From Halichondria panicea (Eukaryota > Porifera > Demospongiae > Suberitida > Halichondriidae), in the NCBI RefSeq assembly GCF_963675165.1, contig NC_087392.1:2247001-2311000 (forward strand): DNA of 64,000 bases. Direction: 5' to 3'. How positions within the stretch are numbered: position 1 is the first letter of the stretch; the number at the start of each line of letters is the position of its first letter. Shown one piece after another: positions 1-64,000 of the stretch. The position numbers and the translations under genes are program-made. The notes beneath the pieces are model-generated. The model did no database searches and was not told where the DNA came from. It worked only from the letters and a program-made list of their open reading frames with translations.

Positions 1-683
1 TTTCCATCGTCTGTTTGGGTGAAGCAGAATTCACCAGCCATCATTTTATCTTCTGGGGAGATAGGAGGGTCGTGAAAAACAGAATCGTTTGGGTCAAGGT
101 CTAGGATGTCTTCTTCAGTCGGATCAATAACTTCATCAGTACTGAATGCAATAACATGACATAATATTATATTGATATGAATGTTAGACACACTTCAAAT
201 GCAATATAGAGTAGTTATAGCTATACACAATAATAATTACATATATACCTGTCATCTTTGACCACGTCACCCCCCACTCTTACTCCACTGACTTTAATGC
301 AGTAATGCAGGGCATTCTGCCTTCCATACACTCCGGCTGTAAGAATGCACACACACACAGTGTGCACGATGAGAGAATGGACCAACTACATGCACTAGCT
401 GACAGTACCTGATACACATTGAGAGACGACAACAGCTGACACGGTGGCTACTTGCAGCTCATCACCGTCAAAGCTTCGCTGAGTTGAGGAGTAGCGATAC
501 ACACAGCTCTGACTGGACTGTAGGGAAGGAACAGAAACACTCAAGACAAAATTCATAAGACAAAATTCATAAGACAAATTCCTATACCTCACAAGAGTCT
601 GTCGGTCGATACTGAGCCTTGCATACCACAAAGATCGAGGCGATGAAGACTATAGCTGCAACGTATCTTGCTTCTTTCTTCAT
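1..683 (-). CDS. vitellogenin-N-like secreted lipoprotein, copy A (5' part only)
   Basis: This is the 5' end of a minus-strand gene that continues past the left edge. The start codon is at 683. Exon 1 (683-588) encodes 32 residues with a clear signal peptide (basic MKKEAR, hydrophobic AAIVFIASIFVV, then CKAQ). Exon 2 (about 530-410), exon 3 (about 340-250) and the start of exon 4 (about 140-1) follow the same exon plan as copy B at 9571-14041, and exons, introns and upstream DNA are nearly the same in both. Exon 4 carries the acidic stretch EEDILDLDPNDS. By comparison with copy B it should be a secreted lipid-transfer type protein. Whether copy A is intact cannot be seen here. It is a tandem, same-strand paralogue of copy B. 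Confidence 0.75.
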
Positions 684-752
684 TCTCCAAATTTCTGTCT
701 ATCCACTGCGAGTCCGTAATTTTCAGTTAATTCTCCAAGTTATCTTCAGCGG

Positions 753-759
753 TTTTATA
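753..759 (-). promoter_or_regulatory. TATA box of vitellogenin-N-like copy A
   Basis: On the minus strand this reads TATAAAA, 70 bp upstream of the start codon at 683. The same box lies at the same distance in copy B (14111-14117), inside a conserved proximal promoter. Confidence 0.6.
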
Positions 760-1150
760 CCCGAGGGCTCCAAGGATGGGCCGAGATTATGACTTGGTAC
801 ACATTTAAAAAGGAAAGAGGGGGAAGGGATTGTGACTACTGTTTGATGGTCACCCACAAATTTGCTAAAGGGTTTCCTCATATACTGTAGTTTCAATATA
901 AGGGACGACTATAAGTGACAGTGATAATACTATTACGTCTAACTAGCACTCTAGGTCAACCCACACCATTCACCATTGCAATTACGAGTTGCTAGTAACT
1001 GACAGTAGGATCTTATGCAAAGTTTTCCCTACCCTCCCACTTAATGGGTAACTAGACTCTACATTATTTGACTTAGTCCAACAAAAGCCATCTAGGAATG
1101 CAGTTGTATCCACCTGATGTATGCATGCTGTCATCATTACATCATACTAG

Positions 1151-2650
1151 ACAAGTCTTCAGCAAACATCTAGTTAGTGTGTATGCTTCATGAATCATTA
1201 TCTTCTTGTCGAGGTTGTTGACCACACCCACTATTTTCTGAAATGTACACTCTCCTAGATTTTTATGCCTCGAGGCGTAGCCGCACGAGGGATACGGTAA
1301 AGCTGACTGTGTGTGTGTGTGTGTGTGTTGTGTGTGTCTGTTCCAGCTGTAACTGCTCAACGGTTGCAATGCGACGAAAGCTAACAGCTTCTATAGGCTT
1401 CTAGCCACGTTCTCTTGGATTTTGATTCGTGGATTAGCAAACTAAAGCTTCTTTCTCGAGTTATGGCTAGTTTGACTCACATTGAAGGCTGTTGCAGTCT
1501 CTTCAGAATCTTTCATAGCATCATCTGTCCGCACAAACTTTCTATTCAACATATGAGTTAGCCTTGCTAAAGCGCTAGCTTTTTGTTAGCTACAATACTC
1601 AGAAAATATCTGTTAAAGTGAATATAGGATTATGATACAGCCACTTTTATACTTACATGGTCGCACAGGAGGATAGTCAGGGTCAATCAAAGGATTCCAG
1701 ATAACTTTAGTTGCATTCCAATCGCCATTTTATAGAAAAGGGAACTTCTTAAACAAGCTGTTTCGGTCCAACGTATTCCCAGTCTTCTCATTTGAATTGT
1801 TTTCTTCATCAACGCATCCACCACTTACTGGTTTTGTCGAGATTTGGGCTTATTGTACTCAGTCTGTAGAGCCTTAACATGCCTATTGAACGAGGTTTCC
1901 TCTTCTCCGTCATCAGGAACAAGTGGAGGGCATACAACCACAGGCCTTTCCTTTTAGGTGAAACTTTAATAGGGTTTGTTTCACTTCTTCTATTATCCAA
2001 TTAGAATCAGATCTGGATCCAGGTTTATTACTTTGCTTCTTTCATTGAAAGACACTAGGATGGCTTTGGGTACTGGGTGACGCCATACACTTCACTTTTC
2101 TCTGACTATACAATTAATCGAGTAATAAATATGCAAGCCGTGCAGCACTCGACTAGATACCATTTACCACTACATAGTTATATATCACTGCAAGCGTTGA
2201 GTACAGCTACCCATTACCGCAACGCTCCTTGGAGGGTGAGCCAGACCATGACTGAAGGCTGTTATTATGGTTAGGAAGCCCCTCTAATTAATTAGAGGAG
2301 TGCAACCTCGCTAATTAGATAATGATTAAGCGTTTCTAATAATTATGTTACTCCCCTAATTAAGTACTTGGGGGTGAAGAGGTGGCCTAGACAACAGTCA
2401 TAGCCCATCGAACGAATGTCCTACCCCCAAGAAAAATTAATGCATCGAGTGCCCAAAGGTAATGATAGCTTAAATCCTTATCTTTTTCTACCTATCAATA
2501 TTGCGTCGGTGCACTCCAAATTTTCCATAATCTGCTATGTTGATTTTTGAGCATAGGAGTATCTCCTATGAATGAGCTTGGAAGGAGGTTCATCACCTAC
2601 AAAATTTGATAGTCTACAGTTATTATAGCTACACAGTTAATTGTATGTAC
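1151..2650. other. intergenic stretch, probably old interspersed repeats
   Basis: No convincing gene was found. It begins where the copy A/copy B duplication ends. A TG microsatellite lies at about 1306-1340, embedded in sequence that looks like a dispersed repeat. A minus-strand stretch at about 1650-2000 looks weakly coding (basic, short frames, a possible donor near 1655) but has no continuous frame and no domain I recognise. The AT-rich 2270-2360 part shows nothing clear. Confidence 0.4.
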
Positions 2651-2690
2651 CAGCAAAAAGCTTCACCCTGACACAGTCATTGACACTGAC

Positions 2691-2899
2691 CTGCATGTTG
2701 CTCGATCAGAAGTGGATGGTTGCTGGTTTGCAATTGCAGCTGGTTGCTGCTGGTGCTTTCTTGGTCTACCTACTCTCGGCTTCCCTAATGGCTTCTTAGC
2801 TGGAAGGTCAGGTCTGATACGGGGTCTGGCGGCAGCAGTTTCAACAGCGAAAAATATGTGATCTCTACCTCCATTTGTATGCAACGGCAATGTATGCAT
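2691..2899 (-). other. exon-like block with an AT-hook motif
   Basis: An open minus-strand frame encodes a basic segment containing KPRVGRPRKH, which fits the AT-hook core GRPRK, followed by a Gln/Ala/Ser-rich stretch. It ends at 2691 in a good splice donor (TGCAG followed by GTCAGT). No partner exon could be tied to it. It may be a leftover exon of a transposon-borne DNA-binding protein or an exon of an unrecognised gene. No function is assigned. Confidence 0.3.
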
Positions 2900-2984
2900 G
2901 CCTGGCGCATGCTATAGAGGCGAAAATATTACGTTTGGACGGAAGTGTCGCATATTTGGAGGGTTGCTTTAAATCGAATAAGTT

Positions 2985-3170
2985 CGTATAGCGGGTAATT
3001 TTTGTGGGCAAAATATTCGTAGTTTTCGTGGTTGAAGGTCTGGCCACGAATATTTTACCCACAAATGAAGCAACTTTGCCTACCTTTACCTGCAGTGCCA
3101 GCGGCAACCACGCATGACTAAAATTGCTCAACCACGAATATTTTGCCCCCCAAAAATTTCCCATAAAATT
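2985..3170. mobile_element. MITE, CCGTATAGCGGG family, decayed copy
   Basis: It starts with CGTATAGCGGGTAATTTTTG and contains inward-facing copies of ATATTCGTGGTT and its complement, closely matching the element at 39312-39517. The right terminal inverted repeat is decayed, so the end is approximate. The short open frame across it is a product of the palindrome-like structure, not a gene. Confidence 0.6.
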
Positions 3171-3269
3171 ATCTTTCTTGGAAAATTCTAACTTGTATTG
3201 CAAGCGAGCCAGGTGAACAATTTAATCACCATTACATGCAAGAATATTCCCAGGCCAGTCACTGAGTGT

Positions 3270-4011
3270 ATACGTGTGATAGCTGAACAAGTTCCAAACG
3301 AAATAAGAAGTATGGTGATTTCAGTACAATAAAATCCGAGACTTTAGAGTGCAACCCATGCATTTGAGCCCTATACCCGTTTTATCAAAAATAGAGGCAA
3401 CGAGCCTTTTAGAACATCAGTACAGGGTAATTATACCAGACACCATTGGACAACAAGGAGTATATATACATGCACGTGGCTGCAATCCGGACCTTATATT
3501 AAACAGTAAGCGCTGTTTTTTGGTCTTGTCTTTCCATGCACAAAAAGTGAAATAGACTTAATTATGACAACTTACCACTTTCCCTATAATTTATAATTGT
3601 AGAAATAGCTATAATACATTATTTACATTAAAGACATATAGGTCACATAAGTTAGCTAGCATAATTATAGTTCAAGATTCTCAATGTCATCGGATTTTCA
3701 CAGTAAATCCAGCTTCAGTATGCACCCACTGACCGTAATCGACGTTGGATTGTTTACAAAGCACTTCACCCTTGCTTACTCGATACTTGTGTGGTTTAAA
3801 ATTATTGTATATACTTTGAAGACAATGAAGTACACTCGAAGAGGGACTTTTATTAAGTGCGTTTCTGAATAAGTTCAGGCCGCACTTCTTGATACCATGG
3901 TCTTTATTTAAAATCAATAAATATTTTGTTTTTCCGTTTGCAAATATAAAGAGTCGAGTGACTCTTGATTTAGCTTGTTATAGGTATTAGCCCATTTTCT
4001 CATCCACCCAC

Positions 4012-4045
<34 letters not shown>

Positions 4046-7000
4046 GTGAACTAAAGAGAGGTGTCTACAAGAGAGCCAGCTGCTTGAACGAGGGGACGAG
4101 AGATCAATTATCTGAGCCATAATTAACGACCATGCAGTACTCCCACACTCATTTATGACAATTGAATAGAATTTGCTCGGAACTTTTGAAGCAACGAAGC
4201 CATCAACTATTAGAGTGTGGTGCATATACGTTACATCTTTCGTACTCTTTGCCTGTGCAGCATTGTATGCATTTGCAATTCTGAAAACACCACAGTCCAT
4301 TTCTCCTTCTTGCTGCTGTACAGGCTCAATGTAAACTTTGAGTTTGTTGTTTACCGCAAATTGATTGCCGTATATTTGAGCTAGCTGTACTTGAAGACTT
4401 GAGGTTAATCCTCCAGTTGAACAGCTGTCATATAGCCTCAGTTTTCCATTGGTGAGGCTGGAAACAACCCAGTGCTCTCTTTCCTCAACAAATAGTATCT
4501 GAACGGCTGCATATAATTATAGGCAATAATTATTATTATACACTATGTACATTACAGTAATATAATTAGTGATCCATGAGATAACATTATATAAGCCTAA
4601 CCCTTGCCTCTTACAACAGAGTCATGACATTGAATTGCTTTAAACTCTTTTTGAGTAAGTAATGTCGATTGAAGACCATGCAGATGAGGGAACTGATACC
4701 TCAGCACTTCATGGGCAGCATACATATGCTTGTCACATAGTTTTCCTCTCTTTACAACTGCCCTATCCCTGTAACGTAGATCTAAGTCAGGTATCCAGAG
4801 ACTCCCAGCATACCTGGTCTGAGCATGTACTATGTAGTTAGTAGTATATAATTGACCGTGCCTGATCACAAAATTAATGTCAGGAAAATTATAATTATAC
4901 ATGCCATGCACGTGGCTGACAGAAGTTACCTTTTGACTCTTAGGTATACAGACTGATTAGACTTTCGTCTCTTAGGTGGTGGTGGTGGACGGTCTAAGGG
5001 GACATCAATTGGTTGCAAATGAGTCACCACAGGTCCATGTGTAAGGCTCACGTCTGGTGTTGAGCAAAGTGGCATCTTTTGCTGCTCTTTGTCCATCACA
5101 GAACTTTGGCAAGTCTGGAATATACTTAGTGAGATGATAATTATACCCACACGCAGTTTTAGTATACACGCATGCATAATAGTTTTACCGTAATATACCT
5201 TGAGGGGTGTTGTTTTCTCATATCGTACATCCATTGACATAGTTCATTGACTTGACCACAAGTGCAGGTTAGATGTTTTACCATACTTTTTTGTCAGGAA
5301 AGTACCAGACTGGGGGTGTTGACGGATGTAAATGTAACAGGCTGTTCATTTCTAAGTAGCTGATGTCAGTGTTTTCTGCTTTTTTGAAGTCGTCAAACTG
5401 ATTGTGAAGGAGTGAATTGACGACCACGAAGTCAAACGCTTCAACTAAGTCTGGTTGATGGGTGTATGCTTTGTAAGCTAGCCACAGTGCCACATCAGTA
5501 TCTTTGCTCAAGCCATACTCGTGCTTGTTTTGAAAGAGGTACGATAACTGCAATGGAGAATTTTCAGTAATCTATATATATACTATCAAGTGTTAAAAAT
5601 GTACAATACAATACACTTAATATAGCAGTGAACTTACATCAAAATCATCATCCTCCTCACTTCTGTACAGATGTGTAGAAGCTCCTGTTCTGTATATACA
5701 GTCTCAAAAGGCTTGGATCAAACAGACATTCCATCAGAATAGGATCATCAAACCCACTGGAAACGTATTCTGAAGAGAGGCCAGGCGTATTATCCAGGAG
5801 TGTGGGTCCATTGAGATCCTCCATTTGGTCATTGAGCCCGTCCGGTGAAGTAGGGACATTGGGATCATCCAATGTGGTGGGGCCATTTTGATATTCTGGT
5901 GGGGTGGAACCATCGGATTTCTCTGGTGGGGTGGGGCCATTTGGATCTTCTGGTGGGGTGGGGCCATTGGATTTCTCTGGTTGCATGGGTAGAGCCATTG
6001 GATTTATCCGGTGGAGTTTGGCCACTGAGAGCTACATTAGGGATCGAATCTCATGCGCATGCAGGCTATACATGCATGTATATATGTGCAGTATCAAATT
6101 GCCGCCTGTGCTGGTAGCTAAATAAATACCTTTTTGTTCAACCAATGAAGAAGGATCTATATAAACCTGTATTATGCATGTGTTATTTATCACAATTATG
6201 GTATATATATATAGTTATAGGATTAGCTATATACATTCATATTTACCTTGAGACGTTTGATATTACATTTCTTTTTTAACACCTTCCCATCCAAGTCCTT
6301 AAGGGTATAGACACCCTTTCCATCTGAGGTCTTAATAATGTATGGTCCACTATACTTGTTTTCGAGCTTTCCACCTTTCCTCTCCTTTTGTTGGGTGTTC
6401 TCAACCAAAACCTTGATTCCAAGTTGCAGTTCCTAAATATAAAATGTATTTAATCAAACTGCACAGTTTGAAACAAACCCAGCTCATATATGCTTCGTAC
6501 ATCTAGCATTCGCACACATGAATGTGCAAGTGTATATACTTGCATGCAGCCTGTATAAATATATAAGGCTGTATAATTATATACCTCCGGTGAATGCCGT
6601 TTATCATAGCACTCCTTTTGCTTTTTTTGAGATTTTTTTATGTTTTCACCAGCTATGCTCTTTATATCTTCTTGCCTCTTGAGCATTTTCTCAATAAAAG
6701 CATCTGCAATTGTCTCTGTATCTATATCTTCACTGGTCACAACAGTGTCTGTTTCGTTTTGCTCTACATCTGCTTCAATCTATAGGCAGCCGAGCTTCAC
6801 GACGAAACATCATGAAGAATGCATGGCGAATAGCCGGTTGATCGGTGTTTCGACACTCGGTATGCAAACAGAATAGTTTCTAGCTTTGTATCCCAATCAT
6901 TGTGTGCTTCATTCACTAACTTGCTGAGAGAACGACAGATTGTCTGATTAAATCGCTCCGTGAGGCCATTAGTCTGAAAATTCAATGATTAGCCATAATA

Positions 7001-7990
7001 ATTATACCATAATTATAATAGTTGTATGTATTCACTCCTTTTTGCACTAGGTAAAAGTAAAACGTTTACTCCTTTAAATAAGTTTGAACTTCCTTTCTGG
7101 GGTGGTGTGAAAGTATATCTATATGCCATAATTTATTATAATTATGTGCATGCATGCTTCTTACTTGAGGATGATAGGCGGAAGTGATTCTATGCTGTGT
7201 GTTTGTTCTTTTAAAGAGTGCCTCAGTAACTTTATTGACAAATTCTCTTCCTTGGTCACTGAGGAAAACAGTAGGGCAGCCGTATGTGCAAAATACCTGC
7301 GTTACAGTAAATAATTATAACTAAGGGCCGTTGCATGCACAGCACATAATTATACCGAGTATAAGACGTTGGCTACTGACAATGCAGTTTTGTCTTTTAG
7401 AGCAGCAGCTACAGCCCACTTTGTGTAGTAGATAATCTGTAATTGTCATCAAGAACTTGTTTCCTGCTGGAGTTACAGGCAGAGGACCCACTAAATCCAT
7501 TCCAACCTGATACCAGGCTTCTTCTTTAACAGGAATGGGATGAAGTGTTGCATTAGTTTTATGCAACTTATGGTTTTGGCGCTGGCAGTGGTCACATGAA
7601 GCAATCTGCAAGAGAAATACCGTTCAATGCACCAAACACCTGCTATAACAAGGTAAATTTGAACTTACGTAGGCACATGCTGTCTTGTACATGTTTGGCC
7701 AGTAGTATCGTTGAGTTAGCTGAGAAAGTGTTTTGTCTCTTCCTATAGATGAGCTTGCCCATGGATGCTCTCAATGATCTTTCTTCTGTCTTCTTCACCT
7801 TCCACCCAACCTAGGAGTGTTCTTCTTATTTCCTCCTACATACTGCCCCCAAACAGCAGGAAATACTTCGCTCTTTTGCGGAGGCCACGCTTCTCCTTTT
7901 TGTCAGCGTCTGGTGGATACATGACTGATTGTAGGTAAGTAGTGATGGCAGCATATGGGTACGTCTCAGTTTCTTGCTTCCATTTGCAAC
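3270..7990 (-). mobile_element. Ginger1-like integrase/Ulp1 element, broken copy
   Basis: Read on the minus strand it holds, in order: an N-terminal region with a YPY motif and an HHCC zinc finger (about 7960-7560, SCDHCQRQN visible), an integrase core of Ty3/gypsy type (about 7610-6780, with GMDLVGPLP and TNGLTERFNQT), a GPY/F-type C-terminal module (about 6410-6240, YSGPYIIKTSDGKGVYTL), a Pro/Gly-rich linker with tandem repeats (about 6000-5700), and a Ulp1/C48 cysteine protease (about 4760-4230, with HWV, YDS and EGEMDCGVF placing His, Asp and Cys). An integrase with a GPY/F module joined to a Ulp1 protease, with no gag or reverse transcriptase in view, is the hallmark of Ginger1 cut-and-paste DNA transposons; a degraded Ty3/gypsy remnant is the alternative. 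Blocks are separated by intron-like gaps. The copy looks broken in several places and old. Ends and inverted repeats were not resolved. Confidence 0.6.
5833..5985 (-). repeat. 30-bp coding tandem repeat, about five units
   Basis: About five diverged units of 30 bp encode variants of NGPTPPE(D/K) plus two or three residues on the minus strand. It lies in the linker of the Ginger1-like element, between the integrase and protease blocks. Confidence 0.7.
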
Positions 7991-8142
7991 TTAGAGGAGC
8001 CAATTTGCACTTTGGAGTCCATTTTCACTGAGTTCGGAATTGTGGGAGCAATGTAGACTATACAGTAACTAAAATACTAGCCAAACTGTACATGCATTGT
8101 CTTTATATACACCTGATTCATTGACAACTAACTGTGTTTACA

Positions 8143-8200
8143 AGTCATGGTTACCAAGCTCTACTACACTAGTCAGCAAGAGAGCTTGGTCACCATGACT
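8143..8200. repeat. perfect-stem-like inverted repeat with 18-bp loop
   Basis: AGTCATGGTTACCAAGCTCT at 8143-8162 pairs with AGAGCTTGGTCACCATGACT at 8181-8200 with one mismatch. The phrase GTCAGCAAGAGAGCTTGGTC recurs at about 8295-8315. No gene is nearby; it may be the end of a small unidentified transposon. Confidence 0.6.
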
Positions 8201-8404
8201 TTGTGAATGGTAAGCACTATGTGGGAGACCTCAGACTCTACTTAGCATGATTGAGCGAGCCTGAGGGTGCTAGTGTGTAGTAAATCTGGACTATGTCAGC
8301 AAGAGAGCTTGGTCCCATGGGTCAGATTTATAGAGTCAGCACTGTAGGATAGAGTCAGCAGGGAATTTTACTTGAGCAAATGGTCAGCACTTTGTGGTTG
8401 CCCA

Positions 8405-8520
8405 TGCAGATCTATAGGGGCCCCATATCGCTGGAGGGGCCTCAAAGCGCTAGTGAAATAGGGCCGTGGGGGGGGCCCCAAATCGCTAGCGTTTTAGGGC
8501 CGGGGAGCCCCATATCGCTT
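8405..8520. repeat. GC-rich short repeat, three units
   Basis: Three diverged copies of a GGGGCCCCATATCGCT-like motif lie about 40-50 bp apart in an otherwise AT-rich stretch. Its base composition is unlike the flanks. Function unknown. Confidence 0.5.
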
Positions 8521-8629
8521 CTACACCGGCACTGCTATTCCTTTGATCTCATAGGTCAAATTAAACGTACATACAATCTGTAAGCGGCCCCTTCAACAAA
8601 CTCGCTTGCTGCTTAGTCTTCGTCTATAA

Positions 8630-9530
8630 ACAGCTGAGCAACAATTTCATACAGACATTTAATAATACACGTGTGACAGCTATAGAATTAAGAAGCCGGA
8701 TGGAACATCAGATTTCAGTGCAAGTTCCGAAGGTGAAGCCCATTATTTTGAGCCCTAAAGTTAACCGTTTTAGAAGGTAACTTGTTCTAGCAGTGGAACC
8801 GCTACAATTATAAATGACACCATTGGAACAAGGTTTTAGCCGTTATACAGAGAGTTGTTCGTAGTTGAGAGGTTTGATTATCATCCAACATGCACATGTA
8901 TTTCAAAAGCCAACTCCTGCTTTTAGCGAACTGGAACTGTACTAAATGCTTTTCTAGATCTTACAAGCTTTGAAAAGACTGCAGAGGCCAGCTAAAGCTA
9001 GGTTTTAGTTTATGGATCGTGCGCAAAAACGCATGTATCAGAAAACTGGTCCGTCTATGCATAGGAATAGCGAGGTGGCCACTATATAATTACATGGACT
9101 ATAAAGAACAATATCTCCCAACCTCTCTCGTCCTTCCTTCCCTACCCTCTGGTCTCTTAATTGAGTCTTTAATTTCCTCCCACATGGTTTGCATGGTAAT
9201 CTGCATGACCCTCTCTCTCTCTCTCTCTCTCAGGTGAACTAAAGAGAGGTGTCTACAAGATAGCCAGCTGCCTGGATGAGGGGAGGAGATATCCATTTTC
9301 TGAGCCACTACAAGAGATTGGGACATATACTTATAACATAAGTGCAATTATGGAATGGGCCTCGAACTCTGTTTTGCCATAACGATTAGTACTTCCGTGC
9401 ACATGCAACCTGATTGGTCATTTGCTACCTGTAGCGTACGACACAAATGAAGCCACCAACTTATGATTAGATCCATGTGCATGATATTGACTCTTACTGC
9501 TGTCGAATATCACGATGTCATGTTAGTTTC
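8630..9530 (-). mobile_element. tail remnant of a second Ginger1-like copy
   Basis: About 8670-8850 resembles 3275-3470 and about 9210-9500 resembles 4017-4240, in the same order and orientation. The shared parts include the CT microsatellite, the CAGGTGAACTAAAGAGAGGT stretch just after it, and the decayed 3' end of the Ulp1-protease coding region. It is therefore the downstream end of a second, older and mostly lost copy of the same family, lying next to the first. A patch at about 8790-8880 also resembles pogo/Tigger-type MITE ends. Confidence 0.5.
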
Positions 9531-9570
9531 AAATAATTCATGAGCAACAGCATGAGAACCATTATATCAA

Positions 9571-12500
9571 CTATATTGAGTAACATAAACTTGGTATTGG
9601 GTAATAGTCATTTATAGCTGAGTATAATTTATGTTGATAGTCTCTAAGGAATGTCTTGCATGCACGACTGGTTCCTTTAGGGTGCCGATGGGATACGAAT
9701 ACCGGGAATGCCCGGGGATCCAGGTCGAATGCCCGGGGATCCAATGAAGGGGGGTCGAATGGTAGGAGTCTTTATGGTCCTCAGGGTGAACACTAGAGGG
9801 GGTCTGATGGTGGGTATGGAACACACGGGGGTGGAGTCACATGAGCTCCAGATCTTGCGACGACTGAAACTGGGGAGGTTCCAACGCTTTGAGAGTTTGC
9901 TCCATCGCTTCTTAGAACCCCAGTAAAACTTGGGCTACAAGGACAAATAAAGTATAGTGCATGGTTTGTAGAACAAAGAATAATGTTCAGTATATTGCAT
10001 GGTTTGTAATAGCTAACAGAACATTACATACAGTAAATTCCAATAGTTACTACATACTGGAAAGATCTTGATTTTTCTTAGCTGGTAGTAAGCATAGATC
10101 TCAGCATAGTTGTTGGGCCAGCCGTGGTATACGTTGACACAGGCTTTGACCTTCTGGGTGGCATATCGGCAGTAGTGTATGCAAATCTCAGGCTCTAGCT
10201 CGTACGTGAAGCTGGCTGCAACCTCCACTCCTCCTCTCACCACCAGCTAGAAGGACAAACACACAGTGCATTATCACATAATTATGGTATATTAATTGTG
10301 CACAGCATGGGGAAATGTAACTAAGTGCACAGGCGACTTTCACACACTCACAAGTATTGTGGCACTGGCTCCTCCCTCTGCCCTCAGAGTGAGACTAGGA
10401 ATGAGACTGGCACATGCCTTCACCGACGTCTCGCACACTGACACTTTCACTTTTAGTCCGAGCTTGGCAGTCATGCCAATATAGAAGTCAAGTGTACCAA
10501 CATAGATGAAAATGCTGTACTTAAATCGGAATATCTTGATGGTTGTACTGTACAGATTCTTTGTGAGGGTGTTGCAACCGGAGGGTAGGGTGCCAGCTTC
10601 ATTAATGAGTGTCTTGCCAACAACTTTAGCGTAGATCTTCTGATAAATGCTGTTCCCTGTTCTTTGACGTAAGAACTCAGCTCTCAAAGCAGTAGCAGTC
10701 TTTCCAAAAGCATATCCCTTAGCAATCACTTTGGCAAACAATTTATACCCGTTTCCATTTGGCTTGATACCAGCAAATCCACCGGCCGCCACTTGTGCAT
10801 ACACTTTACTGATACCAAACTTTTTCCCCCAGATGTACGCTTTGTGTTTAGGATGATTGATGACATCATTTCTCCTTGAGGAATAGCTAGCAACGAGGTT
10901 GTAGATAGAGCTAGAAGCATCCCAGTCAGATCCTCTACGCACGCGAGCGTCATTGACGTCATCTCTTATGTCGTATGTCTCATCTTCATCAACAGGTCTC
11001 TCGATATTTTGAAGGACATTATTGTATTCCATTGCACGCTTTGTTCCGAGTTTCTGAAGGTAGTCCATCACTAATGAATGCAGTTTAGAGTCCTCGAAGA
11101 AGCCAATGGACGCTAGAGCATCGACGTATGTATCATGTGAGTCTTTGTCCTTTACTTTATCCAGTCCTTCGATCAACATTTGCACAATAGCTTCAACTTG
11201 ATCCTGGAACTGAGCTGAGAGGATGACATCTTTTAATTGTTCCTGTACCCTTTGATCGACTGAGTGGGCCTTGAGAGCGTTTATGGATGCCAGTTGTATA
11301 TCAAGATCCTTACTCTTCAAATACTTCAACACCGTCTGTATCGTCAGTTTACTGTCAGTGTTCCCCAACGCATGTATGTTATGAATGAGGGGGTGTATCT
11401 TCTTACTGGAGTCAACGGTAGCCTCCAGACGTTCCAGTCGATCGCTCAAATCCTTAACTACGGAGGTTTGTATTCCATGCTCTTTATCGCTCGCCAGGGC
11501 CCCATAAGCCAGCAATAGAGGATCCACACTGGTTGGAGAAGAGTCAATCGCATTCCTCACCATCTCAAGAAACTCGGGACGAGGGTTTCTGGTGAAAGCA
11601 ATGTGCGTGATGATACCATTTTTTTCTTCTTGGTCGACAGAGTCATAGTATGACTTGAGAAGAGCCTAGAAGGAATAAAACATGGATTATTATAGCTATA
11701 CCTTCCGGTTAAGCACATACTACCACTTAACAAACAGATACCGTATTACTAATATTTTGCGAGTGAAAAACCTTTGCGAATGAGCCAAATCAGCAGAAAA
11801 TTTTACCCTTTGCGATCTAACTATTGCGCTCTGCATGGCAAGGATCATGTGTAATTACTAGTAGGTTTCGCAGATTATAAATTGTTGTGAATTTATCAAC
11901 CATCGTAAAGTTCGCAAATGTTTGATGCTCGCAAAACATTCTATAATTAAAATATCTAACACTCAGAACACAAACAGCAGTAGTAATTTAAATCCACATA
12001 CAAAATCTAGGATTAAAACTTCATTATGCTATAAACCAAAGGGCAATTTGCTTGTATTCACCATTTGAGAGTCAAGGTGCCCCTCTGTAGCAAGAAGTGG
12101 GTAAATGAAGCTCCTCATCTTCATGTCTTCTATCTTGTCTGATCCCAGCAGCTGAGGGGAAAGTAGATATTAGAAGATGTGTCTGTTCTAAGAAGCCAAT
12201 ATCAAATCACTTTAAGTGTACTGTCTACATTCTGTTTCTGTCAATGCAACAACAAGCAATATAGATAATAATATCAACCTTTTCCAAGAAGGTGATAACC
12301 TCCCTGATTGCAGGCTTGACTCCTGGTGGTGGCTGGTACTCCCCCTCCAGTTCAACCAGCTGGTGGAGACGATCGGCTGAGCAATGAAGCATTCAATTGT
12401 GAACACCCACACATTAGTTAGGACTGAACACATTATTTTGGTTAGGGTGTTCAACCCACAATGAATAGTGTAACAACATTAGACAGCCATAAACACAATG

Positions 12501-14041
12501 TACCTAGACTGTTGTGTTCTGAGTCACTGTGCAATGTTTCCAAGGCTTCCCAGATAGATGGAATTTGGCGTCGAAGTGCCTCCAAGAGTCGAAGATCAGT
12601 TAGAGCTGTAATGAAATTTAGTAACGAGGAAGTTTGTTAAGTGGTAAATTAATTAGATATGTGCTAACTGTACAAGTAGACTGACTGTAATTGATGTTAG
12701 CTCGTAGAGTGTCAGTCACAAGCGTCTGTCCGTCATCATCCTCCCAAGCTTCACGTGTAGTTCTAGCCACTGCTGCTCTGCAGAATATCTTCACTAATGT
12801 GTACTCTCCCTCTCCCTTCATATCGTTGATGTCTGTGTTACTATCGTAGGTCGCTGGCTGTTCCAATGGCAGTCCAACGGGCCCTCTTCCGAACACCTGT
12901 CGTTTTGCCCTCCCAAGCACCTCCTGCTCGTACTCGGGCAGTTTTGCCAACACACCAGTTGGATTGATTCGTGCAGCAGGTGCTGCAACCCTGGACAAGT
13001 CTAAATCTCCCAACCCTGCGGTAAGCACAACAGAGGTTGATCCTTGAGATCGAGTGAGCACTTTGCCATCATAGATGATCTGCTCATTTGCAGTAATCTG
13101 GACATCTTCTGTAGGTGTACCCCCAGCTAAGACATGCACATTGGAGCTTTGCACTGTGCGATATGCTGTGATCTCTGTACCTCTTGTAGCATACCTATAG
13201 GGGGGGGGGGATAATATCTACACATGTGAATATATACTGTACACACACCTGTAAGCTGATTTGTGTAAAGATGTTGTGTCCTCCTCTTCTTGTTCAGCTG
13301 TTCCTTTGAAGTTAGTTTGGAAGGCAGCTACAATGCCTTTCTTAAAGTTGACAGCCTCGCTGCTCTCTCCATCAGGGTAGCTGACCTCAACAATCTTCCC
13401 ATCGTCTGTTTGGGTGAAGCAGAATTCACCAGCCATCATTTTATCTTCTGGGGAGATAGGGGGGTCGTGAAAAACAGAATCATTTGGGTCGAGGTCTAGG
13501 ATGTCTTCTTCAGTCGGATCAATAACTTCATCAGTACTGAATGTAATTGATATGAGTGTTAGACGCAAATGCAATATAGAGTAGCTAGCCATACTTATAT
13601 CTGTGCACTACATACCTGTCATCCTTGACCACGTCACCCCCCACTCTCACTCCACTGACTTTAATGCAGTAATGCAGGGCATTCTGCCTTCCATACACTC
13701 CGGCTATAAAATTATGCCCACACACACAGTGTGCACGATGAGAGAATGGACTAACTACATGCACTAGCTGACAGTACCTGATACACATTGAGAGACGACA
13801 ACAGCTGACACGGTGGCTACTTGCAGCTCATCACCGTCAAAGCTTCGCTGAGTTGAGGAGTAGCGATACACACAGCTCTGACTGGACTGTAGGGAAGGAA
13901 CAGAAACACTAACAAATTATTGAAATTGCATAATAATTTATATACCTCACAAGAGCCTATCGGTCGATACTGAGCCTTGCATACCACAAAGATCGAGGCG
14001 ATGAAGACTATAGCTGCAACGTATCTTGCTTCTTTCTTCAT
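9571..14041 (-). CDS. vitellogenin-N-like secreted lipoprotein, copy B
   Basis: Eleven exons: 14041-13946, 13886-13778, 13703-13616, 13536-13249, 13194-12674, 12605-12504, 12376-12279, 12151-12062, 11665-10352, 10246-10058, 9934-9571, about 1,085 residues. Residues 1-24 form a signal peptide. The next roughly 700 residues match the N-terminal lipid-transfer module of vitellogenin/apoB/MTP: a beta-rich part with QTDDGKIVEVSYPDGE, then a long helical part (exons 6-9). A C-terminal basic, Tyr- and Cys-containing domain (from about IWGKKFGISKVYAQVAAGG) belongs to no family I can name, and the last exon is Pro-rich. Two furin-type sites are visible: GRAKRQ in exon 5 and ARVRRG in exon 9. It is probably a secreted lipid carrier. 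No von Willebrand D domain is seen, so it is shorter than true vitellogenin. Exon boundaries are by eye, and the last exon is the least certain. Confidence 0.75.
11741..11945. mobile_element. MITE-like element with CCGTAT end in a vitellogenin-like intron
   Basis: It starts TA|CCGTATTACTAATATTTTGCG and ends with a decayed reverse complement near CTCGCAAAACATTCTATAA. It sits in the intron between exons 8 and 9 of copy B. Ends share CCGTAT with other MITEs in the window, but the interior (TTTGCGA repeats) differs. The right end is approximate. Confidence 0.5.
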
Positions 14042-14110
14042 TCTCCAAATTTCTGTCTATCCACTGCGAGTCCGTATTTTTCAGTTAATTCTCCAAGTTA
14101 TCTTCAGCGG

Positions 14111-14117
14111 TTTTATA
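14111..14117 (-). promoter_or_regulatory. TATA box of vitellogenin-N-like copy B
   Basis: Minus-strand TATAAAA, 70 bp upstream of the start codon at 14041, identical in sequence and spacing to copy A. About 600 bp of upstream DNA is also shared between the copies. Confidence 0.6.
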
Positions 14118-14350
14118 CCCGAGGGCTCCAAGGATGGGCCGAGATTATGACTTGGTACACATTCAAAAAGGAAAGAGGGGGAAGGGATTGTGACTACTGT
14201 TTGATGGTCACCCACAAATTTGCCTCAGGGTTTCCCCATATACTGTAGTTTCAATAGGAGTGTGAGACTAAGGACAGTGATATTGCTATTACGTCTAACT
14301 AGCACTGTAGTATCAACCCACACCATTCACTATTGCAATTACGAATTGCT

Positions 14351-14479
14351 TGCAACTGACAGTAGGACCTTATGCAAAGCTTCCCCTACACTAAACTTGA
14401 GTCGCCTAGCAACTGACAGTAGGACCTTATCCCCTACTACTACTAAACTTAAGTCACCTAGCATCTGACAGGACCTTAT
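14351..14479. repeat. short upstream repeat present three times in copy B
   Basis: The phrase (A/T)GCAACTGACAGTAGGACCTT occurs near 14351 and 14408, and a shortened form near 14460. Copy A has a single one (near 1000). The expansion explains most of the length difference between the two upstream regions. Confidence 0.65.
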
Positions 14480-14970
14480 CTTACCCACCCACTCAGAGTT
14501 GAGTACCAATTGCAACTACATTATCTGATTAAGGTAGTCAATATAAACAAAAGCCATTCTAGGAATGCAATAATTATTCATGGCATCTATTCACTGAGGT
14601 GTATGCATCCTGTAATGCATACGTGGTGCTGTCATCATTACATCATACTAATTGGTTTATTCATAGCCACATGCAGACTTTCAGACACTTAGGCAACGAT
14701 AATAATAGCATAAAATGATAACAATGCAAATCTCAAATACAAAAGTTATGTGCATAAATTAATTAAAAATTACATATAACAACTAGCACTACATGGGATA
14801 AAAAGGTTTTATGCATAGCATAAAAATTTCTATAAACATCACACTTGTAAGACAAGATAATTAAGAATGGTCACAATTTACTAAACAAATCAACAGTTTG
14901 GATGCACTATAATCATCAGTTCTGGAATGGGTTGTTTCACAGAAGCAAACCTCACAAGGTGAAGAAAATT
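14480..14970. other. intergenic, no gene seen
   Basis: AT-rich spacer between copy B's upstream region and the 3' end of the Rel-like gene. The copy A/copy B similarity ends near 14650. The rest probably holds the 3' UTR of the Rel-like gene, but no clear AATAAA was placed. Confidence 0.4.
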
Positions 14971-15194
14971 TCACAGGTGTGTTGAATGGATAGAGAGGGG
15001 CGGCTTGAAAGAAGCCAACTGTTGCTGGAAGGTGAGGAGGTCACCATTTGCTATATCGAAGGCCTTGAACAGGTCAACATTGTACTGTCTGCACTCGTTC
15101 TCATAGAACTGCAATAAGAGAAGGGAACAACATGAAATTGTGGACATTCAGCAAGTTCTTAGAAAGAGAATACATAGCACCACACACACACACA

Positions 15195-15253
<59 letters not shown>

Positions 15254-17491
15254 CTTACCAAGTAGTCATTTGCTGAGATCCGGCCCTCTACCTGTAAGGC
15301 CATGAGAGCTTTTTGAATCTGAATTGCCATATCTGTACAAAAAGAACCATACAGAAGTCAACACATTGTAAACTGAAATGTAGGCAGCATTTTCTGTCAA
15401 TAAAAGTGCCGTTACTGGCATATGGTACAGGTGACATAATGTATTACCTGTGAAGGCAGGTCCATCGGGGGAGGTAGAGTCACACGGGGCGGTAGTGTAC
15501 AGGGGAACAACATCTGAGCACGAATAAGGGGGAGGGGCGTTGGGTTCGGAGGAAGCTGGACTCATAAGTTGCTCGACAATTTGCAAGATGTTTGTGTTCA
15601 TCTCCTGAGCCGAGGGTCCGTACGTTTCGTAGCTCCCACAAGAGATGGTGGGCTGTAATCCAGCGTCCCTGGTGGGTATAGTGAGAGGGCTGTGCACAGA
15701 GGGGGTGAGAGGCACCATATCCAGCTGATCATGGAATGGGGACGTGGACGGGGGAGAGGACAAACCAGTCTGCACGAAGGTGGGTGAATAGATGGGCCCG
15801 GGGGAGCGCTGCATGCGGGGACTGGCTGAGGGTGGAGAACAGGGGGACAGACCAACAGCACAGGTTGTTGAGCTCGATGCCTGGCAGAGATTAGTCTGGA
15901 TAGTTGTCATGGGTGTCTCCTGCATGCACTCACGGCAAATGTCTGTATAGGAAAGGAAAACAAGTATCAGCACGCTGAATTGTTTCAATTCAGAATTTTG
16001 TACAGCATCAATAACTTAATTAGTATTCTATTAGCAACATTTTCTCACCGTTTGGGATAAACTCAAAGTCCAGGTTGTTGCTGCACATCTGATTGCGACC
16101 AGTGATAACAACGACTGTTGCCTCGATCCTCTGATGCCCCAGGCCGTACGATAGATGATCGATTATTGGAGTGCGAATGAGGAGAACATTTTGGTGAGAT
16201 TTTTCCTTATCAACGGTGCCTGGTAACTCGATGAGCTCACCACCCATTCCTCGTATCCGGAATATAACTTTAGCTGAAAGAAAAGGGAATCCATAGTAAC
16301 ACAATGTAGAGCTGCTGAAGCATGACACTAAAATAGCATATCAGTTATTTTAACTCACGAGAAGTCATCTTTGATCCTTTGATGGCGACCACTTCTTTCC
16401 CCCCAAAGTGACCACGAGTGGGTACTAACCAGTCCAACTCAGCCGGTTCAGGAGCAGCAGCTGCAAGTGACATAGTGAAAATGATTAGGGTGTACCACTA
16501 AAATGTTCCCTGTTGCCCTGAGAACTGATCATGTCTACTTACTGAGTGAGATAGGGCTTGAAATGGCAGAGCACTTGATCTGTCCATAGCTAGTGTCCAC
16601 ATTAGCAGTGAAAAGAAGGTAGGCCACTTTGTCACACTTCCCATCACGAGAGCCACTCTTGTCGACATTAGAGGCACTTTTTCTTCCTTCCTTCTTCTTC
16701 TCACGACGAATTCTCAGGTCTTCAAATCTGTAGCCGAGTAATAATCAAATGAATCAGTGCAATCAATAATAAGGAGCATTTGTCAACTTACTCTGCTTTT
16801 ATCATGTTGTTGATAGGAGAAGCTCTCTTTGTGAGCGCCTTCTTGCGATCGTCGCTGCTATCTAGAGAGCAACAAGTGTGAGGAGAGCCATCTTCGTGAA
16901 CCAGCTTGACAGTGACCACAGCATGCTTAATACCCTCTCCCCTTAGCTCAACTGCAGGGTAGTTTTCGTTGATCCCCTTCAGAGGAGCACGTACACCTTC
17001 GCTGTCATATCTGGCACGATAAAACTGCAGAGAGAGGAGAGGTCAATATAAATATTATGATAAAATGTATAATTATTATCCATCACAATAATTATCACAA
17101 TAATTAATAATTAGCTATGGCATGCAGCACTGCAGCTAACCTGCTCAGGCTCTTCAAGGATGACCATGTGCATCTTCTCCTGGTTACTCTTCCTAGCCTC
17201 GGGTGCAGCAGCATTGCTCACAAAGGAGAGAGTCGGGACTTCTTTGATGGCTTGCTGCATTTCAAATTGAAAGGATGGCTGCAAGTAGAAATCAGATTGT
17301 GCAATGTACTGAGTGTTGGGGAGGGGACAGTGTCTTTTCGGCTCTTCTCCAAGAATATTCTGCTCGTATAGAAAGTGGTCTAGCAAGTCTTCTCCCGTGC
17401 CTCGGCTTCTCTTTCGTGTGAAAATGTCTGGAACTATGGCTAAATCGTTGGTGAATGTACTGATCAACAGGCTGCTATCTTGATAACTCAT
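14971..17491 (-). CDS. Rel-homology transcription factor, NFAT-like
   Basis: About eight exons (first 17491 to about 17141, last 15112-14971). An N-terminal region of about 110 residues is followed by a Rel-homology DNA-binding segment opening with EEPEQFYRARYDSEG, then NYPAVELRG and VVTVKLV. RARY-x-x-EG with a PAVELRG-like strand resembles NFAT (RARYLTEG, FPTVKLEG) more than NF-kB (FRFRYVCEG). An IPT/RHR-C domain follows in exons 4-5 (GHFGGKEVVAIKGSKM to DFEFIPN). The tail is Pro/Ser-rich with many SP sites (exon 6), suggesting an activation or phospho-regulated region. No ankyrin repeats follow, so it is not a p100/p105 type. The DNA-binding half is shorter and more divergent than in vertebrate NFAT, so subfamily placement is tentative. 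It is divergently paired with PPME1. Confidence 0.7.
15181..15251. repeat. CA microsatellite
   Basis: An almost pure (CA)n run in an intron of the Rel-like gene, with one TA interruption. Short open frames on it are artefacts. Confidence 0.95.
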
Positions 17492-17755
17492 AATGGTCTT
17501 ATGGCCATAGATTTGTAATCACTTTGTAAGTGTTGTATAATAATTTGATGCAATTAAACTGAATAACATGCTGATTTACACCTTTTTATGAGTGTCGTAG
17601 GAATTAGTGTAATAGTCCCCCAAGATCTATGTTTAGCACACAAAGCCTTTGCATCACTATTACCTAATTAATTCCTAATGTCACTGCGCATGCGTCGGTG
17701 TGTGGTTAGCTGGGCGGAGTCCAGCCACGCCCATCTAAGTATTTACAATTACAAC
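17492..17755. promoter_or_regulatory. divergent promoter between Rel-like gene and PPME1, with NRF1-type site
   Basis: The two start codons (17491 minus, 17756 plus) are 264 bp apart, head to head. The palindromic TGCGCATGCG at 17685-17694 fits the NRF1 consensus, and GGGCGG/CCACGCCC boxes lie at about 17712-17733. No TATA box is obvious. Bidirectional use is inferred from spacing. Confidence 0.5.
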
Positions 17756-19616
17756 ATGGCACTGAGGAAGGTTGCTTTACTTAGGAGTCTCCCAGCTCTT
17801 CCTCCAACATCACAGCGAAGGTAGACCATTGCAATGCAATATATTACACATCTAACAGTCGATTGAGCTAGGCAATTAGTGTATTGTATACATCTGTCGG
17901 GCACCCAGTACACAGCATGCATGCATTGCATACATGTGTACAAGGTAACATGCAGCCCCTCCCATTTGTTTCAATACTAAGCAAGTCATCTGCGTGTACG
18001 TGTGTGGTATTTAAATGTGGTGTTTAAACGTGAGTGTTGTGTACCACTTGTACCACTTAATCATTATATGGTATTGCATTAATATCAATATTATTATGTA
18101 TACAAAAGTGGTCAAGTTTATTGTGTGCATTGTACAAGTGCTTCGTGCATGTATCAAGGTTTTCTCTCATTGTTCAGCTCTGGTGGACCCTCTCGCAGGA
18201 GAAACTTCTCTCCCCTCCCGTGGGAAAACTATTTTGACTCCTCACAGGAATTCACGACCTCAGGCAACAGCAGCAGTAATAATATATCCTCTTCACACGC
18301 ACACACACGGCTGCCCTGCTATCGTATTACCTCAGGAATGTGACTATTTGATGGTTAGGAGTGTGCAATCGATAGTACCACCTAAGGCAGGATGTACTGT
18401 TGTGTTGTGCACACATTCAAACAAACACGATCTGTGATTCCCCTTAACATACATTACACGTATTCCGTGTTTATTTTCGTGGTCAGAGTGGTCCAGTGGT
18501 GTTCTGTCTCCATGGAGGCGGGCACTCGGCCCTCTCATGGGCACTAATGGCGGTGAGCTCACCTTGCATGTAGACTGAGGATTATTAATATACCAGTGTG
18601 TAAGTGTGAGGCTATTCATATGTTGTTTGGTGGTGGTTCGCAGCTCCAACGTTGATGGTTTCAGCTTTTCATGTTTTGATGAAAGTATATCATAAAATTG
18701 GTCGAATAGATTTTAGAAAGTGGCTTAGCTAGATGCCCGTTTCCCTGGGGATGTTCAATGTGTACATGTGGTGTGTGTTAGTTTCAAGTAAACATATATC
18801 ATTGTTCTATCGGCCCATCTCTAGGTTTCACTTACTAGGCTTATTGACTGCCGAGTAGTTGCCATGGATATCAGAGGACATGGTAGGTGGACGGGGGATA
18901 GATCTAGCCAGGATACATCTACTCCTGGTATAGCCACTTACACATTCAGCCCATTGTGTGTGCATGACCTCAAACAGCAGTTAGCATCCCTTGCCTCCTA
19001 TGAACTCTATTGCCTATAGAGTAATAATTATGTTTATTAGGAACCAATTCCTTTTCCAGGTGCTTAGTACATGCTTCGTCCCATACAAATGTTCTGTTGT
19101 TCTGTCTATTAAGGGAAGGGGCACAAAGTTGACTTCCCAATAATCAATTTGAAGCCTGTCATGGGGAAGTTTCTGAAAAAGTGTGACGTGTGTTGTCTGC
19201 AGGCTCCACCCAAACTGAGAAAGAAGATGAGCTGCAAGCCACCACTCTTGTCAAGTAAGTGCTGTCTCTAAGTAATAGGTTGCAGAGGATTTCTGGTTGG
19301 TTTATGCTATTTTAAAAGTTGAAGTGCAGCCAACCATGAACACCTCATTCACACACTTGTGTATGTGATTTAGTTATGGTGCAGTTCTCTGCAGTTTTAA
19401 TTAAAATGTTCGGACGCTGCTGTTATTTGAAAACAAGCCCCGTGCAATTACTCGCTTGAATGTCTGATAAGGAATATTGCTGTACGAATTCCAGTGCACT
19501 AATAGCACATCATACGATTCACTCAATTAAGTTACTGCACTTCAACTTTATAAGTAGATTCACTTTTCGAATTCCAAACTGTTTCTCTGACTTCAATAAG
19601 AGTATTGACCCCCCCC

Positions 19617-19698
<82 letters not shown>

Positions 19699-22269
19699 GA
19701 TGTGCTGGAGGTGGTGAGTACTGTCTTCCCTCAGGAGTCCATGCCCCCCCTGGTGCTGGTAGGACACAGGTATGTGTATGTAGTTGAACACCCTAATTTG
19801 TTGACTGTTATCACTGATAATAGCACCACTAGCACTAAGAATAGTATATAGATCTTTGATAATGATCAAGTAGTCTATTTATTGTCACCTGATTGCATCC
19901 CCCTCCTCTTACAGTATGGGAGGAGCCATTGCTGTCAGAGTGGCTGCCAGAGATGTACTGCCCTCACTCTCAGGGCTTGTTGTGTTGGACGTTGTCGAAG
20001 GTGGGTCCTCTGCTATAATTACGGGCCCTAATTACAGGGGTGCACTCTTTAAAGACATCCTAATGTCACATCCTCTTCAACGTGTTTCTAGTTACTATTC
20101 CTGCTTTCAGTATTACACAGCCCCAGCACATGGAGTACGTGTCAATGTCCATCTATGGCTCCATCACTAGCTGTTGTGGTGGCCTGCTTAATTTGCATCT
20201 CATTGTTTACAAACCATTTGTACTATCTGCTTTGTGATAGTTTTTCAAAAGGCCTAAAGTGTTGTCCAAACTGGACTACGTGTTTTCTCAATGATATTTT
20301 ATGTTGCTTTCATTATTGTAGCCTGTGTACCAGTATATCTAATCAGTGCTCTGATGAACAATATAACAGTGGGAATAGTATAAAGAATGTTTTGTTTAGT
20401 GTGCACTTGTGTAGGTAACTCAATTAAGCATATCTCCATGTTATGAAAATGTGCTGAGTGGTATCTTTGTTTCCTTTTTTGATGGATCTAGTAATTGCAT
20501 TTTGGGTCCAAACTGTTGCCACTACATGCCTAATAGAGTCAACTGAGGCTCCTTTGTCAGAGGACTGCACAAATAGTAGTTGAAAGTGTTACACAATGCA
20601 TATCCCCCTCCCCCATCACCCCCCCAGGCTCAGCCCTGGAGTCCCTCTCAACGATGCAGTCCTTCCTGCGAGGGAGGCCTCAGAGGTTTAACTCACTCGA
20701 AAAAGCCGTAGAGTGGAGGTGTGTGAATGTGGTGTGTCTATATTGTGTGTTAGGTGTTAGGGGCTTGTATTTTAACATCAGAGAGCTTTTGATGCCTATT
20801 GCATTTGTTGACTTCATTTCCTTGAGTGCTGGAATTTTCTCATGATTATCAGCTTTACATGGTATATGTGGATGTACATTTGTTGTTGTACTGAACGCTT
20901 CTAACTTAGCCGAAGCTTTGAAGGTTTATATGTTATTTTGTAGGTCTTTGAGTACTCTATCACCTTATGTAATTGGATATTCCTACAAATGCTATGTGTA
21001 GAAGCAGGAATGCATGAATGAACTCTTGGTAGAAGCCATGTTATTTTTGCTGACTAAAATTGGATTTCTCTGACCCCATTGTGTAGTATGAAGAGTGGTC
21101 AAGTGAGGAATTTGGAGTCAGCTAGAGTGGCCATGGCTGGACAACTGACCAGGTAATATCAGGAGTACTCCTGGCAATATTCACAGTGTGCTCTAAATGT
21201 ATTCACATGCAGCCCCCTAATAAGCACAAACATAATTATAGCCAGCCTTGCAGTTGTACTGGGGCCTAGTAGGCTGCACATAACTGTGCACACTATTCTT
21301 ACAGGAGGTGGTCTAGTGGTGAGACCTCTAGTCAAACTGAGACAGTGGTAGCCCCAGCAGTGCAGCCCCTGGCAGTGGTACAGGAAGAGGGTGAAGGTGA
21401 GGTGGTGAGGTGGTGAGGGGACTCTAATTATTGTAATACCCCTTTCTTCAGATTGTGCTGCAGGGTTACAAGAAGTAGCTGATGACAAGGTGTGCTAGTT
21501 ATGAGTTATGACTGTGCCTTCCCAGGCTGTTTGTACTCAAGTGTATGTATTCTATCAGGAGTACTCCTGATTGTACAAATGCTCTATTGTGGCTATGAAT
21601 ATTGTGGCCTTTGTTAGGCTGGCAGTGGTGTGGAGTATGTGTGGAGGATAGACTTGGCTAAGACAGAACCGTTCTGGCAAGGCTGGTTCACTGGCCTCTC
21701 CAAACTATTCCTGAGCACAACGGTACCTAAAGTGCTCCTGTTAGCGGGTGTGGATCGTCTAGACAAGGAGCTCTCCATAGGACACATGCAGGGTACTTAA
21801 CACTATAACTGTACTAGTGATAATGTTTCATCTTACTCATTTAGCAAAGATTTTCCCATGGGTCCAGTTAACTGTACACATAGTTATGTGAACCGTACAT
21901 CCTTACTCACGTATACATCTATTGTGCATTATAGGTAAATTCCAGCTTCAAGTGTTATCAGGATGTGGACATTTGATCCAGGAAGACGTACCAGATAAGG
22001 TAAAGTAATCATTGAGCCTGCTATAATTAGCCCCACTATTAGGATGACTCATTCCTGTGCATGACTGAGTGATCTGACTGTGTATATGTGATTACAGGAA
22101 ACTATTTGTTAATATTCATATATAGGTGGCTGAAACATTGGCATCCTTTCTCAAACGCTACCAACTGGCAGTGGCTTCCAATGACTTTGAAAGGTAGGAA
22201 TAGATTTTTATGGCTGTGCTGATCATCCTTATTCTAACCGTTCATTTCAGACCCCCTCCAGCCTGCTGA
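17756..22269 (+). CDS. PPME1: protein phosphatase methylesterase 1
   Basis: About 12 exons encode a protein of roughly 390 residues, as in the family. It is an alpha/beta hydrolase that removes the C-terminal methyl ester from PP2A catalytic subunits. Recognisable parts in order: RRRNFSPLPWENYFD (exon 2, 18174-18270), CLHGGGHSALSW (about 18490-18550), VVAMDIRGHG (about 18830-18882), nucleophile elbow VGHSMGGAIAV split by an intron (about 19700-19770 and 19915 on), DVVEGSALESLSTMQSFLRGRP, NLESARVAMAGQL, WRIDLAKTEPFWQGWF, PKVLLLAGVDRLDKELSIG (catalytic Asp region) and GCGHLIQEDVPDKVAE (catalytic His). The stop at 22267-22269 follows ERPPPAC. The start at 17756 gives a short, possibly basic leader. 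All catalytic parts are present, so it should be active. It converges with the PDE gene, 172 bp apart. Confidence 0.93.
19620..19696. repeat. CA microsatellite after a C-run
   Basis: C-run at 19611-19619 then (CA)n, directly upstream of a PPME1 exon, where it forms the polypyrimidine side of the 3' splice site. Long frames across it on either strand are artefacts. Confidence 0.95.
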
Positions 22270-22441
22270 TCATCACTTCCCGAACTATCTGACAGCAACT
22301 ATTACTTCTGTTATTTTACTTGCAATCATGTTCACAGACACTTGATGAAATGGGTAATTGAATTGATGATGGCGATTATAAATGAAGCTATGAATTGCTG
22401 ACAGTGCACAAATTGAAAACAAAGCAAAAATGAATGTATAG

Positions 22442-25400
22442 TTAACAGAGTGAACATTTTTCACGCTTTCGTCGTTTGCTAGCTATGACCTCTGTTTGAG
22501 TATTGTTCTGCATATGTATGCATGACGTCGGTTGAGTGATGTTAGACGGACTCCTGCACCCCTCCTCAATCAGAGGGGAGCTGGGAAATCTCACAGCAGC
22601 AACCCCCTCTCTCTCAGGGGTGTTTGGGATCGACACTTGGACCTCCGCTGACTGGAGTTGTTCTTCATCACCACCAGTTACTGTAGGGTATTATAATAAG
22701 GAGTAACAATTGATACATAATTATTATGACCCTTTACCAACTACATGCAGAAAGCGTATTTTAATTTCATGTGATATGACCCTTTACCAACTACATGACG
22801 AGGGGTGGATTCTATTTCTAGTCGATTACCTATTAATTTTCAGCAAGGGTATAAACAATTAGTGTACTTACAAGGCTTGACATGGATGATAACACAGTCA
22901 CTGGGGCTTAGAAGAACTGGATCATCCCAATTGTCTACAGAAAAAATATAACAACACGATTCATCCAGTGCTCTGCTCTCACCATTCGGATTGTCTGCAA
23001 GGTGTTGCCAGTTGTTCTTGTTATTGATGACGCCGTTAAGGAGGGGTCTGAGTTGATCACTGAACTGGGCCAGCTTCTCATAGAGGGGCATGCACACAAA
23101 CTGGATGAACCCGACCTGCATACTGGGCAGCTCCTTCTTCTTCCTCCTATCCATCATTGCCTGCACAAGACCATACATGTACGTAGGGATATGCCACATT
23201 GCCTGCATAAGACCATAGATGTACATGCAAGGGATATGCCCACATACATGCTGGTCAGTGGGTAATAGTTGGTACTAACCGCCTCTAGTTTACAGGCAAA
23301 TTTGTGTGTTAAAATTGAGATTGAGGGTTGAAAATAGCCACCACTTTGTACTAGGTGAGTGCTGAGTGAATGTAACATTCCAACACAGGGTCAATAGCTA
23401 CTAATTGGAACTGGTGGGTGGTTTGCTTACATCTGGCTCAGAATTCAGTTGCTCTCTCTCCACATCTCCTTGTTCAAAGAACTCGTTGGCAACCATTTCA
23501 GCCACTCTCACTTGAATGGGCCATGGCTTTGTGATGGCAGCCACATCACAAGCAGTGATCAACATGCTCCTATAATTAGGTATAGAGTCTGTCAGCAGCA
23601 ATACAGTTGTACAGACATACCTCAGCAAGTCCCTGTGTACAGTGTCACTCCAACTGAACAAATGGTTTTCTACAACATTCTGAAAATCACCTTTTCTTCT
23701 GTAAATTATAATTATAGGTGCTTATAATTCATCATCAAAGGGGGCTAAAAAGTGGCATCGTTTAATTGTGAAATGAGTTCAAGCTTAGTCTCATGAATCA
23801 GCCGCACCTTGACAGGAGTCTGAACATTTTAGTCGGAAATTTTTTATCTAGGACAGAATTCTGTTAGACGCAGTTATAGGAGCGCTATAATCAGCCTATG
23901 GCTACTGAAGGAAGTATAGTGCAACACTTTTATTGTTCTTTAGTAACATTCTTGGAGCAAGCCAAACAAAAATTCCTAGCTGCTAGTTCACTCATAAAAG
24001 CTTCTTGCAGGTGTTTTAGCAGTTAAGTAATAACCTTTGCATGCATTTCACAATATTCAATTGTGCAATGACCTTCAGACTAAAGTGCTCAGACAGTATC
24101 TTGTCAAGGATGGCTGATTCATGACAAGCTATGAGCACTCAAAGTACATATACGTAAGCTATAAAAACAGGCCCATTTCGGAAAAATCCACAATCAAGGC
24201 TATAACCTATCAATAGCACTAGTAACATACTTGAAATAGAACTTGAGATCAGTGGATAGGATAGCGTTGCCTAGGACGCCCATAACCTCATCAAACTCCT
24301 TGCTGTTGAGGCTGCTAAATATTTGATTGCCCTGAGAATAAATAGCATCAAAAATAAATGACCTAGCTCCAGTTAAAGATTACATGTTGACTAATTAAGT
24401 TTACCTCACTGTTTAGTATCATGGTGCAATGGTCCAAGTGATGATGCTCCATCGTAGAGGTAGTGTACAGCTTAGCCAGTGGGCTCTCACTCCTACACAG
24501 TACGTACACATTAACTTTATTGACAGGGGGGGAGGTTGGACTGACTTTGTTTGGAATTCGTTGTTGGTACCCCGGTGATCAAGGTCGTGACAGAAACAGG
24601 CGACCAGTAGAGCAAGCTTCTCACAGTTTGTAAGTTCAGTGGACAAGTCATCACTCTATACACCATGTACATTTTATTTTAAGTAGACACAGCAAAATTG
24701 TCAAATACCGCACTCACCTGAAACATAGTGAACATGGTCTGTGCTACGTTGAATGCATGTCTCCAGTTGTGGTAGGTGACAGGACGATAGTTCTTCTTCA
24801 CCGTGAGCATCCATCTGTACAGAGTCTACACAAAACACAGAAACAGTGAAAACGCAATACCTAGGTATACAATACCATGCATACAGTACTCCAACCAAAG
24901 ATTTATAGTAGTGTAGTCTACAAGATGACAACTTTAACGTCCTTGAGCGTACATACCTTAGTGTCTATTCTGAAATTCTGCAGCAGTCCTGAGTCCATAA
25001 ACATTCTTATTGACGCCAGTACAGTCTGCTCCTCGGTTAGGGATAAGTCGTCAAATGAGTAGGATAGCAGGAGGTACTGGTCAGCTTCAGGCACAGCAAT
25101 CGACTGAACATATGTGCATAATATATCAAGTTACAAAAGAGAGGAATGCGCCAATGTGCAAAACACACCATCAATTTGTCGGCTTCCTGAGGGCTTGCAG
25201 AGGCATGATAGGAGAGTACCTGGGGTGAGAGGTAGAGGGACAGGGGTAAGGGTGAGGGGTGGGGGGATATGGGGGGTAAATAGAGGAGGTTACCTCGACA
25301 GCCACTTTGTGTCGTGCATGAGCTTTAGAGATCTTCTCGTACATGAAGACATTGTGCAATCCTAGCCCACAGAAAGTAGTAAACACCTACATACAGACAG

Positions 25401-27913
25401 ACAGACAACATTGTAGGATCGAGTCACACACATGCCCACACAATACAGTGGTCATGGCTAGAGAGGTACTCACTCCAAAAGTGTCTTTGTCAAGTTGGTT
25501 GAATGGTAGTCCAGACAGTTTGTTGACCAGCTTGGCAATACCTATTACATATGAACGAGACTATATAAACTATAGCCAGTAACACACAGCCTACCAATGG
25601 TCTGCCTATCTTTGCTGAATATTGGTAAGCATAGCAAGCTACTGGTGTTCTCGTCCACCTGAAGAAGAGAGGGCACATTGTAATATACATGCACAGTACG
25701 CACACACACACACATCACTGAGCTGACCTGGTCCGGCGGTGAGGAGGTGGATTGAGAGATACCCTCAAGCCTCTTAGGAGTGGTTATATAAGGCTGTAAA
25801 ATAATACATAAGATGGCGACTGGCACGTACAGTATAGAACACACCTTTCCTGTCATGGCCACTTCTGTTGCAATTTTAATGTCAGTGACACACTTCATAT
25901 CACATGATCTAAACACAAGGAAAAGAAAGTAATTTACCAATAAGTATACATTACAAGGGACACAGTTTACTGGTAATTAAAAACACAATGAACATACTTG
26001 ACACTCGTTAAACTCTGTGTCATCAGTGAGCGGTGGTGAACTTGAAATGCTCGATGGAACTTGACCTCCTGTAACAGTGGGACAATAAACAAACCCTACA
26101 CACCTGACCCATCTTCATGCAGTCCAACCTCCTCTTCGTTGTCCTCGTCAATGAGCAGAACAGTGCAGCTCTCACTCGGGATGAGCTCCAGAGATTGCTG
26201 CATCACCTTCTCCATGACCACCTCCAGACAAGTGGTGTCTTCAAACAGACCTTGCGTCAACTGAAGCAACACCTGTAGACACACACACAACATCTGCATG
26301 AGCTATTTTTATTATTGCACAAGAGAATGTAGGTCACATACTGTACGTCAGAAGGTTATAGCCACATCAATATGTGGATGCCACGCAGGTCAGGAAGCCA
26401 AATCAGCATACTGTATTGCTAGAAATTTCTGCGGCCCAAAAGTTCCGCGAATGAATGAGTAAACGCAGAAATATTATCCGTAAATGCTTATTAACCACGC
26501 CTAATTTAACAGTTGAAAGTTTAATTCGCAGAAATAATTTATTATCCGCAGAAGGTCTTTTTACAGCTATTCGCAGAATTTTTGGGGCGCAGAAATTTCT
26601 AGCTATACGGTACCTGTAGTCTTCTAGACAAGGAGAAGCTTTGGTCCAGGAGTTGAGCATTGACGAGACCGATGGCACAAAAGGTGAGGTAGGTTTGGAA
26701 ATCCTGGAGGGTTGGCACACATGTTTAAAACAGAGATTCTAAACTCTGAAATGTTTCATACATGCACAGGATGTTAAGACTTGCTGCTAGAGCAAATGAT
26801 GCATTAGCCATAACATTCACACCTACCATCTCATCTTGCTTGGAGAAAACATCCTCCTCCCCCATTTTGTTTATGACTTCAGCTACCCCAATCACCTGCA
26901 ATTGGTTATGTGCACAGGGCAATGGGTTACTATGCATTGGTATTATTTTGATATAGCTAGTTTTGGGGGACATGGTGAGAAATTTTAATTACAAACTATT
27001 TATCAGTTCTTGGTCAGTTAAGGTTGTTAGTCTTGTACATGTTTGTACATGCTTGAAATAGTTGGATAATGGATGGGTATTGTCTTAGTTTAATAGAATG
27101 GGGGCAGTGGGAAATCAATTATCTTACATGTCCGTCTGAAGTTTTGATAGGCATACACAGAATGCTCTTTGTCTTGTAACCAGTGGCCCCATCCACATCC
27201 GAATTGAAGCGAGAATCCTGAATTCACACAATACTTAGTTACATTTACAGTACTTAACACAGATAATTCAATGAGCAATAAACACTTAGAGGAAGCATAG
27301 CTATAGTTTTATGTATTTGCACTAATGTACGCACTTTGTATGCATTCTCCAGGTTGATGGCGACTCCATTCTGTGCGGCGAATCCAATAATCCCTTTTCC
27401 AAATGGTATCTTGAGTGCTTCGTTATCCTCATGAATAGCATCTTCAACACTAGTGTGCTCCATCACGTCAAATAGCCGGGAGACCAGGACTGGATTCTCC
27501 TCCGTTCCCTCCACTAAAAACAGCGACGAACGATCACCATTAATCAAAACAAGGACATTAGCTAGGATCTTGTGAGAGAGATGGTTGACATCAAAGTTTG
27601 GGGAAACAACGTCTGTGAGTAATTCCATGAAGAGCTCCTGGCGATTCAATTGACGCAACTCAGCGTTGGATTTCCTCTTTCGATTGCTGATTGGAAGAGG
27701 TGGAGAGGTGAGGCGATGGTTGAGGAGCTTGGTCTCCTCCAGTTGTCCAACAAGAGGCTGAAACATTGGGCTGCTTGTGTTGTGCTGCATGCTGCATAGT
27801 CTCTTGGATGTGCTTGGGCGAGTTTGCAACCATTTTTCAATATAGTTTGCAGCGCTGTCTTGATGAGAGTCCAGCCATTTGAAGACGACATCTTCCGACA
27901 GTTGCACAGCCAT
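22442..27913 (-). CDS. GAF-domain cyclic nucleotide phosphodiesterase, PDE5/6/11 group, with CaaX end
   Basis: About 20 exons, roughly 850-900 residues. The first ATG is at 27913 ([17 protein letters not shown]). GAF-A (about 27.6-26.8 kb) ends with an NKFDE-like motif ([17 protein letters not shown]). GAF-B (about 26.3-25.4 kb) has [17 protein letters not shown]. The HD-type catalytic domain carries [11 protein letters not shown] (about 24.75 kb), [16 protein letters not shown] (about 24.58 kb), [12 protein letters not shown] (about 24.45 kb) and [14 protein letters not shown] (about 23.54 kb), so the metal-binding His/Asp set is present. It should hydrolyse cGMP and/or cAMP with GAF-based cyclic nucleotide control. 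[28 protein letters not shown] is split over an intron and is closest to PDE11. The last exon is Ser/Pro-rich and ends [11 protein letters not shown] at the stop: a basic patch plus a possible prenylation box, as on PDE6 and insect PDE5/6. Confidence 0.88.
26411..26610. mobile_element. MITE with CTGTATTGCTAGAAATTTCTGCG inverted ends
   Basis: A 200-bp element flanked by TA on both sides (26409-26410, 26611-26612). The left end CTGTATTGCTAGAAATTTCT pairs with the right end AGAAATTTCTAGCTATACGG. Both ends belong to the CCGTAT-type set, but the interior (CGCAGAAATAAT) is different. It lies in a PDE intron. Confidence 0.85.
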
Positions 27914-28228
27914 TGTCACACACTCGTTGTCACACTAGCAGCTATAGAATTTCACATACCGCAGTAGTCTTGCACCAGTTCTAGCGTTCCAATAGAAAAA
28001 AATTGGGACTGGTCTCGTTAACAGTTCTTTTCCAACCCACATACTTGCACATGTATTATAGATTGAAAGGAAACTTACTACTGTTCTATATATCTATGCT
28101 TAGGATATGTTATTATGCAGTCATCATTAACCCCCAGTTTATCAGCCACCTTTATGAAAAAAGTAGCCAAAATCAATGCACACATGTACACAAATCCATC
28201 AACTCCATAAATCATTGTATCGTGTTCA

Positions 28229-28802
28229 CTACTCTTCAGAATCAACAGTTACTGTCTCCAGACCTGCACAGGGAGAATATACTAAATGAAAAAGAAAACA
28301 ATTAAACAACTCGAACTCGTACCTTTAAACGTTTCCACTGGCACATAAGTGACAAAGGTGTAGAACTTGTGCTTGGCATCCTCATCTTCGTTTCTCTTTC
28401 TGTGGCACCGGACCCTCAAACGATGTGGAACGTGTCTGCACGGATTTGAAATGCGAGTCAATAAAGATTATTGAATATCACTATGCTATTCACACCTGAT
28501 TCCCCTCGCCCAAATCGCCTTGTTGAGTTTTGTATCAATACGCACGTCAGGAGTTTTCATCTGCAGCTCAGCGAATGTCTTGATGGCTTTGATAGCCCTT
28601 GGAGCTCGCCTCTTGAAGCCTCTGTGTGAACACAACATGACATTAATCTAATTATAAGCCAATAAATTGCATACTGTCAAAATCCAAAAATTTCAGCACT
28701 AACTCACATTCCATGAATCCTCTTGTGTAGGTGAATAGTAAACTCTCTAGTTACAACTTCTTTGAGTGTGGACTTTGACTTCTTGTCTGATTTAGGGGCC
28801 AT
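28229..28802 (-). CDS. RPL31: 60S ribosomal protein L31
   Basis: Four exons encode about 120 residues of eL31. Key matches: [19 protein letters not shown] (exon 1), [20 protein letters not shown] and [20 protein letters not shown] (exon 2), [19 protein letters not shown] and [12 protein letters not shown] (exon 3), then [10 protein letters not shown] and the TAG stop in a short last exon. Length and all conserved blocks agree with the family. It sits near the rim of the peptide exit tunnel of the large subunit. It is on the same strand as its neighbours, 315 bp upstream of the PDE start and 291 bp downstream of the formin stop. Confidence 0.96.
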
Positions 28803-28844
28803 TTCTCCAACCTGTATGGTAATCTCTCCTTCCCCAAGTAGGAA

Positions 28845-28863
28845 CACGTGTAGAGGACACGTG
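28845..28863. promoter_or_regulatory. paired CACGTG E-boxes upstream of RPL31
   Basis: Two perfect palindromic CACGTG sites, 28845-28850 and 28858-28863, 13 bp apart start to start, 43-61 bp upstream of the RPL31 start codon. CACGTG is bound by bHLH-Zip factors of the MYC/MAX/USF type in animals. A role in RPL31 control is inference. Confidence 0.45.
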
Positions 28864-29093
28864 ACACTTTCTAGTTCCACCTAATGGGGTGTGGCTAGTA
28901 TTATTCGAGGGCAGCTTAATAGAGGTGTAGATCTACCATTTATATTTAACGATACATACCTATTAATGAAATGCACATAAAACACACAAAATTTGGCATA
29001 CGAATTGTTTACACATTTCCTGAATGGCTGAAACCAACTACAATGTCAGTGAATAGATAGATAATAGCTATAAACATAAATGCATGATGCTGT

Positions 29094-32000
29094 TCAGAGT
29101 ACTGTTCCTGAAGGCTTGTCTTGTATTCGTGCGAGTATATCTTGAGCTTGGCTTCCTCCTTTCCCGTTTCTGTCTCTAGTTCTCGCTGAATAGTTTGCAT
29201 ATCGTGAAGCAGACGCTGTCGATGTGGTATTGCTCCCGTCTGTGTTTGGGACTACTCCAGTAGGACTGTCCAGATCATCTCTTGAGCCAGCTAGAGCACC
29301 TCTTGTTCTTGAGGCAGTGACAGCCTTGTTGGCAGTTCCTCTCTTCTTGCCTCTGTAGGGAGAAAGAATTAACTGTAACACATAGCCAAAGTTTGCTTTA
29401 GCATCCACTCATTTATACCTACCTAGTATTCTGGAACATGCTCCCTGATTGCAGGCATTCCAGTAGGTTGTCTAGCACACCTTCCTCGTCCCCATCCTTG
29501 CTCAGATCAATCACCCTCGTCTTGGACGTGTTGGACGGTCTCTTTTGTTTAGCTTGCTTCGCTCTTTCCTGTAGGCCACAGTTTATACTAAGCTTTTCAA
29601 GGGGTTACAAAATGCATCTTTTAATTGTACAATCTTAACTCGCACTCAAACTTAGCTATCATTTGATAGCAATTAATGCACAGCAACTACAGTAAAGCAC
29701 CAATACACACAACATGCATGAAGGTTACCTCTCTTTCTTTGGCGAGTCTTTGTCTCTCCATCTGTTCCCTGATCTTAGCATTCTCTTTCCTTGCTCTCTG
29801 TGGATAAACAGACTAATGACTGTCACTACTTATAATCACAATCCATACCTCAAAGTCCTTGAGGAAGAAGGTGATGTCTCCAAAGAACTCCTCCATTGTC
29901 ACCTTTTTACGGTCAAATACGAAGAACTTGGCGAGATCATCACACTTCTTGTCCATGAGCTGGAACTGATCTCGAATCTTTTTGAATTTCTCTTCTGCCT
30001 TATGCACAAACTTATTCATCTCCTCTGCGAACTTATCGCTCCTGTCTGATGGTTTCTGGTGCTGTTTTATCTCTGTCTTGAGTCGAGAGATTCCAGCCTC
30101 CATCTGCTTCACCCCTTTACTCATCATCTCCTCAGAACCTGTGTAAGGGAAACAGAACATTCATAGCTAATAAAGCAAAGAAACCATTAATTTTTGTAGC
30201 TCTATACTGTAAGTCTATATCTCTTTTTGAGGTAAAATGGGACAATACACAAGTGAAATTTAAGGTGTTACGTGGTCCAAGGAATTTTGTACATATAGTT
30301 TCATAAAATGATGTGAAGGGGCTCTCTCTGAGCTATGTATATGTACATGTACATGTATAATTCGAAAATGGAACCTAAACATGCACCACTTCACTCCAAA
30401 CACTCACATCTTGAAGCAGCTTCAACGTTCCTCATCTCTGTTGCAAAGTCGAGCAGGTCTGGGAACTTTGACTCCATGACATTGGCCAGGAAGTGGAGGA
30501 GGGTGGTCTTCTGGTCAGCGGACTTCGTACCTCCAAGCTTTGTCAGAAAGCTCAAGTCAAAGCCGTATGACTGCTGGTTACGTGACCCGGCATTCATGTA
30601 GTTACCAGTCATGAGAATGAGCTGGGGGAGGGAGGGGGGCCATAAAAATAGGCATAATTTATTATTATAGACGTAGCAATTAATGCTCAATACTAAACAC
30701 ACCTCAAGAACTTTGGAGAACTTTTTGCCCTGTCTCATCTCCCTACAAGCAGTCGTTACTGCGGAGACACTCTGTATAACGATAACAGTTAGCACATGGT
30801 CCATCACACACATCGACAAGCTCTCAGTAGAGAAGTACATGTATATACATGTATAATAGCCCAGGCTTTTTCTATAAAATGCAACATTTTGACCAGAAAG
30901 CAACCATCAAGCTAGTATCAGGAGACACAAAAGGCACCCTTTTTATTATAAAATAACTCAAAGTTAGCTTAAGACAGTCAAAAAAATCACCAATGCTTAA
31001 AAAATACATGTATGCATACATGTAGGTAGTACACTTACTGGAGTCAGTTCATCGAGCTCCTCCTGGAACCTTGCTCTGAACAATAGGCACTCCAGTCTAT
31101 CTGGGAGTCGCTTCACATCACTCATCTGGGAGGAATGATGATTCAGTGAAACGTACAGCAGCATGGTGTATTATAATAGAAAGTTCCACCAAAAGCACAC
31201 TCACCACAACTCCAAACTGCTCAGCTTCGGCTAGATCGCCCGGTTTGTCTCTGTAAGCCATGAGCTGTATCATCTCATCACGTGACGGCATGTACTTGGA
31301 TAGCTGCTCTAACAGCTGCTCAGTCAATCGCTCAGGATCACATGACAAGACCATGCTTCTCACGGCCTTGTACTCCATACGCAGTGTACCTAGGAGAATG
31401 GCTGCGTGTGTGTAGGGAGGGTATATGTAATGACAAAGACTTCCACCAAGATATCACACTTATAGAATTAAGGATTTTTGATGAACTTACAGATATTCTG
31501 AGCTGATTTTGAGTCAAGAACTTTGAGTTGCTTAACCTTTGATGGCTTGAACTTGGGAGTGGAAGATTCTAGCTGAGTGCGAGCTGCAAAGATATGGAGA
31601 ATTAAACGTGAGCACAACAAGAGGGAAAATCTCTAGTTATTCGCTAATCCTCTATGGATAGGTGAAGGGAAAGTCCCCAAGCACAAGCACACTACTAACG
31701 GTACATGTGCATAGCTACATGCACACGTACATGTACACACGCCCCCAAATACATATGCTGCCCTCACCTCTGCCAGTGGCAAATGTTTTTTCTAGTTCTG
31801 TAAAGAAATCTCTCGAGGCAAATGATTCCTCGTTAGTCGACACCCAGAAAGAGTCGGGCTGCAGCCTCTGCTTTTCGATCTGAGGGACACAGGGAGAGAA
31901 CAAACTTTAGTTATAAGTGCACACAATAATGAGACAGAGACCTGCTAGTAAATAACTACACAGGGAGAACTAACTTATACACCACATAGTGGCCGGTGGT

Positions 32001-35000
32001 TGGTACTAGCCACAAAAATAACCCCTGAGGCATATGATGAATTGAAATTGAAGATTGAATATGGCCACTGTATACAGAGATCTGGTAAATAACTACACAA
32101 CACTGCATTGTGATGCTGCGTACTGTACTGAAAGGTTCACCTTATTCCAATTCATTCTCCTCATTTGCACGTCCAGTTTGAACTTCTTTTTCTCTTTGAG
32201 TCCAGGGATGGTGTTGGGCATTGCAAAGCCTGGAGGGGGCGGGGCTCCAGGCACACCAGGGGGCGGGGGAACACCACCTGCAGTGAATAACAACACATAT
32301 CAAAAAAAAGTAAAATCAGTAAGAAATTAAGCAGGCCACGCCCTAACTAGGTCACACTAAAAAATTGTCCTCGTTGGTCGAGAAATATAAGACATACCAT
32401 TGTTTTGTGTTCTGTGGATATTTGAATTGCTTTTATTTCAGGCCTACCCAGTAGAGATTCTTTTAATGATGGACACTAACCACTAATGGCGAGGAAAAGA
32501 AGCACATTTATAAACCCTGAAACCCGATTACCAAGTGGTCTCTAGGCAGGAAATGATGAAGCAACCTCTACTATTCTGGTTATACAATGTACATGTAGGC
32601 AATGAATAAAGCAACCTCCAACATTCTACCACCAAGTCCCATCATCAGCTCATCATCTACATGTAGCCTAGAATGCAGAGTGTGAGCACATGCACCTCTC
32701 ACTTTCCTGCCACTCTCTCCCATTTCTGGGGAGGACCGCACTCATACATGTACATGTACATGCTCACTGTTCAACAGCCTGAACTTCGCTACAGACAAGC
32801 GTACTAAGGTCTAAGTCACCCTCTCAAAATGTTGGGCCAAAATTTCACCTATTTGCAAAAAAACCTTGTTCAGGAGAGTATACTCACCTGGTAGTGGTGG
32901 TGGAGGGGGTGGGGCAGCTCCGCCTGGTCCAGGGGGTGGTGGTGGCGGAGGTGGTGGGGCACCACCAGGACCAGGGGGTGGTGGAGGAGGAGGTGGGGCA
33001 CCACCAGGGCCAGGGGGTGGGGGTGGGGCTCCAGTACCGGCACCAGCTTGAACTGTAGGCCGTCTGATAAGCTGTACAGATGGGAGGGGGAGTGAGTTGG
33101 GTGTGGTAAATTGGTGGTAACTTCACCTCTTCTTTGAGACCTCGTATCTCGTTATCCCTCTCCTGAACGTCGAGTTCATGTTTTTTCTTTGTTTCTTCCG
33201 TTTCCTCGATGGCTACACTCAGTTTGGTCTCGGCTTCGTTACGGGCCGCCTCCTCACGTTGCAGCTGCAAGCAAAACAACAAAATCATTCATGTCCATAC
33301 TGTGTACAAAGGAGTGGGAGTGGCTCACCAGCTGCTCCAGATCGTAAGCTCTCGCTTCAGACTCTTCCACCTTGGCCTTATCCACCAGTCCATCTAGGGA
33401 GGGGGGGAGGGGGAGATTATGTAAAGCATAGCTAGAGACACAATCCCAATATCCAGACACAGTACAGTTGTACGTACCTATGAGAGGGTCTACGTCCACG
33501 TTGAACTTCTTGGTGTAATGGAAATCTGGGTCAATACCCGACTTGTGGAGGACAATCTGAGTTACACACTGGTCCAACAGTTTGAAGAATTGTGGGCGGG
33601 CCCAGTAGTCATCTCGGATGACCATCATGTGCTGGAGGATGGACAGGAAGTGGTGCTCTGATGCTGTCCCAGCTGTCATGTGACGTAGCATCCGGAACAC
33701 CTCGTCAGGGTCAGTGATCAAGGGGTTAAGGATAAAAGATAAAACTACATGTACGTGCACAGTTGCAGGCCACACAGTCATTAAGTTGAGGGTGAAGAAT
33801 ACAGTAAAAAGTAAATTAACCTACAGGTACACGAGTGTAACAATGTACGTGTGCACAGTTATAGCACACAGTGAGAGGATATTGAAACTCCCCCCGGATA
33901 TCCTGGAAGCGATGTTGTATCTCCTCGAAATCGTTCTCCCTGTGGTCATCGAAGATGTCCAGGTGAGTGGTGAGGTCGTGGAGCTGGATCTCACGAAGGT
34001 TCTGTGGGGGGGGAGGGGGAGTAAGCTGAGTGTGTATAAGGTGTTGGACAAAATCACGTATATATGTAAAATATACCCCTGCCTATGATTTCATATGATA
34101 CATGACATTGGAAGCGTTGCAACATATCAAAGAGCTGCCTACGTACTACAAGTACCAGCTTGCCTGTAGCCTACAATAACTTTTTTTTAACACTCTGAAT
34201 ATAGGGTACACAGAATCAAACCACAGAGCTTCATCTTTCCGGCAAGGTACATGTACCTTAACAATCGTAAGCATGTATTATTAACACTCCTCCCCCCCCC
34301 ACACACACACACTCACTACAAGGACGTCCTCGAGACCCCCCCTCATGAACTCGTTACGGAGATGTAGTTTGAAGTCAATGTCATCGGGAGTGTTGACGAT
34401 GGCGTTGATAAACTGAAGACATGACAGCTGCAACATTGGGTTGATGGTTTTTTTGAGTGCTTGGAGGACTGGGTCAAACCGGTTGATACCGCACGTCTCT
34501 CCGTTGACCGTGACCGCCTCCAAAACACGGTCATGGCTGAGTGTGTGTGTGGGGGGGGGGGGGGGGGGGGGAGAAGGTTTGCATTACAAGAAGAGCTAAA
34601 GGCAAAGAAGTTTAATGTTAAATCACAGTGATAGGGAACTTTTGTCATTACTGTTTGTACTTGTACGTATACGCCTGTTTGTAAGGGTGACCTTTGTATT
34701 GGCCTTGTTCTTCCCCTGTATGTATCTTGTGCATAGAACTTGAGTACAATAATTAAAGGCTGTAACGGTGTATGCTCAATGATGCGTACCCGTCAGCCAC
34801 CAGACAGACGGCAGCTGCCACTCGTAGAACGTCAGCCATCATGTTTTCGTTGTACGGGTCCATGGCACTCACAAAGATGATAAGTCCCTGCTCACTCTGT
34901 AGCATCCTCGTGAGGCCGTACTGAAATGGGGACAAGAGACACTCAGTTCACATTCCTTACAGGAAACATTTAAGTATAGCACGGGAGATATGACATTGTT

Positions 35001-37980
35001 AGATCACGCAATTGACTGTGTTCATTGTACCAAGAGAGACAGTGACAACAATACATGCATCAACACACAATAGCTGATGCATCAACACACAATAGCTGTA
35101 AACATGCAGTCTTGTTAGGTACTCGCTCACACAACTACACAGTATCCCCCCCCCCCCAACACACACACAGTGTACACCCACCCACCCACCCACCTTGTTG
35201 TTCATGAAAGCCTTGAGACAGCGTACACCCTGATGCTGGACCTTCCTCAGTATGGCATCCTTCCCCTGGAAGTTGGCTGAGCAGCAACCCTTGAGAATAG
35301 TGAGCAGAACATCCAGTCCATTGTGCTCCCCAAACTTCTTGACCCAGCTGCACGCGAAGGAAAAGGGGAGGGTACAAAAGGTGTAAGCTGTAGTCTCATG
35401 CCAAACACAGTGAATGATATGACAAATGTGACAGGCTCTGGGAAAACCAGACATTTGGAGCAGAATTTGGTATTGAGCTATAGCTAAATTTGTGCCTACA
35501 GTGTAAAATCTCAAATAAAATGTTATTGGTGTATAAGTATCTATAGTCCTTCTACTACCTCTCTGTAAAATCTGATGCTCTAAATCCAACTCTTTCCATC
35601 GAAGCGCCTCATCCAAACTTTAGCTATTACCTTATTTTTCCTAATTGAGCAATCTTTGAGAGGCGTTTTTCTCGATACAGTAGAACCTCGATTATCCGGA
35701 CACCTTGGTTCCAGAGCAGGCCGGATAAGTGAATATGCCGGATAATCGAATAGGTAAACCACGCCTTGATCCACCCACTTTATTGATGAACAGCAGTGCC
35801 ACTGGTTGTCTGCGCATGCACAAAAGAAAAGTAGGCATGTCTCCATGGTAACAGCTGCAACGCGCATGCGCATTGAGGGACACACCCATTTTCTGAATTA
35901 TGTAATCTGATTAAAAAGAAAACTGCCAAGCCGGATAATCGAGGTTCCGGATAATCGAGGGCCGGATAATCGAGGTTCTACTGTACTACATTTTACAGCT
36001 TCAAGTTTCTAACGCGCATAACTCGGGTATGAAACTAGGTATGTGAACACTAAGCATGCTCTGCTCTATCACTTGGTACATTAATCAACGAAATTTTAGT
36101 CTGCTCCAAATGTCTGGTTTTCTCAGAGCCTGTCACAAATATATAAATCTAAATACAGAGTTTTATGAGAGCTATAGAATACAATGATTAGACGTCCAAA
36201 TTAAAGTTGGGTGTTAAATGGTAACAATAGGCCAGCCAATTATCAGTGTCGTGTACAGGACGTACAGTACAGTACAGTATAACGTCTACCACTTGACCCT
36301 ACCCAGGCCTGAGGACACAACAACACACCTGAGTCCATTAGTGGAGAGGGACACTCGAAGCTTGTCAATGACACCATAGTCGTTCTCAGCGGCAGAGTCG
36401 GCCTGGAAAACAAATTTTTTCATCTCCTCTACGTACTCCTCGGGTGCACTGGGCCCTGCGCTAACGCCCTGGGGGGGGGGGGGGGGTATCGTACGTTAGT
36501 AATGTATACACATGCTATAGTACAGAGTAGATGAAAAAGGGGGTTGTACTAATAGTGTACAGGTAGCCTTTAAACTACATGTAGTACTCTAAGAAAGTTG
36601 GTGGCATACTAGCCACTATAATACAATTATACTAAACCTTATCAGAGAGGAAATAGGATTCCATTCAAGTTCATAATTATAGAGCCCTAACTACTGTACA
36701 CCATGCAGTCCTCTCACCCCAGTGGGTCTGTGGTCCCTGAGTATCCAGTTGCGAATGAGCTCCTTCTTGTAAGGCAGGCTCTGTCCAAGGATGTGCTGTC
36801 TCCCCACATCACTCGTCACGTTGATGTCCTCCTACAGAGGGGGAGGGGAGTAGATCAGTGAAATATCACATAGCCTTGTTAGGACTTAAATAAAAAAAAA
36901 TGTTCCACTTGAGTGGGTGGCCTGAGTATAATAATGCACAAGTACTGTACTCCATACAGAGCTTTGACTATTAATAGCTGTAGTTGTATGGACAGAAGCT
37001 AGATGTACACTGATTGTAGCTGTAAGAAGCTACTAGTGTTGTAACTGTGTGGGACACGATAGACCCACTCACCAGCACAGTGTACAGTTTCTCGTTGACT
37101 TGTGGCTCTGTCATCTTCTCCAATTCTGCCATTTTCGCCTCTGACTCTGGGTCCAGGTGGATCGGCTCTGAAGCCTTCGGACGAGGGACCTTCTTCTTGC
37201 CAGCAAACTGGGGGAGGGGTTAAGGGCATACAGTATTGTGATTAAATAACAACTCCAAAAGCCATCCATGAATTCATGCACTCCTGGTGTTACATGTGGC
37301 TATGTATGTGTACTATATAGTACTACATGTGCCTGCAATCCCCTAGCAACTACAGAGCTACTATTACCTCAGCTACAGCAGAAATGATCATACAGCAATG
37401 AATATTATGTTTGGCAAAGACAGACAGGAACACAATCTTGGCAACAACATTCCTAACTGTGAAGTAAGAATCCCACACTAGTACACATGATGGCCAACCT
37501 TCAAGCATGGCTATAATTTACAAGATTGGCTATTATTACCAGTTGTTTACATGTATGTACTCGACGTTGTTGAACACCAACCACTTCAGAAACACTATAC
37601 ACTATATAGATCGGCCCTCCTCATTAATACTGTAAGGTCTCCAGTTAGCTGATCTGTACCCAACCCACTCGAGTGAGGACAATCCCACACCTGACCTTAG
37701 CAACACTAGCCTGATCTCTAGTGGGGGAGGTGGTGTTGTCAAGGCTGGAATTGATAGTACAGTCAGTTTACACTACTGCACTTCAGAGAGGAAGTGGAAG
37801 GCATACACACAGATTCAGTGTGTGCTGTTCGCTGTACAATACTTAACAATGATCTAAACACGTACTCGTGTATATGATGTCTCTAACCCAAACCCACAAA
37901 TGTGCATTGTGTATGTGCGATATCTGGTGTGAATGCGTGAGGACACTTACAAAGCTGTATCTTCGAGTGTCGTGAGACAT
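29094..37980 (-). CDS. DIAPH: diaphanous-related formin
   Basis: About 25 exons. The start is at 37980 (MSHDTRRYSF), joined in phase to FAGKKKVPRPKASEP at about 37205. The N-terminal GTPase-binding/FH3 armadillo region spans about 37.2-33.5 kb (KFGEHNGLDVLLTILKG, GVRCLKAFMNNK, HFLSILQHMMVIRDDYWARP, CVTQIVLHKSGIDPDF). A coiled coil follows at about 33.4-33.1 kb. FH1 (about 33050-32880 and 32290-32230) has Pro runs separated by GPGGA, for profilin-actin. FH2 (from MRRMNWNKV at about 32.1 kb to 29.8 kb) includes AEAEQFGVV, GNYMNAGSRN and KSADQKTTLLHFLA. The C-terminal DAD at about 29.45 kb reads GVLDNLLECLQSGSMF. It should be a Rho-activated, autoinhibited actin nucleator. It looks complete. An exon-like stretch at about 37.7 kb does not fit the frame and was left out. 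Confidence 0.93.
34551..34571. repeat. homopolymer of 21 G (21 C on the gene strand)
   Basis: It lies in a formin intron just upstream of an exon on the minus strand, so on the gene strand it is the polypyrimidine tract of a 3' splice site. The run length may be unreliable in sequencing. Confidence 0.9.
35678..35983. mobile_element. pogo/Tigger-type MITE
   Basis: A 306-bp element flanked by TA duplications (35676-35677, 35984-35985). The terminal inverted repeat CAGTAGAACCTCGATTATCC is typical of non-autonomous pogo/Tigger elements of the Tc1/mariner group. GGATAATCGAGG is repeated three times at the right end. It lies in a formin intron and has no transposase. Confidence 0.9.
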
Positions 37981-38417
37981 GATGAACGATCAATGGCTGA
38001 CACTTGTCTCTCTAGTTCTGTATGCATTGGGAGTACATGTTAATAATAGACTGTACTAGCATACCAATCATGTCACGTCAGTGTGTGTGCATGTCTTGTT
38101 ATTAATTTTATGTTGGGATGGTAGTGGCTAAAGTTACAACACAACAAGATAACGGACATACGAACCAGAGCTCACCTTCTAGTAGCCCACTGGGTAGTAG
38201 TTGATCCTAAACTAGCTGGTACAGTGTGGTACCCTTTTTGCTCTTGATAATTTTTATAATTATGCTATTATTTCAAAGTTTCATCTATTACTGTTGTGTA
38301 TTTAGATAACTGGGTGCCCAACCCTTGATTACTCAATGACGTCACATTATTTTGGGGGCGTGTGCAATGATCTGCTGTCACGCCCATTGCATGTGTACCT
38401 GTGCCAGTACCTGTGCC
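37981..38417. promoter_or_regulatory. divergent intergenic region, formin and TDRD3-like
   Basis: 437 bp between head-to-head start codons. It must hold both 5' UTRs and both promoters. No TATA box was placed. A CCACGCCC-like GC box lies at about 38378-38388. Confidence 0.4.
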
Positions 38418-41217
38418 ATGCCAATGGCTCTGAAGAATGATCTTACAGCTTTAGGATGGTTAGTAGTCTTGCTTATCATCAGTGCTGTATTCTAATAGTG
38501 CTCCCTCTGTAGGCACCTCTCCCCAGAGGGTCTGGTCAAGTGTCAGGAGGTCTGCAAGGAGAAGGGATGGACTCTCAATGTTACAAACATTGTCAAAGTC
38601 GCTCTAGATGTGAGCCATAGATACTTTAATTTATAGTATCTATGTGGAGCTCTCCATTTTATAGGACTGCTAAGATTCACACGTAAAATTCTGAACCATA
38701 TTTTGATGCATGAATTGATTGTACTGCACTGAAATGCTTATCATGGTTTGTTTTCTCACTTGCTCATAGATGGATCTTCGTACTGTTGGAGATAACTCCC
38801 TACCAGTTGATGTTGTACGCTCCATGACTGGGGAAGTGGTGGGCCCCCTAGTGCTCCAGATACAGAAAGTGAAGAACGTAGCGATGCCCTCTAACAAGCA
38901 GCACCTGCCCTCACCCAGCAGGAGGATGCTTAGGCTCCAACTCACCGATAGTGGTGAGTACATGAGTGCTATAGAGAGCGATGGAGCTATCGACAAACTA
39001 AGGTGAGTGATTAAATGCTACAAGAACGCAATTCATACTGAGTAAATGGTTCCTCTCAAGTAGTGAAAACGAGTGTTATGCAACGCAATAGTTGCTATAT
39101 TGTTGTCTTGTAGGTACGTCAGATCTACAGATATTGACATGCCAAAAATGTTTTTCTTGTCTGTAGTCCAACGACTGCTCCCGGTACAAAACTCAGACTA
39201 AAGGGCAACGTGAGGGTGGTCAATGGGTTCCTCCTACTGACCAGAGGGGGAGTGGAGGTGCTCGGTGGACAGGCTGAAACTCTGCTCAAGAAATGGAACC
39301 TCAATAAGGTACCGTATAGCGGGTAATTTTCATGGGGCAAAATATTCGTGGTTTTCGTGGTTGGAGGTCTGACCACGAATATTTTACCCACGAATGAAGC
39401 GACCTTGCCTACCTTTACCTACAATCCAAGCAGCAACTACGAAAATATTACCCACGAAATGTCTCAATATTGCTGAACCACGAATATTTTGTCCCCCGAA
39501 AATTACCCGCTATACGGTAGTTGTGTTTGTTGTTGTTGCTATGTACTGTTCTCATTACGCTATACGGTAGTTGTGTTTGTTGTTGCTGCTATGTACTGTT
39601 CTCATTACCATTAATTTTTTTCCTTTTCTTTTTTAGGGAATGACTGATATCAGCCGTAGCAGAACTGGCACGGCTAGTGGACCCCCTCCCTTTGTCCCAT
39701 TAAGAGACAACCATGGGAAGAGCAATAGCAGAGACAATCGTCCCACTAGCAAGCAGACAAATGAACTCAGCAAAACTACTAACACTCGTAAGCTCACACA
39801 ACAAAACCAACAGGATCCTGATAAACCAACTCGTACCCAAATGGACAAACCTGCAGAAAGATTACAGCGAAAACCCGACAGAAAACCTGAAGCTAGCTTC
39901 ACCAATAAATTACCAACTAAACAAGAGGATGCGACAAGGCGACCGAGACAAGATAGAGGCAGGCAACGAGAAGATGATGATGATGAGTATCAGCCCAGCA
40001 CCAGACCAACAGGAGACTATCAACTTGCAGACTGGTTTGGCAAAAAACTTAAACTGAGCGACAACAAGACGTCCAACTGGGAAGATGCAATAACATACGA
40101 TGCAATGGCCGAACAGCTAGAAACTTCATCACTAACCACAAATCACTCCCATCAGCACCACTACAGAAATGATGCATACAGCAGGAGAGGCAATGAAACA
40201 CAGGTACGCGAGGGAACAAGATATCACCGCGGTAGAGACAGACAAGAAAGAACAGATGGTTTTGAACGAGCTATGCGTGCACCGAATGAAAGGTCTCATC
40301 GTTCACAACAAAGTGAGTATCCAGGGACGACCAACGAGAGCACCAGACCAACAGGAGACTATCAACTTGCAGACTGGTTTGGCAAAAAACTTAAACTGAG
40401 CGACAACAAGACGTCCAACTGGGAAGATGCAATAACATACGATGCAATGGCCGAACAGCTAGAAACTTCATCACTAACCACAAATCACTCCCATCAGCAC
40501 CACTACAGAAATGATGCATACAGCAGGAGAGGCAATGAAACACAGGTACGCGAGGGAACAAGATATCACCGCGGTAGAGACAGACAAGAAAGAACAGATG
40601 GTTTTGAACGAGCTATGCGTGCACCGAATGAAAGGTCTCATCGTTCACAACAAAGTGAGTATCCAGGGACGACCAACGAGAGACACGGGACTCACAGAGA
40701 CAACAGAACACATATACATAATGCTCGAGGCAACAGAACTCACAATGAAAGAGGCAGCAGAACACACTATGATCGAGGCAATAAAACACATTATGATCGA
40801 GGCAATAGAACACATTATGATCGAGATAAAGGAGCCTCTTATGACAGGCCAAAGTATCACACTACAACAACCACTGCTCACACTGATGATCGAGGCAATA
40901 GAACACACTATGATCGAGGTAAAGAAGCCTCTTATGACAAGCCAAAGTCTCACACTATAACAACCACTGCTCACACCAATGGCAAGCAACAACAAACAGA
41001 CAAACAGTATGGCGGCCCTGACGGTGATAGCAGAAAACCATACCTACCGCAGGAGTCAAGCAGACAACAAGAACAATGTTATCAGCCCAAACGAAAAGAA
41101 GAGGCCCCCGTCGTTAAGGAGGTGTGGATGCAATCATCAGCGTCATCTAGTGATCATTGGGACTGGTTGGGATCTACCACGACCGCTGTACCCTTCTCTG
41201 CCAAACGACAGAACTGA
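38418..41217 (+). CDS. TDRD3: TDRD3-like protein without Tudor domain
   Basis: Five exons (38418-38458, 38513-38609, 38770-39002, 39167-39308, 39637-41217) encode 697 residues. Residues 1-170 match the N-terminal OB-fold of TDRD3, which binds topoisomerase III beta: LTALGWHLSPEGL, DLRTVGDNSLP, GPLVLQIQKVKNVA, RMLRLQLTDSGEYMSAIE, GTKLRLKGNVRVVNGFLLL, VLGGQAETLLKKW. SGPPPFVPL follows, as in vertebrate TDRD3 (GGPPPFVPF). The remaining roughly 500 residues are low-complexity, rich in Arg/His/Asn/Thr, with a tandem 114-residue duplication and RGNRTHYDRG-type repeats. No UBA or Tudor domain is seen before the stop, and the next gene is unrelated, so the domain is not merely missed downstream. It may still be an RNA-binding topoisomerase partner. 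RMI1 is a less likely alternative. Confidence 0.8.
39312..39517. mobile_element. MITE, CCGTATAGCGGG family, intact ends, at a splice donor
   Basis: A 206-bp element flanked by TA (39310-39311 and 39518-39519). Left end CCGTATAGCGGGTAATTTTC, right end GAAAATTACCCGCTATACGG. It lies in the last TDRD3-like intron and begins 3 bases after the exon end. The donor GT is at 39309-39310, so the left TA duplication overlaps the donor. Confidence 0.93.
39509..39608. repeat. 50-bp tandem duplication spanning the MITE end
   Basis: Units 39509-39558 and 39559-39608 differ at one base. Each starts with the last 9 bases of the MITE (GCTATACGG) followed by flanking TAGTTGTGTTTGTTGTTG, so the duplication happened after the insertion. 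Confidence 0.9.
39997..40680 (+). repeat. apparently perfect in-frame 342-bp tandem duplication
   Basis: Units 39997-40338 and 40339-40680 are identical as far as can be read by eye and encode 114 residues twice, each with DYQLADWFGKKLKLSDNK and EGTRYHRGRDRQERTD. It lies in the large last exon of the TDRD3-like gene. Confidence 0.93.
40700..40960 (+). repeat. degenerate RGNRTHYDRG coding repeat
   Basis: About seven imperfect 24-30 bp units encode RGNRTH(Y/N)(D/E)RG variants, plus two copies of a longer block (SYDRPKYHTTTTTAHT and SYDKPKSHTITTTAHT). It is part of the TDRD3-like C-terminal half. The high Arg/Gly/Tyr/His content suggests RNA binding or condensate formation, by inference. Confidence 0.85.
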
Positions 41218-41335
41218 ATTAAATTTAAACTATTAATTAGTCTTGTTTATACATAATTATTATGTTATGTAGCACAACAAACAGTCAACAAGTATTGACA
41301 AAGTATAGGGGGGAAAGGTCAAAGGCGTGGCTTGA

Positions 41336-41965
41336 ATGGCTAACAAACCAGAAGATGAAGAGACAGTGTCCTCCTCTAGCTCTGGTGCTTCAAGATCTGA
41401 GCCAAAATCTGACAGCCAGCTTGATGAGAAAGAGCTGGAGAGGTAAACCAATTAATGCGCCCCCTAGAACTAGAATAGAACAGTGGCTATTATTTTAATA
41501 AACGACATTATGTTTTGATGATATTATAGATTAGCAGTTGAAGCTATTTTGCAAGAGACCAAACAATCGAAGTCCAGAGCAGAGCGATCAGGAGTGTTGG
41601 GATGGTATGTGCCAACCTTTCACTTCAAATCTTTTCAGATTTGCGGCAGCTCTTTACAGGATCAATTGATGTTGTATAAAATTAATACTCTTCCAGGCTT
41701 GTACAGTGTCTCCCCACATCACAGGCAAAGGTGCCCTGTGCCCCGGGCCAATAAAAGGTTCCTCAACAGTATGGTTCTGTCAGATGTGACCAGCAACAAG
41801 CGGACAAAGACTACACCCTCTATAGCTCGAGACCTTTCTCCTAAAAGAGACCACCTACCCAGCAAGAAAACAAACTGTGACCCACCCAACAAGAAATATA
41901 AAAAAACTCAAAGTTGTCAACATGAGACATTGAAACACAAACAAACAAGAACTGATAAACAATAA
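41336..41965 (+). CDS. POLR1D isoform-2-like small protein
   Basis: Three exons (41336-41442, 41530-41604, 41725-41965) give 140 residues. The core DEKELERLAVEAILQETKQSK, then RAERSGVLGW, then QRCPVPRANKRFL, aligns with the alternative product of vertebrate POLR1D (ELERKAIEELLKEAKRGK, RAETMGPMGW, MKCPLASTNKRFL), with the first splice falling right after ELER as in the vertebrate locus. The C-terminal half is Lys/Ser/Thr-rich and disordered-looking. The chosen acceptor at 41724/41725 keeps the frame; the nearer AG at 41694-41695 gives an early stop. No exon for the AC19 polymerase subunit is seen nearby. Function is unknown in any organism as far as I recall. It starts 118 bp after the TDRD3-like stop and converges with the LRRK-like gene, 90 bp apart. 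Confidence 0.75.
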
Positions 41966-42014
41966 CATTGTACATTGTAGACTGTTCACATTGTAGACTG
42001 TTCACATTCCACTC

Positions 42015-42020
42015 TTTATT
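42015..42020 (-). terminator. poly(A) signal of the LRRK-like gene
   Basis: Minus-strand AATAAA 36 bases after the stop codon at 42056. It lies within 50 bases of the stop of the convergent gene ending at 41965. Confidence 0.5.
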
Positions 42021-42055
42021 ATCATACAATGTCATTTAATACACAGTTCATCAAC

Positions 42056-45000
42056 TCAATTTTGGTGTCTTCTAACAGTTACGTAAGCCACGTCATCGAT
42101 AATTGAATCCCTCACTTCAGTGCCACTCCCACTCGTTAGTTCCACCTTGCCATACACTGTTCCTTGACGTCTACTACTATCGTCAGTGGCAACAATCACT
42201 GGTTTGGGGGCTGTGGAGGGCTTGAGATTTGCAGCAGGGCGTCGAAGAGAGGGAGGTTTAGGTCGAACGGGGGGTGGGAGCACTGAAGAGGACTGGTTTG
42301 GTTTGGAGGGCAGAATAGGTGGTTTGGGTTTTGCATAGACTCCAGGGGGCACGGCAGCAGCTGTAGAGTCGACAATGGAGCTGCCATTTGTCTGAGTGCT
42401 GTGTGTGTGCATCAGTAGTTGAGTGAGCTGTGACTGTATTAAATCGAAATGCATACAACATGTACATGTACAGTGAAATCCCTCTATAATGAACACCATT
42501 GGGGAACAATGTTTTGGCCTTTATACAGAGGTGGCCTTTGTTGAGAGGTTGTTTTGTACACAAACTGGGACGTGGGTGCCTGGCCGTTATATAGCAGCTG
42601 GCCTTTATTCGGAGGTGGTTGTTAACAGAGGCTCCACTGTACATGACCTTGAGGGAACATTTGACACAGACCATACATGTATAAATGCACAGAGACTAAA
42701 CAAAACATGTGGTAGTTGTAGCATGTGCTCGTAGCATTTATTGTAGCTAAAGGTAAATATAAACAATTGTATACCGTATAGCGGGTTATTTTCGTAATGG
42801 TGGAAATATTCGTTTGTTTGTATCAGTAGAGCACCTACAAAAATTAAACTACAAATTGTTCTGGCACAATAGGTTCAACGTCACTAATTAAAAATACTGT
42901 TTAAATGGGTAGTTTGTACGAAAATGTGCACAAACGAAAATTACCTGCTATACGTGTACGCAGTAAGTTACCTTGGCTTTGCAGGCAATGGAGGTGGTTT
43001 TTTCTTTCCCAAGAAGTCGTCTACTGTAACCATAATATCTTCATCTGACAGCTGTCTAGTAGGTTTAGCCCCGAACGATGGCAGGGGAGTGTTAAGCTGT
43101 TTTAGAGCTACCTGCACAGCTCGCATGGTAACGTAAGGGTCAAAGTCTTTACATCTGGCTGAGTCTTCCAGCTGAAGGTCGGCAGTTGCCATGGTACTGC
43201 GACGATAGTCTGGCATTTGAGGTTGGGGCTGATGCCTCAAAGATTGTGTACGCAGAATGTTATTGAATGGGTAGTCATAATCGAGAGAATCTTCACTATT
43301 ATCACTGGTGGTGGCTTGGCTCTCACCAACTTGCTGCAAATTACCATCTTTGTTGTTCTGTGTATTAACATCAATTTTGTGACTTGTCAGGGGAGCACTT
43401 TCTTTGTCAGTTGGGATAGGAACTGGTTCTTTCTTCTTTTTAATAAACTTGAAGAACTTTCGCTTTTTCTTCGGTTCAGTAGACGAGCTCTGAGCTGTGT
43501 CACTTGGCGACAGGTCGTCAGGCCTTGGGGGTAGAGGTGGAGCTTGTTCACTACTTGATTCTGGAATGGTATTGAGAACAGGAGGGTCAATTCTGGGTAG
43601 TGTGCGCATTTTTGACTGAATGGGGGACTCAGCCACGTCAGCTGACCAAGTGTTGGCTCGTAACATAATTTCTTCTTCGTCAGAGTCTTCAATTGGAGGC
43701 ACGTCGTAAATATGTTGATCATCACAGTTCTTCATGTAGGCTATAGGTTGACGACAACTAATTTCTTCCACTGCTTCAAGTCTCGACTCAGTCATGCCCT
43801 CCAACACAACAGTATAGAGTCCACTTTGCTTGACAGAGCTATTGCAGTTGTCTAGAATAGAATGCTTCACGTTGGGCAAGTCTTCTTTTATTCCAGTTCC
43901 CACACTCAATACCAGAACGGAATCAGGCACTGTTGGACGTAATGATGAGAGTGTGTCCGTCTTGTTTTGAGATGTATTGAGCATTTCACTGGCCGAGAGG
44001 ACGGTCATGTTCCCCATATAGGAGGGATGGAGTAGGAGGAGCTGACGAACGTGGGAGCAGTGCACATGGAGGTGAGAGATGAGACGAGGGGAGGTGGCCA
44101 CGGCACCAAAGATAAGAATGTGTCCAGTGTTCAAACCAATCCAGATAGTGTCCAACACTACCCTCAAAGAATACACCCACACCTTGTTAGGGTCTATGGA
44201 GACAATTGTGGCACAGCTGATTGTGTAGAGGAGCGCTCCAGTCCAGGAGTTGAGCACTTGCACTTGATCCGTACGTCTGAATGTGATCCAAAGTGTGTCA
44301 GGTTGCTCCTCGTCTTCATAGCCAGGCTCAGAGAGCACAATAGAACGGATTTCTGCTTTTGCAGTGATTTCAATCTTTGCTTCTTGGTCTAAAGTATCTG
44401 GATGCAATCGATACACGGCATTTCGAGTAGCACACATCACAGAAGCTTCAAGGGGCTCAATACTTTTGAATTCTTCTTCGTGGCACACAACTTTTGTGTG
44501 TCTCGGCTCAGTTGGGATATTCTTGTCAGTAACATCATAGATTTGCAGCACTCCATTCACAAGGCCTAGGTACACTGAGGTAGGGCTCACACCTACAACC
44601 GCAACGTGATGACTTAACGAAAACTCATTAATGAACTCCAGCTTGCCCAAACTTGAGTAGACACGAACTTTCTTGCTGGAGAAGCTCACCCAAAGCTGAG
44701 ATCCCACGCACCCCATACAAATCACAAACTCACTTGGCAGCTCAACAGTTCGATTCACTTCAAGGTCAGGTAAGGAAAGGTGGGTCAGATAAGCTGTGCT
44801 TTGACCAGTCAGTTCGCCACTGCAAATAAACACATCGGTGTGGAATGAGTTCTTGACTCGAGTAAATTTTGCTGTTGCTGCATATAATTCGTGATTTTCA
44901 TTGATGAGATTTCCATCTTGAACCAGTGTGTGAAGAGGTGACATCATAAATTCGACAATCTTGTTGGCATATGGCCGTTTAAAGGCGTCCGGGTTCCAGC

Positions 45001-48000
45001 ATTTTGCGAGCAGCTCACAGAGAAAGGGAGCTCTATTTCTGACTGGGTTCAGCGACGGTCTGTCACAAGAGGTGAGTGAATCACTTTGCTTCTGGAAAGG
45101 AGAGTTGGAACGGACATGAACAGTACTTCGGGTGATGATCTCATACGCCACAAAACCAAATGCAAAAATGTCCACTCTTTCATCGTACTCGCTAGCTGAC
45201 ACTTGTAACATCTCCGGGGCAGGGAAAGTACCATAGCAACCAACACCAATACCTTGAAAGACTCCATAGCAGGCATCTGAGAATCCGGCAAGTTTCACGT
45301 TGACATCATCATTAGTTGAGAGTGAGTAGACAAGGATATTGCCCAGGGACACGTTGCGATGGATCACATGATATGAATGTAGTGCCTCAAGGGCTTTGGC
45401 AAGCTGGTATACCATTCGCAGACGTACAATTCGAGGCACAGAGATCTCTTTGATACTGATGACTTCTTCGAGTGAGGACCACTTGGCAAATGGAAGCACA
45501 AGGCAGAGAGGCTCCGGGCACATGCCGATTATGCTGAGAAGGAACGGACACTTTGCTCTTTGCATGTGAAGAAACACTTCGAATTCTGTCCACATCTCGA
45601 GTACTGGTGTAGATTTGAGTACATTGGGATCTTTACCAGTAGTGTTTGGTACGGGTGGGGGGTATGGTTTCACAGCAACAAGAGTATTGTTGTACTGGCC
45701 TTTGAATATGGTCTCCGTGGGAGCAGGACTGAGACAGGTGGCCCTGTCACTAGAGTTGAAACTGACAGAGTTAGGGGGGATGAAAAAGTCCGCATCAATG
45801 TCTTCCTGGATTAAGTCTGGAACGATTTTTGCAATGTGGACAATCTTCTCTAAGTGTTGGATGCACTTGACCCCAACACCTTTGGACAGTGCGTACAGAC
45901 AATCTTGAAATGAGATAGAGGGGACGTTGGGTTTCTCAATGTGTATACAGTAACTGCAGGGCACCCACACTTCAACAGTTCTCCAAACAGTGGGGTACCA
46001 ATTCTTGAGCAGGCTGTCGACAATAAAACTGAGGATGTGCATCGTGGTGTGGCCAAGTTTTGTGTTGGCAACTCGAATCTCGATTCCTTGGTGAAACGGC
46101 TCAGTATTTATATCGATCCTCTCAATACTGTACACCAAATTGCAGGCGTTCATCCAACACACGATACCGTTCTGCCAATACCTCCAATCCACGGCTCTCG
46201 GCGGTGGGGAAGATGCAGTGCCCGAGGAGACAAACGAGATGTATTTGGTAAGACTCTCCATGTTGATGAGTAGGTGTGTGATAAGTCGGCCCATTAGTGT
46301 GATCGGTACAAGCGTACAGGTGTACTGTCGACGTAGGTCACCAGATGAGAAGTTGTTGAAGATGAGGTCAGGCTGTGGACTCAACATGGAGGGGAGGAGC
46401 CACCTTTCGCTGCTCAAGGCCAGGGAAATGGCATTTCTGTTGAGAACATACTGTAGTGCTGTCGGTATGGGGAGTCGTATGGAAGAGCTTCCCAGCAGAT
46501 CCACGAGTCCTTCTTGTCTCACCACAGCAGAGGTAGAACTAGCCATTAGGAGAGAATTTTGAGAGATGACATTGCCAAGCACGTGGCAGTACCACTGGCG
46601 ACTGAGTACATAGTAGGTTTCGGAGTCCTTCGAACAAGGAAGATGGACAAGAGTTGCCATGGAGCTGAGGAATTTAATGAGCTCTGGGAGCTCATAGTGA
46701 CTGCTCAGGTCATGCGACGGCATAGATCGAATCAGTTCCCAAAAATCCCAACCACTCACAAAAAGCGATCGATTGTCTTTTTGCATTTTCTCGGATTCGG
46801 TTTTGAGAAGCTTGTCGCAATTGTAGTAGCTGCAAGGCACAAAAGAGGTGGTCTTTATTCTCTCGGCAGCCCGACTGACGGCATCCAAGAACATCTGAAC
46901 TGATGTCTCCCCTCCAGTTTCCACGACACTTTCACCCCCCTCCAGCAAGACGTGATGAAGATGGATATGATCACTGAGATCCTTCCATAAAGATTCGGCT
47001 ATTTGATTCTCCACGGCCAGCTCAGAATGTGCGTACAGAATGGACTTCCAACAGGCGACAACAATAATCGGAGAGCTTGGAGAGTGAACGGAGAGATGAC
47101 GCAATACAATGTGGAGGTCGTTTGCGTCTTGCTTGTTGTGACAGTCCCACGGAACAACGTAGAGAGCATTTGGCATGAGAAACACTTCGTGGAGGAATAA
47201 AAACTGAGAGGGACTAGCGAACTTCAGAACGCTACAATTGAGTTCTGAGGTGACTAAAATGCTCATAATTCCATCCAAAGCTTTCGATTGCTTGGGAAAA
47301 CCGATGACTTGAACTTCATAGTGCGTAACCGTCTGCATTGATTTGAATCGATCTTGAAGGAATTTAAGCACAGAGCCCCTTTGTCGGTCAGGGTCAGGGA
47401 TGTTGACAGCATTGTGTACATTCTCTAGGGAGAGGGCTTTTAAATGCTTGAGGCCGCCAAGCTCGTACGGAACATGCTTGATCTCGCAATTGTGACTGAT
47501 ATCGAGTGACTCGAGAAAACGCATTCCAAATATTGACTTTGGGACGGCTTGGAAATGGTTGCCACTGAGGTCAAGTTGTGTGAGCTTGGAGTGTGTGAAG
47601 TAGTCGGGGAAAGATGTCAGTTTGTTGTGAGATACATTCAGGACGCATAGAGATTCTGAGACACGGTCCATGAGATGTTCTGGTAGAGATGCTATTTTGT
47701 TGTGAGACAGATCAATGCTCTGGATCCTGTCCATACAGAATAATTCAGAGGGAACGAAAGTAAGTTCATTCGATGCTACTTGCAGCTTTTCCAGATTATT
47801 AAACTTGAGCACCTCTGCCGGTATCTGTTTCAAAGAATTGAACGAGAGACATATTAAGGTGAGTGTGGAGTAGTCGTGTTGTGTTAGCCAATCAGGCTCT
47901 ATATTTTCCAGTTCAAGATGGTGCCAATCGATGAGCTTTGCTTGAGGGGATTTGGCAGTCTTAGAGAGGAGCTTAGCAGCTGCTTGTATGTGCTTGTACT

Positions 48001-49978
48001 TGAGAGCCACCTTTATAGGTACAGCTACTGACAGAGTACCATTCTCGATAAGGGGCATGAGGATATGGTTGTACTGCATGACCGAGGAGTAGCGAGGGTG
48101 AGAGCAGACATCATCTTCGTCCCAACAGAGGAGGAGGTCAATGGCTGTCTGATCGTCTTCTCGAGCAGCTTGACAGAGACGAACGAAGGCTAGGATGTGG
48201 TTCATACGTGCACTGTTTTTGATGCACTCTTCAAAATTGTCAGCTCCTGCTTTTATTAACAGTACAGCGAGTCTATGGTTTCCAAGTTTGCAGGCGATTC
48301 GGAGCGAAATGTTGAGCTTCTCTTGTTTCCATTCGGACAGCTCTTCTGAGAGGCGTGTCTGCTTCTCCAGCTGAGTGAGAGCCTATGGAGGAGAGAATAA
48401 TGGTGGTTAAAGTTGGGTTCAAAGTACTAGTATGTACATGTAGGTGGCATTCAAACAGGGAGTGTCCGTAAAGTAAGTAAGGGACTGCAATTAACTAATA
48501 ACAACATACAACATTAGACTACACAAGCTAATTAATAATAAAGGTGTTCCCTCAAAACTAGGAGCTCATACTGAAAGCTTTTTCTCAACGACACGACATG
48601 AGAAATTGTACAATTTCCATAGAAAGCAGGGGAAAGCACAAACGTTATGGCTTCAAAAGGTGGAAAATCAACTGAAATGCATACACTAACTGCGCTGGTT
48701 ATTACCAAAACTGCAACTAGTATGTACACAAGTCAAGCGGCTTTAAAACCACAGGTGTGTACCAGGTGGGTGCTATAGCAACACACTCTGTTATCAAGCA
48801 TTAGAAATATGAACACCTCAGTATCAACAAGATAAGATATAGTTACTACCTTCCTATAAGCTTTGGCTGTAAACAAACTGTCTTGCCATCATGCATACCT
48901 TGTTACAGGGCTTGTACCTTGTACTGACAAAGTAAGAGAACAAGGGCATAGTACACTAAATCCCTTGAAACATAAGAGGTGCTTGTACTGCATTTTTAAT
49001 TATTATTGTAACAAGCTAAAGTGCATGTACAGTCTGCATGGCGTATAAAATGAACAAGAGCTTGTAGCACATGGTGTATAGAATGAACAAGAGCTTGTAC
49101 ACGTTAGCGTAACAGGTTAAGCCACAGCTTGTTACCTGAAGTAATGACTTAATAAATTCCAATAAGGATTGTATATCATTCTAGCCTCACCTCGGTCATT
49201 TTCAATATGTTTCCATTCACAGTTGCATTCTCCACTTCAGCTACTGTTATTGCGACTACCACTTGCCAGCGGCCATTCTCCAGGGAAATGTCTTTAGCTG
49301 TCCGACACTTTCGATCCACAGCACTCAGAGATGCTCCACAATCCACCAACGCCATTACCGTGTCAACGTGTCCCCTCTCGGCAGCAAGATGGAGGGAAGT
49401 AAACGCAGGTCCTTTTTGTGTCCTGACATTGATGTCCAAAAATTCACACTCATCGTTTAATAGTCTGACAACATCAGCTCGTCCTGTACAAAGAGAATGA
49501 ATGATGTTCTGTAGCGTGTCTGCACTATGTAGATCTAGCATTGTGGTGTGATGTACGCCATGAATGGTCACAAGGGACTCTTGTGTGTAATCTAACTAGC
49601 CATTGTTATAAATTCATAATGGGCATCCAATGTCAACTACACATTAGAGAAATCATCATTTACCTTTGTGTTCTAAAACAGCAAACATCACAAATTGCAA
49701 TCACGTACTTGTGTTTAATTGCTAAATTACACACGACTCTAGTGAGATAGGTAACAGTATGCATGCATGCTACCTGACATGGCTGCCTCGTGGAGTGGTG
49801 TGCATCCGTTAACTCCAGCAGCTCTATTGACCACCGTCTCAGTGATAGTTTCGTTGAGATAGCTCCTAACAGCCGATAGGTCACCTGACCTGCAGAGTCG
49901 ATGTAGCTCACTTCCAGCAGGATGCAAGGAGAGGTGCCTGTTTCGACCCGCCCAACGAGATGGGTCCAGCTCAGTCAT
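42056..49978 (-). CDS. LRRK-like (Roco family) scaffold with inactive-looking GTPase and kinase
   Basis: Four exons (49978-49774, 49483-49191, 48382-42972, 42398-42056), 2,083 residues. Order: ankyrin-type repeats (1 to about 220, NGCTPLHEAAMSG, FTSLHLAAERGHVDTV), leucine-rich repeats (about 316-500, LTQLDLSGNHFQAVP), a Roc-like region (about 515-690), COR (about 690-1000, SGWDFWELI, YYVLSRQWYCHVLG), a protein kinase fold (about 1045-1310), a beta-propeller (about 1320-1620) and a proline-rich tail. This is the LRRK1-type layout. The Roc P-loop position reads GFPKQSKAL, lacking GxxxxGK(S/T). The kinase keeps the beta-3 Lys (VAVK, 45668-45670), but the HRD motif is HRN (codon 45353-45355) and DFG is GFS (codons 45278-45286), and no glycine loop is seen. 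The tail has YDVP, PLPPRP, PPPLPAKP and other SH2/SH3-ligand-like motifs. The exon of 5.4 kb is unusually long for this locus. Confidence 0.85.
42471..42639. mobile_element. pogo/Tigger-type MITE
   Basis: A 169-bp element flanked by TA (42469-42470, 42640-42641), with ends CAGTGAAATCCCTCTATAAT and TAACAGAGGCTCCACTG. It contains GAACACCATTGGGGAACAAT, typical of pogo-derived MITEs. It lies in the last intron of the LRRK-like gene. Confidence 0.88.
42774..42956. mobile_element. MITE, CCGTATAGCGGG family
   Basis: Flanked by TA; left end CCGTATAGCGGGTTATTTTCG, right end CGAAAATTACCTGCTATACG. The interior differs from the 39312 copy. It lies in the last intron of the LRRK-like gene, next to the pogo-type MITE. 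Confidence 0.85.
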
Positions 49979-50752
49979 GATCTGCAGACATGCACCAAAC
50001 CATTCATTGTTATTTAAACATTTATGCCTACATCTAGCTAAATTTAGGTACCTCAGCTCAGCTCAGTCTCAGCTAGCTCAACTCAGTTAGTCACACTCAT
50101 AGTCATATGGCATTAACTTACTGCAGCCTTCTACGACGTGGTAGCTCCAAACAGTTGATCTTTCTGACGGCAGACAGCTAGCTGAGCTTGCAAAACAAGC
50201 AACCTCATAAACTCACTGTGTGGCATGGAAATAATTGACCTTGCAAAAAAGCTAAAAGCTTGCTAAGCCTAAGGAAAACTACGCAAAAGTTCATCACGTG
50301 GGGAGACATATGAGCTAGCAGCGTGGACGTACACACAGCTAGCTAAACCCGAAGTTCAAGCCAAGTTGCTGTTGAACTTGACACTAGAGTTGGTGCACGT
50401 ATGCTGGAAGAAGCTAGCTGATATCCATTGACTGTTTGCATCTTGGACATTGGACTTCACCGGAGGAGTTAAAACTCTAGGTGCATTTTGCAAAGTGGGC
50501 CAAAAGGTACATTTTCAATTTTGTGGGTGGAATCACTGTCTACCGTTTCTGCACTCACATCAGATCCCTGGCACCGTAATAATTATAATGCTTCCTCCCA
50601 CATTTTGGCATTACTATCCTTTAATCCCTAACATAGCAGTGCAAATGTCTGGTGCATTTGTAGTAATATTTTTTGAGTACATTGTATTGATACCTGCACA
50701 CCTGCACACCATAAAAATATGAGCTGCAATTAACTATTGCAGATAATTAAGA
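49979..50752. promoter_or_regulatory. divergent intergenic region, LRRK-like and PCM1
   Basis: 774 bp between head-to-head starts. A CACGTG E-box lies at 50295-50300. Repeated CAGCTCAGCT/AGCTAGCT sequence is seen at about 50050-50100. No gene or TATA box was found. Confidence 0.4.
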
Positions 50753-53700
50753 ATGGCGACACCGCATCCATCCAAGTTGAGAGGTGCTCTCAATCGTTCC
50801 CTCCCTGCTAAACCCGGAGCGTTGGTCAGAGCTGCACGGGCCAATGGTGACAGCAATGTGAGCAGCTGTATAATTGCTATCATAGTCTATAATCCGTATG
50901 TTCTTTAGTGACTAGAGAGTGTACCCCGTATCACATCCGGTCCAGTAATTGCACATTGTCATTGACAGTGTGCAATTACTTGTCGAGTAATTACACACTA
51001 TCAATGACAGCGTATATATTATTTTCGAATAACGGCTGTGGCTGAAAATGTTAAGAAAACTGCCGAGAACTTCATCATAAACGATTAAGTATGGTTACTT
51101 GTGCAATAAGGGATTAATCGCATTTATAACAAGCACTGGCAAGGTTAATAGCACTCGGCTATATATGCCTCGTGCAATTAGATAGAAGCCTTGCCACTGC
51201 TTGTTACTCGTGCTACATGTGTATTAATCCCATTATTGCCAATACTATTACCGTATAATTATATAGCGGCAAATTTTCGCAGGTGCAAATTTTCGTGGGT
51301 TTCGATTTCGCATGCCAGGAAACGCGAAATTTTGTACCTCACGAAAATGTCCCGCTATATGGTAATTATACTAACAACTAGAGCACTGAAGTGCTAACCC
51401 TCGGCTGTTGACATGAATATAAATAGAGGAGTGTTCAGTTATAAGAAGCAACAAACCACAATTCCAGCTTTCAGAATTCTTGTCCACTGATCTTGATAAA
51501 AGATCACTTCAGCTGCATATAATTATGTAGATCTACCTCGAATAAAGGCTGCGTGTTAGCTAGCTAGCCAACGTGCAAGTTCAAGCTTCTTAGCTTTTGT
51601 TCAGATATTACAAACAAACAACCAAACGACTACTACGCCCGCTGGCCACGGCACGGCCTCGGGTAATAGATGCAGCAGTCTATGAATTTTATCCAGAGCA
51701 GTAAAGTACATTACCATTCCCCTATGCGCAGATGAGTGAGGACTCGTATAGTGGGCGTGTCCACATATCCTCCTCTGTCCCCCGGACACGGTTCACAGCC
51801 AAGACCTCCCGCAGTGAAAGAGAAGGCATAGAAAACCTGCGGACCAAGATGACATTCAGTGATCATAGCGTGAGTTGTGGACAGCAAATAATTATAGGGG
51901 TGGCTATTTTCCATCCTCTATCTCAATTCTCAACACACACACTTTTGCAGCCCAACATGTAGTGAACTAGGCCAAGGAGGTTTTTATTTTTGTCTAGAGA
52001 TTAGTACCAACTACCACCGACCAGTGTGGGCATCTCCCTGCACATCGGGCATGCTAGCTAAGTAACTGTGTTGTTGGTAGTCTTTAGCCTTTAGCGCAGC
52101 AGTTGACAGCACTGTACCAAACCGACAATATTTAACAATTGTTGTTGCACCTGTTATTGTTCCCTGCAGACTGAAAGCTCTGCACGATCCACCCCACGGA
52201 AGAAGCAATCCAATCTGCCACTGGAAGGGATCGTGTCTCCACGAGGCCACACCTCTCTACCTAGTTACGTTCTAGATGCCGGGAGGGACGACGGGGCATC
52301 AGAGGGCGAGCTCACCAATTCTGTCACTGTTCAGGACATACTAGTCAAACTGGACTCTGTCAAGGTACAGTAGGTGATGTTTGTACTCGTTGTCAGAGAG
52401 TTGCGTGGACAACTGTCATAGATTTGTATCTAAACACATTGTTTTAAGAGCTCCATTACTATTACACGTAGTAGTACTCAAATGTTTCTGAAAATGGATG
52501 ACCAATACCCAGTATTTGAACAGTCAAGTTAGCTGCTAGTGAAGCAGTAAAATACAAATGCAATTCCTTCTAGAACTATTTAAAGGAAGCGGAGTCCTTG
52601 CAGAAGCAGCTGCAAGACAAGGTCTCTGAGGTAAGACTCCTCCCCTACTAATAGGATGTAACTACCCCCCCCTCCCCATAGCCTGGAGCTTCAGCTCAGG
52701 TGGAGAAGTTGAATAAACTGATTCGGGAGCTGAGACAACAGGAGACCTCCTACCTGGCAGTCCTGCTTAGGATCATAGTAAGACACAGTACGAATTATGA
52801 CTTCGATAAATGATTGTGTCTTACTCTACATGTAATGGGGAGGGTATTCTCCATTAGCATGGAAATGTATATATGTGGTCTGTGTTACCATGATAATTGA
52901 GTGTATGACGTGCCCGATAGGACCGCGGAGAGACTTTCAGCCAGCTGAACACGACACAAGAGGAGAGTGGATCTGAGATCAGTGAGGACGAGGACAGTCT
53001 GGAGGGAGACGAGGCCCTCAGCCTCAGCCTCAGGGCAGAGCTACAACAGCAGGTAGGGTTGTCTGTCACCTGTGCCTTGCATGGTTTAACTTTCAAATCT
53101 GTCATTGTATATAAAAGTACTTCATACCTGTGTGTGTGTGTGTGTGTGTTGACTGTAGAAGTCTGAGGAGCTGACCACTGAGCAGGAGGAGGAGTTAAGA
53201 GTGCTGAGACAGCAGCAGCAGATGCTCAGAGACCTTATTCAACAGCAGGAGAAGGTTAGAGCATCGTGTTTTGAGAGAACCATGGAGATTTGTTAGCTAC
53301 AGTATAGTACATGTGTATAAACCGTTCACACGATTATTGTCGTCAACTCTACATTGCTCAGCATTCGGTTATAGATGGTTTGCCATTGTTGCAGATCAAA
53401 GAGCTTGAAGGGAAACAGGCAGAGCTTCTTCGTCGCAGAAATATGGCTCAGAAGGAGTTAGTTGATGCTGAAGCTAAGGTTTGTAAGCTTTAATTAAACA
53501 GCTCACATGAACTGTTTATCCTTTTTAGACTCAAGAGTATCGGCATCTAACTGAGGCATCTGCTATGATGAGTGAGGGGAAACCCTTAGCTAACGAACAG
53601 CCTGACAAACCACCGGAAGATGATCAACAAGAAAATGAGGTGCGTTAATTTGTGCAATGTTTTTGAATGAATTGCACTTACTATTATTCTACCACTGTAC

Positions 53701-56700
53701 ACAGGAGGAGACAAGAAGTCGCGAGGCTCTCCTGAAGAAGATAGCCACTCTCAAAGAGCGTAAAGAGAAGCTAGAGGGACTGATGGATTCGTTTGCTCAA
53801 GTGCAACTAGAAGACCCCGAGGCCACACCTGAGGGCAGCAGTGAGGAGAGTGACTCGGGTGATGGGGAGGGGGACACCAGCGTGGAGCAAGCAGAGGAAG
53901 CGAGTGGAACTAGTGAGTTTGTAAATCCCAGTGAAGGTCTTGCTGACGCTGAGCTGGAAGCCAAACTAAGGTATCTTCTGTGTGTAACTATAGTGCTGGG
54001 TGTAGCAACTGAATGCATCCTCCAGGAAAGCTGCTGATGCCAGGCAAAAGCTGAAGGAGTTGAGACTGACAATAGACAGCCTCAAAGAAGCAGTAAGTAG
54101 AATCAATCATACTCCCTCCCACTCGCTCTATTGCTGTTTTATTTCAGACTGGGATGACTCCTGATGATAGGGGTGAGTCTGCTGTTAGGAGGTCTGATGG
54201 TGGGGCTAGTGTGGACGAGGGAGACACCACTCTGGACGCTACCCTCGAGGAAAGAGAAGGTGTGTGTGTGTATTAGACAACAATGTCTCACACCTGTCAG
54301 TTGTCATTATAGAGTCTCTCACATTTTTCCTGTACTCTGCTGACACATGTTGATAGCATGGTTACTCTTGCCCACAGGAGACCTAGACCGCAGTCTGGTG
54401 GTGGACTATCAGCAGAGGCTGGTTCAGAAGAGACAGGAGGTGGCTCAGCTACAAAAGCAGAAAGATGACCTCCTCCAAATGCAAGAGAGGATACTGACCA
54501 TGCAAGAAGAGTACTTAGTGAGTCTAAACTAGCGGCTTGCATGCTAGAGGTCATTATCTGTAAATTGTGGTATGTACTACATGTACAGTAGATTTAAGAT
54601 TAACCTATCTTGGCTTTGCTATTGAGTAAGCACTTGTGTACTGTATCTCCATTATTTACGTCTGGATTTGTGTGTGTCCCCCCCCCCCTCCCCTTAGGAT
54701 CCAGATGACTGTGCCCCCTCCCAGCAGTCAGCCGAGGGGGAGGGATTGCCTCTCCTCTTAGCCCAGGAGCTGGAGAAGCAGCAGCAACTTTACGATGAGA
54801 TCATGGCAAAGACAGAGAAACTCAAGAACTTGCGTGTGGTGAGTGAAACTAACTGACCCTACAACTCCCTCTATTGTGTTGCCTCTGCAGCAATATCAGG
54901 AGGAGGTTGCCAAGACTTCTGAGCATGACACCTACTCCTTGACGTAGGTCTTTGCTATGAAACTCAGCTACGTATATGATGTGTTGTTATCTGTTCTAGA
55001 CTACATTACATTCACACTGTACATGTACAATGTATGTTATCTTTGCAGGAGCTCCACAAGATTGCTCACTGAAGCGTAAGTATGACGTTAATTTTGTCTC
55101 GTCAAATTTATACACTTTTGGATTCTCGTACCAAATTTCTTGTAACATGTCCTAACCCCCTCCCCCCACCCCCCTGTAGTGACCTGACAACAGCAACGTG
55201 GGGGGGCTCCACTGTCCAGAGTGATGAGAGCAGCGACAATGACTCGGACAGCTCTGGAGGAGATCCTCCTCAACAAACAATAGGTGAGAGCTTTAGCTGG
55301 ATTTTTGAGCTTCCTTTGGTTGTCATACATGTACACAATATAATCGTTTTTACGCAGGGTATTATGTTGTATCTTGATTGAAGGGGTCTCCTCTTATCTA
55401 CAGGTGCCAGCGTGTCTGTGCAGACAGGAGATGTTGTTCCGGATGAGCAGCTCCCGTTTAGCGTCACACGCCACACCCCTAGACGTAACCCCGCTAGACG
55501 CACCCTCTCCGACACGGGGGACACTCCCAAGAGTGCCGACAAGAGGAGGAAGTTGGAGACAGAGGAGCACAGTAGGGGGGCCACCAGCAAGGGTGCCGGT
55601 GAGAGAGAGAGAGAGAGAATACTATATAAGTCTATATAATTTATAGTGGTATGTGTATTATCCCATTGTTTGGTATGGCTCATTAGAAGTGTCGTCTCTA
55701 CCGTGTTCTCTCTGAGTATGTACATGTATTTAAGTAACACCTATTTTATACACAAAAACTGTTCCTTTAAGACACGCTTTTATGTCACAGTGACCTTTAT
55801 TCAGAGGCCATCATTACCATGTAGAGAGGGTCCTCAGTACACATATAGGGAATGTCGTATGAATTTGCAAATGCTTTGTACGTGTGCTATACATGCAACA
55901 GCACATGCAGGTGAGGGGGGATAATTCGCCTCCCCCTAGGGTATGGCAGATTTGTTAATATATAAGGCATTGTGAGCTGAAATTGCACCAGAATTTTCAT
56001 GGGGAGCATGCCCCACTCGGACCTCCCTAGTTTAGCGTGCACTTTCGGTGCAGGCATACACTGCTGGGTGCTTCGCCCCTCCTACATTTTCATTTGCCCC
56101 TGACCCAAAATCCTGGATGTGGCCCTAACATGTACATTGTATGACATGTGGTATTGAGTGTGCCTTTTCTACTTTTTAGGGTCAAAGTATAATGGGCCCA
56201 GTGCCGTGTGGCCTGGTGTTATCTTCCCCACTCAAAGGAGACCTGCTCCTACTAGAGACAGCTCTTCCCAGACACCCAATCACGCTCCAACTAACCACGG
56301 TGCCGCTAACTTCCCGCCCCCTGAACCGACAGCTGGTGCAACAATGATGCCACCTGGAGACAACATGAATCCTCAGTTTGGATTCATGTCTAACATGTGC
56401 AGTGAGCTACTGCGAGGACAGAACCAACTCATTGGAGCTCTCTGTCATAAAATGGATCTCGACTCCAGCATAAACATACTCTCTAATTACCACAGGGAAC
56501 TGGACGGTTACTATAGACACATGTGTCAAGCACACGCTAGGGTGAGTTTATTTTGTTGTAGACTTCTCTGTATGACCTTTCCTCCTCTTTCTTTGCAGTT
56601 GGAGCAAGCAGCCCCTCAGTCCGAAGCAGAGGAGCCTATTGATGCCCAACCTCCGCCTGAGACCTCCTCCCTACCACCTGACGAACCTCGGCCTAGCCAG

Positions 56701-59700
56701 TATGGCTACCAACAGCAGCAGCCTGGCGTAACAGACCATCTCTCCAGCGGAGGCTCAAGTCTCCTCAGACCACCTCCCCCTATGCCGATGGTCATGTCGC
56801 AAAGCCCCTACCCCCCACGGCCTGTATACCAGCCAGGATGGTATCACAATCCCTCTCCAATGGCATTCTCATTCTCGCCTCATTTCTCGAGCCAGTTTGG
56901 GACAAATGGCATGTCTCCATTCCAAGGCTGGCCTCATTTCGGTTCCACTGGGTACTCCCCTCAAGTTGTCCCCCCACACAATGTTCAGCAAAATCCATCC
57001 ACATTCCACCCTGGCGCTACCAATGACGGAACTCATGCTGAATTCCCAGAGATTAATTTCCGAGATTTGCTTCTGAATAGCCCGTCTGGAATCACGTCAG
57101 CGTCCGTACAAGTGCAAGCTCCATCGACTCCGCCCCCAAGTGCCCCGCCTAGTGTGAAGAGTCTAAACAGCAACAACAACAACACTACTCAACTTAGAGT
57201 ACCAACGACTACTGTAGGCAGCTCCAATTATGCGGAGGGCATGCCAACTAACAGTGAGAGGGAGGGAGGCAACAAAGATCAAGACGAGGAGTCAATCTCT
57301 TCAATGCCTTTCAGTGCACCAGACGATACTGAAGTGTGAGTTGGTGATAATTATTATACATATTGCTTATTCTTTGTTTCCAAGTCTCTACTATCTGTTA
57401 CCCCCACAGAGCTCAGTCATCCTCTGAGGTACTGGTGGAGGGTGGAGCTGGCTTCTCGGTGTTTGATGCCCTCAGGGACACCATCTACTCGGAAGTGGCC
57501 ACCCTCATAGCCAACAACGAGAACAGACCACACTACCTGGTCAGTCACATGACGTGTAATCGTTACGACCTAGCCATGTTACAGCCACTGTTAACTCGTA
57601 AGCTGTTAGTAAGGTTCTGAAATAGTGGCTCTCTTTGTATGTGAACTCTTGTGATCGACTCTGTGTGTTTTGTAGGTGGAACTGTTTCGAGAGCTTCAAT
57701 TGGTTAACTCGGACTATCTTCGTCAGCGAGCACTCTACAACATCCAGGACCTGGTTACCCGCTTCCTGACGGGGGAGGATGAAGCCACACCCACTCATGG
57801 ACCCGTGAGTCACCCCCAATAGTTTGACTGCCCATCTATGTAGTGTACAGCCTGTATGTACCTTTTGAGCTTACCATATAAAAAGTATAGCATACATGTA
57901 CTGTTGACTTTTAAGCATACAATGTACAATCATTATATAAAGTGCAGCATACTAGACATTTTCAATATTGGATTTTATTTACCATATCACTTTCTGTATC
58001 ACTTTCTGTCCCATTCCGATACCAGCAGATTGCTGATTCTTTGGAGCCAACGTCCAGTGAGAGTGAGGGCACCACTGAGGAAGAACCACCCCAACCCCAG
58101 CCCTCAGAGCTCACCAGCCAGGTGTACGATTACGTTGAGTTAGCCCAGAGTGGCAGCTCCCTCTCCACACCGCCTTGTCCCGACCAACCCTTTGCTGCTG
58201 ACGATCTCGGGGACACTGTGATACGACGAGACAGGGCTCTGGCTAAACTTGTGAGCGGTGAAGAGGAGGGTAGTCCCGCGTTACAGCCCCCCGTGGTGAG
58301 TCCCGGACCCCTGGTAAATGAAGAGGGTGTGCTGGAGACATCCTTTGAGCAAGAACCACCGGTACGTATGGATTGTTGTTATTTACGCTGGTGGTGTTAC
58401 ATATGGTATCACTGTAAGTGTGTGTGTGTATGTGTAGTTGGAGTGGTGCTCTAATTCAAACATTTTTGTGTATAGGGAAATACATTTCTGGACACAAAAC
58501 TATTGGACGAACAAATCAAAGATGTTATGACTGTACGTTATATGTACTGCCCCCCCCCCACCTCCCCCCACATGCTGTCATTGCCCAGGCAATACTACAG
58601 TACCTCTCTTGCTACATGTACCCCTCACCCCCTCAGGAGGTGATTCCTATACTCAAGGCCAACATGGCTGCCAGCTGCTGCCCCTCGTTGCTGGATCAGA
58701 TCAAGAACACTGTGTTGGATCTTGTGCTGAAAAAAGAAAAAGAAAGAGTAAGGAAAAACGTTGTCACGTGTGGCAGGTACCGGTACATGGCTCATTGTGT
58801 CCCTCTCACAGAACCCTGAATTCTTAGAGACGCTCACGAAGCAGATTGATTCCACAGTCACAGAAACTTTAGAGAAATATCGAGACAAGAAGTGAGTGAT
58901 TCCTGGTCTTTGTGTAATGCTGTATCCACTGTTGTGTCACTCAGTTTTAAGGACTGTGGTGAAGACATGTTGGTGGACCTCAGTGAAGTGCTGTTCAATG
59001 AGCTTTCATTCTTCAACCTCATGCAGGACCTCAGAGAGTAAGCCCCTCAAATTAGCAGCCAATAATTATAACGTTATGACTCCCCTCAGCCATCCCCAGC
59101 TGAGCTCAGACTTTAGGTCAGTCACATCGTCCCAAACCACCACTGAGAACGACGACACTGGTGACGAAACTAAAGCTGGGCCGATGGATGCTCTCCTCCT
59201 GCAGGCACTCACTCTACAGGCCAGTAGGAGTCTGGTGGATGAGGAAGAGGCTCTTGGAAAGGTCAGTGTGAGGGGCATGAAGAGAGTTGACCTTAGCTAA
59301 GGTTGTTAGTGCAAACATGTAGCTTGCAGCATTGTACATGAAATGTACGTACATATAATGTAGGCATCATTGTAATTGTTAGGGGCTACTGTGTGTTTTT
59401 TTGTTTGAATAGTGAATAATGTTTTCTTGCGCAGATGAGGGATGATGAGTTGGCTAAGACGTGGGACCCGAGTCCACAAAGGTAGTGGTAGTGTGCACTG
59501 TACACTGATGGTGATTATCTGTCAATCTTTCTGCTTCAGTGATGAAGAAGACATAACAAGAGAAGAGCCTCCTACCGCTTCAAATATTACCCCAGAGGCC
59601 ATAATCGATTCACCCACGGAGGAACCTTTAAGCAATCCTGAGGCCCCAATCACTCCACCTACAACTACCCCTCAACCTAGTGTGGGAGTTGAGGGAGGGG

Positions 59701-60373
59701 CTAGTGGAGAGGTTGCCGACAATATTGACCCTATGCCAGGTATAGAGCACAAGGAGACGAGTAGTAGTGCAGGTGACAACACGGAGGCCACTGGTGGAGA
59801 GGATTTGCCAACCCCTACCAAACCGACCGAGGGGGAGACTAATGGAGACGATGTCGTTGCTCAGGTGCCAAGTGTGGAGCATGACGAGTCTGGAGATATT
59901 GCACCCGTGGGAGGGATTGGAACGGAGGGTGGGGCCATCCAACAACACCACGCCTCCTCTCCACCAAGTCACAGTCTGGTGGCCATCCCTCAGGTAAGTA
60001 CAGTGTTTACATGATGGTGGTGTGAGTGTTGTGTTGGTTGCAGATCACACTGGATGTTCAGTTGAAGAGTGAGCAGGAGTCCATTGAGGGGCTACCAGCA
60101 ATCATAGCCAGCATTGAGGGTCAGGGACAAGGTATGTCCTCAATTAATAATTATGCTTCCTATATAGTTACACGCATGTACACGTACTCTGCATGTTGTT
60201 GTTGTGTCTGTGTGCAACTTGTTTAGGATTTTGTGTTTTGTGATGTGCGTATAATACATAGCTATAATAATCATCCCTATGTACAAGTCATGATCATGAC
60301 TTATTTTGTCCCCCTTGCAGAGCTTGCTGGGACTGGAGAAGAGTTGCCCTCAAATGAACAGGCTGAACCGTGA
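50753..60373 (+). CDS. PCM1: pericentriolar material 1 protein
   Basis: About 25 exons. It starts MATPHPSKLRGALNRS; the second exon begins at about 51732 (MSEDSYSGRV). Several coiled-coil stretches are visible: VEKLNKLIRELRQQETSYL (about 52.7 kb), a Gln/Glu-rich helix (about 53.2 kb), LKERKEKLEGLM (about 53.75 kb) and YQQRLVQKRQEVAQLQKQ (about 54.4 kb). Family-specific blocks: ATWGGSTVQSDE (about 55.19 kb), FSVFDALRDTIYSEVATLI (about 57.45 kb), ELQLVNSDYLRQRALYNIQD (about 57.7 kb), FAADDLGDTVIRRDRALA (about 58.2 kb), EVIPILKANM (about 58.64 kb) and DCGEDMLVDLSEVLFNELSF (about 58.95 kb). A large Pro/Ser/Asn-rich exon (about 56.2-57.3 kb) is low complexity. The stop is at 60371-60373. PCM1 scaffolds centriolar satellites that deliver proteins to centrosomes and cilia. 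It looks complete. Confidence 0.92.
51251..51362. mobile_element. short MITE with CCGTATA ends
   Basis: A 112-bp element flanked by TA (51249-51250, 51363-51364). Left CCGTATAATTATATAGCGGC, right CGAAAATGTCCCGCTATATGG. It lies in the first PCM1 intron and shares ends with the CCGTATAGCGGG set. Confidence 0.75.
55700..56130. repeat. old interspersed repeat in a PCM1 intron
   Basis: The stretch with GGGGAGCATGCCCCACTCGGACCTCCCTAG and CAAAATCCTGGATGTGGCCCT (about 55998-56128) has the look of a decayed dispersed repeat common in invertebrate genomes, and CAGTGACCTTTATTCAGAGG (about 55788) resembles pogo-type MITE sequence. Boundaries and family are uncertain. Confidence 0.35.
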
Positions 60374-60587
60374 ACTGCGTATTAATTATTAGCCACTTCC
60401 CCTGAATTGAACTAGAATCTATTTACTAGATTGTAATGTACTATCGATTAACGTACCTTATGACGGCTTGCAGTCACTTAATGCATTATGGTATCAAATT
60501 TTGATGATTTATAACGGTAAAATTAAGCTAGTGCTCATAATTAAATTTAATGCACACACAAAATACATAATAATAAGCCAGACAGTA

Positions 60588-60593
60588 AATAAA
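60588..60593 (+). terminator. candidate poly(A) signal for PCM1
   Basis: AATAAA 215 bases after the PCM1 stop and 13 bases before the stop codon of the opposite-strand ABC gene. If used, the two mRNAs overlap tail to tail. Confidence 0.4.
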
Positions 60594-60605
60594 TTAATAG
60601 CTTGT

Positions 60606-63600
60606 TTATTTTCTGATCCATAGAGCTAGTCCAGCATTGAACAGGAAGACCACACACCATGCAAAGGACACCAGGAACCCTCTGTACACTTGCAGATGAG
60701 CTAGTCCCCAACCTGCATGGACAGAAAGATAATGATGGTCAGTGAATGAAGATGAGTCACCTATATGTGACTAGGAGGCTAGCTTAGAGAAGGTTATATA
60801 GGGTGAGTGGGGGGGGGGCTTATATACAATCACATGCATGTACATAAACTGCGGCAAGTACTGTGAATCTTATAAGGCATGCACATTGTAAAGTGCATGT
60901 GTGTTTGTGCTGTCCTAGCCTCTTTCCCAGGCCGATTTTTATTTGCGCTTGTGCTGCTGTCCTTACCTCTTCCCATGATCGCTCTCATGGCCTCCGCCGG
61001 GTAGGTGGCGGGCAGTGCAATTGATATGTAACGCAACCAGGTAGGCATACCCTCAAACGGCCACATCACACCTGCACAAATCACAAAACAGTTATGAGAT
61101 AACAGTGTTTAGCTTAACTACTTGCTTGATTGTGTATAACTATTAATACTAATAATGACGATAGTGTACACACATCACTAATATCGGAAGTTTCTCAGCA
61201 TGTTTTTACCACTCAAGAGTATTGCTGGATAGAAGGCGGCCACTGACGCCTGGAGAGCAGCTGTCTCAGAGCTGAAAACGGACGACAGGAGAAGGCCAAA
61301 CGACATGCCTGTACAGAGGAGGACCTAGCTCAATGATACTGACAATACCGTATATAGCTTGTCACCTGTCAATCCTTGCAGCATAGCTAGAGCAGCTATT
61401 AACCAGATATTGTAGAGATATCGATTGTATATCTGAGCCAAAAAAGTCAATATAGCTAGTGTTAATACATGTAGCACTTGAAAAAGGAATTAACAGTCGC
61501 TAAGAAAAATTTGCTGACCTTGAATCCGAATATGACCACGGTAACGAGCAGTGTGATCTGTACGAGCAGGATAAAGAACTGAGTGATGACTTGAGAGAGG
61601 ATAATCTCAGGGACATTGACGCCAGCCACCCACGTTCTATCAATGAGTCCCTCGTTACGTTCCACTATCAACACCACTGCACTCAGAGCAATAGAGATAC
61701 CAAATGTCAGACTGCAACAATGAAAGATGCAGCAAAGCCAAAATTAAGCAATGCAGTGCCCAATACCAAGTATTTGTACACTGTGTGTTTTAGTTATCTC
61801 ACTATGCCAACATAATTACGGTATTATCCCCACCTGGAGATAACTCCTGGGCCCATGTAGTCAATGAAAGAGAGGTCTTTTTCCCCATACACAGGTGGAA
61901 GGTCAATCTGTACAAGTAAAAAGTGACAGATGGCCACTCAAAGGGATGGCTTAATTACACACATTGATGGGAGCCGAGAACAGCGAGTCGTTGATGTGTA
62001 ACACATTGGCACAAGAGTCGATGATCTGCGTCAGAAACAGCTGCACAAAACATAAGCAACAGTTTCACAACAAAAACAGTGAGTGCTATACAGTAACTAT
62101 TAATTGTGACAACACTCCTATCTATCATTTGAATGGGCAAAATTGCACACAATCCCAACCACACACACACACACGCACTTCACCTCATACGCTTGCAGCG
62201 TCTGGTTCTGAATGGTTATTGTGATCTGAGCATCTATAGAAACACCGCCATAAGTAACACACTATACAGTCATGTGAGAGTTGCAACGTACTAGTGACGT
62301 CAGCTTTGAGGTGAATAGTGGACTGGTTGATGGTGTCTTCATTGGGTGGGGGTATTAACGGGTAGTCCTTGCACTGCTCAGAGGCAATGGAGCACATTCG
62401 AACCACCTGATTCCAGGTGAAGTTTTCATAGATAATGACCGCAGCCCATGCATCGCCTTGCTCTACCATGGCAACCGCATCCTCCTCAGTACCATCAACC
62501 TCAATCTGTGTGTGTGTGGGCAGAAGATAGATTGTACACTGTATATAGTAAGAATAGCTTTACCGAGCAATAACTATGTACTTAAAAAAACTTACCAGTT
62601 CAAATGTTGGATCTTCTTTCAACTTGTTGATGTACAGTTGTCCCAGCGTTTCGACACCGACCAGGCCACCACCATCGTCCGTGTTGCTACAGATATTGTA
62701 GAGGTGAAAATCCGTGGGAACAGGAAGGCCAGAGCCATTGAGACCGGTGTCAAGGTTCAGGTAAGCTGTCTTAATGCCCTCCAAATTGTTGCCGATGGCG
62801 AAACAGAAAAGGGCAATCTGTAATGTGGGGAGTAGAAACTGGAAGAGGAGTAGGCCGGGGTTTCGCATGATTTTCATCAGGTTCTTCCAACAGAGGGCAA
62901 CGATGTTTCTTGGCCGAGGAATAAAATCGGAGGGGTTAAACTTACACCTACAAGAGGTCTTCAGAGAAGTGACCACTCCCCTAGCTGTGGGGTAGGGGAA
63001 AGTACAGTAAGGACATTCTATAGACAGTAGCAATTTTTGCACACCAAACCAAATTATGCAAAGGGTTACCATCTAAGCATAGTAGAGGGACGGGTTTAGC
63101 ACTCACCTGACTTCTTTAGTGAGTCGAGGCAGGTCACCTGATCAACCGGTTCGTTGTCCTCAGAGAATGAAGACGTTCGAGTGGCAACGAGGGGAGTCTT
63201 CTCATCAGGACCAGAGTCGTACGCTACCAAACTCTCCCCAGTGCCATTCTGGGGGTGGGTGGGTCCGACTCAGTATTATTATCGAAGTATATAGATACAC
63301 TTGATCGTAGGTATTTGCAGTACTAGCTAAGTTAACGACAAGCACTCTTACCACAGAAACAGCCATAGTGTTAGCACTCTGGACGTCCTGTTTTTTACAG
63401 AGCAAGAGAAACACCTCCTCCAGAGTCTGCATAATTATGTAGTTAAAATAATAGCACCATAGTTACCTGAACACAATGGAAACACACAATGTCATACCAC
63501 ACAAGTATGAAGTATTTAAAAATAGCCGATACTGAGCAGATGCCATACATGTACGTACATTCATGTTGTATGTCTGAATGAGCTGGGAAGGTGGAGCCTC

Positions 63601-64000
63601 GGCCAATAATTTGCCGTCCCTCATGAGGCCAACCTGCAAACAATAGTATAATAACGTACAGCAGTTGGTACAGTAATCCCGTTTTCTGTAGGTGTAATGC
63701 ATGGCAGGTACTGATCAACCTTGCAGTATGTTCAATGCAGTAATGGAGGCTATAACCTACACAATTGTGTTCGCCTAAGAAACAACAGCTGGTGCCACCA
63801 ATGCAAAGAAAAGAGACAGGTGTACATGACATTGTGTTGTTCTCACCTGGTGTGCCTGCTTTGCCTCCTCAATGTAGTGTGTAGTGATGATGATGGTGGT
63901 CAGACCTGAAGAGGTCAGCTCCATCATATGATGCCATATCCTGAGCAGAAGGGGAACAAGCTGACAACACTCTCAATACCGTCTACTGGTACTATAGTGC
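60606..64000 (-). CDS. ABC half-transporter, ABCH/ABCG type (3' part)
   Basis: The gene continues past the right edge; the window holds its C-terminal part in about 13 exons. The first exon seen (about 63940-63847) carries the end of the nucleotide-binding domain with the H-loop (IIITTHYIEEAKQAH), then GLMRDGKLLAEAPPSQLI (about 63.6 kb) and LEEVFLLLCKKQDV (about 63.4 kb). A linker and a membrane-entry region follow (PRNIVALCWKNLMKIMRN, LLPTLQIALFCFAIG, about 62.9 kb), then a large extracellular loop with N-glycosylation-type sites (about 62.75-61.95 kb), and the ABC2-type membrane core (YMGPGVIS, ALSAVVLIVERNEGLIDRTWVAGV, GMSFGLLLSSVFS, WPFEGMPTWLRYISIALPATYPAEAMR), ending LFNAGLALWIRK. NBD-before-TMD order with this loop suits the ABCH/ABCG23-like group of invertebrates. 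Substrate unknown. Walker A and B lie outside the window. Confidence 0.83.

Follow-up and report, generated by a model that had tools for sequence, protein, structure and literature searches.

A LRRK1-like Roco gene of a sponge with predicted degenerate GTPase and kinase active sites

Introduction

LRRK enzymes are linked to Parkinson's disease, and how much of LRRK function is owed to catalysis and how much to assembly is an open question. A natural LRRK that kept the whole architecture without either active site would reveal which surfaces evolution retains once the chemistry is dropped, and would supply a non-engineered control for scaffold function. Does the locus described here encode such a protein? 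It lies in a 64-kb stretch of Halichondria panicea DNA (the window, meaning the whole stretch analysed). The answer developed below, held with moderate confidence, is that an LRRK1-like (or LRRK3/4-like) Roco protein has turned into a double pseudoenzyme that works as a scaffold.

Gene model and domain architecture

Rebuilt from the sequence, the LRRK-like gene has four exons on the minus strand and a CDS (49978..42056) of 2083 aa with one terminal stop. The model is transcript-free and its splice sites were picked by eye; all introns are GT-AG and the exon phases are compatible. An AATAAA polyA signal lies downstream of exon 4, at 42020.

49774..49978, minus strand: exon 1, start codon and first ankyrin repeats; GT donor after ATGTCAG, phase fitting exon 2
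49191..49483, minus strand: exon 2, ankyrin repeats; flanked by AG acceptor and GT donor, reading frame maintained
42972..48382, minus strand: exon 3, 5411 bp within open frame P0001; LRR-Roc-COR-kinase-propeller and most of the tail
42056..42398, minus strand: exon 4, the proline-rich end of the C-terminal tail, with the stop

Exon 3 has no stop in 1803 codons; read in its other five frames, this DNA shows 61-124 stops per frame. In codon-usage scoring, trained on 1184 codons from presumed neighbour ORFs and applied to 12 blocks of 150 codons each, frame 0 comes out ahead of the two other sense frames in 11. However, the best reverse-strand frame exceeds frame 0 in six of the 12 blocks, and coding support from this score is weak. 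The intact open frame argues against old decay, although the apparent constraint rests on a single intact sequence.

The encoded order is Ank-LRR-Roc-COR-kinase-propeller, followed by a 371-aa tail. Pfam matches above cut-off cover the ankyrin repeats (1.5e-15; Ank_2 at residues 25-123), LRR_8 (6.3e-20), the kinase (3.9e-21) and COR-B (5.3e-8). Searched on pieces, Roc (0.044), COR-A (0.007) and the LRRK2 propeller model (1.1e-5) fall below their cut-offs, whereas WD40_2 is above.

47408..47872, minus strand: leucine-rich repeats, three LRR_8 stretches, with matches to SHOC-2 and the LRRK1 LRR
46418..46735, minus strand: COR-A, weak, Pfam 0.025 / 0.007, below cut-off
45815..46339, minus strand: COR-B, Pfam 5.3e-8
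45854..45967, minus strand: COR-kinase linker, CxxC...C...CxxH retained in the LRRK1 alignment
43964..44722, minus strand: C-terminal beta-propeller, Beta-prop_LRRK2 short of its cut-off (1.7e-4 / 1.1e-5), WD40_2 above cut-off when searched on the piece

The best PDB match is human LRRK1 (224 bits; LRRK2, 147 bits), and the phmmer alignment to LRRK1 is continuous from G3 of Roc to the propeller (P0001 384-1246). In the PDB the COR piece finds LRRK1 chains only (1.1e-14). The Roc-COR tandem that defines Roco proteins is present, on the strength of COR-B and the LRRK1 alignment with Roc and COR-A below cut-off, as is the LRR-Roc-COR-kinase-propeller order of LRRKs, with the propeller recognised by WD40_2 rather than by the LRRK2 model. 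Also present is the long alpha-C region of LRRK1 and LRRK3: the beta3 Lys and the alpha-C Glu position are 28-32 residues apart here, according to the alignment chosen, and 37 in LRRK1. PMC6660771 puts this distance at 14 in LRRK2 (K1906, E1920). The gene model has no recognisable armadillo region, no LRRK3 or LRRK4 sequences appear among the PDB matches listed, and a search of the window for a second LRRK copy returned the self match only. The initial annotation had proposed this span, the four exons, a 5.4-kb open exon and LRRK1-like architecture; the rebuilt span is identical, the exons join with compatible phases, the frame count shows exon 3 to be open, and the architecture is borne out by the Pfam matches and the LRRK1 alignment.

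The Roc domain

46853..47329, minus strand, limits approximate: degenerate Roc, Pfam Roc 0.044 (profile 19-115 only), LRRK2 Roc 0.048
47276..47302, minus strand: P-loop position, GFPKQSKAL (LRRK1 GPPRQGKST)
47213..47233, minus strand: G3 position, SVLKFAS (LRRK1 NVWDIGG)
47042..47062, minus strand: G4 position, VVACWKS (LRRK1 VVGTHLD)

GFPKQSKAL had been put forward as the P-loop replacement, and it is indeed what aligns there with LRRK1. The loss is partial: the motif keeps its first Gly and its Lys and has lost the second Gly and the S/T. The damage goes beyond that earlier claim, since G3 and G4 are lost and about 28 residues spanning switch I are absent relative to LRRK1, leaving 20 residues between the P-loop Lys and G3 versus 48 in LRRK1. 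An NKQD string at protein position 582 does lie inside Roc; it aligns after the strand YVVPWD, off the G4 position. The GTP-binding motifs of Roco proteins are thus altered at P-loop, G3 and G4, and the domain is classed by alignment as a predicted pseudo-GTPase, its Roc fold being assigned from a below-cut-off Pfam match.

The kinase domain

44903..45805, minus strand: pseudokinase domain, folded piece; Pfam 3.9e-21, LRRK1 81 bits, AF2 pLDDT 82.8
45707..45733, minus strand: glycine-loop position, LSPAPTETI (LRRK1 LGQGGSGTVI), by alignments
45668..45670, minus strand: beta3 Lys (VAVK), retained, by alignments
45584..45586, minus strand: Glu 74 of the kinase piece, candidate alpha-C Glu, alignment-dependent
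45353..45361, minus strand: HRN, catalytic Asp replaced by Asn, Lys two residues on replaced by Ser, by alignments
45278..45286, minus strand: GFS, DYG/DFG Asp replaced by Gly and Gly by Ser, by alignments
45212..45220, minus strand: APE, retained, by alignments

Four elements of kinase chemistry are gone: the glycine loop, the catalytic Asp, the catalytic-loop Lys and the Mg-binding Asp. The Lys is an addition to the initial annotation, whose HRN, GFS and missing glycine-rich loop all reappear in the alignments. Retained are the beta3 Lys, the Asn, the APE Glu, the helix-F Asp and the hydrophobic spine positions. The alpha-C Glu depends on the alignment: E74 in phmmer to LRRK2 and in the 62-kinase alignment, V77 in alignment A1 and F78 in phmmer to LRRK1.

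A broader comparison came from genome contigs, where kinase alignment A2 gave 427 confirmed matches, of which 80, bacterial records, were retained. Eighteen loci (eight further Corallococcus and ten others) were removed by hand before any motif column was viewed, leaving the 62 bacterial kinases of alignment A3. Eight of their 11 invariant columns are kept here (K46, E74, H143, H149, N156, G189, E198 and D212), and the three lost are exactly the catalytic Asp, the catalytic-loop Lys and the Mg Asp; the first two columns were part of the retrieval pattern and the Mg Asp column was not. The loss is wider than the catalytic columns, with 25 of the 48 columns conserved in at least 80% of these kinases gone. 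In viral contigs P0001 as query gave no pattern match, and alignments A1 and A2 gave 7 and 44, none confirmed.

AlphaFold2 with the 62 bacterial kinases folds the piece as a kinase (pLDDT 82.8, pTM 0.85). Foldseek ranks 1-13 are BRAF (best E 6.4e-16) and rank 14 is Roco4. HRN and GFS within a kinase-like model identify a predicted pseudokinase.

Could intact motifs sit at another place in the protein, or in an exon that the gene model misses? A motif-string scan of the protein and the minus-strand frames speaks against this. GxxxxGK[ST], HRDxK-like motifs and D[FYLW]G are absent from the full protein by regex, and the three minus-strand frames of 41001-51500 hold no P-loop or HRD-type string (GxGxxG was searched there too, DFG on the protein only). 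GVGCYG at protein position 1212 fits GxGxxG and falls in the activation segment, outside the N-lobe; a second such string, at 49359, is in an out-of-frame stretch. NKTD occurs at protein position 1639, and DxxG strings at 437, 794 and 1955 are all outside Roc. A displaced P-loop or catalytic Asp, which would have undone the original claim, is therefore missing from everything scanned.

The COR-B loop and the tail

46196..46240, minus strand: COR-B loop, shortened to roughly 15 hand-counted residues (ISFVSSGTASSPPPR); LRRK1 alignment, loop limits from PMC10643122
42972..43744, minus strand: exon 3 part of the tail, with YDVP, PPLPPR, polybasic KKKRKFFKFIKKKK, YDYP, YVTM and PPLPAK
43430..43471, minus strand: polybasic-aromatic stretch with K/R runs, possible membrane patch

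PMC10643122 gives the autoinhibitory loop of LRRK1 as 1046-1079, 34 residues, and the LRRK1 subfamily as having more than 27 residues with a docking Phe. The loop here falls short of that length, and the docking Phe position is not reliably alignable. The segment that plugs the kinase back pocket in LRRK1 thus appears mostly gone.

The tail carries candidate SH3-, SH2- and membrane-type motifs of a docking kind. Compared with shuffles, K/R runs of at least four are enriched (three overlapping matches in two runs versus 0.08 expected, p 0.001), as are YDxP (2 versus 0.11, p 0.005), PxxPx[KR] (3 versus 0.80, p 0.04) and PxxP (11 versus 6.05, p 0.02). YxxM (p 0.16), class I SH3 (p 0.56) and YxxP (p 0.09) are not enriched in the tail, and YxN does not occur there. 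These p values are uncorrected, for eight motif types chosen after viewing the sequence.

A scaffold, or something else?

The initial annotation held that both activities seemed lost. That both active sites are degenerate by sequence stands; that nucleotide binding is gone does not follow: with the beta3 Lys retained, and perhaps the alpha-C Glu too, ATP may still be bound. Taken together, the protein is probably a nucleotide-independent scaffold or dimer partner rather than an enzyme; a pure scaffold, as the initial annotation had it, is an inference. How might it work? Roc-COR would still dimerise with GTP switching gone, and the pseudokinase, held in a fixed and probably closed state, would offer a docking face. 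The ankyrin, LRR and propeller domains may bind partners and the tail may recruit SH2/SH3 adaptors at the membrane; output would therefore be set by partner binding or tail phosphorylation, not by the protein's own catalysis.

A more specific version, which we think rather unlikely, is a full-length, doubly inactivated LRRK locked closed, with the shape of an "on" enzyme and the chemistry of an "off" one, whose SH2/SH3 tail makes it a docking hub at the membrane. It rests on the Phe and Ser of GFS, which occupy the positions of the activating LRRK2 mutations Y2018F and G2019S (PMC6660771), on the loss of the Mg Asp and on the removal of most of the autoinhibitory loop. However, Phe is also the usual residue at the middle position, in 59 of the 62 bacterial kinases. 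According to PMC6660771, conformation alone alters LRRK2 localisation, wild type and G2019S forming filaments only with kinase inhibitor.

Perhaps the protein is instead a dominant-negative or allosteric partner. It would heterodimerise through COR or kinase with an active LRRK made by the same animal, turning that enzyme on or off in the way that dead BRAF or KSR controls RAF. The reading is unlikely. In its favour, COR-B is among the better-kept parts, the kinase model is nearest BRAF and Roco4, and ATP-binding-deficient BRAF can nevertheless associate with RAF and serve as an activator (PMC6660771). The partner is hypothetical, however, with no second LRRK within the window. Nor does the retention of the beta3 Lys, the Asn and possibly the alpha-C Glu make an atypical but active kinase, binding ATP through that Lys for weak or different chemistry beside a dead Roc, anything but improbable. 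WNK1, CASK and ErbB3 are listed with retained activity (Table 2 of PMC5593906); yet here the glycine loop, catalytic Asp, Lys and Mg Asp are lost together, and D2017A, loss of the Mg Asp alone, already inactivates LRRK2 (PMC6660771).

What if the gene was recently silenced, with selection relaxed and the motifs decaying while no stop codon had yet arisen? Several domain profiles below cut-off and the 25 lost kinase columns would fit. The uninterrupted 1803 codons, the intact splice sites and polyA signal, the in-frame loss of switch I and the restriction of losses among the 11 invariant columns to the three catalytic ones make it very improbable. As for sequencing or assembly error, nothing was found in its favour, and eight separately changed motif sites plus an in-frame deletion, all without a frameshift, leave it a negligible chance.

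Comparison with known systems

Human LRRK1 shares the ankyrin-LRR-Roc-COR-kinase-propeller order, the long alpha-C region and the CxxC...C...CxxH linker before the kinase. Unlike LRRK1, the sponge protein has lost P-loop, G3, G4, kinase chemistry and the switch I segment, and its COR-B loop has about 15 residues against 34; the 371-aa motif-rich tail is described here for the sponge protein only. The shortened loop and the predicted docking motifs of the tail are additions to the earlier claims. LRRK3 and the cnidarian LRRK4 clade are likewise metazoan LRRKs outside LRRK1/2, LRRK3 having a long alpha-C; as described in PMC10643122, COR-B loops measure 20-30 residues in LRRK3 and most LRRK4 inserts at least 200, compared with about 15 here. 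Human LRRK2 shares the Roc-COR-kinase-propeller core. It differs in that here the Mg Asp is lost as well, as in inactive D2017A, the COR piece has no LRRK2 match in the PDB search and the gene model lacks an armadillo region.

Among pseudoGTPases, pG1 and pG2 of p190RhoGAP are alike in being Ras-like domains that have degraded G motifs and form part of a larger signalling protein, and unlike in belonging to a protein that is not Roco and has no kinase (PMC5593906). Pseudokinases and pseudoGTPases are each known already; a Roco protein with both was not among the titles and abstract starts listed by full-text searches of open-licence PMC papers. ErbB3, which also has HRN but keeps DFG, and KSR belong to different families, and in these pseudokinases the kinase fold serves allostery, as is proposed here.

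Gene model and domain architecture

The LRRK-like gene is open, and its product combines the loss of motifs with the retention of fold elements. The initial annotation had placed it at 42056-49978, and this span matches the CDS rebuilt from four minus-strand exons:

49978-49774, minus strand, first exon
49483-49191, minus strand, second exon
48382-42972, minus strand, third exon
42398-42056, minus strand, fourth exon
42020, AATAAA near the 3' end of the gene

The joined CDS (6252 nt) encodes 2083 aa with a single terminal stop. All introns are GT-AG with compatible phases, in a predicted model whose splice sites were picked by eye. The third exon runs 1803 codons without a stop, and the same DNA contains 61 to 124 stops in each of the five other frames. 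No second LRRK-like copy was found in the window, where tblastn of P0001 (the open frame that holds the third exon) gives the self match only. This one 5.4-kb exon (42972-48382) covers five domains; the formin-like matches nearby are spread over different ORFs, each a few hundred bases long. Intron loss via a cDNA copy is a speculative origin for the exon, and could also account for a spare LRRK copy.

Ankyrin repeats, LRR, COR-B and kinase pass the Pfam cut-offs. When pieces are searched separately, Roc (0.044, profile positions 19-115 of 119) and COR-A (0.007) are below cut-off, as is the LRRK2 propeller model on the propeller piece (1.1e-5); WD40_2 is above it. Human LRRK1 is the closest relative in PDB (224 bits), followed by LRRK2 (147 bits). 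The COR piece matches LRRK1 alone (all three matches, three distinct sequences, best 1.1e-14). Searched on its own against PDB sequences, the propeller piece gives no LRRK match, all six hits being weak ones to PCNA (best 1.2e-5). Therefore, the propeller call rests on profile models and the last part of the LRRK1 alignment.

The Roc domain

Both enzymatic domains had been called apparently dead. Alignment to LRRK1 shows the expected P-loop change, GPPRQGKST to GFPKQSKAL, although the loss is not total: the first Gly and the Lys remain, whereas the second Gly and the Ser/Thr do not. In the same alignment G3 changes from NVWDIGG to SVLKFAS and G4 from GTHLD to ACWKS. An NKQD string is present in Roc at protein position 582, but the alignment puts it after the strand YVVPWD, ahead of the G4 strand. 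The P-loop Lys lies 20 residues from the G3 Asp position, compared with 48 in LRRK1 (from chain numbers in the PDB alignment). This means that about 28 Roc residues are absent, covering switch I and probably beta2 too. The predicted switch I deletion is an addition to the initial observations, and squares less well with GTP cycling than point changes do.

The kinase domain

The kinase losses reported for the glycine loop, HRD and DFG are likewise present in alignments to LRRK1 (residue numbers are chain number + 19). The glycine loop GQGGSGT becomes SPAPTET, D1386 becomes N, K1388 becomes S and D1409-Y-G becomes G-F-S; K1270, N1391 and APE are kept. The comparison set was 62 bacterial kinases, out of 80 loci kept from 427 confirmed. 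The LRRK-like kinase keeps 23 and loses 25 of the 48 columns at least 80% conserved in this set, and keeps eight of the 11 invariant in 62/62. The three lost are the catalytic Asp, the catalytic-loop Lys and the Mg Asp; DLK was in one of two retrieval patterns, which partly accounts for the invariance of the first two but leaves the Mg Asp unaffected.

In LRRK2, D2017A alone removes activity, and Y2018F and G2019S increase it (PMC6660771, available text). GFS departs from the LRRK2 triplet at all three positions and suggests a closed, inert kinase domain. Phe at the middle position also occurs in 59 of the 62 bacterial kinases. Spine positions were mapped from LRRK2 (PMC6660771, available text), and all of them (V1893 of the catalytic spine lies outside the mapped set) are hydrophobic or His. 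In numbering of the kinase piece (44903-45805, minus strand), they are H149, F175, I92 and M81 or F78 for the regulatory spine, and A44, I157, L158, V159, L112, V219 and I223 for the catalytic spine. The alpha-C Glu position varies by alignment (E74, V77 or F78).

An AF2 model of the kinase piece with a 63-row alignment (pLDDT 82.8, pTM 0.85) has a long alpha-C helix (67-84); the alignment contains kinases with intact motifs, so the model may lean towards the canonical fold. Without an alignment pLDDT is 32. Foldseek of the model against PDB gives BRAF at ranks 1-13 (best E 6.4e-16) and Dictyostelium Roco4 at rank 14; no chain of LRRK1 or LRRK2 appears in the best 50 of at least 2000 matches.

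The C-terminal tail

Residues 1713-2083, tail: three PxxPx[KR], two YDxP, one YxxM, polybasic KKKRKFFKFIKKKK

In tail shuffles four of eight motif types give p <0.05, namely PxxPx[KR] (0.04), YDxP (0.005), basic runs (0.001) and PxxP (0.02), and the other four, including YxxM (0.16), do not; these p values come from post hoc tests and carry no correction. Genuine motifs of these types would point to SH3 docking, Crk/Nck-type SH2 docking and membrane contact. The LRRK-like protein, represented here by one sequence from one animal, is probably a nucleotide-independent dimer without catalysis, serving a docking role.

Other features of the window

10343-11665, minus strand: ORF of 441 aa that may encode a large lipid-transfer protein (Vitellogenin_N and HEAT_2 matches, both sub-threshold)
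15181-15251 and 19619-19696: long runs of the CA dinucleotide (35.5 and 39 copies)
33257-35619, minus strand: diaphanous-type formin, Drf_FH3 (5.6e-17) and Drf_GBD (1.2e-7) in separate ORFs
39997-40682, in plus-strand ORF 39637-41214: a 342-bp unit (a multiple of three) duplicated perfectly in tandem, with 100% matches
57915-58451, plus strand: weak PCM1_C match (1.1e-4, below cut-off); PCM1 is a pericentriolar protein

ORF 39637-41214 is of low complexity, with a 93-bp repeat directly downstream of the 342-bp duplication, which is either very recent or an assembly artefact.

Comparison with known LRRK proteins

Among the matches listed in a full-text search of open-licence PMC papers, there is no naturally occurring LRRK in which both domains are dead. 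Four of the five clades of LRRK are confined to metazoans (PMC10643122, available text), which makes an animal host likely. In the pre-kinase linker, the CxxC, C and CxxH positions of LRRK1 are kept. The COR-B loop differs. In LRRK1 it spans 1046-1079 and bears F1065, the plug of the kinase back pocket (PMC10643122, available text), whereas its equivalent here has about 15 residues (hand count on the LRRK1 alignment). Because this loop is short, the protein is termed LRRK-like and not assigned to the LRRK1 subfamily. The apparent shortening fits a protein that would have no kinase activity to restrain.
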